The notes under the pieces: model-generated
Told to the model about the DNA's origin: nothing
What the model saw: only the letters and a program-made list of their open reading frames with translations
Databases searched by the model: none
In this document: positions 1-64,000 of the stretch, piece by piece
How positions within the stretch are numbered: the stretch's first letter is position 1
Layout of the letters: every line of letters starts with the position of its first letter
Assembly (NCBI RefSeq): GCF_021155765.1
Contig: NC_060114.1
Coordinates: 12,181,001 to 12,245,000, forward strand
Direction: 5' to 3'
DNA: 64,000 bases
DNA from: Diprion similis
Lineage: Eukaryota; Arthropoda; Insecta; Hymenoptera; Diprionidae
Position numbers and translations under genes: made by a program

Positions 1-1187
1 TACGCAAAACGATCAGCTGATTGCCGTGTTCGGTGCCATATTGCTCAGCCGCGCCCACGTCTTTCAATCCACTAACGAGATGCTGCAAGCGATAAAGATA
101 AATATACAAGAAATTCAACAACTAGAAGAGAAAAAGTCTGAAAATTTCAATTAGCTCTGTATTATAATATGTATGCGTAGGAAAAAAATTGTTGAGAGTT
201 TTTCGCAACAGAATTCTTTGCTGTCATCTTAATACAGCGCTGGGCCAGATGTTGGCGTTGATTAATTAAGAAAATTAGCAGCAAAGTGTCGTTAAGAGTT
301 TAAAAAGTTTCATCAAAGATGCAGTGCCTACCTTTCTTATCCTTCGTCTCAGACGCCAGCACCCTGCAGGACAAACAAGGGCTGCGCTACCCTCCGCAAA
401 CCGATATTTCCGCCCGTAAAATTTCACTCAACTATTGTTTTACCTACGCTGTCTAATTATTTACCCACATCTCGCCTCGTCTTTTCTTGTCTTTGTTTTG
501 CGATTATGTGCCCCGGATACGGAGGCATCTCGGGTGAATGAGAATTCCCAAAGTCATCTGAAAGATGTCTACATAATCCTTAACTCATGGGCTCGAGACT
601 AATTAAGGTGTCTGGGTAAAGTCTGCTTCGAAGTACCTATAACGGTTTATTGTCAGCAGCATCGTATTATGATATTGTGTAACCTAAATTTCAGTACCTA
701 TATAGTTATAGTTTCGTTATTGAAGGGGATGAAAAAGGAGTAAATACGGTATCACAATGAACGGAAGCTTGACTAATAATTACACTCAATAATTTAGTGA
801 AATATATTTCGCCGGGGCAGATCCTAACCGCACCGGGAAGGAAGATTGAATCCAATTTCGTTGCGCAAACTACCACCGCGAGCGAAAACATCATTATTCT
901 ACGAGCACACCGGTGTTTGGTTCGGTTATACCCTACACGCTATGGTATAGAATAGAGGCCACCTATAGAGGCGTTGATAAGCCGTCCAATAGTTGCCAAA
1001 GCATGTCCCAACAAATATCAACAACTCCAATTGCCTTGCAAATTGTTTCCAAGCGTACTTAGTTGTTGATGTTTATACCATACGCGGTGGTGATTCAGGA
1101 GTCTGCGGTACTCGATCTGTACGAATAACTCTAGTGATAATTTCATAACGATACATTCGCACCAATATTTTCTTGTCATTGTTTCAG
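1..1187. other. Intronic sequence upstream of the first visible nephrin-like exon
   Basis: No exon I recognise on either strand. The stretch ends in a pyrimidine-rich acceptor (TTGTCATTGTTTCAG) at 1187. It is most simply an intron of the nephrin-like gene whose earlier exons lie off the window. Confidence 0.6.
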
Positions 1188-4100
1188 CACCGCCGATAAA
1201 GGTCGAGATCAGCAACTACCAGGAACACGCAAAAATCGAGGCGAAGGTTGGCCAGTCCTACCAGCTCCATTGTTCCGTGAGGTTGGCTAAACCTGCCGCA
1301 ACGATAGTTTGGTACCGAGGAAACGTTGAAGTCAAGGGCGGGGCGTCCGACATCGAGTCGATACCAACCGAGGATGGTGAGTTCCGTCAGAGTCCCTGAT
1401 CTTCGCCTCTTGGCCTTTCGACTTTTTGACCTTTTAATTCTTCTCGAGTCAAGGGTCGCCAGCTATCTCTCTCTCACCCCTGCAGTACTGTATCATCAAT
1501 AATTACGATCACTCTTTTCATGTCCATCTGCGAGTGACGAAGAGTGAAGAGTGAGTGCTTTTAAAAGAGTGGAATACATACCGATGACCGTCTTTATTTT
1601 GCGACGGGAAATATTAAGGCGAATTTCTCGCAACCGGGAAGAACTCGGAGACGACGTGACAAGTCCTCTCAATGTTCACGATTCATTTCAATTTTCTCTC
1701 TTCGCATTTTAGTTTAGCAATTAGACTGGAATGTGATTATTCTATGTGACAAGGTATTCAGAGATCGTGTTGAACGCGCTTGGTTATCACGGTAACGTTG
1801 GGAATTGTAAATTCCGGAAAATTATCTTTCCGCAAGTCTTGTTCTATGCTAGTTGGATTGCTTAAGACTAGACGTCGGACTACAAATTGAGTGAGAAAAT
1901 TGCCCGGAACTCAATTACGGTGTACCCCCTTATTTTTATTGTATCTTTTGTCATTAAACAGATTGTTGGATCATTAGGGAAATTTTGCAATTATGCAGGG
2001 ATCGCCGGGAGACTGACAATTCCGGATACTGTAGTGTGTGTAATATTTTTAAATATATTTCAATTCCATAAAAACGAGGGAAAATTATTCGTTTCCAACA
2101 TGCAAATTCGCTTAACTCTGAATTTAATATCTCCACGCCTCACCGCTGTCACACGTCGATTACACGCGTTCGTATAAACGCAGAATAAATCGATCTTGAT
2201 TACCTCCCGCGTGTATGACTTTGTCACTTTAATATTGGAGTATATTCGATGGACAGGTTTTTTTCGGAAGGTAGTAACGGTACACATCGAAAGCACGATG
2301 GGATTATTTGATAAATTTTCACTGGGATTGGGATTATGAATTTTTTTTCCTCCCCTTCTCGAGTCTGACACTCATGCCGCTTACTCTACTACTTCTCGAG
2401 TAGATCTTGGCAAGTATCAGGTAAGTATTAAGTCCCTGTCGAAGTGGAAGGAATAACATTGATTCTCAATTACCATACGCACACGGAGCTCAGGAGAGGG
2501 AAGAAGGAACACTTCCGCCCCTAAGAGTGATACAACCATACCGACCCCGTGCTTCCAGCAAAGACCCCGGAATTATGGAAGACTCTGATTATCTTCTCTC
2601 GGGTGGTAATTCCGAAATCCTAATTGATAAACGAGCGCGTAAACCGCTATTTAATCGCTTAAACGAGATGAAACCACGCGCAATTATCAGACCGTGATAA
2701 TTTTTTTTTTCCCCCAAGTATACTGTAAGGGCTTCTGATTTTCCCATCATGCCTGGAAGCAGAGAGTATCAGTTAGTGTGGCTGACACACGACTGTATTC
2801 AGCTGACACCGGCATACTACTTACTTCCGATGCATCAGTTTCGCCAATTTTATATTGCTGACGGATATGAAACGAGGCAACCTTTTTCAGACAAAGAAAT
2901 GCCGAAGGCAGGTGAATCGAGGAAGAAACTGTTGAAGTACGACACCCACGGCTCAATTACAATTGTCCCGACCGCCGACGACGATGAAACCGACTACACC
3001 TGCGAAGCCAGACACCCGGCCATCCCGGTCGACATGCCTATGCGAGCGACAATAAAACTGTCTGTCCTTTGTGAGTATTGTCTGCTTTCCTTTCCTTTGT
3101 ATGGTGTCAATGATAATAGGAAACAGTACGTTGTGTCAAACCCATTAGGTGCTCCGAGTCCCGGACACCGACTCAGCTGACGTTGCTAACTACGAATAGC
3201 GAACAATACTCCGCAGTATATTGGTGTGTTCGAAACAATACGAGAAGAACCTTTTCAAATCGTGCAACTCGAGGTCGCGTGTCAAATTAGCACTTTTTGC
3301 CGTCAAAAATTCACGAAAGATTTCTGCTCTCGTTTTTATTTAACCCCATTCATCATTCCGGATGCTTGAATATGAAAACCAATTGGGAAATACGTGTAAC
3401 AAGGGGTCGAGTCGAGAAATACCACGTTGTGGGGTAGAAGAAGAAGAAAAAAAAAACGTGTTTAACAGCCTGAAAATGAGTCTCCTTTTTCAAAAGACCC
3501 TATATTTCAATCAAATACGAGAGAATTATACCAGGTCTTTTCAAAATAAAGAAACATGCCGATACACTCTCCTTTTTCACACTCCGAAAGGACCTGTCAC
3601 CTTTAATACCTGGTAAATAAACATCCTGTATTCACGCGATGTACAACAGAGGCAGTGAGATGAGGATTTTTCTTCACCCAGTATCCAAGAAGAGCGTGTA
3701 CAAACTGGTTTAAACGTTCTTTCCTTCGATAATTCTTAATGACAGGTGTTTTCCCCAGTACTCTGATTACATAGCTTGAATTCTCTTCGTAGTTGAGAAT
3801 ACTTTTTCTCCATTGACGATTGTAGCATGAGTTAATGTAAAATCATGGACTCTTCGTATCGGTACATCGTAACAATGAAGAAATTCCATATTTGTTTTTT
3901 TCTTTTTCTATGAAATAAATTAATTGAAATCGTCAAGTCAATGTACCGTGTGTCCATGTGGAAAGTGCGCACTTTCCTCATGGACACACGGTATATATAA
4001 TGTCTATTACAGTATTGAAAAAAGAACCCGACTTGCATATTTATCACGGAGTATAATTGGTACACTTGCAAACGCGAACACAAGAAGAAACGTATACAAT

Positions 4101-7100
4101 AGTCGTTATCTTCGGAGTGTAAACAAGGGTTTGTCGACAGCGATTGAAAGTGATGGTGAAATACAATTGCAATGGGAGAAACGTAAAGTAAAGAGAGCGG
4201 AAAAAATCACTGAATGCTTTTTCTCCTTTTGACGATCCTCAGATCCTCCTGGTCAGCCTTACATCGAGGGCTACACGGAGGGTGAAACAGTGAGACGAGG
4301 ACAGCAGGTTGATCTGGTCTGCAGATCACGAGGCGGAAATCCCCCGGCGCAGGTTGTTTGGTTCAAAAACGACGAGCAAATTACAACGGCCTACCGTACC
4401 GAGGCTTCCTTTTCCGAAAACGTTCTTTCTTTCGAGGCAAAGGCGACAGATAACAAGGCGCGATTCACGTGCGAAGTATCAAACATCATGAGCGTCACAC
4501 CGCTCAAAGTCCACGTCGACTTGGCTGTTCTTTGTGAGTATCACGCGCCTTTCCCTTGTCTATATGTACATTTTTCTCCCTGGCAATTTTAGAATTTCAG
4601 CTGAGATATTTCTCACCGAAGAAGAGAGAGAGGGAAATTGAACTGCAAATATAAAAAATAATAATAATCATAAATTATACCCGAAAGGAAGTGAAAAAAA
4701 AATACCCTGGTTCAAACGTCCAGCACAATTCAAACGCGAAATTAATTAATAACACTCTGCAGAGCTTCGAGACGGAAAAGTTGGATACGATGCTGATTAA
4801 AGCTTATGAGAAGGGCGCTGTGAAAGTATTTTAAAGCCGTAGTGACGACGTTTTTCGAAAATTAACAGGCCGAAGTGATTCTCCAAAAACTCGAAGGACT
4901 CATTAGTTTACGCTGATAAAAAATTTTCCTCTTTGGGTTCATTATTTTACATTTCCCTCTGTATCTCTAATTTTTGATGATAATGTTTCCTTTCTTTATG
5001 GTTACCAGTTGCTCCAACCGGGGCGATAATCACGGGCCCAACGGAGGCGAAGGCAGGTGAAAGGGTGCAAATAACTTGTACGACGGAAAATTCAAATCCT
5101 CCAGCTGATATAAAGTGGGTCGTGGCTGGCAGAAACTTTCGCAACAGTACTTCAAGAACGAATCTTGCGAGCCAGGGTGGTTGGATAACTACGTCGGACA
5201 TAACGTTCAACATAAACCCGGAAGTTCGAAGTATCGTCGTACTTTGTCACGCGCTAAACAACAAATTGGCCGAAAATGTCGTTGGCACGCACACCATCAA
5301 CGTCATTTGTAAGGAACTTGTAAAATGATACTCATCAACGTCAGCAATTTCATAATCGTCTCATCCAATTTTTCGAGTAGTACAAAAATATGTCTCATAA
5401 ATGTACAAGCCAGTCATAGGTATTCAATTCCAGTTACGTGATATTTTAGCGAAAACGTGATCAAAACAATAATTGAATTTCTTATCGATCGTAATCAAAA
5501 GTTCCTCTCGCAAGTGGTGTTTCACTTTTTCTTTTCTTTTTACCCATTACGAAACAGATCCTCCTTCCGATATCGTCGTCACTGGTTACGAGGACGGCGA
5601 GAGTATCGATGCTGGCACAGTTCTGAAACTGTCATGCACAGCAACGGCCGGAAATCCTCCGGCTACCTTAACGTGGTACAAGAATGACAAAAAGGTAAAG
5701 AAAAGATGTTATAAAAACGACTTTTTATTTTTTTTGCTCACTTCCCTGGTTCGACACAGATAAAATCTTATATCGATGAAGAATGACTTACAATTAACAT
5801 GATGCCTTAGGGATTCGTAGATTATAATCAGCTAATCTTTTACGGTTAAATTATACGTGTATTAAATTAAGTTGCAAAGAAATTTCACGCAAGTTGTTGA
5901 GCTTTTACTTGGTCGCGTTAAATTGATATACACCCAAAGACACGATAAGAAATCAATTTTAACAATAATTAGTACGACTTTCTTCGATTGGCGTCTGTCC
6001 AATAACGATGTTCGATACCAAATAAATACATTTTTGTATGTATTGATGTCATACCAACAATTTTTGCGATCCATCGACTTTATCCCTTCGTCTAACACGT
6101 TTTCAGGTCAATGGGAACATGCGGACACGCGACCACGCAGTTTCCAGCGAGCTGACAATGCTTGTTAACGCTTCCGATAACAATGCGAGGATCAGATGCG
6201 AGGCCACAAATTCAGCTGTCGAAATACCGCTTATTGGACTGTTACAGCTCAAAGTCAACTGTGAGTTTCAAAAATAGTCTTTAATTTTGTACTTATACAC
6301 CCAATGTACTTCATCAGTCCATCGTTAAACTGGTCAACCTTTCCTTGGATAATATTGCCCCTTTTCGGGTACAGTTTCAATTCTGTTCCAAAATTTAAAC
6401 AGGACATTTTTAAATAAGCTGCAGACAGAATAATCCTGGGTATCTATAAAATTTTTAAATGTTCATAGATGATTTTCCAAAAAAATTCTGTACTTACTCA
6501 ATTTTCCAGTAAATTTATCATGAATTTTTGTGAATAATTCGCAAAAATTTGTTTGTTCACGTTTAGATTTCTAAATAATATGTTTAAGGGGAGAATAAAC
6601 TTTCTTTTATGTACCAGCAATTACGATTTTTCTTTTTTACCTCTTCGTGCAGTTCCTCCGGATCAAGTCAAGATCACTCGAGTACCAAACGAATTTCGGG
6701 CCGGTGAATTAGGGCAGCTTATTTGCGAGTCGAGCAGCAGTAATCCACCCGCTGAAATGTCATGGTGGAAACAGGGCATTCCTGTTCCTGAAACTCATAA
6801 CGATACAAAACCTGGACTGCACGGCGGATACCTTTCCTCGGTCGAACTGTCGCTGCAGTTGAACGAAAAAATGAACGGTGAGGTATACACTTGTCAGGCG
6901 AGGAACGCTGCCCTGCAGAGAGCTGTACACGATGCCACGACACTTACAATCGCATGTAAGTTGAGTAAAGTATAGAAGATATATCTTCTCCTGGGTGTTA
7001 TTCGAACTTCAATGTCACAGCTCACAATCACAGTTTTCATGTTTGACCTTGGAAGTTTTATTCCATTCGATTGCAAGATTATTATATATTCACCTATTTC

Positions 7101-8562
7101 TCGTACAGATAAACCAATCTTTTCACCGCTGGACCCGAACGAACTCGTCGGAATGGAGGGTGAACCCTTTGTCATATCTGTGTTAGCAACTGGAAATCCT
7201 ACAGCGATAACTTACACATGGACCAGATCTGGTTCGCCATTGAGTACAAGCAACAAGAGATTTACGGCTCGTGGTTCGACTCTGAATATAACTAAACTGG
7301 AACGTCGCGATGCTGGAACTTACAGATGCGAGGCAATAAACTCAGAGGGATCATCTACATACGACCTAAATCTGACTGTACAATGTAAGAATTAACCTTT
7401 CTCTCTGACAAACCAAAGCGTTTATCATTATATTTCTTTCTCCTTGGCTCTGATTATTCTTGAATATAAATTCTCGTTCGACGTCTATCAACCCCGAATA
7501 TCTCTTTAGTTCCAGCCAAAATTATACGAACTTCTAAATCTGGGGTCGTGTATCCTCCCGATTCTGAGGCAAAGCTATGGTGCGAGGTTGACGGCAGTCC
7601 AATTGGTGACAGCTACATTACATGGTATAAAGTCGGGTCGAACGCCGATCTCAGCAGAAGATTCCTCACTTCTTTTACAAACAAAACTTCGTACCTTCAC
7701 ATCATGGAGCCAAGTCGCGAAGACATCGGTGAATATCAGTGTAACGTAAACAACGGAATCAGCAATGTGACATCGAGACCAATTCTGTTCGTCACAAATT
7801 GTGAGTTGCACGAGTATCTTTATACTGTCTCATAGATTTGGAATTTTGCAATACATTTACTTATTCTGATTCGTCTTTACAGTCAAACCTGAAATAGAAA
7901 GCTCACCATTGACCAGGAAAGCTGCAGCCAACAAGGGAGCCAAAGTTCAATTGACCTGCAAGGCAAGAGGTTCACCGCTGCCAAAATTCACGTGGACCTT
8001 CAGTGGGAGACAACTAATGCCCAATAGGACTGATAATAAATATGACATCGTTCAAACTGAGGTGAGTTAGAAGCAACACATACTTTCGGTTAGTAAGACT
8101 GAATCCCAGTTCGCAGACTCTACGTAAGTTTTTCAGAGATAGTGCTGTTTGAAGCATAACCAAGCTCTGAAATTATAAATGAAATATTTATTTTCCGAAG
8201 TAGATTGCAAAATTTAATAAGAATTTAAACCAGATTTCAAAAATTTTGGTCAAGTTTCAAAGAGAATTTTTTGACTGGGTTTTGCTTTTCACATTTGGAA
8301 CGTAGCAAAGCAAGTTTCAGAGTAAACATAAACTATTTCAGAACAATTGTATCTATTGAGCATCTAGAGATATTCAGAAAACCATTGAGTTTTAGTAAAA
8401 TTCTTAAGGTTTCTGTAAAACTTCACTATATTTCAGCTCACTCAGTTGTCCGCTCAATCAGTGATGACAATATACCAGGTGTCTTCGGGCGACTATGGTA
8501 AATACGAGTGCAAGGCACGTAACAAGGTAGGGAGTGTGATTGAGGAGGTGTTTTTGGACGTA
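1188..8562 (+). CDS. Ig-domain exon series (eight Ig domains) of the nephrin-like gene
   Basis: Each Ig domain shows the early Cys, the core Trp (for example TIVWYRG, QVVWFKN, TLTWYKN, EMSWWKQ) and a late YxC or FxC motif (DYTCEA, RFTCEV, EVYTCQA, TYRCEA, EYQCNV, KYECKA). Domain 1 is split between 1188-1376 and 2891-3070. Domains 2 and 3 are single exons (4243-4533, 5009-5308). Domain 4 is split (5558-5694 and 6107-6260). Domains 5 to 7 are single exons (6653-6955, 7109-7384, 7510-7800). Domain 8 is split (7883-8061 and the start of 8437-8857). In domain 6 (7109-7384) the usual first Cys is replaced: the strand reads PFVISVLATG, so the B-F disulphide is probably missing there. Several domains carry the GNPPA or SNPPA turn typical of nephrin-family Ig repeats. 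Introns above 300 bases here (1377-2890, 3071-4242, 4534-5008, 5695-6106, 6261-6652, 8062-8436) hold no exon I recognise. Confidence 0.87.
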
Positions 8563-11500
8563 ACATCACCGCCAGAACCACCCTCGGATCTCCGAGTCTA
8601 CAACGTTACCCACGATACAGTGGTTCTTGTATGGAGGAGGGGATTCGACGGAGGTCTTACAACTTCGCACCAAGTCAGGTGGAGACAAGCATTGGATTAC
8701 GAAGACAGATATCAATACATTGATGCTTCACCTGGGCAGGACCACGTCGTAATAACTGGGCTGAACCTGGGCACTTACTACGTATTCAGTATAAAGGCGA
8801 TCAATGCCAAGGGGCAGAGTGCCTTCCTCCCAGACCTGGTCAAAGTGCAAACGTTGCGTAAGTCACATCATACTTGTCACAAAATTGACAATAATATTAA
8901 AACACATCAACTCGATGGACAATTCTCCTTTTGTCTAATTCTAGTTAAAGGTATCTAGATACCAGTAGAGATTACAGTAACATTCCGTAGAATGACATTG
9001 AGTTTTACACTAAGAACTAGTACACGTGAATTCTCATCCAGGGCTCTTGGTGATAATGTAGAAATGATATTTAACGCTGCTTCCAAATTATATTATACCT
9101 ATTTTCAAAATGAGTAAAAATCATTACATACTTTCGTAAACGCTTATGTGGATAACCAACAGTATCAAACTTGTTCCAACTGAAAACTTAACATTAATCG
9201 TATCAAAATTCTCCTGCGGAATGCATGATCTTTTATGTCCTAACATCTCTGTAGCATGATATCAAATTGCAATCCGTTCGTGTAATGTATCTATTTATGT
9301 CTGTCGCTATCAAATAGTGCCGCTCAATGAACAATTCGAACGTATACCTGAGTCAGTAGACTAGATAGTGTGCACAGAGTAACAGTGTGATACCGCACAG
9401 AAAGCCTTTGCAAGAAGTAGATACTGATAGAAGTTTCATCGAATATCCATACCCATAAGTTTCTCATTTCGTCTTAAAACAGAGTTAGAAAAACCACCTC
9501 TTGTCTGCAACCTTTAAATTCTGTTCATTGTGAAAATATTCGAAAGAAGAAAAGACACATTTCTGCTCCAGCGGTGTAATACTGATACTCCGCACGTCAA
9601 CTCCTGATCAGTGTACCGTTGGAAGTAATAAAAATATACGATAAAAAATAAAATGCAAAGACGCGAATTGAAGAACGAAAAGAATGACTATTGCTGCAGA
9701 AATATCAGAGACTAACAATTAGTAGGGTAATTGTAAGGCTGTGCATGTGTAACGTCTGGGTGACGGGGGATGGGTTGGGTTGCAGGGGAAGCACCTCCAA
9801 CCGAGTTGACGGCGAGCGAGTCTAGCTCTTCCTACATCATCGTCATTATCATCGCTGTATCCGCCTGTGCTTGTCTACTCATTGTCACGCCAATAGTCTA
9901 TGCTACGTTAGCATCAAAAAAGAAGGCGAATCGCTCTGGTAAATATTACTATTCACGTTATCCTTCAATTTTTTTTCTCCTGTAGGACCGAATAATGTGG
10001 AGAGTCTCCCAGACGTTCTTGTGGTGCAAGGAGACATCCCGATGAATTATATCTATGCCATCGCAGCCACACTCGTCGTCTTTTTTCTTATTAATCTATT
10101 CATCATGTTGTGGTACATTGTGCGAAAGCGAAACAAGGATCGTAAGTTTATAAATTTACTCCATGTGAGATCGAATGTAATTTAGGGCTCGTTTAAACCG
10201 TGAGAATATTTTTTTGGGTGGGTATTATCCAAAAGCGGAGGAAAAAATGGTTACATGATACCAGTTAATTCAAGAATACAACTTCCTGATTTTTCACTTT
10301 ATAGTTACTATTCAAGACCACGTTTGCCTCAATGGTCAATTATTCGTCGTTAGTGACAATTATCGCTACGAAGAATTGAGACTATTTTGTTTGTTCTTCA
10401 AGATTCTAGTCACTACTAAATATCGATAGTATTTACAAGGAACATAATGGGCGAAGAAATATGACTGATTCCAAGAACAGGATTGAAATTCATTTATTAA
10501 TACTTACTTGTATTGTCATTTGTGCAGGCATAAACAAATCTCAAACTGCGGATATGTACGCCCCATCTACTGTCAATGGAGACACGATGACTGGCGAGTT
10601 GAGTTCAGTTTCGGATGAGAAGAGTGACGTTAACTTCGATGCAAACGATTACGTGGTCAGTGCGATCAGTCAGTATGTTCTTAGTAACAAGTAATTGCAG
10701 AGGGTAGGTTTGAGTTCTTTTAACCCTTTTTCTTTCTACATTTTTCTTTCCATACGTATGCTTGCACGATCTGGATACTTCAACCACTTACTTTTTTTTC
10801 ACTTTTACTTTTATTGTATACTTTCGATTATGAACGTAACTAATTTTAGTCTACCTAACATTCGATTTATTTCTATTCTGTTCTCACGTTAGATAGCTCA
10901 AATTTTTTTTACACTTAACGTGATCTCAGTTTTCAAAGCAATTCATTGCCTTTGAATCGAACCGTCCAATATTTATTATAATTCGTAATTACATTATTAT
11001 CAATAACATCAATCAAGTCTACCTTTATTCCTTTTTTCTTGTAAACACATCAAAGTTATTATTGATTTTTCACCTCTTGGGTTATACTCTCTCTTGGAAA
11101 AAGTAATTCTGTTCAAGATTTAAAAGCCGAACAGGTAGGTTGTGGGGTGCTTTAATTCTTGAAACTCCTTACGTTTTCTTCCTTACCTGCTTATACGTAT
11201 GTCGAATTAAAAAGTAATTGGAGCTAGTATTAATAAAACTTGAAAACTGCATTTTCTGCCGTTTGAAGATGTATGTTGAAAACTTTAAACGCTGTATAGC
11301 GTGTAAATATCCATGCCCTCTTGCATTACTTTTTAACAGTGACAGTGATCATGTATCTGTGTAGCAAGTTGAGACTAATATTCTGAACGCAAGTTGCTGG
11401 GAAAAATATTTCTTTCAACTTGTTGTACAGGGTTATTATTATTGCATTTAACTTATCTTTTAGATACGTTTCAATCATCAACTGCAAACACTTTTATTGC

Positions 11501-14067
11501 TTAGATCACGGCTGTGAAACTTTAATCTAATTTTCCCAAAAGATTGAGAAAAAAACTAAATAAAGTAATATAGTCACAAAAAAAATTGAACTTATAACGT
11601 TTGTGCATTACAATGCGATAAAGCAGGACGAGGGGCGAAAGACGGCGGCGAGTACGTACCTAATAGATCAAACTATACAAGACTTTGGGAAAAACAGCCT
11701 GGAAATGCAGGTGCATCACCATAATCAAGGGACTCTGGGTAGGCGAAGCAATCTGCACGCTCACAGCGGCATGCTGGATATGGACTCTCCTCCTCAGCGC
11801 ACAACGGCTAGTGGGACTCTCTCGGGTGCGTCATCTTCAACAGCTACTCGACTCGAGGCTCTCAATAGGTGCCGATACCTCTGAAGTTTGTCGCTCTTGG
11901 TGTCTTCTCGTTTTACTGGCCAGACTCAAGTCAATTGAACTCATAATCAGTAAAGCACAGTCAATTACACTGAACACTTTTGTTTAACATGTCAAAACGG
12001 AGCAAAACTTGCCAAAAAGTCGACTAAAAAATCATTTATATAAAAACATTCTTAGCGGTAAAAGTGTAAAATTTTCAAACGAATTCTAACATCATGAAAC
12101 TTGCGTTAATCACCTCTGTAAATTATTCACCTACTATCAACTCACTACATCATCTCACGCTCATCGTCAATTCATAAGAAATTTATTAACGACAGAAAAC
12201 TTTTCGACACATTTTCGTCCTTTCTTTCACTATTTAACCGGTGTGATTGGGATATCCGTTATCAATATTAAAACATGTCGGTAATAATCATATTTGGAAG
12301 AAGAATAATAGAGTACACAATATTCTGCAATGTATATACACATGCCGATGTTTTATGAAGAGAAGAATCCTTCTTATATATCTATACATTTGACAAAACT
12401 GCGTGTTATAAATTTTCAGTGCATATGATCATTCGCAACGCATGCTTTGTACATTCACATTCAGTTATATTACACTTACACATTATACCTGTGCGTATAT
12501 ACATGAATATTAACACGCGTATGATATACACATTATTTTTGCTGCATGATCAGTGATAACTTGAATCGGCTTTTTTATTACAATATATTCTAGTCTGGCC
12601 AGTTCTTTGCGCCGTTCCCCCTCCCGAATGCATTGTCGATTAATGTTTCAAAGATTTTTAAGCAATCTCATTACAACACACCGTACCTACACAAGCACAT
12701 CAACACACGTCTTATACTTAATCACTTATATCCAATTACATATTGGCTTAAACCAATCAAGCAGCTTGCTTTTTTCAATATACTTATACATTATTATACA
12801 ATCGTAAAAGTCATGGCGTAGAAATAGATGTAAACGAGATGGCTGCAGAGAGCTCTCATGCTTGCGAGGATTGTGCATGTTCTTGTAATTGTTTTAAGCT
12901 CACCTGCAATCAATGCTGACATTTAAGTCCCGTTAACGATTATCGATTGAATCCTGTCTGCAAATCGTATTTCACAACGGGAACTACTCTGATGGAAATA
13001 TTCATGCAAAATATTTATCGCAAAGCTTTTCCTTTTTCATATGAACTTCTACAAACATTAGATTTAATCTCTCACAAAATTTTGCGATTTTCACATCAGT
13101 TAAAAAAAAATCGTAAGTCAACGGCTAATTCTACCATTGTGGGACAAAATTTATCCGCTGATTCGAATTTTTTCAAAGTGTATTAAGAACTTTCAAAAGT
13201 GTAGTAAGTTTGACGAGAAATTTGTGAAAAATCAAACACTTTTCAAAATTTTTCAAATAAACATTTTCATTAGGGATATTATCTACATGAAAAAATTTAA
13301 CCGTTATACAATTTCGTTGCGAGAGGAATATTCAAATCTCAATTAGAAATTCAGACTTTCGTGACAAACTTTTATGAATTTTTTTGTTTGCAGATAAAAT
13401 TTCGATAAACGTTGCTAGATCTAATCCAGACTTGAAAATTATGGCTAAATACACAGCCTAAAAATACAATTATAATAGCAATGTGGGATGATTTAAAACA
13501 ATTGAACAATTTATTGCCGTCATTATCATATACGTACAGCACAATAAATCTGTATTTTTATATTATACCTATGAGGAATAGATGAAAGGAAAAGGGAACG
13601 AAAAAAGGGGAAAAGTACGAAATATCTTTTGACATTTTCAGTCTCAAAATCGAGTTACATCGGGAATCCGAGTCCAGCCCCACCGGCCGATGCGAGCTTC
13701 TACAGTGTGGAGATGGACAATGGCCGATATTTGGGGTATGAAGGGAATCCCAGCCCGGCCCCAGTTATCGGGGACCCGGGCCTGAGCGGCTATTATCCTA
13801 CAATGGCAACAATGGGGCATCATGCACCTTCGCACATGGCGGGGGGAGGAACGCTGACCCGGAACAGGACGCTCCCTCGCCCAGTCCCCCCCCCAGACGT
13901 CACTGTTATGACTGCAGGCGCAAAGTCCCCAGTACCCCCCTCGGTACCCCCCCCCGCCAGCTACGTTTGCACGTGCGGCCCCCGTCCCCGCACATTCCCA
14001 CGGGCACCCACTGTCTACTTTCACCTCAACCCCAGTCTATTCGGACATTGACGGACATCTTGTCTGA
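1188..14067 (+). CDS. sns/hbs-like: Nephrin-like immunoglobulin adhesion receptor (Sns/Hibris family), 5'-partial, multi-exon
   Basis: A type I membrane adhesion protein. In insects, family members act at cell-cell contacts in myoblast fusion, nephrocyte diaphragms and eye patterning, binding Kirre/Rst-type Ig partners. Exons by splice site and phase: 1188-1376, 2891-3070, 4243-4533, 5009-5308, 5558-5694, 6107-6260, 6653-6955, 7109-7384, 7510-7800, 7883-8061, 8437-8857, then 9786-9938 or 9986-10141, then 10528-10655, 11627-11825, 13642-14051 (or 14067 in another frame). All phases join without a break. Most junctions are phase 1, as usual for Ig exons. Domain order is eight Ig, FN3, one membrane span, then a tail rich in Ser, Pro and Gly. 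The signal peptide and any earlier Ig domains lie upstream of the window. I cannot tell Sns from Hibris. Family assignment is strong; exact ends of the tail exons are less certain. Confidence 0.88.
3944..3993. repeat. 50-bp near-perfect palindrome in a nephrin-like intron
   Basis: Two 25-nt arms (3944-3968 and 3969-3993) are complementary with no spacer and a single mismatch; the centre reads AAAGTGCGCACTTT. It lies in the intron 3071-4242. No target duplication or longer element is visible around it. Confidence 0.92.
8563..8857 (+). CDS. Fibronectin type III domain of the nephrin-like gene
   Basis: The second part of exon 8437-8857 begins with a Pro-rich linker (SPPEPPSDL) and encodes a full FN3 fold. 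It shows the VVLVWRR strand Trp, the central VRWRQ strand, ITGLNLGTYYVFSIKAIN (the Leu-x-x-Tyr-x-x-x-Ile-x-Ala core) and a closing VQTL. One membrane-proximal FN3 domain is the family architecture. The exon ends in phase 1 with a GTAAGT donor, so it can splice to either of the two downstream transmembrane exons. Confidence 0.88.
9786..9938 (+). CDS. Transmembrane exon A of the nephrin-like gene (alternative)
   Basis: A 153-nt exon that starts and ends in phase 1. It encodes a short Ser/Thr/Glu stalk, then a hydrophobic run beginning SYIIVIIIAVSACACLLIVT, and a basic stop-transfer patch (SKKKANR). The acceptor is preceded by a G-rich tract instead of a pyrimidine tract and so looks weak. The donor is GTAAAT. 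Only 47 nt separate it from exon B. The 928-bp intron before it shows no other exon. Confidence 0.75.
9986..10141 (+). CDS. Transmembrane exon B of the nephrin-like gene (alternative)
   Basis: A 156-nt exon with the same phase 1/1 boundaries as exon A. It encodes a different stalk (NNVESLPDVLVVQGD), a separate hydrophobic segment (AIAATLVVFFLINLFIMLWY) and a basic patch (VRKRNKD). Its acceptor has a strong pyrimidine tract (TTTTTTTTCTCCTGTAG) and its donor is GTAAGT. Joining the FN3 exon directly to it keeps the frame (R-P-N-N). It duplicates the role of exon A rather than extending it, so I read it as an alternative membrane anchor. Confidence 0.75.
10528..10655 (+). CDS. Cytoplasmic exon 1 of the nephrin-like gene
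   Basis: The acceptor TTTGTGCAG is followed by a phase-1 entry compatible with both membrane exons: codon 1 becomes Gly after A or Arg after B. The peptide contains ADMYAPSTVNGDTMTGE and an acidic Ser-rich stretch ending FDANDYV. The Tyr in DMYAP is a candidate phosphosite, by analogy with the nephrin tail. I place the donor at GTCAGT (10656), which gives phase 0. A GTATGT 17 nt later (10673) is an alternative but would give phase 2, which does not fit the next exon. Confidence 0.68.
11627..11825 (+). CDS. Cytoplasmic exon 2 of the nephrin-like gene
   Basis: It enters in phase 0 after AAAGCAG and reads DEGRKTAASTYLID, then a His/Asn/Gln-rich segment and MDSPPQRTTASGTLS. The donor GTGCGT at 11826 gives phase 1, which fits the last exon. 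If that donor is skipped, the frame continues (GASSSTATRLEALN) to a stop at 11882-11884, giving a shorter tail. The intron before it (10656-11626) and the one after (11826-13641) are AT-rich and show no further exon. Confidence 0.65.
13642..14067 (+). CDS. Last coding exon of the nephrin-like gene, with an apparent frame problem
   Basis: A GC-rich exon standing out in AT-rich surroundings. It encodes KSSYIGNPSPAPPAD, a second GNPSPAP copy, and Pro runs with YVCTCGPRP. As read, the frame continues into an Arg/Pro/Phe stretch and stops at 14049-14051. Shifting by one base within the CCCCGTCCCC run (about 13979-13988) instead opens SHGHPLSTFTSTPVYSDID followed by GHLV and a stop at 14065-14067. 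That version looks like a genuine C terminus: it is Ser/Thr-rich, has a Tyr in YSDID and ends in a PDZ-ligand-like HLV, which I recall also ends vertebrate nephrin. Either the assembly carries one extra C or the allele is truncated and altered. Confidence 0.72.
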
Positions 14068-15018
14068 GAATCAACCCCCATGGGAATCCTAGCAGTACCC
14101 TCGAGTCCCGCCGCGATACGCCAAATTCAATACCTGGACGACGAGGATGATCAAGAAGACTCCGAAGAGAGTACCCGCCTCTAACCGAGCCTGCTGTTTT
14201 GATAGTGGCCAGCGATGCAACGTTGGGGTGAATTGGGAAGGAAACTTACAGATGGACGATATATCTAGGTTTCTTCATTGTGCGGGCGATACTCAGGTTT
14301 CAGGTGAAATAGATCTTAGTCGACAGTATTTAATAGTTTGCCAAAATCGGAAGTTGGACATTTTCTAAAACTTGCTGAATGAAAAACGTCTGTACCATCC
14401 ACTCTATAATACGTAGCAAGTCACGTGTTGCACTTTCATGCACATCCGCGATAAATCGCCCCTCCGAAGCCTCGAAAAGAAAAAAAAAAACAACATTGAA
14501 CATAGTTTTCGCACCCAAGTTCGTATTCTTCACAAATACATCGTATAGAGAAAAATTTCAGGATATAATTTGCGAAAAAGAACTTCTCTGTTTCTCATTC
14601 GCAATTGTTTATTTCTATATTTTGTAGGTCTTCTTGTAATTTGGTTTATAAATTTTTTTGTTTTTCTCTAATTCGTAAACGAGCATTGCTGTTAAGGAAT
14701 TGCGAAATGTGTCGATCACTGTGCATGGTTAATTAATGACAATTAACTTGACGTTAAGCGTGAATACGAACTTTCACTGTATGAAAATTGATGTAATTTG
14801 GTTGCTGCACGCTCGTGGTCATGAAAACTAATAACTACAATGTATGCGAATAATCGACTGCGTAAAAACTAAATGGCATAAAAGTGAGCTTCTTTGGGGT
14901 AGTGATATTTTAATGAAAAGACAATAGTACGTAAGTTTGATTATAATTGAATTATCACGATTAATTAGTTTATTTTCTTTCTTCTTTTCTTTTTTTAATC
15001 GACTCTGTGTTTATGTAC

Positions 15019-15056
15019 ATATATATTATCTAATATATATATATACGTATATACAC
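15019..15056. repeat. AT/TA dinucleotide tract
   Basis: Imperfect TA repeat interrupted by a few C and G bases, in non-coding DNA. Confidence 0.8.
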
Positions 15057-16759
15057 ATCTGAGTTAGGTGCTACACTTGAGATAAAAGTTTCAAAAAGAA
15101 GAAGAAGAAGCGAACAAAAACACAAATAAGTAAACAAACAAGTAGAAATGAGCCAACTCTATAAGATATAAAATAACATTAATAGGAATAACAATAATGA
15201 TAATGATCATAAATAATAACTATAGTTAATATTCGTTTTTATCGATAGTTTTTTTTCTTGCATTTACTTAAATGAATTATGAATTGATATCGATATACAT
15301 ATATAGACGTTTCAGTATTGTACATATATTATTATTGATATATTATTGTTATTATTGTTATTATCATTGTAAATAATAAGTCTTAATGTTTCTCACGCTC
15401 CACGAATAATTGAAATGGATTACATGAGGGTCTCACTATACTTAGGATATACTATGCAATGACGTATAGTATACATAGTATAAACATGCTACTTTAGTAA
15501 ATACATACCTATAACTAAGGCTATATGTATATTTGAAAATTAATCGTGTTGTTAAATGAGAGGACGCGTTTATGTTTGTCAAAGCCTAATTAGTAGTTGA
15601 TAATATATATTTTTGAACGAATTTCATCATAAATTGATTAATTAATTGGCCTATTGTCAGCTAATACTGTTGATGCATGTGAAACGTACAGAAAGTTGAG
15701 CTCTAAATTGCACTATATTTTACTTCACCAACGATACAGCACAGAAAGATATAGTATGCGTTTCAATCTATTGAAATTCACTTTTTTCTCGAAAAATAAT
15801 AAACCTGAAAAAAAAAAAATAGTTTACACGTGGAATAGATACTCTTTTGAAACAGATATGGTATTGTGACACAGTGTATATGTTCAGCCTGTGGTAGTTA
15901 TCTCGCTAACAAAAATAAGAAACGTTCAAATTTTTGATTGAGCTAAGCTAGAATAAACAATGTACACGTGATCGAATATTATTGTGCAAAACAAGTACTG
16001 CTGCTACCTGTAAACTGCAGTTCAAACTCAAGCATTCAGTCACTTCTGAGTATATGCATTATCGCAATAAGTTTTACTGAAGTTTGTGTGTAAATTAATA
16101 GACAACTGAATTGTGAGGGAAATTCTCTCCCCTCTGGATTACAACATCGTATCTGACTGTGCAAATATTGGATCTACTTCGGTGAAAGCTTGGGAAAGCT
16201 AATCAACTTTTTTGATAATTTAAAATAATGAAATTGTTCTTATGTGTCACAGCTGCTATAGGGATTATGATTGAAAGTTTGGATTTTATGAATAATGTTT
16301 AATTAGCGTACACTATTGTTGTTTCATTATCGTGTCGATTGATCGTTTATACAGCTAGTATCTAACAGGCTTAAATCTTTTATCGTTGACCGTCGTTGTA
16401 TGAATATATATGAAAACCGCAGAGGTCAACTTAGACTGATGATAAAAAAATTCACGTATGCTCAATTAGAGGAAAACCCGTTCACGCATAATTAAGAGTT
16501 CTATTTACATATATACATGTTTTATATTTGTATTTAAAAAAAAAGAAAAAAAAAAAAAATCAAAAAAATAACGAACTGGATAAACCACAAAATCATCTAT
16601 AATACTTGAATATAATATTACCTGAAATAATTAAACTATGTAATCTCCAAAGTATTTGCTCATCCAAGTGCTAAGTAAATTAGAACGGACCGATATTCGT
16701 CCAATATAGTACCTTGGAGATGGACATACAGCCGTCTGCGCTATATTTCATATTTTACT

Positions 16760-16915
16760 TAATAATAATACTACTAATACTAATAATAATGATAATAATA
16801 ATATATATTATGAATAATAATAAATATTATGAATAATGATGATGAAAATAACAATAATGATAATAATAACCATCATACTAATATTCATAATAATAATGCT
16901 AATAGTACTAGTTCA
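16760..16915. repeat. Imperfect AAT/ATT trinucleotide microsatellite
   Basis: About 150 bp dominated by AAT, GAT and ACT triplets with interruptions; an old, degraded microsatellite. Confidence 0.85.
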
Positions 16916-19170
16916 TAATGATATTAATAATCCATTATTCCGTTGATTATCATAAGATCATAGTCAATCCTAATTATACAATCACTAAGGTACGGTCATA
17001 AGTTAATTACTTTTAATGTACATAATGTAAATATTATCTAGATAGATATTAAAATTCACGAGAAAGGAACACACACGCGCACATAAATGCATACACTCAA
17101 AAGAAAAATTACACATTGAAATATACCATGCTACCGCAGAATTAATAAGATCAAGAGCTTTTGACATCGATCACATTTTAATTGCACTGCTTTTTTACGT
17201 TGTCGCTGAAGGTACCAGAATCCAAAACTTGACTGAATACTTAAAATAGAGCTACAAGATTTTCCATGCTGATCGAATGAAATTAATGATTTTCACAGAA
17301 CACGCACGTGTCTGGTTCAAAATCTCTTTCAAACGTATTCCGTTGTTAATACTGTTACATTATAGACACTGTAAATTTTGTACCTGGAATTGTGTTTAGA
17401 AATATGGTAATTTCACAACGTATTTTCCATACACAACGTGATTGCAATACCTTTTTTGGAACTTGTATTACAGTTAAACACCCTTTAAAATGTGTTTTGC
17501 ACATTCAAAAGATCTTCCTTCGGACACATGCGCTGAAGAGGATTTTTAGTTCACATATCGTACTCAAGATCTCTTAAACCTTGTATCAAAAATTCCTTCA
17601 ACATCTCCACATGTTGTTCGACTGCGATTCGTAATTATTTGTTCACTCTTCGAAAACTTCTGAACATCTATGTCGAGAAAGTTTTTAAAGCATCCACCAG
17701 CTCACTACTTTCACCATTGCAATACTGCCCTGAAATCAAGTTAGATTACTTCTTTGACCGAGGGCAGTTGGTAGAATAAAATTATGGAAATGGGACACGT
17801 ATTTTCAAATCTAATCGAAGTAAACTGCGTTTACTGTTGTGCTTACAGCTGCTTTCAACTTTTTGCGAACCGGTAAGAAAATGAATCACGTTACTTGTGT
17901 CACTCTAAAAGACTAGAGATTTTGAATTTTGATCAGTAATTATTGGATATCTTCTAGTAATATTATTACTGTTGCCAACGAACGACGAATGCAGAATTTA
18001 GACAAAATTGTAAAGTTGTACATGCGAGCAGACATTGATGGTAATATATAAATAAATTAATAAGTAAATGAATATAATATGTTGAATGTGAAGTGTGGTC
18101 GATGCGGTACCTTATTCGTATAAGAATACATGTAAATACACACATAACATATTACGATAACGTAAATAGTTGTGAAAACAAAGTTTTGTTAAAAAAAAGC
18201 TCTTTGACTATAAATAACTGCGCAATATAATTAAATATCTATTGCGATGTAGACATATATTAAATTAATGATTGTAAATAACATATAGTATTTTTACATT
18301 CTCATTCTAAATTATATTTCCAATTCTGAATGGTACATCATGTTCTCGCTTCCCCTGTCACCATGCATCATTATATAAAAAAAAAAATGTACAATTAAAT
18401 CTCACCAGTCTCTAATTCATTTTTCAATGAATATGTAATTAGGTGTACTTACCGTTGTTACTATTGCGACTTTCCAATATTGTTATGATCTGCATAGTAC
18501 TTCAAGTGAAAAAATACAGTCTTGTATAAACGATGTGAACTTCACATAAACGCGTCATAATTTAATTTCCTCTTTCTTTGACATTCGTACACTGCCCATA
18601 ATACTGATCGTAATTCATCATTTTTATTCTTGGATTGTGTAACTTCAATTTTAACTAAAGAGCGAAGAGGCTCACATCTAGTTGCGTCTTATCCCATCGA
18701 AATTGAACGATCGTTACAACTTTCGATATATGTTGATGTGTGAAAATGTAGACAACGCATAGTATTTTTGTGCGAACGTATAACGTATTACGCATATAAG
18801 GTGAGTGTCCCGGTTATTGACACTGTCCCAATTACTGACCTTGGTTGTAACTGTTTCATCCTTAGTTTTCAAATTAACAAAAAATAAATTTATAGCATCG
18901 AACCCTCTAGCAATTGGTTTTAGTCATTCATAAATGCACAATTTGTGCCGTCAATTTATAATTTTGGACAATATGAGATTCAATAATTGGGTCTAAACGT
19001 ATCAATAACTGGTACAATTACCATATGTATAGAGTTAATTGTTTACTTATAAGGCCTTTTGTAAGCATTGGTATGAAGAATTCTGTTTTTTATGAAAAAT
19101 CAGGAAACCTATGTAATAGTTCTCGTTATGATGATGATAGTAATAAAAATAAAATATTAATGTATTAATG

Positions 19171-19206
<36 letters not shown>
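19171..19206. repeat. (ATA)n microsatellite
   Basis: An uninterrupted run of about twelve ATA triplets, the cleanest trinucleotide tract in the window and a likely length-polymorphic marker. Confidence 0.92.
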
Positions 19207-21319
19207 TTGCGATGATAAGCAGGGCGACAGGGTGAAGCTCGACATACTAGTCCTTAATTTAAAGCCAAAGTATGAAGGGGAAAAAATAAAAAACGAGAAA
19301 AAAACCACAAACAACAATGAAAAAACGGAAGAATGGTGAAAGAATAATGAAGAATTACTGGAAGTTTAAGAATTTTCATATTGATAGAGTGTAAGACACT
19401 CGAAATGGTTTATCCAGATTTAATGACGATATTAAATGATTCAATAATTGTAGTAAATAAAGAAACTAACCATTATACAGATATATAGGTAAATATTATT
19501 AAGATAAGCACTCCTTGTATAAATTTTTTGTGTTTGAAAACAAAATATGTTCTTCATTGCGCAACGTTTGCATTTTTTCTATAGGATATATGTATATGTA
19601 TATATGCAATTATACAGACATATACATGTATATATATATTACCTATATTTCGTCGACTAGCAATATAATTATACATATAATATTATAACGAACCCTGTGT
19701 AAATTGTTTTTCTATAATAATTATTAAAATTGATTATAACACGTGATTTTTAACTCCCGCGTTTCGTTAAAAAATCAACTCATTAATTTGACATTTTAGT
19801 TTTACAGTTATTATTACGACATGATCGCAGTCTCACCATGAAATTTGCTCAGACACGGTAGAATCTTTTCATAGACAAAAAGCTAGCTAGCTACAAATTA
19901 TCATCAGACATCGCATAAAATCACTTCAATACGAAAGTGCTATAGCGATGTCAAAATTTACGTGAAGAATTGAAAGCTTTGGACTTGAAGAACGAATGCA
20001 ATCTCAATGAATGGAAAAACACGTGTGAAAGTCGAATATACAAAAACTGGCACGTATAACACATATTTGGATGAGGACAGGTAGGTAGTCGGTCTCAATT
20101 ACAACAAAAATGTGATTATTTTTTCAATTTGCAAAACTATTTATTTGATTTTTTCCACTATTCGTTCTCGTCTCATTATTATTCAGCGATTCATTTAATA
20201 TTAATATTAATATAACATAATATAATATAATAATAGTAATGAACTTTCGTTTCTCGTCATCAATGTAATTATGCATACTACATAGTGTATAATAATGCAA
20301 TGTACAATTCCTCTAACGAATGATGTATTTCCAATTAGAAATAATCATAAATACCACAGATCTGGGGTTGATCTGAGAGTAACGCATTAATGACGATTAA
20401 CACATTGAATACAGAACAAATTATAGGTATACAACTGATGATTAAAATATTAATAACTAACATACAATCATAATATTTTTCACTTTCGTTTCTATTTGGG
20501 AAACAATAATCATAACAGGAGCGATAGTAACAAGAGGTACACGCATGGTATAATCGGCAGTAACACAGTGCATAAATTCTTTTCTTTTCCAATATATTAT
20601 ATGCATAAATGTATACAACTGTTATCAGCTAACTTGGTGATTAAAATGATAAGTCTCATTGTTCAGTAATTTATTCATATTTTTCCGTTTTTTTTCGTAC
20701 TTTTCGTCGTAATTTTTCGGCGTATAATATAAAATATGTAAGTTTGTACTTCACCCACTTACGTACACACCTCACATACTTATGTAATACAAATATTTCA
20801 TCATTAATTTATCCATTTATTTAATTAATAGTCATCGTGTGCCCCTCTATCAATTATTAATATTTATCAGTATTCGTAACGTTATTAAAAAATTCTATTA
20901 GCACTACCTCGATTATTATTGTTATTATAACTGTACATGAAACAAAACGTAATCATTATAACGATGAATTTTACTATTCATTTTTTCTTTCTGATACGTT
21001 ACAAAACGTACTGAAAGGACAAAAGCATTTCCAACGCCGGTGAAGCAGAATATCTAAAAATATCATATACATATATTAAAGAAAAAGAAAAAACAATTGG
21101 CTTCGTATCCGTTGCATTACCACAATAACCCTAATTCAATACGTATCAAACATTTTCAATATATTATTTTTAAATTACAGACGTATAACATTTTATTATT
21201 CCATCATTGAGCTCTCAGGATAATATCCTATTTAGAGACACTGCACGGGAAAATTATATAAAAGAAATTTATTTGTATTTCCGTTCTTAACTATAAAAGC
21301 TCATGGTCTTTGCTATTAC

Positions 21320-21320
21320 A

Positions 21321-21351
<31 letters not shown>

Positions 21352-21352
21352 G
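21320..21352. repeat. (TA)n tract, self-complementary
   Basis: Alternating TA interrupted by single C and G bases placed symmetrically, so it can fold on itself. Confidence 0.88.
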
Positions 21353-21432
21353 TGTAATAACAATTACGTTTCTTGACTTCTTTATTTCTTCAATTTTATC
21401 ATTAACGGTCTTTCGAACGTATGTCTTTTCAA

Positions 21433-21455
21433 TTTTTTTTTTTTTTTTTTTTTTT
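21433..21455. repeat. Poly(T) run of 23
   Basis: An uninterrupted homopolymer in AT-rich non-coding DNA. It could be the A-tail relic of a retroposed copy on the minus strand, but no body of such an element is visible next to it. Confidence 0.85.
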
Positions 21456-22413
21456 CCATATAAATATATATACCTCAAATATTTTACGACATGTTTTTCG
21501 TTTTTTACCAAAATTACCCGGTGTCATCTAATATCCGTGACAAATCAATGTCGTTTAGTTATTATGATTTCTAATTGTTCTACTTTTTGTCCTTGAGGTG
21601 AATAATTTATTCAATTATGAACCGGGAACTATATAATTTCTCCGTAAATGTATGTACAGATACGTTTCTCTCCTATATTGATTTCAGTTCTTGACTGTTG
21701 TCCATTATAATAATAAATTAATATATCTGGATAATAGAAAACTTCTGATAGATAAACATATGATATTTTTTCCTTTTTCTTTTTTCTTTTGTGTAAAAAA
21801 TGCATAATTAAATTATTCTGTAACCCTTCAGTGATTGTTTACGCACACGTTATACATAATGATTGTATAAAGTATGCAAATATTTCTTATTTTCTGCCAA
21901 ATAATGACGTCTTTCTTCGGTTAGTAAAAAATAGAGATATATTTATAACATTATTTCATGCTCGATTGCAATGCTTCTTTGGCAAGATTATATCTATACA
22001 AGTAACATAATATTATAATTACAATTTACGGATATGATTTTTTTTATCATATCCAAAACACGACTACGACGATAAACAGAAAACAAAACATATTGCTTAC
22101 TTTGCTTTAAAAATGCAACCTCATGTATGAGAAGTTATCTTTTTTTACATTCGTTCAATTATTTTCTTTTTCTCTTTTGTAATAACATATCTGACTGAAA
22201 ACAGACTACAGAATTACGTGTATATAATATTATGTATATACACGTCGATATATACACACCAAAATAATGACACAGTTTAGAACGTTGCGAGCTGTTATCC
22301 ACCAAGAAATGTAAAAAGAAAGAAAAAATTTATTTAAACTTAATTATCATTAATTTTAATTATCATACTCGTTGTTGTCTTCGTCATTATTATTATGAAC
22401 ATTACTATTGTCT

Positions 22414-22444
22414 ATATTATTATTATTATCATCATCATCATCAG
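22414..22444. repeat. (ATT)n / (ATC)n compound microsatellite
   Basis: ATT triplets pass directly into ATC triplets, a typical compound tract. Confidence 0.85.
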
Positions 22445-24172
22445 CATTATCATTCTGGTATTTATCGTGTACTTTCGTGCAGCTGCATTTTCACCGAAGC
22501 ACATTGTTCAGAAAAAAAATTACTCGCAACGTTTCAAACGTAGGACCATTCACAACATATAACACTTCGAACAAAGATGTGTGTATAAAAAATTATAAAT
22601 ATTTATAACTAATCATGATATTGGTAACAGTCATTAATGGTCAATTGCACGTTTAAGTATTATGCAAAGTATTCAGGTAAGGATGTGTAGTAGAAAGGGA
22701 GGAAAAAAAAATGAAAGGAAAATGAAGGAATTCTCGGTAGGTACAGGGCAACAGAATAGATTCAATTAAATTATCTACCTACGACAAAAGTATACTGGTC
22801 GATCTATAATTGCACCACGCGATTGTATTCTTAGGAGGTAAAAAATAAAAAATGCAGACACATCGTTTACTGTAGAAAAAATAATAATACTAAATTGATC
22901 TAAAGATACAATATATGAAAAATCGACGAAACTTGTCTATTATAACAATCTATTATCAGACTCTATTATCCAGTTCTAGTACGTTAGAGTTAAATTGAAA
23001 TACACATGTGGTATTATTACATTTGTGATACTTTTACAATTTTACGAATCTTGTAGCCCGATACTATTCTACTTTGACTACCGCTAATCCCGGATTTCGA
23101 CATATTATGATGTCGTATAATCGTCAAAGAAACATTGCATTTCAGCTCAAGTTATTATCATTAGTAATAATAACACATCTAAGTATTATTATATTATATT
23201 CAATTTCGTCTAATATTCATTCGCAATATTACACCCATGAAGAATAGATCCAGCAAACCAAAATAGCATTTGTTAATTACTTAAAATGTGGCAGATGTAG
23301 AAAGTGGCTCAAAATTCGATTACATCATTATTGATTTCTTCTTTCGTCTATTTTTAATCTTTTCCCAGAATGGCAATATACGAAACCTTGTTTAGAAAAT
23401 AAGGCATTCTATGCAATAGTGTTATGAACTTAATTAATGAAACTCGAAACTAAATGTATTGTACAGTTGCCTTTAGCATAAATAGGTTGATGAGACTTAA
23501 TTTGGTCAGGCAAATCTAATCTTCATAAATAGAATACTACAATGCAACATATAATACACATATAATATAGCTCATTATTGAAAATCGTTAACCTTAATCG
23601 AAGTTCGAGAGGGTTTCGTTTATACAGGGTAAATATTGATAGCGCGTTTGGTCATTTTCTAGAGGGATATACAGGAGAAATCCGTTGCAGACTTTTAGTA
23701 TTCTTTTTCCCATACTGATAATAACTTGATATTAACGGCGGAAACGTAATCCTGCGTTACATAAGAAGAAAGAAAACTCACTTTACCAATTGCAATATTG
23801 TTATTGTTTTAAATTATATAGTTTATTTTTAAATTTTGCAGTCATCAGAAAATTATTGTTTGTTTTATGCTTTGAAAATTGGAATTAAGGTAGTGTAACT
23901 AATTACAGAAATATTATGCAATATCTGATTGAGCAAACAATTAAAGAAAAATGGAGATAAGTATCAGGTTTTAAACTAAAATTAATTAAATCATGCTTGT
24001 CAATTATTATGCATTAGTATGCAATGTAATAGTAGAAAAGCATCAATAGTAGGAGCTGCATATAAAATTGTTTAGTTTATATTAATCGGCGACAACATGG
24101 TGCTCTGAAAAAAAATATTGTCAAAGTATGCAGCGGATTCAACTGTTCTGGGTATCGTATGATCGTTGGAAT

Positions 24173-25397
24173 TTAGACTTTAAGGGCAGCTTTGGGAGAC
24201 CAGTGATGGAATCTGGCAGGACCGGCAGGATATGAGGAAGGATGCGCCCATTTGTTGCCCCTGTGACCCATGAAGGGTGGGGGGGATGGGCCCCCCATAA
24301 ATGGGGGTGGAGGCATCACATTGTACCATGGCTGGTTCATTGGGTGCGGACCATAACCCATGCTGAAGGAGTGGTTGAACCATGAACGATTTCTATTGAC
24401 GTGAGGCCTTGGGCTATGCAAATTACGTCTCCTACCTGCACTACTGCTAGAATGTTGCTGATTTTGATTTACGGCGCTCAGAGGCTTTGACTTGCTATGG
24501 TGTTCGCTGACGCTTTGGACCGCATGAGACTTCTGAAAATAAATGAAAACTTAGAGTTTGGTAACGTGACTGTAGGCCATAGAATCTTCTACAAAAGGAA
24601 TTCAATGATAAATTTATGGTAATTTGAATGATTTGAATACTACAGAAAGTTGCATAAAAAGCCTAGCTGTTTTGTGATAGGTAAATTTCTGATAAATATT
24701 CTTTTTTCTTTGTATTCAAAGGGGGTGAAGAGCGCCTGACGACTTTTATTCGAAGGGTTCAGTGCCAGAGTAGCCTAAACCACATTGTCGATAGGGCAAT
24801 TTTAAATTGCTTAGGATTGTAAAATGAACCTTATCGACAATGTGGGTTAGGCTATTGTGGCACTGAACTCTTCATTCGTACAATTCAAATATGTAGAGTC
24901 GCCTTAAAAACTACCGTTAGCAATTTCTGTCCAGATGTGCTGATGATGACCTGTGTTTTTGTAGACTCTTCGATGTGCCTGGGTTCCTTTTCCGCGTTAT
25001 GGCCACCAAGCTGAAGCATAGGAACAGCATTTTCCTTGTCGTCGAAAGAGGCGAGGGTGCAATAGGAACCTTTGCTTTCCCCAAAGCGACAGCATACTTC
25101 GTTCGGATCAACCCAAAGCGTTAGTTCAACAGGCAGGGACAAATCCTCATACTTAACACCTGCAGCTCGAGCTGCACTCTCGAGGGTTTTGTCCCTCCGA
25201 CTATGACCATTGACCCGGATGCAGCGGTAGCCCTGACCCTTGAACGGCTTGTCAGGAAACCAATGGTTCTTGAATCGTTCTATCAGAAGCTCGACCAGAC
25301 GTCTTTGAAAGCATTTCAGCTGATCAGGACTAAATTTTTCGCTTTTTTCTATCAGCTTTACTAAGAACAAAACTGCCGCTGTGATCTCGTTGTGCAT
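24173..25397 (-). CDS. BTG3: BTG3-like antiproliferative protein (BTG/Tob family)
   Basis: BTG/Tob proteins bind the CAF1 (CNOT7/8) deadenylase of the CCR4-NOT complex and restrain proliferation by speeding mRNA turnover. There are two coding exons: 25397-24915 (161 codons, from ATG) and 24532-24173 (119 codons plus TAA). They join in phase 0 across a 382-bp intron with donor GTAGTT and acceptor TTTTCAG, giving 280 residues. The N-terminal BTG domain (about 1-115) has box A around residues 42-63 (FKNHWFPDKP, then YRCIRVN) and box B around 86-106 (LSLPVELTLWVDPNEVCCRF). The start MHNEITAAV, the EVCCRFGE and ASFDDKEN segments and a Pro-rich C terminus (PPPPFMGGPSPPPFMG) point to the BTG3 branch rather than BTG1/2 or Tob. 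The intron holds a long hairpin (24752-24873). The 5' UTR and promoter lie somewhere to the right, unplaced. Confidence 0.88.
24752..24873. repeat. Long inverted repeat (hairpin) in the BTG3-like intron
   Basis: The left arm 24752-24795 (44 nt) pairs with the right arm 24829-24873 (45 nt) around a 33-nt loop. By eye about 39 positions pair, with one bulged base. Part of the arm reads CCACATTGTCGATAGG on the left and CCTTATCGACAATGTGG on the right. The loop contains a small self-complementary GCAATTTTAAATTGC. It could be a small fold-back transposon or a small-RNA precursor; I see no flanking target duplication. Confidence 0.85.
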
Positions 25398-28005
25398 ATC
25401 GTGCGTTGTTTACGTATCTAATCAAGCTGGAACTCGTAAACAAGGAACTCTTAGAGTATCCAACAAGAGTATCTCCGAAAATAGGTGTATTGTTGCTCGA
25501 AAAAGACAATGTGGTGCACATAGAGCTCTCCTCCTCCACCTTATCAGCAGATTTTGATGTTAGTTTCTTGGTGTTCGTTGCGCAAGAGTAATCGATCGTT
25601 GTAATGATGTCTCGCAGAATCAATTCGCTATTTTTTGATCACGGATGTGCTTCGTTTGAAGAAAGGCTGAAACATTGATATCATCATTTCCCATGCAGAC
25701 TTTAATTTCAGGGCTACATAAAAAAAAACTGACGTCGAAATAACTCCATGAGTACAGTTAGTGATTTTTCATGAAATCAAAATTAAAAAACAAAAAAAAC
25801 CATAGAACGGTGCTCGGTCAATGAACCGAAGATTATTTTAGTATAGATTGTTTTCATCTCGCATTTTAAGGTGTCTTTAAAATAATTGAAAATAGAAAAT
25901 ATTATTGACAAAGAATACTTGGAAAATGAAACGTTCAACGAGAAAAATGAGCAACAAAAAACTTGGAAAATTCATAATTTTCAAGATCGCCGGATACAAG
26001 CAGATAACATGATATAGAGAAATCAACAATTGAGTGTTGCAATCATATCAGTCATGCGTTATCTCTAATTATCAGTTCCACATGAACACTTCACATAATC
26101 ATCAGTTGATTGTTTGTTTGAATGTTCAAATGGCAATGCTGTTCGGAACACAAGCAACAGAAGAAAACTTGACAATAACATTTAAAAAATTGCCTTAAAT
26201 AGAAGAGCCTGCTAAACTTATATGTCAAATGAAAACACTAGCAGCTGGTCTACTTCTTAAGTCAAAGCATCTAAATATCACTAAGAAGTAGTCAGTGCAA
26301 AATATGTATTTCTATATAATATAATACGGATGCGCCATTCCTAGAACTACGGCTGCCGCACTGTCCAGGTGCAATAGGTGAAATCGATCAATCATGCAAC
26401 ATATTCCAAATTAATCTATGCCTGAACAAAGAAGCAAACTTGCTGCTGCAGCCTTCGAATGTACATTCATTTGGATTTTGTTTGTCAATTTAGTGGAAAA
26501 GATAGCATACAAAAACAAATAGGAGTTGAAGATTCGACGGAAAACCAATGAGCAATTTCATTCAGGTTCGTTAAGTATTCCTGAGTAGTCATAGAAAGAT
26601 TTCAATCAGAATTTTTTATTAAATAGTATTGTCGAGTATGTTATTATCTGTGAAATATTGCGAGAACTACCGTTTACCATAAGGTGAATGCGATATTATT
26701 ACGACGCTTGAACAATGGTTTGAAAACATATTTAATATTTAGCTATAAAATTTGTTGATTTATCAAAATGCAGAATGACATTTGGTGAATATAATTGACT
26801 AAATTATCATTTCTATATATAAGATGTGCCTAACAGTTACAGTAAAGTGGTAACGCACAACAATATGCTGTTGTTTATTCCAACTTTTTTTGCACCTTTT
26901 TTTTCTATATCAATCAATGGTAATTAGGTTATGGTAGGCATATTGGCATAGGTTAGGTAATTTGCACGTAGGCAGCTCGCGGTATTTGCATAACATACGC
27001 GCAATAAAATGACCCGAGATAACGGCTGTTTTTAATATTGGATCGAATTTCGTCAAGATGATTATAAATCTGTAAAACTAATGAGACGGTGGAATTTGTG
27101 CCAGCTCATTCTTGTACATACATATGACTACGTAGAAAGCTCGCAAGTAGACGCGTATGTAGAAATACATGTGTACCAGGATGTGCCTTGCTCGATTCTT
27201 TATGCGAGCTCGACGTTAAATGGATGGGATGGAAAAGTACACACTGCGTATTTACCTAGATTCTCTTCTATTTTCTTCGAAATTTCGGCCCTTTTTTAAC
27301 CCGGCAACGCGATTACAAGCTAAATGAGGTTCTAGTAATATGGCTTACGGTTAACTGACGGAGACCCTCTGGTTTTAGATGAAATCAGTACCTCACTACT
27401 GGCTTTAAATAAACGCACTGGCTCGACCTAACACGTGTTACGTCGACCCTACTCCACTGAATATAGAATACTTATCAAGACCGCCTACTGATACTTGAAA
27501 AATGAAATAACATCAATGTGCGCCGCAGTCAAGTTGAGGGCATGCTCACTAGACAGCGCTATTTTCGTGCCAATTGCCTGCATCCGATATTGGGTTGGCG
27601 AACATTTGAAAGAAATCATGTTCACAGATTTCAAATCACGGTTTTATTCACCATCCCAGATTTTTCTGTTTTGATAATTTTTTTTTGCAAACACATTGTC
27701 CTATAAACATTGATCAATATATTGCCAATGTATCCCGTGAAATTCATCACTGTTTTCCATTTTAAATGCGCACAAACGCTGGCACAATTGAACCATTTGT
27801 GCTCCTAATTGATGCTTTTTGAAACTGCATCTAGTCCAATGAATTGCCTGCGGTCAGGCGTTTTCTCTATTTGGCAGTGTCAAACTTGCTAATTTGTGTT
27901 AAGTTTGACAGCTCGGTGTTTGACGCTACTGCTGTGCATATATACTACGGAATTAAAATTGGTCCTGTAACCAGAACTGTCAGATTCGTTAGAAACGACA
28001 AAACC
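25398..28005. other. Divergent intergenic region between BTG3-like (-) and DYNC2I2 (+)
   Basis: The two genes are transcribed away from each other, so this 2.6 kb should hold both promoters and 5' UTRs. No conserved coding exon is seen. A minus-strand open frame (25623-25330) overlaps the BTG3-like start in another frame and is Ser/Thr-rich without family resemblance, so it is more likely 5' UTR. A 10-bp stem (CTACTTCTTA / TAAGAAGTAG) lies near 26250-26281. Confidence 0.6.
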
Positions 28006-30638
28006 ATGTTTAATGATCAGTCATTTCCACCAGTTGGATTTTCCTCGCAAGCATCACTTGATAAGTGAGTTTTATGACAGTTATGTTTGAGGTTAGGTAC
28101 ACAAATATTACATCTCCATGAACGGTATTCTCTTGTAAAGAAAAAGTGTATACCATCTTCCCTTGTATGATATACTGTATTTCACCAAAATGCGACTTGT
28201 ATCTGCAGTTAACACTCATTGGAAATTGTGAATGACCATGAGTCTTCTGTGCGACGATCAACTAAACAGACTCACTAACTGGGCAATTTTATTATCCCAG
28301 ATCACAAAGTACCGCCAATATTCAGACAGAGGAAATTCGTTTCCAGGAGCGCGAGAATCAAGTTCTCGAGTCGAAGGATGTCGAGGTAAATATGCAACTT
28401 CATACAACCATGTGAACTAGCTTAGGTAATTATGGAATGATTTATTGTACAAGTATTTATTCTGGTCATTAATTTACTTTCTCTCATTTTCTATATCTAG
28501 TTATCGAATGTAATCATTTTCTTGGAATAATCAACAGACCCAAACTGTTCGTCAAGACAAGAATGCGCCACATGTCGATTACCAGAAACTGTCAGCATTT
28601 CTGAAACGCGTCACACCTTCGGTATTGGATGAACTCGACGAGATTTATGGCAGCACTGCTTTTGATGGGTATGATGTTGCGACTGGTGGAGAACCATCTA
28701 GCAGCATTAAGTTGCTCACAAAGTTTAATACCCTCAATGAAGCGGATGCCGAGGTACAGTGCCGTTTCCTTTGTGTATTATAAGAATTCATTTCTCAGAA
28801 ACTACACAGCTCCTTGTAATTATTCAATTATTCTGTATCACTTATCTCGGTCGGCAATTTTGTATATATATACACCAATCATCAAGCCTATGATTCAGAA
28901 ACTGGGATGAATTAACAATATGAAAGTCTTACAACTTCTGAAAAAACTTGATACTTTTTATTTTGTTTTCAGACCAAAATAAGCTGTGTTACTTGGAGTG
29001 CCGGTGGTGGAACTTTGGCTTTGTCATACAGTGCAGTATGTCATGACACGTGGTGTAACCATACATCAAGTATCAGAATTTTCAATTTTACGAAAGAAGA
29101 TCAGTTTCCATCAACACCAAACAGAAGCTTGGAAGTAAACTCGTGTGTCACTGCATTATCATATCACCCTGTGGAACCCTCCATTCTAGCAGCAGGTTTA
29201 TTTAATGGTAAATATCGTTGAGTTGTGCAAAGAAATACTAATTGATAAGTAGTATTGACAAAATCAATTGTATGGCGAAAATGTAAACACACAGGAGATG
29301 TCTTAGTCTGGAATTTGAGAGATGATAAGTCTTCAGCCCCGCTTCAGTTATCTGCTCACGGAGACTCCTTGTCTGTGGTTCAATGGCGACCCACATTAGT
29401 TAATGGTGTATTTCCCCTGGTCACAGCCGGTAGAGATGGATATTTACTCGTCCACAAACTGACTGCCAATTTTACCAATGTTGATTTATACAAGAGGTAA
29501 AGAAACTCAGATTCGAAGCTGTATAATATACAGAGATTTTAATATAGAATTTTTTATTAAGTTATACTCAAAGTTGCATTTATGATAAGTTTATGAGACT
29601 TTCGTCATCCCTTTTCCAGATTTAAGATCAGTAAAGAACATAATCCTTCAGAAAAAACAAGGCCACGTAGCGCCAGTGGTAGAAAAGAAAGAGCAGTAGA
29701 ACCTGGATTATGTATAACAGCTCTCAATTTCTCTACAATTGATCAAACTATCTTTGTTCTTGGAACTTTATGTGGGGGCTTATACAGGTGTAATATTGAT
29801 CACGGTACCCCAGTAGAAGGTACAGTGTATAGTAGGTTCTCAAAATATTTGGTTTATGTTTACACTCTGGTGTACATTCAAATTGAGACCCCATGACTTT
29901 ACAAAATGATCGTGGCGAATAGAGTGACTGATTAATTATTTTTATACAGGTAGCAGAGATACCATGGACCCAGTAGTGGATCAGTTTGAAAGACACGAAG
30001 GTAGCATAACATCCATAATTTCGTCGAAAACTTGCGATACTTTTGTGACAAGTGGTACCGATAAGGAAATACGTATTTATCGATTATCACAGGTGCATAT
30101 TAAAAAAATTACCATTCGTTTCTTTACATTATTATTTCGAGAAGGAAGTTGATGAGTAATATAACATGAGATTTGAAACTGGTCGTCAGAGAATAAAGTC
30201 TAGATCATTGATCTATGCCTGATTGACTTTCACTATTCTTCCAGTTCAATTCCCTGCACGTAATAGGTGTGGAAGATACCGCGATAGGTCTATCATGGGT
30301 GGTTGGGAACTCGAATATTTTTGCAGCGTATGGAGCTGGTCAAATAATAATGTTTTACAACTTGGAAAATGGGAAAAACATGCCCGAAATGTTATTGAAA
30401 ACGAACGGCAGCGAGACGAATTGTCTGCAATTCAACACTAAAAGGTATACCATAAATATTTTGACTAGAAAATAGCCACGGTGTACTATTGCGTAAAATA
30501 AATGAGGAATCTTTTGATCGAGGAAGTTTTACAACTTTGGGTAATGTTAGAGTTTTCTATTGCAGAGACTTAGTAGCTATAGGCGTAAGTAAGGGGAATC
30601 TGGAAATATGGAAAGTACCACAGAACATGGTGTACTGA
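28006..30638 (+). CDS. DYNC2I2: Cytoplasmic dynein 2 intermediate chain 2 (WDR34-like WD-repeat protein)
   Basis: A subunit of the dynein-2 motor that drives retrograde intraflagellar transport in cilia, pairing with WDR60/DYNC2I1. Nine exons: 28006-28064, 28301-28385, 28538-28753, 28973-29207, 29295-29496, 29620-29819, 29950-30092, 30245-30444, 30566-30638. Every junction is GT-AG and phases agree, giving 470 residues (human about 536, mostly a longer N terminus). The N-terminal 120 residues are charged and include TQTVR at 49-53, a light-chain-binding type motif. A WD beta-propeller fills about residues 121-470, with motifs such as CVTALSYHPVEPSILAAGLF, DVLVWNL, ITALNFSTIDQTIFVLGT, VTSGTDKEIRIYRL and LVAIGVSKGNLEIWKV. 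Strand order and spacing match WDR34 rather than dynein-1 intermediate chains. The start ATG (28006) is the first in frame with a Met-Phe-Asn-Asp beginning; an upstream in-frame open stretch has no ATG. An AATAAA follows the stop by 28 bp. Confidence 0.88.
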
Positions 30639-30665
30639 AACTGCAACATAAATGTATATTCAGCC

Positions 30666-30671
30666 AATAAA
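30666..30671 (+). other. Polyadenylation signal of DYNC2I2
   Basis: Canonical AATAAA 28 bp after the DYNC2I2 stop codon, implying a very short 3' UTR that ends just before the satellite array. Confidence 0.7.
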
Positions 30672-30880
30672 ACGTTATTGATTTTTGCACATTACTTATT
30701 CATTGATTACATACCTATATCTGAATTCGTACATCATGCATATGCAAATGATAATTACACGGAAACGCTTCATCTCGTGATGAGATGGGAACCTTTTTCG
30801 ACTCATTGCACCCTAAAGAATGCAGTAAAACCATCCAATATTTCGTGGAATAAACAACTATAAAAATCCAGCAAGATATC
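30672..30880. other. Short spacer between DYNC2I2 and the decayed satellite edge
   Basis: AT-rich, with no gene. It contains the first copy (30810-30835) of a 26-bp direct repeat whose second copy lies at 31135-31160. Confidence 0.6.
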
Positions 30881-31160
30881 CTCGCTTTCTTTACTTTTTC
30901 GGTTCTGCCTTCTGAGGCTTGAATCGCAGCGACTCTAGGCTGCGTGCGATCTATTTCTATCTCGAAATTAAAAAGAAATGATTGTCCGATAAAGTTTCTT
31001 GAAGCGTTGTCGGTAATCGGAAAAGATGAAACAATGAAAATCCGAAGGGACTGGCCGTGCTCTTTCTACGATTTTTCGTACCACGGGATCTTCCTCTCAG
31101 AGTGGATTCGAACGAGTCTGATTAGACTAGATAGACCCTAAAGAATGCAGTATAATCATC
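30810..31160. repeat. 26-bp direct repeat flanking the most decayed left satellite copy
   Basis: CCCTAAAGAATGCAGTA followed by near-identical sequence occurs at 30810-30835 and 31135-31160, with 2 mismatches in 26. The spacing of 325 bp is close to one monomer. The sequence between still shows satellite traces (AATCCGAAGGGACTGGCCGT, ACGATTTTTCG). The 26-mer itself is not part of the current monomer consensus. Confidence 0.8.
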
Positions 31161-31617
31161 AAGAACAGCGTTGTAACAATAGCTGGATATATGCGGAGGA
31201 AATTTTTGGTTTTTTGCATCCTACTTCTTATCAGTTGCTCAATCCATATTCAATTCCTCTCGGAATACTACGTCGGAATAATGCACTTTTGATCCGTTAT
31301 TCGCAGCGTATTCTGCCTGCGCTCAATTGATTTCTCTCGCAAAATTACGTAGGAGTGGTGCCTTCAAGAATTATTTGCAGCACTTTTCAGAGTAGTCGAA
31401 ATTTTCGCATAAAATCCAAAGGGGTTAGCCTTACGTTTTTTTGCGATTTTTGAAGCCGAAAATTTATGTTCTCCGAATTGATTTGTATGACCGTTTCTTG
31501 GCTACTTGGAACCGCAAGAAATCAAAAAACACGTTGAAAAATGCGTAGGACCAACAGCAGAGAAATAGCGATGAAAATCTGCAGTTTTTTGGCTATAACT
31601 TTTGATCCGTTGCTCGG

Positions 31618-34166
31618 GGCCTATTGGGACTGCGCTCAATCGATTTCTCTCGCAAAATTACGTCGGAATAAGGCCCTAACGAATTGATTGCAGCACTTTT
31701 CAAAGTCATCGAAATTTTTGCCAAAAATCCAAAGGGGTTAGCATTACTTTTTTTGCGATTTTTGGAGCCGAAAATTTCTAGTCTCCGAATTGATTTGTAT
31801 GACCGTTTCTTGGCTAATTGGGACCCCAGGGACTCGAAAAACACATTAAAAAAAGCGTAGGACCAACAGCAGTGGAATTGCGATAAAAATCTGCAGTTTA
31901 TTGGCTATAACTTTTGATCCGTTTCTCGGAGCCTATCGGGACTGCGCTCAATCAGTTTCTCTCGCAAAATTACGTCGGAATAGGGCCGTAACGAATTAAT
32001 TGCGGCACTTTTCAAAGTCATCGAAATTTTTGCCAAACATCCAAAGGGGTTAGCCTTACTTTTTTTGCGATTTTTAGAGCGGAAAATTTCTGGTCTCCGA
32101 ATTGGTTTGTATGACCGTTTCTAGGCCAATTGGGACCCCAGGAACTCGAAAAACACATTAAAAAAAGCGTAGGACCATCAACAGAGAAACGGCGATGGAA
32201 ATCTGCAGTTTTTTAGCTGTAACTTTCGATCCGTTGCTCGGAGCCTATTGGGACTGCGCTCAATCGATTTCTCTCGCAAAATTCCGTCGAAATAGGGCCC
32301 TCACAAATTAATTGCAGCACTTTTCAAAGTCATCGAAATTTTTGCCAAAAATCCAAAGGGGTTAGCCTTACTGTTTTTGCGATTTTTGGAGCCGAAAAAT
32401 TTCTGGTCTCCGAATAGGTTTGTATGACCGTTTCTAGGCTAATTGGGACCCCAGGAACTCGAAAAACACATTAAAAAAAGCGTAGGACCAACAGCGGAGA
32501 AATGACGATGAAAATCTGCAGTTTTTAGGCTGTAACTTTTGATCCGTTGCTCGGAGCCTATTGGGACTGCGCTTAATCGATTTCTCTCGCAAAATTACGT
32601 CGGAATAGGGCCCTAACGAATTAATTGCAGCACTTTCCAAAGTCATCGAAATTTTTGCCAAAAATCCAAAGGGGTTAGCCTTACTTTTTTTGCGATTTTT
32701 GGAGCCGAAAATTTCTGGTCTCAAAATTGGTTTGTATGACCGTTTCTAGGCTAATTGGGACCCCCGGAACTCGAAAAACACATTAAAAAAAGCGTAGGAC
32801 CAACAGCGGAGGAATGACGATGAAAATCTGCAGTTTTTTGGCTGTAACTTTTGATCCGTTGCTCGGAGCCTATTGGGACTGCGCTCAATCGATTTCTCTC
32901 GCAAAATTACGTCGGAATAAGGCCCTAACGAATTGATTGCAGCACTTTTCAAAGTCATCGAAATTTTTGCCAAAAATCCAAAGGGGTTAGCATTACTTTT
33001 TTTGCGATTTTTGGAGCCGAAAATTTCTAGTCTCCGAATTGATTTGTATGACCGTTTCTTGGCTAATTGGGACCCCAGGGACTCGAAAAACACATTAAAA
33101 AAAGCGTAGGACCAACAGCAGTGGAATTGCGATAAAAATCTGCAGTTTATTGGCTATAACTTTTGATCCGTTTCTCGGAGCCTATCGGGACTGCGCTCAA
33201 TCAGTTTCTCTCGCAAAATTACGTCGGAATAGGGCCGTAACGAATTAATTGCGGCACTTTTCAAAGTCATCGAAATTTTTGCCAAACATCCAAAGGGGTT
33301 AGCCTTACTTTTTTTGCGATTTTTAGAGCGGAAAATTTCTGGTCTCCGAATTGGTTTGTATGACCGTTTCTAGGCCAATTGGGACCCCAGGAACTCGAAA
33401 AACACATTAAAAAAAGCGTAGGACCATCAACAGAGAAACGGCGATGGAAATCTGCAGTTTTTTAGCTGTAACTTTCGATCCGTTGCTCGGAGCCTATTGG
33501 GACTGCGCTCAATCGATTTCTCTCGCAAAATTCCGTCGAAATAGGGCCCTCACAAATTAATTGCAGCACTTTTCGAAGTCATCGAAATTTTTGCCAAAAA
33601 TCCAAAGGGGTTAGCCTTACTGTTTTTGCGATTTTTGGAGCCGAAAAATTTCTGGTCTCCGAATAGGTTTGTATGACCGTTTCTAGGCTAATTGGGACCC
33701 CAGGAACTCGAAAAACACATTAAAAAAAGCGTAGGACCAACAGCGGAGAAATGACGATGAAAATCTGCAGTTTTTAGGCTGTAACTTTTGATCCGTTGCT
33801 CGGAGCCTATTGGGACTGCGCTTAATCGATTTCTCTCGCAAAATTACGTCGGAATAGGGCCCTAACGAATTAATTGCAGCACTTTCCAAAGTCATCGAAA
33901 TTTTTGCCAAAAATCCAAAGGGGTTAGCCTTACTTTTTTTGCGATTTTTGGAGCCGAAAATTTCTGGTCTCAAAATTGGTTTGTATGACCGTTTCTAGGC
34001 TAATTGGGACCCCCGGAACTCGAAAAACACATTAAAAAAAGCGTAGGACCAACAGCGGAGGAATGACGATGAAAATCTGCAGTTTTTTGGCTGTAACTTT
34101 TGATCCGTTGCTCGGAGCCTATTGGGACTGCGCTCAATCGATTTCTCTCGCAAAATTACGTCGGAA
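31618..34166. repeat. Duplicated four-monomer block (period 1249 bp) at the left of the array
   Basis: Positions 31618-32917 match 32867-34166 at an offset of 1249 bp. Private variants are shared, such as CAGTGGAATTGCGATAAAAA, GCCAAACATCC and GGCGATGGAAATC. I saw one difference between the copies (CAAAG at 32326 against CGAAG at 33575). Confidence 0.85.
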
Positions 34167-36802
34167 TAGGGCCCTAACGAATTAATTGCAGCACTTTTCA
34201 AAGTCATCGAAATTTTTGCCAAAAATCCAAAGGGGTTAGCCTTACTTTTTTTGCGATTTTTGGAGCCGAAAATTTCTGGTCTCCGGAATGGTTTGTATGA
34301 CCGTTTCTAGGCTAATTGGGACCTCAGGAACTCGAAAAACACATTAAAAAAAGCGTAGGACCAACAGCGGAGAAATGACGATGAAAATCTGCAGTTTTTT
34401 CGCTGTAACTTTTGATCCGTTGCTCGGAGCCTATTGGGACTGCGCTTAATCGATTTCTCTCGCAAAATTTTGTCGGAATAGGGCCCTAACGAATTAATTG
34501 CAGCACTTTTCAAAGTCATCGAAATTTCTGCCAAAAATCCAAAGGGGTTAGCCTTACTTTTTTGCGATTTTTGGAGCCGAAAATTTCTGGTCTCCGAATT
34601 GGTTTGTATGACCGTTCCTAGGCTAATTGGGACCCCAGGAACTCGAAAAACACATTAAAAAAAGCGTAGGACCAACAGCGGAGAAATGACGATGAAAATC
34701 TGCAGTTTTTTCGCTGTAACTTTTGATCCGTTGCTCGAAGCCTATTGGGACTGCGCTCAATCGATTTCTCTCGCAAAATTACGTCGGAATAGGGCCCCAA
34801 CGAAATAATTGCAGCACTTTTCAAAGTCATCGAAATTTCTGCCAAAAATCCAAAGGGGTTAGCCTTACTTTTTTTGCGATTTTTGAAGCCGAAAATTTCT
34901 GGTCTCCGAACTGGTTTGTATGACCGTTTCTAGGCTAATTGGGACCCCAGGAACTCGAAAAACACATTAAAAAAAGCGTAGGACCAACAGCGGAGAAATG
35001 ACGATGAAAATCTGCAGTTTTTCGGCTGTAACTTTTGATCCGTTGCTCGGAGCCTATTGGGACTGCGCTCAATCGATTTCTCTCGCAAAATTACGTCGGA
35101 ATAGGGTCCTCACGAATTAATTGCAGCACTTTTCAAAGTCATCGAAATTTTTGCCAAAAATCCAAAGGGGTTAGCCTTACTGTTTTTGCGATTTTTGGAG
35201 CTGAAAATTTCTGGTCTCCGAATTGGTTTGTATGACCGTTCCTAGGCTAATTGGGACCCCAGGAACTCGAAAAACACATTTGAAAGAGCGTAGGACCAAC
35301 AGCGGAGAAATGACGATGAAAATCTGCAGTTTTTTCGCTGTAACTTTCGATCCGTTGCTCGAAGCCTATTGGGACTGCGCTCAATCGATTTCTCTCGCAA
35401 AATTACGTCGGAATAGGGCCCCAACGAAATAATTGCAGCACTTTTCAAAGTCATCGAAATTTCTGCCAAAAATCCAAAGGGGTTAGCCTTACTTTTTTTG
35501 CGATTTTTGGAGCCGAAAATTTCTGGTCTCCGAACTGGTTTGTATGACCGTTTCTAGGCTGATTGGGACCCCAGGAACTCGGAAAACACATTAAAAAAAG
35601 CGTAGGACCAACAGCGGAGAAATGACGATGAAAATCTGCAGTTTTTCGGCTGTAACTTCTGATCCGTTGCTCGGAGCCTATTGGGACTGCGCTCAATCGA
35701 TTTCTCTCGCAAAATTACGTCGGAATAGGGCCCTAACGAATTAATTGCAGCACTTTTCAAAGTAATCGAAATTTTTGCCAAAAATCCAAAGGGGTTAGCC
35801 TTACTTTTTTTGCGATTTTTGGAGCCGAAAATTTCTGGTCTCCGAATTGGTTTGTATGACCGTTTCTAGGCTAATTGGGACCCCAGGAACTCGAAAAACA
35901 CATTAAAAAAAGCGTAGGACCAACAGCGGAGAAATGACGATGAAAATCTGCAGTTTTTTGGCTGTAACTTTTGATCCGTTGCGCGGAGCCTGTTGGGACC
36001 GCGCTTAATCGATTTCTCTCGCAAAATTACGTCGGAATAGGGCCCTAACGAATCAATTGCAGCACTTTTCAAAGTCATCGAAATTTTTGCCAAAAATCCA
36101 AAGGGGTTAGCCTTACTTTTGTTGCGATTTTTGGAGCCGAAAATTTCTGGTCTCCGAATTGGTTTGTATGACCGTTTCTAGGCTAATTGGGACCCCAGGA
36201 ACTCGAAAAACACATTAAAAAAAGCGTAGGACCAACAGCGGAGAAATGACGATGAAAATCTGCAGTTTTTTGGCTGTAACTTTTGATCCGTTGCGCGGAG
36301 CCTATTGGGACTGCGCTTAATCGATTTCTCTCGCAAAATTACGTCGGAATAGGGCCCTAACGAATCAATTGCAGCACTTTTCAAAGTCATCGAAATTTTT
36401 GCCAAAAATCCAAAGGGGTTAGCCTTACTTTTTTTGCGATTTTTGGAGCCGAAAATTTCTGGTCTCCGAATTGGTTTGTATGACCGTTTCTAGGCTAATT
36501 GGGACCCCAGGAACTCGGAAAACACATTAAAAAAAGCGTAAGACCAACAGCGGAGAAATGACGATGAAAATCTGCAGTTTTTTGGCTGTAACTTTTGATC
36601 CGTTGCTCGATGCCTATTGGGACTGCGCTCAATCGATTTCTCTCGCAAAATTACGTCGGAATAGGGCCCTCACAAATTAATTGCGGCACTTTTCAAAGTC
36701 ATCGAAATTTTTGCCAAAAATCCGAAGGGGTTAGCCTTACTGTTTTTGCGATTTTTGGAGCTGAAAATTTCTGGTCTCCGAAGTGGTTTGTATGACCGTT
36801 TC

Positions 36803-39800
36803 TAGGCTAATTGGGACCCCAGGAACTCGAAAAACACATTAAAAAAAGCGTAGGACCAACAGCGGAGAAATGACGATGAAAATCTGCAGTTTTTAGGCTG
36901 TAACTTTTGATCCGTTGCTCGGAGCCTATTGGGACTGCGCTCAATCGATTTCTCTCGCAAAATTACGTCGGAATAGGGTCCTCACGAATTAATTGCAGCA
37001 CTTTTCAAAGTCATCGAAATTTTTGCCAAAAATCCAAAGGGGTTAGCCTTACTGTTTTTGCGATTTTTGGAGCTGAAAATTTCTGGTCTCCGAAGTGGTT
37101 TGTATGACCGTTCCTAGGCTAATTGGGACCCCAGGAACTCGAAAAACACATTACAAAAAGCGTAGGACCAACAGCGGAGAAATGACGATGAAAATCTGCA
37201 GTTTTTTCGCTGTAACTTTTGATCCGTTGCTCGAAGCCTATTGGGACTGCGCTCGATCGATTTCTCTCGCAAAATTACGTCGGAATAGGGCCCCAACGAA
37301 ATAATTGCAGCACTTTTCAAAGTCATCGAAATTTCTGCCAAAAATCCAAAGGGGTTAGCCTTACTTTTTTTGCGATTTTTGAAGCCGAAAATTTCTGGTC
37401 CCCGAACTGGTTTGTATGACCGTTTCTAGGCTAATTGGGACCCCAGGAACTCGAAAAACACATTAAAAAAAGCGTAGGACCAACAGCGGAGAAATGACGA
37501 TGAAAATCTGCAGTTTTTCGGCTGTAACTTTTGATCCGTTGCTCGGAGCCTATTGGGACTGCGCTCAATCGATTTCTCTCGCAAAATTACGTCGGAATAG
37601 GGTCCTAACGAATTAATTGCAGCACTTTCCAAAGTAATCGAAATTTTTGCAAAAAATCCAAAGGGGTTAGCCTTCCTTTTTTTGCGATTTTTGGAGCTGA
37701 AAATTTCTGGTCTCCGAATTGGTTTGTATGACCGTTTCTAGGCTAATTGGGACCCCAGGAACTCGAAAAACACATTAAAAAAAGCGTAGGACCAACAGCG
37801 GAGAAATGACGATGAAAATCTGCAGTTTTTAGGCTGTAACTTTTGATCCGTTGCTCGGAGCCTATTGGGACTGCGCTCAATCGATTTCTCTCGCAAAATT
37901 ACGTCGGAATAGGGCCCTCACAAATTAATTGCAGCACTTTTCGAAGTCATCGAAATTTTTGCCAAAAATCCGAAGGGGTTAGCCTTACTGTTTTTGCGAT
38001 TTTTGGAGCTGAAAATTTCTGGTTTCCGAAGTGGTTTGTATGACCGTTTCTAGGCTAAATGGGACCCCAGGAACTCGAAAAACACATTAAAAAAAGCGTA
38101 GGACCAACAGCGGAGAAATGACGATGAAAATCTGCAGTTTTTTGGCTGTAACTTTTGATCCGTTGCTCGGAGCCTATTGGGACTGCGCTCAATCGATTTC
38201 TCTCGCAAAATTACGTCGGAATAGGGTCCTCACGAATTAATTGCAGCACTTTTCAAAGTCATCGAAATTTTTGCCAAAAATCCAAAGGGGTTAGCCTTAC
38301 TGTTTTTGCGATTTTTGGAGCTGAAAATTTCTGGTCTCCGAATTGGTTTGTATGACCGTTCCTAGGCTAATTGGGACCCCAGGAACTCGAAAAACACATT
38401 TGAAAGAGCGTAGGACCAACAGCGGAGAAATGACGATGAAAATCTGCAGTTTTTTCGCTGTAACTTTCGATCCGTTGCTCGAAGCCTATTGGGACTGCGC
38501 TCAATCGATTTCTCTCGCAAAATTACGTCGGAATAGGGCCCCAACGAAATAATTGCAGCACTTTTCAAAGTCATCGAAATTTCTGCCAAAAATCCGAAGG
38601 GGTTAGCCTTACTTTTTTTGCGATTTTTGGAGCCGAAAATTTCTGGTCTCCGAACTGGTTTGTATGACCGTTTCTAGGCTAATTGGGACCCCAGGAACTC
38701 GAAAAACACATTAAAAAAAGCGTAGGACCAACAGCGGAGAAATGACGATGAAAATCTGCAGTTTTTCGGCTGTAACTTTTGATCCGTTGCTCGGAGCCTA
38801 TTGGGACTGCGCTCAATCGATTTCTCTCGCAAAATTACGTCGGAATAGGGCCCCAACGAAATAATTGCAGCACTTTTCAAAGTCATCGAAATTTCTGCCA
38901 AAAATCCGAAGGGGTTAGCCTTACTTTTTTTGCGATTTTTGGAGCCGAAAATTTCTGGTCTCCGAACTGGTTTGTATGACCGTTTCTTGGCTAATTGGGA
39001 CCCCAGGAACTCGAAAAACACATTAAAAAAAGCGTAGGACCAACAGCGGAGAAATGACGATGAAAATCTGCAGTTTTTTGGCTGTAACTGTTGATCCGTT
39101 GCTCGATGCCTATTGGGACTGCGCTCAATCGATTTCTTTCGCAAAATTACGTCGGAATAGAGCCCTAACAAATTAATTGCAGCACTTTTCAAAGTCATCG
39201 AAATTTTTGCCAAAAATCCAAAGGGGTTAGCCTTACTTTTTTTGCGATTTTTGGAGCCGAAAATTTCTGGTCTCCGAATTGGTTTGTATGACCGTTTCTA
39301 GGCTAATTGGGACCCCAGGAACTCGAAAAAAAGATCAAAAAAAGCGTAGGACCAACAGCGGAGAAATGACGATGAAAATCTGCAGTTTTTTGGCTGTAAC
39401 TTTTGATCCGTTGCTCGGAGCCTATTGGGACTGCGCTCAATCGATTTCTCTCGCAAAATTACGTCGAAATAGGGCCCTAACGAATTAATTGCAGCACTTT
39501 TCAAAGTCATCGAAATTTTTGCCAAAAATCCAAAGGGGTTAGCCTTACTGTTTTTGCGATTTTTGGAGCTGAAAATTTCTGGTCTCCGAAGTGGTTTGTA
39601 TGACCGTTCCTAGGCTAATTGGGACCCCAGGAACTCGAAAAACACATTAAAAAAAGCGTAGGACCAACAGCGGAGAAATGACGATGAAAATCTGCAGTTT
39701 TTAGGCTGTAACTTTTGATCCGTTGCTCGGAGCCTATTGGGACTGCGCTCAATCGATTTCTCTCGCAAAATTACGTCGGAATAGGGTCCTCACGAATTTA

Positions 39801-41660
39801 TTGCAGCACTTTTCAAAGTCATCGAAATTTTTGCCAAAAATCCAAAGGGGTTAGCCTTACTGTTTTTGCGATTTTTGGAGCTGAAAATTTCTGGTCTCCG
39901 AAGTGGTTTGTATGACCGTTCCTAGGCTAATTGGGACCCCAGGAACTCGAAAAACACATTACAAAAAGCGTAGGACCAACAGCGGAGAAATGACGATGAA
40001 AATCTGCAGTTTTTTCGCTGTAACTTTTGATCCGTTGCTCGAAGCCTATTGGGACTGCGCTCGATCGATTTCTCTCGCAAAATTACGTCGGAATAGGGCC
40101 CCAACGAAATAATTGCAGCACTTTTCAAAGTCATCGAAATTTCTGCCAAAAATCCAAAGGGGTTAGCCTTACTTTTTTTGCGATTTTTGAAGCCGAAAAT
40201 TTCTGGTCCCCGAACTGGTTTGTATGACCGTTTCTAGGCTAATTGGGACCCCAGGAACTCGAAAAACACATTGAAAAAAGCGTAGGACCAACAGCGGAGA
40301 AATGACGATGAAAATCTGCAGTTTTTCGGCTGTAACTTTTGATCCGTTGCTCGGAGCCTATTGGGACTGCGCTCAATCGATTTCTCTCGCAAAATTACGT
40401 CGGAATAGGGTCCTAACGAATTATTTGCAGCACTTTCCAAAGTAATCGAAATTTTTGCAAAAAATCCAAAGGGGTTAGCCTTCCTTTTTTTGCGATTTTT
40501 GGAGCTGAAAATTTCTGGTCTCCGAATTGGTTTGTATGACCGTTTCTAGGCTAATTGGGACCCCAGGAACTCGAAAAACACATTAAAAAAAGCGTAGGAC
40601 CAACAGCGGAGAAATGACGATGAAAATCTGCAGTTTTTAGGCTGTAACTTTTGATCCGTTGCTCGGAGCCTATTGGGACTGCGCTCAATCGATTTCTCTC
40701 GCAAAATTACGTCGGAATAGGGCCCTCACAAATTAATTGCAGCACTTTTCGAAGTCATCGAAATTTTTGCCAAAAATCCGAAGGGGTTAGCCTTACTGTT
40801 TTTGCGATTTTTGGAGCTGAAAATTTCTGGTTTCCGAAGTGGTTTGTATGACCGTTTCTAGGCTAAATGGGACCCCAGGAACTCGAAAAACACATTAAAA
40901 AAAGCGTAGGACCAACAGCGGAGAAATGACGATGAAAATCTGCAGTTTTTTGGCTGTAACTTTTGATCCGTTGCTCGGAGCCTATTGGGACTGCGCTCAA
41001 TCGATTTCTCTCGCAAAATTACGTCGGAATAGGGTCCTCACGAATTAATTGCAGCACTTTTCAAAGTCATCGAAATTTTTGCCAAAAATCCAAAGGGGTT
41101 AGCCTTACTGTTTTTGCGATTTTTGGAGCTGAAAATTTCTGGTCTCCGAATTGGTTTGTATGACCGTTCCTAGGCTAATTGGGACCCCAGGAACTCGAAA
41201 AACACATTTGAAAGAGCGTAGGACCAACAGCGGAGAAATGACGATGAAAATCTGCAGTTTTTTCGCTGTAACTTTCGATCCGTTGCTCGAAGCCTATTGG
41301 GACTGCGCTCAATCGATTTCTCTCGCAAAATTACGTCGGAATAGGGCCCCAACGAAATAATTGCAGCACTTTTCAAAGTCATCGAAATTTCTGCCAAAAA
41401 TCCGAAGGGGTTAGCCTTACTTTTTTTGCGATTTTTGGAGCCGAAAATTTCTGGTCTCCGAACTGGTTTGTATGACCGTTTCTAGGCTAATTGGGACCCC
41501 AGGAACTCGAAAAACACATTAAAAAAAGCGTAGGACCAACAGCGGAGAAATGACGATGAAAATCTGCAGTTTTTCGGCTGTAACTTTTGATCCGTTGCTC
41601 GGAGCCTATTGGGACTGCGCTCAATCGATTTCTCTCGCAAAATTACGTCGGAATAGGGTC
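36803..41660. repeat. Duplicated nine-monomer block (offset 2808 bp) in the array
   Basis: Positions about 36803-38850 match 39611-41658 at an offset of 2808 bp (9 x 312). Shared private variants include GCTCGATCGATTTC, GGTCCCCGAACTGG, AGCCTTCCTTTT, GGTTTCCGAAG and GGCTAAATGGG. A few differences are visible, for example GAATTAATT against GAATTTATT. Confidence 0.85.
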
Positions 41661-44600
41661 CTAACGAATTATTTGCAGCACTTTTCAAAGTCATCGAAAT
41701 TTTTGCCAAAAATCCAAAGGGGTTAGCCTTACTTTTTTTGCGATTTTTGGAGCTGAAAATTTCTGGTCTCCGAATTGGTTTGTATGACCGTTTCTAGGCT
41801 CATTGGGACCCCAGGAACTCGAAAAACACATTAAAAAAAGCGTAGGACCAACAGCGGAGAAATGACGATGAAAATCTGCAGTTTTTAGGCTGTAACTGTT
41901 GATCCGTTGCTCGGAGCCTATTGGGACTGCGCTCAATCGATTTCTCTCGCAAAATTACGTCGGAATAGGGCCCTCACAAATTAATTGCAGCACTTTTCAA
42001 AGTCATCGAAATTTTTGCCAAAAATCCGAAGGGGTTAGCCTTACTGTTTTTGCGATTTTTGGAGCTGAAAATTTCTGGTCTCCGAAGTGGTTTGTATGAC
42101 CGTTTCTAGGCTAATTGGGACCCCAGGAACTCGAAAAACACATTAAAAAAAGCGTAGGACCAACAGCGGAGAAATGACGATGAAAATCTGCAGTTTTTCG
42201 GCTGTAACTTTTGATCCGTTGCTCGGAGCCTATTGGGACTGCGCTCAATCGATTTCTCTCGCAAAATTACGTCGGAATAGGGTCCTCACGAATTAATTGC
42301 AGCACTTTTCAAAGTCATCGAAATTTTTGCCAAAAATCCAAAGGGGTTAGCCTTACTGTTTTTGCGATTTTTGGAGCTGAAAATTTCTGGTCTCCGAATT
42401 GGTTTGTATGACCGTTCCTAGGCTAATTGGGACCCCAGGAACTCGAAAAACACATTTGAAAGAGCGTAGGACCAACAGCGGAGAAATGACGATGAAAATC
42501 TGCAGTTTTTTCGCTGTAACTTTCGATCCGTTGCTCGAAGCCTATTGGGACTGCGCTCAATCGATTTCTCTCGCAAAATTACGTCGGAATAGGGCCCCAA
42601 CGAAATAATTGCAGCACTTTTCAAAGTCATCGAAATTTTTGCCAAAAATCCAAAGGGGTTAGCCTTACTTTTTTTGCGATTTTTGGAGCCGAAAATTTCT
42701 GGTCTCCGAATTGGTTTGTATGACCGTTCCTAGGCCAATTGGGACCCCAGGAACTCGAAAAACACATTAAAAAAAGCGTTGGACCAACAGCGGAGAAATG
42801 ACGATGAAAATCTGCAGTTTTTTGGCTGTAACTTTTGATCCGTTGCTCGAAGCCTATTGGGACTGCGCTCAATCGATTTCTCTCGCAAAATTACGTCGGA
42901 ATAGGGCCCTAACGAATTGATTGCAGCACTTTTCAAAGTCATCAAAATTTTTGCCAAAAATCCAAAGGGGTTAGCCCTACTTTTTTTGCGATTTTTGGAG
43001 CCGAAAATTTCTGGTCTCCGAATTGGTTTGTGTGACCATTTCTAGGCTAATTGGGACCCCAGGAACTCGAAAAACACATCAAAAAAAGCGTAGGACCAAC
43101 AGCGGAGAAATGACGATGAAAATCTGCAGTCTTTCGGCTGTAACTTTTGATCCGTTGCTCGGAGCCTATTGGGACTGCGCTCAATCGATTTCTCTCGCAA
43201 AATTACGTCGGAATAGGGCCCTAACGAAATAATTGCAGCACTTTTCAAAGTCATCGAAATTTCTGCCAAAAATCCAAAGGGGTTAGCCTTACTTTTTTTG
43301 CGATTTTTGGAGACGAAAATTTCTGGTCTCCGAACTGGTTTGTATGACCGTTTCTAGGCTAATTGGGACCCCAGGAACTCGAAAAACACATTAAAAAAAG
43401 CGTAGGACCAACAGCGGAGAAATGACGATGAAAATCTGCAGTTTTTCGGCTGTAACTTTTGATCCGTTGCTCGGAGCCTATTGGGACTGCGCTCAATCGA
43501 TTTCTCTCGCAAAATTACGTCGGAATAGGGTCCTAACGAAATAATTGCAGCACTTTTCAAAGTCATCGAAATTTTTGCCAAAAATCCAAAGGGGTTAGCC
43601 TTACTTTTTTTGCGATTTTTGGAGCTGAAAATTTCTGGTCTCCGAATTGGTTTGTATGACCGTTCCTAGGCTAATTGGGACCCCAGGAACTCGAAAAAAA
43701 CATTTGAAAGAGCGTAGGACCAACAGCGGAGAAATGACGATGAAAATCTGCAGTTTTTTCGCTGTAACTTTCGATCCGTTGCTCGAAGCCTATTGGGACT
43801 GCGCTCAATCGATTTCTCTCGCAAAATTACGTCGGAATAGGGCCCCAACGAAATAATTGCAGCACTTTTCAAAGTCATCGAAATTTCTGCCAAAAATCCG
43901 AAGGGGTTAGCCTTACTTTTTTTGCGATTTTTGGAGCCGAAAATTTCTGGTCTCCGAACTGGTTTGTATGACCGTTTCTTGGCTAATTGGGACCCCAGGA
44001 ACTCGAAAAACACATTAAAAAAAGCGTAGGACCAACAGCGGAGAAATGACGATGAAAATCTGCAGTTTTTCGGCTGTGACTTTTGATCCGTTGCTCGGAG
44101 CCTATTGGGACTGCGCTCAATCGATTTCTCTCGCAAAATTACGTCGGAATAGGGTCCTAACGAATTGATTGCAGCACTTTTCAAAGTCATCGAAATTTTT
44201 GCCAAAAATCCAAAGGGGTTAGCCTTACTTTTTTTGCGATTTTTGGAGCTGAAAATTTCTGGTCTCCGAATTGGTTTGTATGACCGTTTCTAGGCTAATT
44301 GGGACCCCAGGAACTCGAAAAACACATTGAAAAAAGCGTAGGACCAACAGCGGAGAAATGACGATGAAAATCTGCAGTTTTTTGGCTGTAACTTTTGATC
44401 CGTTGCGCGGAGCCTATTGGGACTGCGCTTAATCGATTTCTCTCGCAAAATTACGTCGGAATAGGGCCCTAACGAATCAATTGCAGCACTTTTCAAAGTC
44501 ATCGAAATTTTTGCCAAAAATCCAAAGGGGTTAGCCTTACTTTTTTTGCGATTTTTGGAGCCGAAAATTTCTGGTCTCCGAATTGGTTTGTATGACCGTT

Positions 44601-44723
44601 TCTAGGCTAATTGGGACCCCAGGAACTCGGAAAACACATTAAAAAAAGCGTAAGACCAACAGCGGAGAAATGACGATGAAAATCTGCAGTTTTTTGGCTG
44701 TAACTTTTGATCCGTTGCTCGAT

Positions 44724-47700
44724 GCCTATTGGGACTGCGCTCAATCGATTTCTCTCGCAAAATTACGTCGGAATAGGGCCCCAACAAATTAATTGCAGCA
44801 CTTTTCAAAGTCATCGAAATTTTTGCCAAAAATCCAAAGGGGTTAGCCTTACTTTTTTTGCGATTTTTGGAGCCGAAAATTTCTGGTCTCCGAATTGGTT
44901 TGTATGACCGTTCCTAGGCCAATTGGGACCCCAGGAACTCGAAAAACACATTAAAAAAAGCGTAGGACCAACAGCGGAGAAATGACGATGAAAATCTGCA
45001 GTTTTTTGGCTGTAACTTTTGATCCGTTGCTCGAAGCCTATTGGGACTGCGCTCAATCGATTTCTCTCGCAAAATTACGTCGGAATAGGGCCCTAACGAA
45101 TTGATTGCAGCACTTTTCAAAGTCATCAAAATTTTTGCGAAAAATCCAAAGGGGTTAGCCTTACTTTTTTTGCGATTTTTGGAGCCGAAAATTTCTGGTC
45201 TCCGAATTGGTTTGTGTGACCATTTCTAGGCTAATTGGGACCCCAGGAACTCGAAAAACACATCAAAAAAAGCGTAGGACCAACAGCGGAGAAATGACGA
45301 TGAAAATCTGCAGTCTTTCGGCTGTAACTTTTGATCCGTTGCTCGGAGCCTATTGGGACTGCGCTCAATCGATTTCTTTCGCAAAATTACGTCGGAATAG
45401 GGCCCTAACGAAATAATTGCAGCACTTTTCAAAGTCATCGAAATTTCTGCCAAAAATCCAAAGGGGTTAGCCTTACTTTTTTTGCGATTTTTGGAGACGA
45501 AAATTTCTGGTCTCCGAACTGGTTTGTATGACCGTTTCTAGGCTAATTGGGACCCCAGGAACTCGAAAAACACATTAAAAAAAGCGTAGGACCAACAGCG
45601 GAGAAATGACGATGAAAATCTGCAGTTTTTCGGCTGTAACTTTTGATCCGTTGCTCGGAGCCTATTGGGACTGCGCTCAATCGATTTCTCTCGCAAAATT
45701 ACGTCGGAATAGGGTCCTAACGAATTAATTGCAGCACTTTTCAAAGTCATCGAAATTTTTGCCAAAAATCCAAAGGGGTTAGCCTTACTTTTTTTGCGAT
45801 TTTTGGAGCTGAAAATTTCTGGTCTCCGAATTGGTTTGTATGACCGTTTCTAGGCTAATTGGGACCCCAGGAACTCGAAAAACACATTAAAAAAAGCGTA
45901 GGACCAACAGCGGAGAAATGACGATGAAAATCTGCAGTTTTTTGGTTGTAACTTTTGATCCGTTGCTCGATGCCTATTGGGACTGCGCTCAATCGATTTC
46001 TCTCGCAAAATTACGTCGGAATAGGGCCCTAACAAATTAATTGCAGCACTTTTCAAAGTCATCAAAATTTTTGCCAAAAATCCAAAGGGGTTAGCCTTAC
46101 TTTTTTTGCGATTTTTGGAGCCGAAAATTTCTGGTCTTCGAATTGGTTTGTATGACCGTTTCTAGGCTAATTGGGACCCCAGGAACTCGAAAAACACATT
46201 GAAAAAAGCGTAGGATCAACAGCGGAGATATGACGATGAAAATCTGCAGTTTTTCGGCTGTAACTTTTGATCCGTTGCTCGGAGCCTATTGGGACTGCGC
46301 TCAATCGATTTCTCTCGCAAAATTACGTCGGAATAGGGTCCTAACGAATTAATTGCAGCACTTTTCAAAGTCATCGAAATTTTTGCCAAAAATCCAAAGG
46401 GGTTAGCCTTACTTTTTTTGCGATTTTTGGAGCTGAAAATTTCTGGTCTCCGAATTGGTTTGTATGACCGTTTCTAGGCTAATTGGGACCCCAGGAACTC
46501 GAAAAACACATTAAAAAAAGCGTAGGACCAACAGCGGAGAAATGACGATGAAAATCTGCAGTTTTTTGGCTGTAACTTTTGATCCGTTGCTCGATGCCTA
46601 TTGGGACTGCGCTCAATCGATTTCTCTCGCAAAATTACGTCGGAATAGGGCCCTAACAAATTAATTGCAGCACTTTTCAAAGTCATCAAAATTTTTGCCA
46701 AAAATCCAAAGGGGTTAGCCTTACTTTTTTTGCGATTTTTGGAGCCGAAAATTTCTGGTCTTCGAATTGGTTTGTATGACCGTTTCTAGGCTAATTGGGA
46801 CCCCAGGAACTCGAAAAACACATTGAAAAAAGCGTAGGATCAACAGCGGAGATATGACGATGAAAATCTGCAGTTTTTCGGCTGTAACTTTTGATCCGTT
46901 GCTCGGAGCCTATTGGGACTGCGCTCAATCGATTTCTTTCGCAAAATTACGTCGGAATAGGGCCCTAACGAAATAATTGCAGCGTTTTTCAAAGTCATCG
47001 AAATTTCTGCCAAAAATCCAAAGGGGTTAGCCTTACTTTTTTTGCGATTTTTGGGGCCGAAAATTTCTGGTCTCCGAACTGGTTTGTATGACCGTTTCTA
47101 GGCTAATTGGGACCCCAGGAACTCGAAAAACACATTAAAAAAAGCGTTGGACCAACAGCGGAGAAATGACGATGAAAATCTGCAGTTTTTCGGCTGTAAC
47201 TTCTGATCCGTTGCTCGGAGCCTATTGGGACTGCGCTTAATCGATTTCTCTCGCAAAATTACGTCGGAATAGGGCCCTAACGAATCAATTGCAGCACTTT
47301 TCAAAGTCATCGAAATTTTTGCCAAAAATCCAAAGGGGTTAGCCTTACTTTTTTTGCGATTTTTGGAGCCGAAAATTTCTGGTCTCCGAATTGGTTTGTA
47401 TGACCGTTTCTAGGCTAATTGGGACCCCAGGAACTCGAAAAACACATTAAAAAAAGCGTAGGACCAACAGCGGAGAAATGACGATGAAAATCTGCAGTTT
47501 TTTGGCTGTAACTTTTGATCCGTTGCGCGGAGCCTATTGGGACTGCGCTTAATCGATTTCTCTCGCAAAATTACGTCGGAATAGGGCCCTAACGAATCAA
47601 TTGCAGCACTTTTCAAAGTCATCGAAATTTTTGCCAAAAATCCAAAGGGGTTAGCCTTACTTTTTTTGCGATTGTTGGAGCCGAAAATTTCTGGTCTCCG

Positions 47701-50700
47701 AATTGGTTTGTATGACCGTTTCTAGGCTAATTGGGACCCCAGGAACTCGAAAAACACATTAAAAAAAGCGTAGGACCAACAGCGGAGAAATGACGATGAA
47801 AATCTGCAGTTTTTTGGCTGTAACTGTTGATCCGTTGCTCGATGCCTATTGGGACTGCGCTCAATCGATTGCTCTCGCAAAATTACGTCGGAATAGGGCC
47901 CTAACAAATTAATTGCAGCACTTTTCAAAGTCATCGAAATTTTTGCCAAAAATCCAAAGGGGTTAGCCTAACTTTTTTTGCGATTTTTGGAGCCGAAAAT
48001 TTCTGGTCTTCGAATTGGTTTGTATGACCGTTTCTAGGCTAATTGGGACCCCAGGAACTCGAAAAACACATTGAAAAAAGCGTAGGATCAACAGCGGAGA
48101 AATGACGATGAAAATCTGCAGTCTTTCGGCTGTAACTTTTGATCCGTTGCTCGGAGCCTATTGGGACTGCGCTCAATCGATTTCTCTCGCAAAATTACGT
48201 CGGAATAGGGCCCTAACGAAATAATTGCAGCACTTTTCAAAGTCATCGAAATTTCTGCCAAAAATCCAAAGGGGTTAGCCTTACTTTTTTTGCGATTTTT
48301 GGAGCCGAAAATTTCTGGTCTCCGAACTGGTTTGTATGACCGTTTCTAGGCTAATTGGGACCCCAGGAACTCGAAAAACACATTAAAAAAAGCGTAGGAC
48401 CAACAGCGGAGAAATGACGATGAAAATCTGCAGTTTTTCGGCTGTAACTTTTGATCCGTTGCTCGGAGCCTATTGGGACTGCGCTCAATCGATTTCTCTC
48501 GCAAAATTACGTCGGAATAGGGTCCTAAGGAATTAATTGCAGCACTTTTCAAAGTCATCGAAATTTTTGCCAAAAATCCAAAGGGGTTAGCCTTACTTTT
48601 TTTGCGATTTTTGGAGCCGAAAATTTCTGGTCTTCGAATTAGTTTGTATGACCGTTTCTAGGCTAATTGGGACCCCAGGAACTCGAAAAACACATTGAAA
48701 AAAGCGTAGGATCAACAGCGGAGAAATGACGATGAAAATCTGCAGTTTTTCGGCTGTAACTTTTGATCCGTTGCTCGGAGCCTATTGGGACTTCGCTCAA
48801 TCGATTTCTTTCGCAAAATTACGTCGGAATAGGGCCCTAACGAAATAATTGCAGCACTTTTCAAAGTCATCGAAATTTCTGCCAAAAATCCAAAGGGGTT
48901 AGCCTTACTTTTTTTGCGATTTTTGGAGCCGAAAATTTCTGGTCTCCGAACTGGTTTGTATGACCGTTTCTAGGCTAATTGGGACCCCAGGAACTCGAAA
49001 AACACATTAAAAAAAGCGTAGGACCAACAGCGGAGAAATGACGATGAAAATCCGCAGTTTTTCGGCTGTAACTTCTGATCCGTTGCTCGGAGCCTATTGG
49101 GACTGCGCTCAATCGATTTCTCTCGCAAAATTACGTCGGAATAGGGCCCCAACAAATTAATTGCAGCACTTTTCAAAGTCATCGAAATTTTTGCCAAAAA
49201 TCCAAAGGGGTTAGCCTTACTTTTTTTGCGATTTTTGGAGCCGAAAATTTCTGGTCTCCGAATTGGTTTGTATGACCGTTCCTAGGCCAATTGGGACCCC
49301 AGGAACTCGAAAAACACATTAAAAAAAGCGTAGGACCAACAGCGGAGAAATGACGATGAAAATCTGCAGTTTTTTGGCTGTAACTTTTGATCCGTTGCTC
49401 GAAGCCTATTGGGACTGCGCTCAATCGATTTCTCTCGCAAAATTACGTCGGAATAGGGCCCTAACGAATTGATTGCAGCACTTTTCAAAGTCATCAAAAT
49501 TTTTGCGAAAAATCCAAAGGGGTTAGCCTTACTTTTTTTGCGATTTTTGGAGCCGAAAATTTCTGGTCTCCGAATTGGTTTGTGTGACCATTTCTAGGCT
49601 AATTGGGACCCCAGGAACTCGAAAAACACATCAAAAAAAGCGTAGGACCAACAGCGGAGAAATGACGATGAAAATCTGCAGTCTTTCGGCTGTAACTTTT
49701 GATCCGTTGCTCGGAGCCTATTGGGACTGCGCTCAATCGATTTCTTTCGCAAAATTACGTCGGAATAGGGCCCTAACGAAATAATTGCAGCACTTTTCAA
49801 AGTCATCGAAATTTCTGCCAAAAATCCAAAGGGGTTAGCCTTACTTTTTTTGCGATTTTTGGAGACGAAAATTTCTGGTCTCCGAACTGGTTTGTATGAC
49901 CGTTTCTAGGCTAATTGGGACCCCAGGAACTCGAAAAACACATTAAAAAAAGCGTAGGACCAACAGCGGAGAAATGACGATGAAAATCTGCAGTTTTTCG
50001 GCTGTAACTTTTGATCCGTTGCTCGGAGCCTATTGGGACTGCGCTCAATCGATTTCTCTCGCAAAATTACGTCGGAATAGGGTCCTAACGAATTAATTGC
50101 AGCACTTTTCAAAGTCATCGAAATTTTTGCCAAAAATCCAAAGGGGTTAGCCTTACTTTTTTTGCGATTTTTGGAGCTGAAAATTTCTGGTCTCCGAATT
50201 GGTTTGTATGACCGTTTCTAGGCTAATTGGGACCCCAGGAACTCGAAAAACACATTAAAAAAAGCGTAGGACCAACAGCGGAGAAATGACGATGAAAATC
50301 TGCAGTTTTTTGGTTGTAACTTTTGATCCGTTGCTCGATGCCTATTGGGACTGCGCTCAATCGATTTCTCTCGCAAAATTACGTCGGAATAGGGCCCTAA
50401 CAAATTAATTGCAGCACTTTTCAAAGTCATCAAAATTTTTGCCAAAAATCCAAAGGGGTTAGCCTTACTTTTTTTGCGATTTTTGGAGCCGAAAATTTCT
50501 GGTCTTCGAATTGGTTTGTATGACCGTTTCTAGGCTAATTGGGACCCCAGGAACTCGAAAAACACATTGAAAAAAGCGTAGGATCAACAGCGGAGATATG
50601 ACGATGAAAATCTGCAGTTTTTCGGCTGTAACTTTTGATCCGTTGCTCGGAGCCTATTGGGACTGCGCTCAATCGATTTCTCTCGCAAAATTACGTCGGA

Positions 50701-53515
50701 ATAGGGTCCTAACGAATTAATTGCAGCACTTTTCAAAGTCATCGAAATTTTTGCCAAAAATCCAAAGGGGTTAGCCTTACTTTTTTTGCGATTTTTGGAG
50801 CTGAAAATTTCTGGTCTCCGAATTGGTTTGTATGACCGTTTCTAGGCTAATTGGGACCCCAGGAACTCGAAAAACACATTAAAAAAAGCGTAGGACCAAC
50901 AGCGGAGAAATGACGATGAAAATCTGCAGTTTTTTGGCTGTAACTTTTGATCCGTTGCTCGATGCCTATTGGGACTGCGCTCAATCGATTTCTCTCGCAA
51001 AATTACGTCGGAATAGGGCCCTAACAAATTAATTGCAGCACTTTTCAAAGTCATCAAAATTTTTGCCAAAAATCCAAAGGGGTTAGCCTTACTTTTTTTG
51101 CGATTTTTGGAGCCGAAAATTTCTGGTCTTCGAATTGGTTTGTATGACCGTTTCTAGGCTAATTGGGACCCCAGGAACTCGAAAAACACATTGAAAAAAG
51201 CGTAGGATCAACAGCGGAGATATGACGATGAAAATCTGCAGTTTTTCGGCTGTAACTTTTGATCCGTTGCTCGGAGCCTATTGGGACTGCGCTCAATCGA
51301 TTTCTTTCGCAAAATTACGTCGGAATAGGGCCCTAACGAAATAATTGCAGCGTTTTTCAAAGTCATCGAAATTTCTGCCAAAAATCCAAAGGGGTTAGCC
51401 TTACTTTTTTTGCGATTTTTGGGGCCGAAAATTTCTGGTCTCCGAACTGGTTTGTATGACCGTTTCTAGGCTAATTGGGACCCCAGGAACTCGAAAAACA
51501 CATTAAAAAAAGCGTTGGACCAACAGCGGAGAAATGACGATGAAAATCTGCAGTTTTTCGGCTGTAACTTCTGATCCGTTGCTCGGAGCCTATTGGGACT
51601 GCGCTTAATCGATTTCTCTCGCAAAATTACGTCGGAATAGGGCCCTAACGAATCAATTGCAGCACTTTTCAAAGTCATCGAAATTTTTGCCAAAAATCCA
51701 AAGGGGTTAGCCTTACTTTTTTTGCGATTTTTGGAGCCGAAAATTTCTGGTCTCCGAATTGGTTTGTATGACCGTTTCTAGGCTAATTGGGACCCCAGGA
51801 ACTCGAAAAACACATTAAAAAAAGCGTAGGACCAACAGCGGAGAAATGACGATGAAAATCTGCAGTTTTTTGGCTGTAACTTTTGATCCGTTGCGCGGAG
51901 CCTATTGGGACTGCGCTTAATCGATTTCTCTCGCAAAATTACGTCGGAATAGGGCCCTAACGAATCAATTGCAGCACTTTTCAAAGTCATCGAAATTTTT
52001 GCCAAAAATCCAAAGGGGTTAGCCTTACTTTTTTTGCGATTGTTGGAGCCGAAAATTTCTGGTCTCCGAATTGGTTTGTATGACCGTTTCTAGGCTAATT
52101 GGGACCCCAGGAACTCGAAAAACACATTAAAAAAAGCGTAGGACCAACAGCGGAGAAATGACGATGAAAATCTGCAGTTTTTTGGCTGTAACTGTTGATC
52201 CGTTGCTCGATGCCTATTGGGACTGCGCTCAATCGATTGCTCTCGCAAAATTACGTCGGAATAGGGCCCTAACAAATTAATTGCAGCACTTTTCAAAGTC
52301 ATCGAAATTTTTGCCAAAAATCCAAAGGGGTTAGCCTAACTTTTTTTGCGATTTTTGGAGCCGAAAATTTCTGGTCTTCGAATTGGTTTGTATGACCGTT
52401 TCTAGGCTAATTGGGACCCCAGGAACTCGAAAAACACATTGAAAAAAGCGTAGGATCAACAGCGGAGAAATGACGATGAAAATCTGCAGTCTTTCGGCTG
52501 TAACTTTTGATCCGTTGCTCGGAGCCTATTGGGACTGCGCTCAATCGATTTCTCTCGCAAAATTACGTCGGAATAGGGCCCTAACGAAATAATTGCAGCA
52601 CTTTTCAAAGTCATCGAAATTTCTGCCAAAAATCCAAAGGGGTTAGCCTTACTTTTTTTGCGATTTTTGGAGCCGAAAATTTCTGGTCTCCGAACTGGTT
52701 TGTATGACCGTTTCTAGGCTAATTGGGACCCCAGGAACTCGAAAAACACATTAAAAAAAGCGTAGGACCAACAGCGGAGAAATGACGATGAAAATCTGCA
52801 GTTTTTCGGCTGTAACTTTTGATCCGTTGCTCGGAGCCTATTGGGACTGCGCTCAATCGATTTCTCTCGCAAAATTACGTCGGAATAGGGTCCTAAGGAA
52901 TTAATTGCAGCACTTTTCAAAGTCATCGAAATTTTTGCCAAAAATCCAAAGGGGTTAGCCTTACTTTTTTTGCGATTTTTGGAGCCGAAAATTTCTGGTC
53001 TTCGAATTAGTTTGTATGACCGTTTCTAGGCTAATTGGGACCCCAGGAACTCGAAAAACACATTGAAAAAAGCGTAGGATCAACAGCGGAGAAATGACGA
53101 TGAAAATCTGCAGTTTTTCGGCTGTAACTTTTGATCCGTTGCTCGGAGCCTATTGGGACTTCGCTCAATCGATTTCTTTCGCAAAATTACGTCGGAATAG
53201 GGCCCTAACGAAATAATTGCAGCACTTTTCAAAGTCATCGAAATTTCTGCCAAAAATCCAAAGGGGTTAGCCTTACTTTTTTTGCGATTTTTGGAGCCGA
53301 AAATTTCTGGTCTCCGAACTGGTTTGTATGACCGTTTCTAGGCTAATTGGGACCCCAGGAACTCGAAAAACACATTAAAAAAAGCGTAGGACCAACAGCG
53401 GAGAAATGACGATGAAAATCCGCAGTTTTTCGGCTGTAACTTCTGATCCGTTGCTCGGAGCCTATTGGGACTGCGCTCAATCGATTTCTCTCGCAAAATT
53501 ACGTCGGAATAGGGC
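44724..53515. repeat. Duplicated fourteen-monomer block (offset 4368 bp) in the array
   Basis: Positions 44724-49147 match 49092-53515 at an offset of 4368 bp (14 x 312). I found no difference in line-by-line spot checks. Shared private variants include GGTTGTAAC, AGCGTTTTTCAAAG, GATTGTTGGAG, GATTGCTCTCGC, GGGACTTCGCTC, GGTCCTAAGG, AGCCTAAC and GGAGATATGACG. It contains a smaller 624-bp dimer repeat and is related at a 2184-bp offset (7 x 312) to the sequence before it. Confidence 0.9.
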
Positions 53516-54989
53516 CCTAACGAATTAATTGCAGCACTTTTCAAAGTAATCGAAATTTTTGCCAAAAATCCAAAGGGGTTAGCCTTACTTTTTTTGCGAT
53601 TTTTGGAGCCGAAAATTTCTGGTCTCCGAATTGGTTTGTATGACCGTTTCTAGGCTAATTGGGACCCCAGGAACTCGAAAAACACATTAAAAAAAGCGTA
53701 GGACCAACAGCGGAGAAATGACGATGAAAATCTGCAGTTTTTTGGCTGTAACTTTTGATCCGTTGCGCGGAGCCTATTGGGACCGCGCTTAATCGATTTC
53801 TCTCGCAAAATTACGTCGGAATAGGGCCCTAACGAATCAATTGCAGCACTTTTCAAAGTCATCGAAATTTTTGCCAAAAATCCAAAGGGGTTAGCTTTAC
53901 TTTTTTTGCGATTTTTGGAGCCGAAAATTTCTGGTCTCCGAATTGGTTTGTATGACCGTTTCTAGGCTAATTGGGACCCCAGGAACTCGAAAAACACATT
54001 AAAAAAAGCGTAGGACCAACAGCGGAGAAATGACGATGAAAATCTGCAGTTTTTTGGCTGTAACTTTTGATCCGTTGCTCGGAGCCTATTGGGACTGCGC
54101 TCAATCGATTTCTCTCGCAAAATTACGTCGGAATAGGGCCCTAACGAATCAATTGCAGCACTTTTCAAAGTCATCGAAATTTTTGCCAAAAATCCAAAGG
54201 GGTTAGCCTTACTTTTTTTGCGATTTTTGGAGCCGAAAATTTCTGGTCTCCGAATTGGTTTGTATGACCGTTTCTAGGCTAATTGGGACCCCAGGAACTC
54301 GGAAAACACATTAAAAAAAGCGTAGGACCAACAGCGGAGAAATGACGATGAAAATCTGCAGTTTTTTGGCTGTAACTTTTGATCCGTTGCTCGATGCCTA
54401 TTGGGACTGCGCTCAATCGATTTCTCTCGCAAAATTACGTCGGAATAGGGCCCTAACAAATTAATTGCAGCATTTTTCAAAGTCATCGAAATTTTTGCCA
54501 AAAATCCAAAGGGGTTAGCCTTACTTTTTTTGCGATTTTTGGAGCCGAAAATTTCTGGTCTCCGAATCGGTTTGTATGACCGTTTCTAGGCTAATTGGGA
54601 CCCCAGGAACTCGAAAAACACATTCAAAGAAGCGTAGGACCAACAGCGGAGAAATGACGATGAAAATCTGCAGTTTTTTGGCTGTAACTTTTGATCCGTT
54701 GCTCGAAGCCTATTGGGACTTTGCTCAATCGATTTCTCTCGCAAAATTACGTCGGAATAGTCCCTTCAAAATTTAATTGTAGCACTTTCCAGAATCGTCG
54801 AAATTCTCGCAAAAAATACAAAGGGGTTAGCCTCACTTTTTTGGTCATTTTCGGAGCCGAGAATTTTTCGTTTTGGAATCGATTTGTGTGACCCTTTCTT
54901 AACTATTTGAGACCTTTAGAACTCAGAAAACGCAGCAAAACGAGCGTAGGACCAACAGCAAAGAAATGACGAAGAAAAAACCTGCAGCA

Positions 54990-55877
54990 GAGACATTGAG
55001 AAAAGGATTGTTCGATCTTAGGCTGCATCTCTTTCTATGTTGCTTGCAGCATATTCTGACGCTTCTCAACCGAGTCGTTTCGGAAAACGTCATTGCTGGA
55101 GTGCACCCAAAATCAATGACTCCTACTATTACATTTGACGCAACAGTTGCGCAGATAAAACAAAATTTTGTTGTTCTACAATCAACCTTGCGGTCGAGGG
55201 CCGCTGCGACTTGGGATTAGGACCGGGACCTCGTGCAACAGTTTTTTGCACAAGAAACGGCAATAGAATATCTGAAATTCTCAGTCACGTCTCTTGTCTA
55301 AAGAGATCCAAACCTTTTCGGAATTGACAAACTATTGTGATATCTGCAGTCCCAAAATCTCTTTCAACCTGTTTTTCTAGAAATTTTAATATAATTTCCC
55401 GACAGATTGTTCCGAGGGAGATTGCAGCAGTTGTAGTTGCTCATCATCTCTGTAGGTCAAATTCAACACATATAGCGTTTCAAAATAGTTTATTCTATAA
55501 CCACCATGTCAATCATTATAATTTCTTTAGCAACAATTATGCCCTCTTAAGTACTACGTACATGACCTGCTCACACTGCACAATTAAACAATAATTTGAA
55601 CCGTGTCTAACACTCATTCGTTAACCTCTACTATGTCATCACACCAACGGTCCCTTATGGCAGTCGAGAACGCTTGCAAAAGCCCCACCCTTCTGAAGTC
55701 ACTGTCCTACTGCAGTATAAATAATAATTGCAATTTCAAGCGAATGTTCGTCGCGGCCTATAATAAGTAGGAGCTTCAAGACCCTCGAATATTCTGACTA
55801 ATGCGATGAACGATTTCCTGAACAAAAAACGGGCGTTTTGCTCAATTCACGTTCTGCATTCATCCTTTACGAACGCT
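54990..55877. other. Spacer between the satellite end and the P5CR stop codon
   Basis: No gene recognised. On the minus strand this is downstream of P5CR, so it should contain its 3' UTR; TTTATT (minus-strand AATAAA) near 55488 is a candidate polyadenylation signal. A plus-strand open frame at 54966-55220 begins inside a decayed satellite copy and resembles nothing I know. Confidence 0.55.
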
Positions 55878-58709
55878 TTAATTCGGTTTAGCAGCCGCGG
55901 TCACCTCTCTACAGCGCTCAGTAGCAGCTTCAACAGCGCCAATGAGGGCAGACCTCAAACCATGTCGCTCAAGGTAGTGGATTGCCGTGATTGTTGAACC
56001 TTAAAAAAAAAACGAATTCTCGTATCGAACGTAAAAATATATCCGTCAAACCACCTCTTCTTGCTTACCTGCTGGGGATGCTACGTCGTCTTTCAGCTTC
56101 CCCGGGTGTTCATCCGTGTCCCGAACCATTGTCGCTGCTCCCAGAACTGTTTGCGCTGCTAATTTGTAAGCCAAGGGCCTGGTGAGGCCCATTTTCACCC
56201 CTCCGTCGGCCAAGGCTTCAATCATCATGTAGACCTGGCGAATACAGACCACTCGTATAAAGGACGAAACAAGTATGATGTAAACACAATACTACGGTCA
56301 TCGATATTGCAACTCACGTAAGCGGGACCGGAACCGGCTAAAGCTGTGACAGGATCGATCATAGTCTCCGTCACCTCCTCGCATACTCCAACACTGGAGA
56401 AGAGCCGTTTCGCTATCGCGACATCCTCGTCGCCCACGTTAGAACCGCGTGCATATACCGTTGCACCGCAACCCACGAGCGCTGGCGTATTCGGCATCAC
56501 CCTGATGACCGGGGTACCCGACGGCAGAGCCTGGAACATTAAAATAATGGCATATCGATAGGCTATTCAATTGGTAAAATAGAAGGAAATAATCAAATCC
56601 AATTTTGGACAATCTCGGATGAAAGTGTAATTGGCTTCGAAACTAACTCTTGAACAACTTGCTTGAATACGAATATTGGCCTATCCTGGTGGAAAAATAT
56701 TTCCAACTCACAGTATTCCACTCACGTGAAATAAAACGGAATATTTTCCTAGTTAATTAGAGATTAGATTAATCAGACTGAAGTTAGTAACATTATTGTA
56801 ATGATGTATCTTTAGAAAAAGTCGTTATTTTGCAATTTTAGAATTACATGAAATTTAGGCAACCGTTATTCTCTCCATTCCGTTCTAGTTTTCCACTATA
56901 GACATGTTGCGTTTCTTTTCTTCCTTTCGAAGCAGGATGATTGATAATAGTAATAAATAGATTAGGCAAACCTTTTCTAGGGCAGCCAAAGACACACCCA
57001 TCGCGATTGAGAGCGTTAGCTTCCGCGGGCTGTTCTTCAACTCTGAAAGTACCGCAGGGGCAACCTGTGGCTTCACCGCAAGAATCAGAACATCACCGTG
57101 TTCAGCGATCGTCCGGTTTTCGAAGATAGCTCGCGCGCCAATATCCTACCAAAAAATCCTGTGTCATTAGTTATAAGCAGTCAAAAAGCTCAATAATAAA
57201 GTAACTATTATTGATAGTCACCATTACAAAAATTGCTATTTTATGATCGCAGTAACGTGTTGCACAGTCCCGGATTAATCGTAAGGCTAAGGCTATAGCA
57301 TTGGGCCCTCGAAATTTTCAGCCCCTCAATTTTGACAATCAAATTTTTCAAAATATGTAGTACCAAGATTTTCAAACATTTGGATATTTGAACTATCAAT
57401 CTTTGCCAATAATGGATTGCACGAATATCAATGTCTCGCTGCAATCCGATACCGAAAAATTTCCTGCATGAAGTTCGAGAACTTTGACCACACGTGTACA
57501 AAATATCGGAAGCCGCTAATTTTTGTATCGTATCGTAGAAAAATCTAAATGCTTTGTCCCTATTCAGCATAGAGGGTGAAATCGCTCTTGACATAGATTT
57601 TGAAAATGTAAAGGCTGATTTTGGCAACGTTAAGGCGCAAAAAAAAATCAAACATAATCACTTAATATGGTAATACCAACTGTGTTTCCCTATACAATTC
57701 TATTTTATACAAAGTTAATTATTACACATGAGAGAAATATAATAATAATAATGTTTTCTTAAGCTTACAATTAATCGATTCAATTTTCTGTAGCCACTTT
57801 TTAAATTTAACCTATTATACCATCTTGCAGGACCGAAATTCGGCCTTTTTTGTAGAGTAACTGAAGGTATCGTGCCCCCTTAATGCGGGCCTGGTGTTGC
57901 ATCATAATTTGGAACAAAGTATTAATCTGCTATCATATCATACGATCATACTGCTATCCAATATGATAAACAAAAGAGTCCAGTGTCTTATCAATCAGAA
58001 AAAATATTATTGTTCGTTCGAATGTTGTACGAATGATACTTTCAACGTTGAATAATGGTTATGCACTATATGATTCACGTATAGTGAACATCACTTGGCA
58101 AACATACTTACAATTAAAAGTAGTAATCTATGGATAAACACCCTGAACCTAAGAGCCATAAATATTGTTTCACAGGGACTTGACATTGGTGAGTTCAATG
58201 TCATCGCGAATTTGAATCAAACTTAGTGATTAACTCCCAATAGTGTGCTGCTGCTCTGCACCTACTTCGTTTATGATACTAACTTCGATACTTTGCACTA
58301 TTAAAGGCCAGTAATTTTAGAAAAAAGTGATTACTGATGAGACCAGAAGGCGATAACGTTTATAACAGATAATGTGAGTAACATATCACTCTAATTCAGC
58401 CGCTTCAGTAGATAGACTTCATTATCGGAGGATAAATCATTTGTTAATAACAGATCAGTAGGATAGATTACTCTGACGCAGTAGAAAAATCTAAAGACAT
58501 AATAACCTGGAAGGCTTTTATGCTGTCAGTGTCGTTTGGGAGACAACTGGCCAAAACCAACTCTGCCTTGGTCAATCCTAGACAGAACAAGAATCCATTA
58601 TGACTCGGTATTCAAGAAACGTTGAAACTTGGACCTCACCGGCTCCTATAAACCCCTTCACCAAAGCTTGAGCCATTTTACCGGCTCCACAGAACCCGAT
58701 CTTCAACAT
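55878..58709 (-). CDS. P5cr: Pyrroline-5-carboxylate reductase
   Basis: Catalyses the last step of proline synthesis, reducing 1-pyrroline-5-carboxylate with NAD(P)H. Six exons on the minus strand: 58709-58640, 58577-58507, 57145-56972, 56530-56318, 56234-56069, 55999-55878. Phases join exactly to give 271 residues, the usual length for short insect and PYCR3-type enzymes. The N-terminal Rossmann dinucleotide motif is [13 protein letters not shown] (residues 4-16), followed by [10 protein letters not shown]. Next come [18 protein letters not shown], the [20 protein letters not shown] segment that forms the dimer and active site, and the C-terminal family signature split over the last intron ([10 protein letters not shown] then [10 protein letters not shown]). 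Start ATG 58709-58707; stop TAA 55880-55878. Intron 2 (57146-58506, 1361 bp) carries an inserted hAT-type MITE. Intron 3 (56531-56971) shows nothing else. No mitochondrial presequence is evident, since the Rossmann motif begins at residue 4. Confidence 0.93.
57265..57893. mobile_element. hAT-type non-autonomous element (MITE) in P5CR intron 2
   Basis: A 629-bp insertion flanked by a perfect 8-bp direct repeat GTGTTGCA (57257-57264 and 57894-57901), the target-duplication length of the hAT superfamily. The ends form terminal inverted repeats: CAGTCCCGGATTAA on the left and, read inward from the right, CAGGCCCGCATTAA, 12 of 14 identical. Such CAG-starting ends are typical of hAT. A minus-strand open frame of about 130 codons lies in its left part and shows no transposase motif I can name, so the copy is probably non-autonomous. 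Confidence 0.88.
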
Positions 58710-60424
58710 TTTATAACTCAAATTATACTGATCGTAAACCAAAATCAATAGTCAAACACACGAGAACTGAGCGCTTCAGTAACAATTATTCTGAACGGGA
58801 GCAATAATCGTGTAGCAAGTAGAACTGCTCGTGGATAACTGAACCTCAAGGTCTGCGATGTGTAATCTTACTGTTGTGGAAACGCTGAGCTGCTCTGCTG
58901 CAGCAGACTGTAAAGTAGTAAATTCATCTGTTCGATGAGCAGCATCGTGTAGCTTGAGTAATTTAATCAATTCCAATAACATGATGATTGGGTAACAGAA
59001 CATCGTCGTATAATGTAAAACTCACAAGTCTTGAACTGGAACTATAATATTATCAGGCAACAAATACAGGCCAAAATGTTTCCATTTCTATTTTAGCCAA
59101 CATAGCTGCTCATTCTAAGAGGAATAATTATTCCTATGCAACCCATATAGCGTTACTCCATTATTTATCGAATTATATTGATAAGCTGTTATCTGAGAAA
59201 AGCGACGAGCAGAATTTTTAACCCAATGGACTGATAATGAGAGCCTCTGAGTTATCCGTTGTAAGGAACCCCTGCGCCCTCGGCGGGGGATTGCTCAGCG
59301 GTACACAGTTTAATGATACACATAAATAAATGACCGATGACATTTTGCCCCCGAGCAATGTGTTGCACAAAAATTGCTTTGTAGCTCGTGGAATTCTGGT
59401 ACACTGGAAATATTGTACACGGTGACTGTTATACATGAAAATAGAATAAACTGAAACTATTAAATGCCAACTAACAATTTTTAGTTTCTACGTTCAAAAT
59501 TCTCGCATTTTACCAAATCAATTTGTACAACATTAACGTCAAAATCATGCGTTATGATTTGCTTCTTGCAAATACAACGTACTCCGAGAGATTAAGCTCA
59601 ATCGGTAAAATCAGAATCAGGCGATAAACATTAATGTCAAACACTAGGGAAACTTATACTTGGGAAGTTCGTAATTTTATGGGTAAAAATAATATCTGGG
59701 GCGGGGGTAGGGGCTCCTAAATGTTAATTATCGTTATAATTTCGCTATGAAATATTTTTATTTATTATTTTTATCGTCCTGTTTACTTTTTATACCATTC
59801 CAGATAACAACATGCGTGTAAATTTTGCCGCTAAAAAACATTGCTAGCAATATTAGAAAAGGTGTATTCTCAGTCGGTATCAAAAGTCAAGCAAATAATT
59901 TCAATCAAAAGCTCTCAGCAAAATATCTGCTGAATGCAAGCAATAGTTACTGTACATCAAAATAACAAACAATTATAGCTGTACATTTGCTGCACAAATA
60001 TTACTCTGCAAAAATTTTCGGTATAAATGCAACGACAATCGCAGTAAGCAAAACAGACTTGTTGCACAAACACGCTTCGTTATCAGGGATGTGTCCCGTC
60101 TGTACGTAAATCCTAGCACTCAATTATACTAAGGCAAAGATCCCTTTTCGACACCACCCGATAGGACGAAAAAATCGGAAGCTGTGTTGGACATGAGTTT
60201 ACGATTGGTTTGGTACCCAATAACGCTGGTGTGCAATCGGGTCGTGTCAAAACAGGCCCGGGTTCACTGATCGTTAATTCTTGTGGTCAAATGCCTTGCA
60301 AAACTTGCTATTTGAATAATTAAATTCAATGTAAGGCAATGAAATTGCAATTATTTGAACTTCTTAACATTCAAATGTTTGGATTAGAACAAATGAACTC
60401 GTTCAGTTCACGTCTTGTTGCGCC
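58710..60424. other. Upstream region of P5CR, intergenic
   Basis: It should include the P5CR promoter and 5' UTR close to 58710. Open frames are short and lack family resemblance. No RNA gene or mobile element is recognised here. Confidence 0.55.
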
Positions 60425-61314
60425 TTAAGGGGGGGGTAAGGGTTTCAGCGTAAAAAAAAAAAACACTTTTTTTGTGAATTTTTTTTGAAATTATGGATCG
60501 AGCAAATTCATTGAAACCTTTTGTACATTATTAAGCATACTTTTAACAATATTCTGTAATTTTTTCATGCAGAAATATTGCAAAACAAGCCGGTGACAGA
60601 GCTTGCCCCAGAACGTCTTAGAAAAAAAACCATTTGCGGTGTTCACTATATCTCGGTCGGAAATTATCTGAAATCAAAGTCCATTAAAACTTAGTCAAAG
60701 TATTATCAAATCCTCCCCCCAACGTTCTACGATTATTTCTTTTTTCATTTAAAAATTTTTGGTGGCCATCTAAAGTGTAAACTGCTATTTTCCACGAAAA
60801 AGTCTGCCATTTTGTGGGTGGGAAACCCCCTTAATGTAAAAAAAAAAAATTTAAACTAAACGTTGGGGGGAGGTATTTTATATATAGAAAATGTGTACCA
60901 AGTTTGAATGAATCGGTCAAGTAGTTTGTAAATGGCAGTGAACACGGACTTTGAAAAAGTAGTTTTGAGAAAAACGCGTTTAAAGTTTATTGAGCTAAAA
61001 AAGTGAAGAAAAAAAACTCTGTCACCGGCTTGTTTTGCAATATTTCTGAATTAAAAAATTACAGAATATTGTTAAAAGTATGCTTAATAATCTACAGAAG
61101 GTTTCAATAAATTTGCTCAATCCATACTTGCAAAAAAAATTCACAAAAAAAGTGTATTTTTTTACGCTGAAACACTCCCCCCCCCCCCCCACTTCAAGAG
61201 TTTTGCTCAGATCGACTTAAAATTTTGAGAATATATTCTTGAAATGTTTAACAATAAGATAAGACAAAAAAAAATTCGATTTTTCGAAAGTGTAAACCCT
61301 TACCCTCCCCTTAA
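60425..61314. mobile_element. TTAA-bounded fold-back element (piggyBac-like MITE candidate)
   Basis: An 890-bp element beginning TTAAGGGGGGGGTAAGGGTTT and ending AAACCCTTACCCTCCCCTTAA, so the ends are inverted repeats inside a TTAA at each side. Long internal arms (about 60441-60602 and 61018-61177) are near-complementary, sharing for example AGCATACTTTTAACAATATT and CAAAACAAGCCGGTGACAGAG. A shorter inner pair occurs at TCCTCCCCCCAACGTT and AACGTTGGGGGGAGG. About 120 bp separate the right long arm from the right terminus. There is no coding frame. TTAA boundaries suggest mobilisation by a piggyBac-type transposase; the GGG start differs from the more usual CCC start. Confidence 0.78.
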
Positions 61315-61382
61315 TCTAGGCAACTCAACATACATTGCTACGCATTGCTGAAGCAGACCAATGGGGCAGTCTAACCCACACC

Positions 61383-61956
61383 CTCTTGGACTTAGTCCAC
61401 GAAGTTTTGTATCGTTGTTCCATCTTCGAAAATCATTTCAATTTTTTTTAGATTTTTTCTACCCCCAGACGCCCCAAGAGCTCCTCAAATGATATTTTTA
61501 TAACGTTTGAAAAAACCAAAAATATTTCAACCAAAATTGAAGTGGATAGGCGAAAAGGTAATTTTTTATTCATTTTTCTCTAATGAATAATTTTTTTCAG
61601 TTATTTTGATTTTTTCCAGAATTTTCAGGGTTTGATATATCTTTCCTAATACAACAACAATATGGAAATTTGAATCGAAATTCAAAATTGAAAAAAACAA
61701 AACATCTAAGAAAAAAAAGTTACCCAAGTATTAATTTTTAAAAAATCTCAATTGCAACTTACAGATTGTTATTATGTTAAAATATTAATAAAAATAACCG
61801 TTTTACCTGCCTTCTTCAATTTTCAGGAGAATATTTTTGGTATTTCAATTAGGAGCTCTGTGGGCGCTAGAGGGGAAGTTAGGAAAAATCTGAAAAAATC
61901 AGAATGATGTTTGGATTTGGAACAATGTAAAAAAAATCGCGGACCAATCCCAAGAG
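61383..61956. mobile_element. Second fold-back element with long imperfect arms
   Basis: A 574-bp imperfect palindrome: CTCTTGG...GTCC.CGA...TTGTTCCA at 61383-61422 pairs with TGGAACAATG...TCGCGGACCAATCCCAAGAG at 61917-61956. Pairing continues inward through the GAGCTCCT and AGGAGCTC blocks and on to ACCAAAAATATT and AATATTTTTGGT, leaving only a short unpaired centre. No coding frame. No clear target duplication is visible, so its class is open. It lies 68 bp from the TTAA element. Confidence 0.72.
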
Positions 61957-63157
61957 ATTAAGAGTCAGACCCGAGTCGAACTAATGTGGAATGTTAAATA
62001 TAAGATACAATTTAGTTCGTACATACATTTTCAGAAGTTAAATACATACACCAGATTGAAAACTACGGCACATCACCTATGCTAACAATAAAATATATCT
62101 GTATCTTATGAATTACAGTACCTATCTTGTAGTGGCTAATATTCGTAATCATATACCTATTTTTCTACCACAATGAAAAAAATATATGATCTAGTTATTT
62201 TTATTTCCTCTGCTTTTTTGCACACATGAGAATTGAAATTTTCCTCGTCCGAACGGGGACTCTACTGAAACTTCGATAATGCCGAGTTTTTAATTTTTGA
62301 AATCATTAGAAATAGATTTACTGAAAAATTCCGTCAAGATTTAGATTACGCTAACATGTGTCCGAAAGTTTCAACCTTCTTGCGATGAATTGTATACGCA
62401 AGGAATTTTTAGTAGACTGCAGCCGTACGCATACACTTTCCGCGTAGATGACTGAAATTTTTTCTAAATAAAAGTTAATTAACTAATTGTTAACAAAATT
62501 TCACAAGAGACCCGGTGATTAGAACATGTGGCATAAGTAGAACGCCTGTGAGACCCGCTGAACACTACAAGCTATACATAGTTCAGTGGCGAGACCCCTC
62601 GCCACCGTCTAACTATCGAAAATGAGCTTCCTTTTATACCGACAACGCCCAGATGGGTATCCTAACCCTAGCCTTTCGATAGGGCGGTTCATCTTTTCAC
62701 GGTATATAACCAATGTCTGCCGTCCGCGACCGATGTCCGTGAAATCGGAACCTGCATCCCTCCGTAAAGAATTTTTTTACTTGAGAGCACTGGCCTACCC
62801 GGTACCTCGTCGTCCGGTGCTTAGGAAAATTAAGAGGTCCGTGAGCCCACCAAAAGTATCATCAGAAAAAAGAAAGACCTCATGTCGTGAACGATATGAG
62901 CCTAGGTTGACAATTTGGCACATCGCAGACAGAGAATTTACATGCAGATACAATCGTGGGTTAGCGTGGATCGTCTGTCAAGTCTTGAACTGGGGATGAA
63001 GATGTTTTCCTCGCGCCGTCTTCGTCAGTTTGTGAATTATGGGCCCTGAGCGGATGCAAAGTCGGCTCTCGTTCCTGGTTCGTAGCCCGAGGACTGCGAC
63101 AAGCGCAACGTTGAGAGGTCTTCCGAAGGAATTTCGTGTCTTGGTCTCTTGGTCAAC
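61957..63157. other. Upstream region of the ZAD gene
   Basis: Probably holds the promoter and 5' UTR. It contains a strong small hairpin (GTGGCGAG-ACCC-CTCGCCAC, 62586-62605) and a plus-strand open frame (62622-62999) reported separately. Otherwise nothing is recognised. Confidence 0.5.
62622..62999 (+). CDS. Unrecognised 125-codon open frame, basic product
   Basis: ATG to TGA, Arg- and Pro-rich (for example YPVPRRPVLRKIKRSVSPPK), with no family resemblance I can name. It lies 158 bp before the ZAD start codon in the same orientation, so it may simply be upstream non-coding sequence or 5' UTR of that gene. GC content is higher than in the DNA to its left, which alone could explain the open frame. 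Confidence 0.2.
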   Translation: MSFLLYRQRPDGYPNPSLSIGRFIFSRYITNVCRPRPMSVKSEPASLRKEFFYLRALAYPVPRRPVLRKIKRSVSPPKVSSEKRKTSCRERYEPRLTIWHIADREFTCRYNRGLAWIVCQVLNWG

Positions 63158-63724
63158 ATGGCCGTGATCGAGGAATTCAGCGAGCTTTGCCGGCTCTGCG
63201 CTGGTAAGACGAGCCTCAGCCTCGGTCTTCCGATTTTCGAGACTGAAGGTGAGATGCGGCACATAGACGAAAAGATCTCCGCCTGTCTTCCTGTCCAGGT
63301 AAGTGGCGACTTTGGCCGACCTGACTTCGCATTAGCGCCTAACCCAACTCTGAATTGCCCTAATTGCCCCACTCTCCAGATCTCCATGACGGACAAGCTG
63401 CCAAAATTGGTTTGCCAGGAATGCGCCTACAAGCTGGATCAGCTGTACAACTTCAGAGAGAAATGTCTTCATACAGAGGGGATGTTCGTCGCCATGCTCA
63501 AGGGTGTTCATGTCGACGAGAGTCATTTCAAGGAGGGTTGTGGAGAATCGGATCAAATGCAGGCCATGCAAGTGATGGATGATATGGATCTCGCCGGCGG
63601 AGAACAGGTAGTTTCTCAAGAAGAGATGTGTCAGCATGGCGGGGAAATTCAAGTTGCTGGTATAGAGCTAGACGGTGATACAGTACGAATGGTTGACCAG
63701 CACATACGTGACATGCAGGATGAG
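63158..63724 (+). CDS. ZAD-domain protein, probable C2H2 zinc-finger transcription factor, 3'-partial
   Basis: Exon 1 is 63158-63298 (47 codons) and exon 2 is 63380-63724 (115 codons), with donors GTAAGT and GTAGGT, both phase 0. The start ATG at 63158 has a good context (AACATGG). The N terminus is a zinc-finger-associated domain: CRLC (Cys11, Cys14), a helix-rich middle, then CQEC (Cys59, Cys62), LYNFREKC and a Met-rich close. ZADs mediate dimerisation of insect C2H2 zinc-finger proteins. Removing the 81-bp intron restores the canonical spacing (CLPVQ-ISMTDKLPKLVCQEC). After the ZAD comes an acidic, Met/Gln-rich linker. Zinc fingers are expected downstream but lie outside the window; the last 276 bases are intron. 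The intron is 27 codons long and free of stops, so an unspliced reading stays open. Confidence 0.88.
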
Positions 63725-64000
63725 GTAGGTAGGAAAACATTATAACATTGAAATGCTCAAAACAGCTTGAAAAAGAAGTGGTTCACATCGAACAGAACTC
63801 TGAGCTATGCACTTTTTTCATCACTAATCACTTGTTGTATAAAATACACTTCCAGAAGTTGATTTCAATGTGAAATTTATTTACAATGACAGAGTAAATT
63901 ATGGAACCACTCTGTTCCAAAATCCAAGTTTACATATTCCTCAACTTGTACTACTTATTATCAATGCCATTACTTAAGAAGCTACTAATAGGATTTCAAG

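What the first reader, a model, noticed from the sequence alone, without database searches (positions are those of the whole stretch)
9786..10141. Two tandem transmembrane exons, same phase, separated by only 47 bp: probable mutually exclusive membrane anchors
Seen: exons A and B each encode a stalk, one hydrophobic span and a basic stop-transfer patch; both are phase 1/1 and both splice in frame between FN3 and the first tail exon. Established: an intron too short to hold donor and branch point cannot be spliced, a known cause of mutually exclusive exons. Inference: a 47-bp gap prevents A-B joining, and using both would flip the tail across the membrane. The isoforms would share ectodomain and tail but differ in stalk and membrane span. 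The A acceptor is weak (G-rich) and the B acceptor strong, which suggests regulated use of A.
Basis: partly seen in the sequence, partly recalled or inferred. Interest (0 to 1): 0.72.

Follow-up and report, generated by a model that had tools for sequence, protein, structure and literature searches.

The report
Swappable membrane anchors in insect nephrin
An apparently insect gene for a nephrin-like cell-adhesion receptor carries two alternative membrane-anchor segments packed so closely that only one should fit into any message, an arrangement otherwise known from the brain-wiring gene Dscam1.

Summary
Exon A (9786-9938, 153 nt) and exon B (9986-10141, 156 nt) lie 47 nt apart. Both are phase 1/1 and join in frame to the FN3 exon and first tail exon of a nephrin/SYG-2-like gene. 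Each encodes a stalk, one hydrophobic span and a basic patch. A mechanical scan of 313,772 own-genome bases, both strands, found such exons at three places only: A/B, the paired TM exons of this genome's own Dscam1, and one stray. The Dscam1 pair is 35 nt apart; the other introns modelled in the two genes are at least 81 nt. So the Dscam1 exon-17 layout recurs in a second receptor gene, with two differences. A and B show no detectable homology, whereas 17.1 and 17.2 do. Acceptor A has a G-quadruplex motif (9758-9779) where a pyrimidine tract should be. Best reading: mutually exclusive anchors enforced by steric hindrance, B the default and A regulated. The layout is shown; isoform use is inferred. 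No transcript data, insect relatives or in-genome paralogue were available.

The parts
8437..8857 (+). constant exon: second half of the last Ig domain plus the FN3 domain; donor TGC|GTAAGT, phase 1
   Evidence: Pfam on the Ig+FN3 stretch: Ig_3 3e-17, fn3 3.4e-9
9758..9779 (+). G-quadruplex motif lying where the polypyrimidine tract of the exon A acceptor should be; a fifth G run (9785-9788) straddles the splice junction
   Evidence: (one of 2 plus-strand motifs in 64 kb; first-order Markov mean 0.06)
9786..9938 (+). exon A: Ser-rich stalk, transmembrane span YIIVIIIAVSACACLLIVT..., basic patch KKKANR; phase 1/1, 153 nt
9939..9985 (+). 47-nt inter-exon intron; holds the pyrimidine-rich acceptor of B and branch-point candidates 17, 22 and 29 nt from the A donor; retention gives an in-frame TAG at the B acceptor
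9986..10141 (+). exon B: acidic stalk, aromatic-rich transmembrane span, basic patch VRKRNK; phase 1/1, 156 nt
10528..10655 (+). first constant tail exon T1 (acceptor clear; donor GTG|GTCAGT tentative)
11627..11825 (+). tail exon T2 (tentative boundaries; poor acceptor)
13642..14065 (+). tail exon T3 (acceptor clear; end set at a stop codon, not a splice site; frame towards the C terminus unresolved in a C-homopolymer-rich stretch)

Best explanation
This is a nephrin/Sns/SYG-2-type adhesion receptor gene with two alternative, mutually exclusive transmembrane exons, working like exon 17 of Dscam1. Shown by sequence: both exons are complete type I membrane anchors that splice in frame into the same slot, and the 47-nt space between them leaves at most about 32 nt between the A donor and a B branch point placed 15 nt or more from its acceptor. 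Inferred: U1 at the A donor and U2 at the B branch point cannot assemble on the same 47 nt, so A and B are not joined and each message takes one of them. Inferred: B is the default, with 22 pyrimidines in 27 acceptor positions. A is used only where a factor overcomes an acceptor that has a G-quadruplex-forming tract instead of pyrimidines. Inferred: the two receptors share ectodomain and tail but differ in stalk and membrane span (A rich in small, Cys and beta-branched residues; B rich in aromatics). As for Dscam[TM1] and Dscam[TM2], this would sort them to different membrane compartments or change shedding.
For: Frames, phases and lengths. The mechanical scan picks out A/B and Dscam1 17.1/17.2, plus one stray, in 313,772 bases on both strands; null 0 of 1500. 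Dscam1 control in the same genome: TM exons L023 6163-6345 and 6381-6581, gap 35 nt, phase 1; the 13 other introns that the scan proposed there (30-400 nt searched) are 81-273 nt. Branch-point geometry: three best candidates 17, 22, 29 nt from the donor in nephrin and 16, 19, 24 nt in Dscam1. Strict short-intron survey (30-160 nt searched): 32 putative introns, shortest 62 nt. Published steric limit of about 50 nt (PMC7969005, passages; PMC5740500, passages). Published TM-dependent sorting of Dscam isoforms (PMC6379420, passages).
Against: No transcript evidence. Acceptor A has the fewest pyrimidines and most G of 29 compared (9 and 16 in 27 positions; next 12 and 6). A and B are not detectably homologous (score 18, null mean 23), unlike typical mutually exclusive exons. 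Codon statistics of A are only weakly coding-like. The looser intron survey lists 8 candidates under 60 nt, one of them the Dscam1 gap, against 6 and 8 in the two decoys, so rare very short introns are not excluded. The branch-point score is crude: it also puts the three best candidates 14-26 nt from the donor in an ordinary 81-nt Dscam1 intron, so the case rests on length. Folding of the region is not unusual (z +0.98).
Confidence: 0.72

Rival explanations
1. Exon B is the only working membrane anchor. Exon A is a relic or a rarely used cryptic exon that still happens to read open.
For: Acceptor A lacks a pyrimidine tract and scores lowest of 16 nephrin acceptors (-0.2), though one Dscam1 acceptor scores the same. 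Codon support for A is weak.
Against: A keeps an open frame, both phases, a donor, a stalk, a hydrophobic span and a basic stop-transfer patch. Chance rate is about 0.002 for this intron. GC and GC3 are coding-like. A decayed relic should have lost frame or splice sites.
Confidence: 0.16
2. Exon A is used without its donor: FN3-A with the 47-nt intron retained gives a receptor with anchor A and only 15 further residues, ending at the TAG of the B acceptor. A would be a switch that removes the signalling tail.
For: Retention stays open until an in-frame TAG exactly at the B acceptor. The intron is probably too short to splice.
Against: No AATAAA or ATTAAA lies between 9939 and 11205, so the message would carry downstream introns or exons and could be a decay target. 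The A donor (score 3.0) is better than that of B (2.3) and would be unnecessary.
Confidence: 0.05
3. Both exons are cassettes that can be joined or both skipped, giving a double-pass form with the tail outside or a soluble form without a membrane span.
For: Both combinations stay in frame, so nothing in the reading frame forbids them.
Against: 47 nt leaves at most 32 nt between donor and a branch point 15 nt from the acceptor. A double-pass form would put the tail on the wrong side. The strong B acceptor argues against routine skipping.
Confidence: 0.05
4. The layout is an assembly or annotation accident, such as a collapsed haplotype or a wrong gene model, and not a real pair.
For: Single genome; no second assembly could be compared.
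Against: A and B each match the genome once, at this place. They are unrelated in sequence, so neither is a mis-assembled copy of the other. The splice frames fit the same gene.
Confidence: 0.02

Closest known systems
Insect Dscam1 exon 17.1/17.2 (mutually exclusive transmembrane exons)
   Same: Two tandem exons each encoding a stalk, one TM span and a basic patch, phase 1/1, between FN3-type exons and the tail; gap too short to splice by the usual rule (35 nt in this genome's Dscam1, 47 nt here). Steric hindrance is in the title of Yue et al. 2013, seen only as a reference entry in PMC7969005.
   Different: Different gene family. Exons A and B are not detectably homologous while 17.1 and 17.2 are (85 against null mean 43). 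Here the upstream acceptor is G-rich with no pyrimidine run; in Dscam1 the upstream acceptor has a T-rich run beside the AG (score 3.6), although only 12 of its 27 positions are pyrimidines.
OGDH 4a/4b and other vertebrate mutually exclusive exons attributed to donor-to-branch-point distances under about 50 nt
   Same: Same physical rule: branch point too near the upstream donor (PMC7969005, PMC5740500; passages).
   Different: In OGDH the intervening intron is longer (118-131 nt in birds and mammals) with distant branch points, and the exons are duplicates.
Nephrin/Sns/Hibris/SYG-2 adhesion receptors
   Same: Ig array plus one FN3, one TM slot, long tail. Best PDB match of the first 319 residues is SYG-2 (4ofy, 4.1e-30).
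   Different: No alternative TM exon was reported in what I saw: the Drosophila Sns paper PMC9000958 holds no 'splice' and 'isoform' only in a reference (word search), and the rows shown by searches name none in title or abstract start.

Membership tests
Nephrin/Sns/Hibris/SYG-2 receptors | long array of Ig domains followed by a single FN3, then TM and tail | tested here: met
   8 Ig-type units and one FN3 read by eye from the exon model; Pfam run on 3 of the 8 Ig units and the FN3 confirmed them. The 5' end of the gene lies outside the window and was not recognised among open frames of 55 aa or more in the 10 kb upstream.
Nephrin/Sns/Hibris/SYG-2 receptors | sequence closest to the family among IgSF proteins | tested here: met
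   First 319 residues: SYG-2 best (4.1e-30), next titin 6.4e-24. With the whole 906-residue ectodomain titin ranks first (3.9e-42) and SYG-2 seventh (1.1e-28), so the call rests on the N-terminal Ig domains. No nephrin, Sns or Hibris chain is in the rows shown (60 of 220 and 60 of 80).
Dscam1-exon-17-type alternative TM exons | two tandem exons in the same phase, each a full membrane anchor, in the same protein slot | tested here: met
Dscam1-exon-17-type alternative TM exons | spacing too short for the two exons to be joined | tested here: met
   47 nt here against 35 nt in Dscam1 of the same genome; best branch-point candidates 17-29 nt from the donor. By length only; splicing itself was not assayed.
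Dscam1-exon-17-type alternative TM exons | the two exons are tandem duplicates | tested here: not met
   A-B local protein score 18, 947 of 1000 segment shuffles as high; DNA 304 of 500 shuffles as high
Dscam1-exon-17-type alternative TM exons | transcripts contain one or the other, never both | not testable with these tools
   no RNA data held
Dscam1 gene itself | gene carries the Dscam C-terminal domain PF12355 | tested here: not met
   the only over-cutoff PF12355 match of 3 in this genome is on contig C6, not in the window

The most novel reading that the evidence does not exclude
A nephrin-family receptor has independently evolved Dscam1-like swappable membrane anchors from two unrelated exons. 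The choice is set by an RNA G-quadruplex that replaces the pyrimidine tract of exon A and, in its lowest-energy short-range form, buries the splice-site AG itself. Resolving the quadruplex would switch the receptor from anchor B to anchor A.
Probability: 0.18. Interest if true: 0.72.

Novelty: new variant of a known kind. Interest (0 to 1): 0.52.

Why it matters
Swapping the membrane anchor while keeping ectodomain and tail is how Dscam1 sends isoforms to dendrites or axons (PMC6379420, passages). Finding the same design in a nephrin/Sns-type receptor would make anchor choice a reusable way to target or shed adhesion receptors in synapse matching, myoblast fusion or the nephrocyte filter. It is testable from RNA-seq by counting a handful of junctions. 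An acceptor with a G-quadruplex motif in place of its pyrimidine tract would also be a clean test case for structure-controlled exon choice.

Tried and rejected
Homologues: IMG/VR (no pattern match) and GTDB contigs (24 pattern matches, none confirmed) gave no relative, as expected for an animal gene. In the own genome exon A and exon B match only themselves, and one Ig exon matches only itself and another Ig exon of the same gene (only the best candidates are scored). The FN3 query's two weak extra hits (6.4e-5 and 1.6e-4) read by eye as titin/projectin-like (L002) and Lar-like (L003) (names recalled). So no paralogue was available for comparison.

A shared origin of A and B: rejected at protein and DNA level. 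Unusual RNA folding of 9700-10160: not supported (z +0.98, 81 of 100 shuffles fold at least as well). The G-quadruplex is favoured in short windows (-21.0 against -13.0 kcal/mol for 9740-9800; -34.6 against -30.4 for 9720-9830) but gives no gain in 9700-9985 (both -71.6), and 43 of 300 mononucleotide shuffles of the 61-nt window also fold with one, so its formation in the real transcript is open. The Markov expectation of 0.06 motifs per 64 kb is generous to significance: the real window has 2 on the plus and 3 on the minus strand. Premature polyadenylation after A or B: no signal between 9939 and 11205. Codon bias as proof of coding: too weak.

Intron-length survey by open frames: the strict setting gives 32 putative introns, shortest 62 nt (decoys 11 and 14); the looser one is at decoy level below 60 nt (8 against 6 and 8). 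First versions on less sequence agreed: strict 15, shortest 76 nt; relaxed settings near decoy level below 60 nt. In one search seven loci contained in the window or in other fetched stretches (L001-L007) were left out; L020 overlaps L023 by about 1.8 kb and was not left out.

Papers: Yue et al. 2013 on Dscam exon 17 is not held; only its reference entry was seen. PMC5312091 (Crumbs isoforms, passages) proved irrelevant because the TM is shared.

Full report
The gene. On the plus strand the window holds most of a nephrin-type adhesion receptor: eight Ig-type units and one FN3 in the exon model, then one membrane slot and at least three tail exons, whose boundaries are partly tentative. Pfam confirmed the 3 Ig units and the FN3 that were given to it. 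The first 319 residues match SYG-2 best among solved structures (4.1e-30). With the whole ectodomain general Ig proteins rank higher, titin first and SYG-2 seventh. The own genome (269 Mb, 60 contigs) shows no second copy of exon A, exon B or the tested Ig exon.

The pair. Exon A is 9786-9938 and exon B 9986-10141, 47 nt apart. Both are phase 1/1 and multiples of three. FN3-A-tail and FN3-B-tail read through, as do A+B and skipping both. Each peptide has an acidic stalk (net -3), a 19-residue span of mean hydropathy 2.88 (A) or 2.53 (B), and a basic patch (net +4, +3), which is a type I anchor by the usual positive-inside rule (recalled).

Chance. A scan for open phase-1/1 exons of 100-220 nt with a CAG or TAG acceptor, a fair donor, a hydrophobic span and a following basic patch was run on 313,772 own-genome bases, both strands. 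It returned A, B with a nested variant, Dscam1 17.1, 17.2 with a nested variant, and one stray in L015. With a stricter donor cut-off (2.2 instead of 1.5) it found only A, B and nested B in the window and nothing in 1500 random 1.3-kb sequences. The criteria were shaped on A and B, and I lowered the donor cut-off knowing that the 17.2 donor scores 1.7; at the stricter value 17.2 drops out while A, B, 17.1 and the stray remain. GC of A is 0.50 against 0.36 and 0.28 in its flanking introns. Codon evidence alone is weak.

The in-genome control. A Dscam_C search led to Dscam1 on contig C6. The stretch upstream (L023) holds TM exons at 6163-6345 and 6381-6581, phase 1, separated by 35 nt, while the 13 other introns of 30-400 nt proposed by the same scan there are 81-273 nt (the one at 657-831 may be spurious). 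In the nephrin gene the other 14 introns of the model are 82-1816 nt. A strict survey by open frames over 304,169 bases, limited to 30-160 nt, gave 32 putative introns, the shortest 62 nt; the loose setting is at decoy level below 60 nt. Dscam1 exon 17 is described in print as a mutually exclusive transmembrane pair (PMC3364881, passages) and as present in two copies in each beetle examined (PMC8042237, passage). Its control is attributed to steric hindrance plus RNA structure (Yue et al. 2013, reference entry only), and an older paper proposed competing stems (PMC1431710, passages).

Why A and B should not be joined. The zone without AG upstream of the B acceptor runs from 9926 to 9983, so the B branch point lies in the 47-nt intron or in the last 13 nt of exon A. 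The best candidates are 17, 22 and 29 nt from the A donor; in Dscam1 they are 16, 19 and 24 nt. The score is crude: in an ordinary 81-nt Dscam1 intron it also prefers sites 14-26 nt from the donor, so the weight lies on the length itself. The limit quoted for simultaneous U1 and U2 assembly is about 50 nt (PMC7969005, passages), and 57 (9%) human clusters are listed as potential cases of this rule (PMC5740500, passage). These numbers come from vertebrates; the limit in this species was not measured.

How the choice may be made. Acceptor B has 22 pyrimidines in 27 positions. Acceptor A has 9, with 16 G; the next highest G count among 29 acceptors of the two genes is 6. The G tract (9758-9779) is a canonical four-run quadruplex motif, one of two on the plus strand in 64 kb where a first-order Markov model gives 0.06 on average. 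In a 61-nt window the best predicted quadruplex uses the G of the splice-site AG and the first two exon bases, and A is the only one of 16 nephrin acceptor windows predicted to form one. In 286 nt of context the prediction shows no gain, and 43 of 300 shuffles of the same G-rich window also form one, so this is a lead, not a result. The most likely scheme is B by default and A on demand.

What the isoforms may do. The anchors differ in kind: A has a Ser-rich stalk, two Cys and many small or beta-branched residues; B has an acidic stalk and an aromatic-rich span. Dscam[TM1] and Dscam[TM2] go to dendrites and axons, a difference linked to sphingolipids (PMC6379420, passages). A similar sorting or shedding role here is inference.

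Evolution. Dscam1 17.1 and 17.2 are recognisable duplicates (score 85, 0 of 1000 shuffles as high). A and B are not (score 18, 947 of 1000). Either they diverged beyond recognition or one arose separately. With no insect relatives in the held collections and no relatives of this genome offered, age and conservation are unknown.

Print. The rows shown by searches of the held open-access library (10 to 20 rows each, of up to 2,794 papers) name, by title and abstract start, no paper on alternative TM exons in Sns, Hibris or nephrin. Gene databases and closed-access papers were not searched, so existing isoform annotation in other insects remains possible.

Noticed in passing
10640-10694: T1 has a poor donor (GTG|GTCAGT at 10656); reading through it adds a short in-frame end VSAISQYVLSNK and a stop, so a short-tail isoform is possible.
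   Followed up: partly
13874-14065: Last tail exon is crowded with C homopolymers (three minus-strand G4 motifs); the frame that reads to TPVYSDIDGHLV* differs from the frame entering the exon, so either another intron or a homopolymer length error may be present.
   Followed up: partly
31285-49998: Satellite-like array of a 312-bp unit, about 60 copies at 95% match (search was cut at 50000); several long minus-strand open frames lie in it.
   Followed up: partly
24173-25409: Minus-strand open frames, of which 24885-25409 looks like a BTG/Tob family protein (recognised from memory).
   Followed up: no
56225-56566: Minus-strand open frame that looks like pyrroline-5-carboxylate reductase (recognised from memory).
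   Followed up: no
63086-63745: Plus-strand open frame that looks like a ZAD-type zinc-finger protein N terminus (recognised from memory).
   Followed up: no
L023 6163-6581: Dscam1 exons 17.1 and 17.2 of this genome are only 35 nt apart, and the acceptor of 17.2 ends in AAAACAG; a good natural test of the steric rule.
   Followed up: yes
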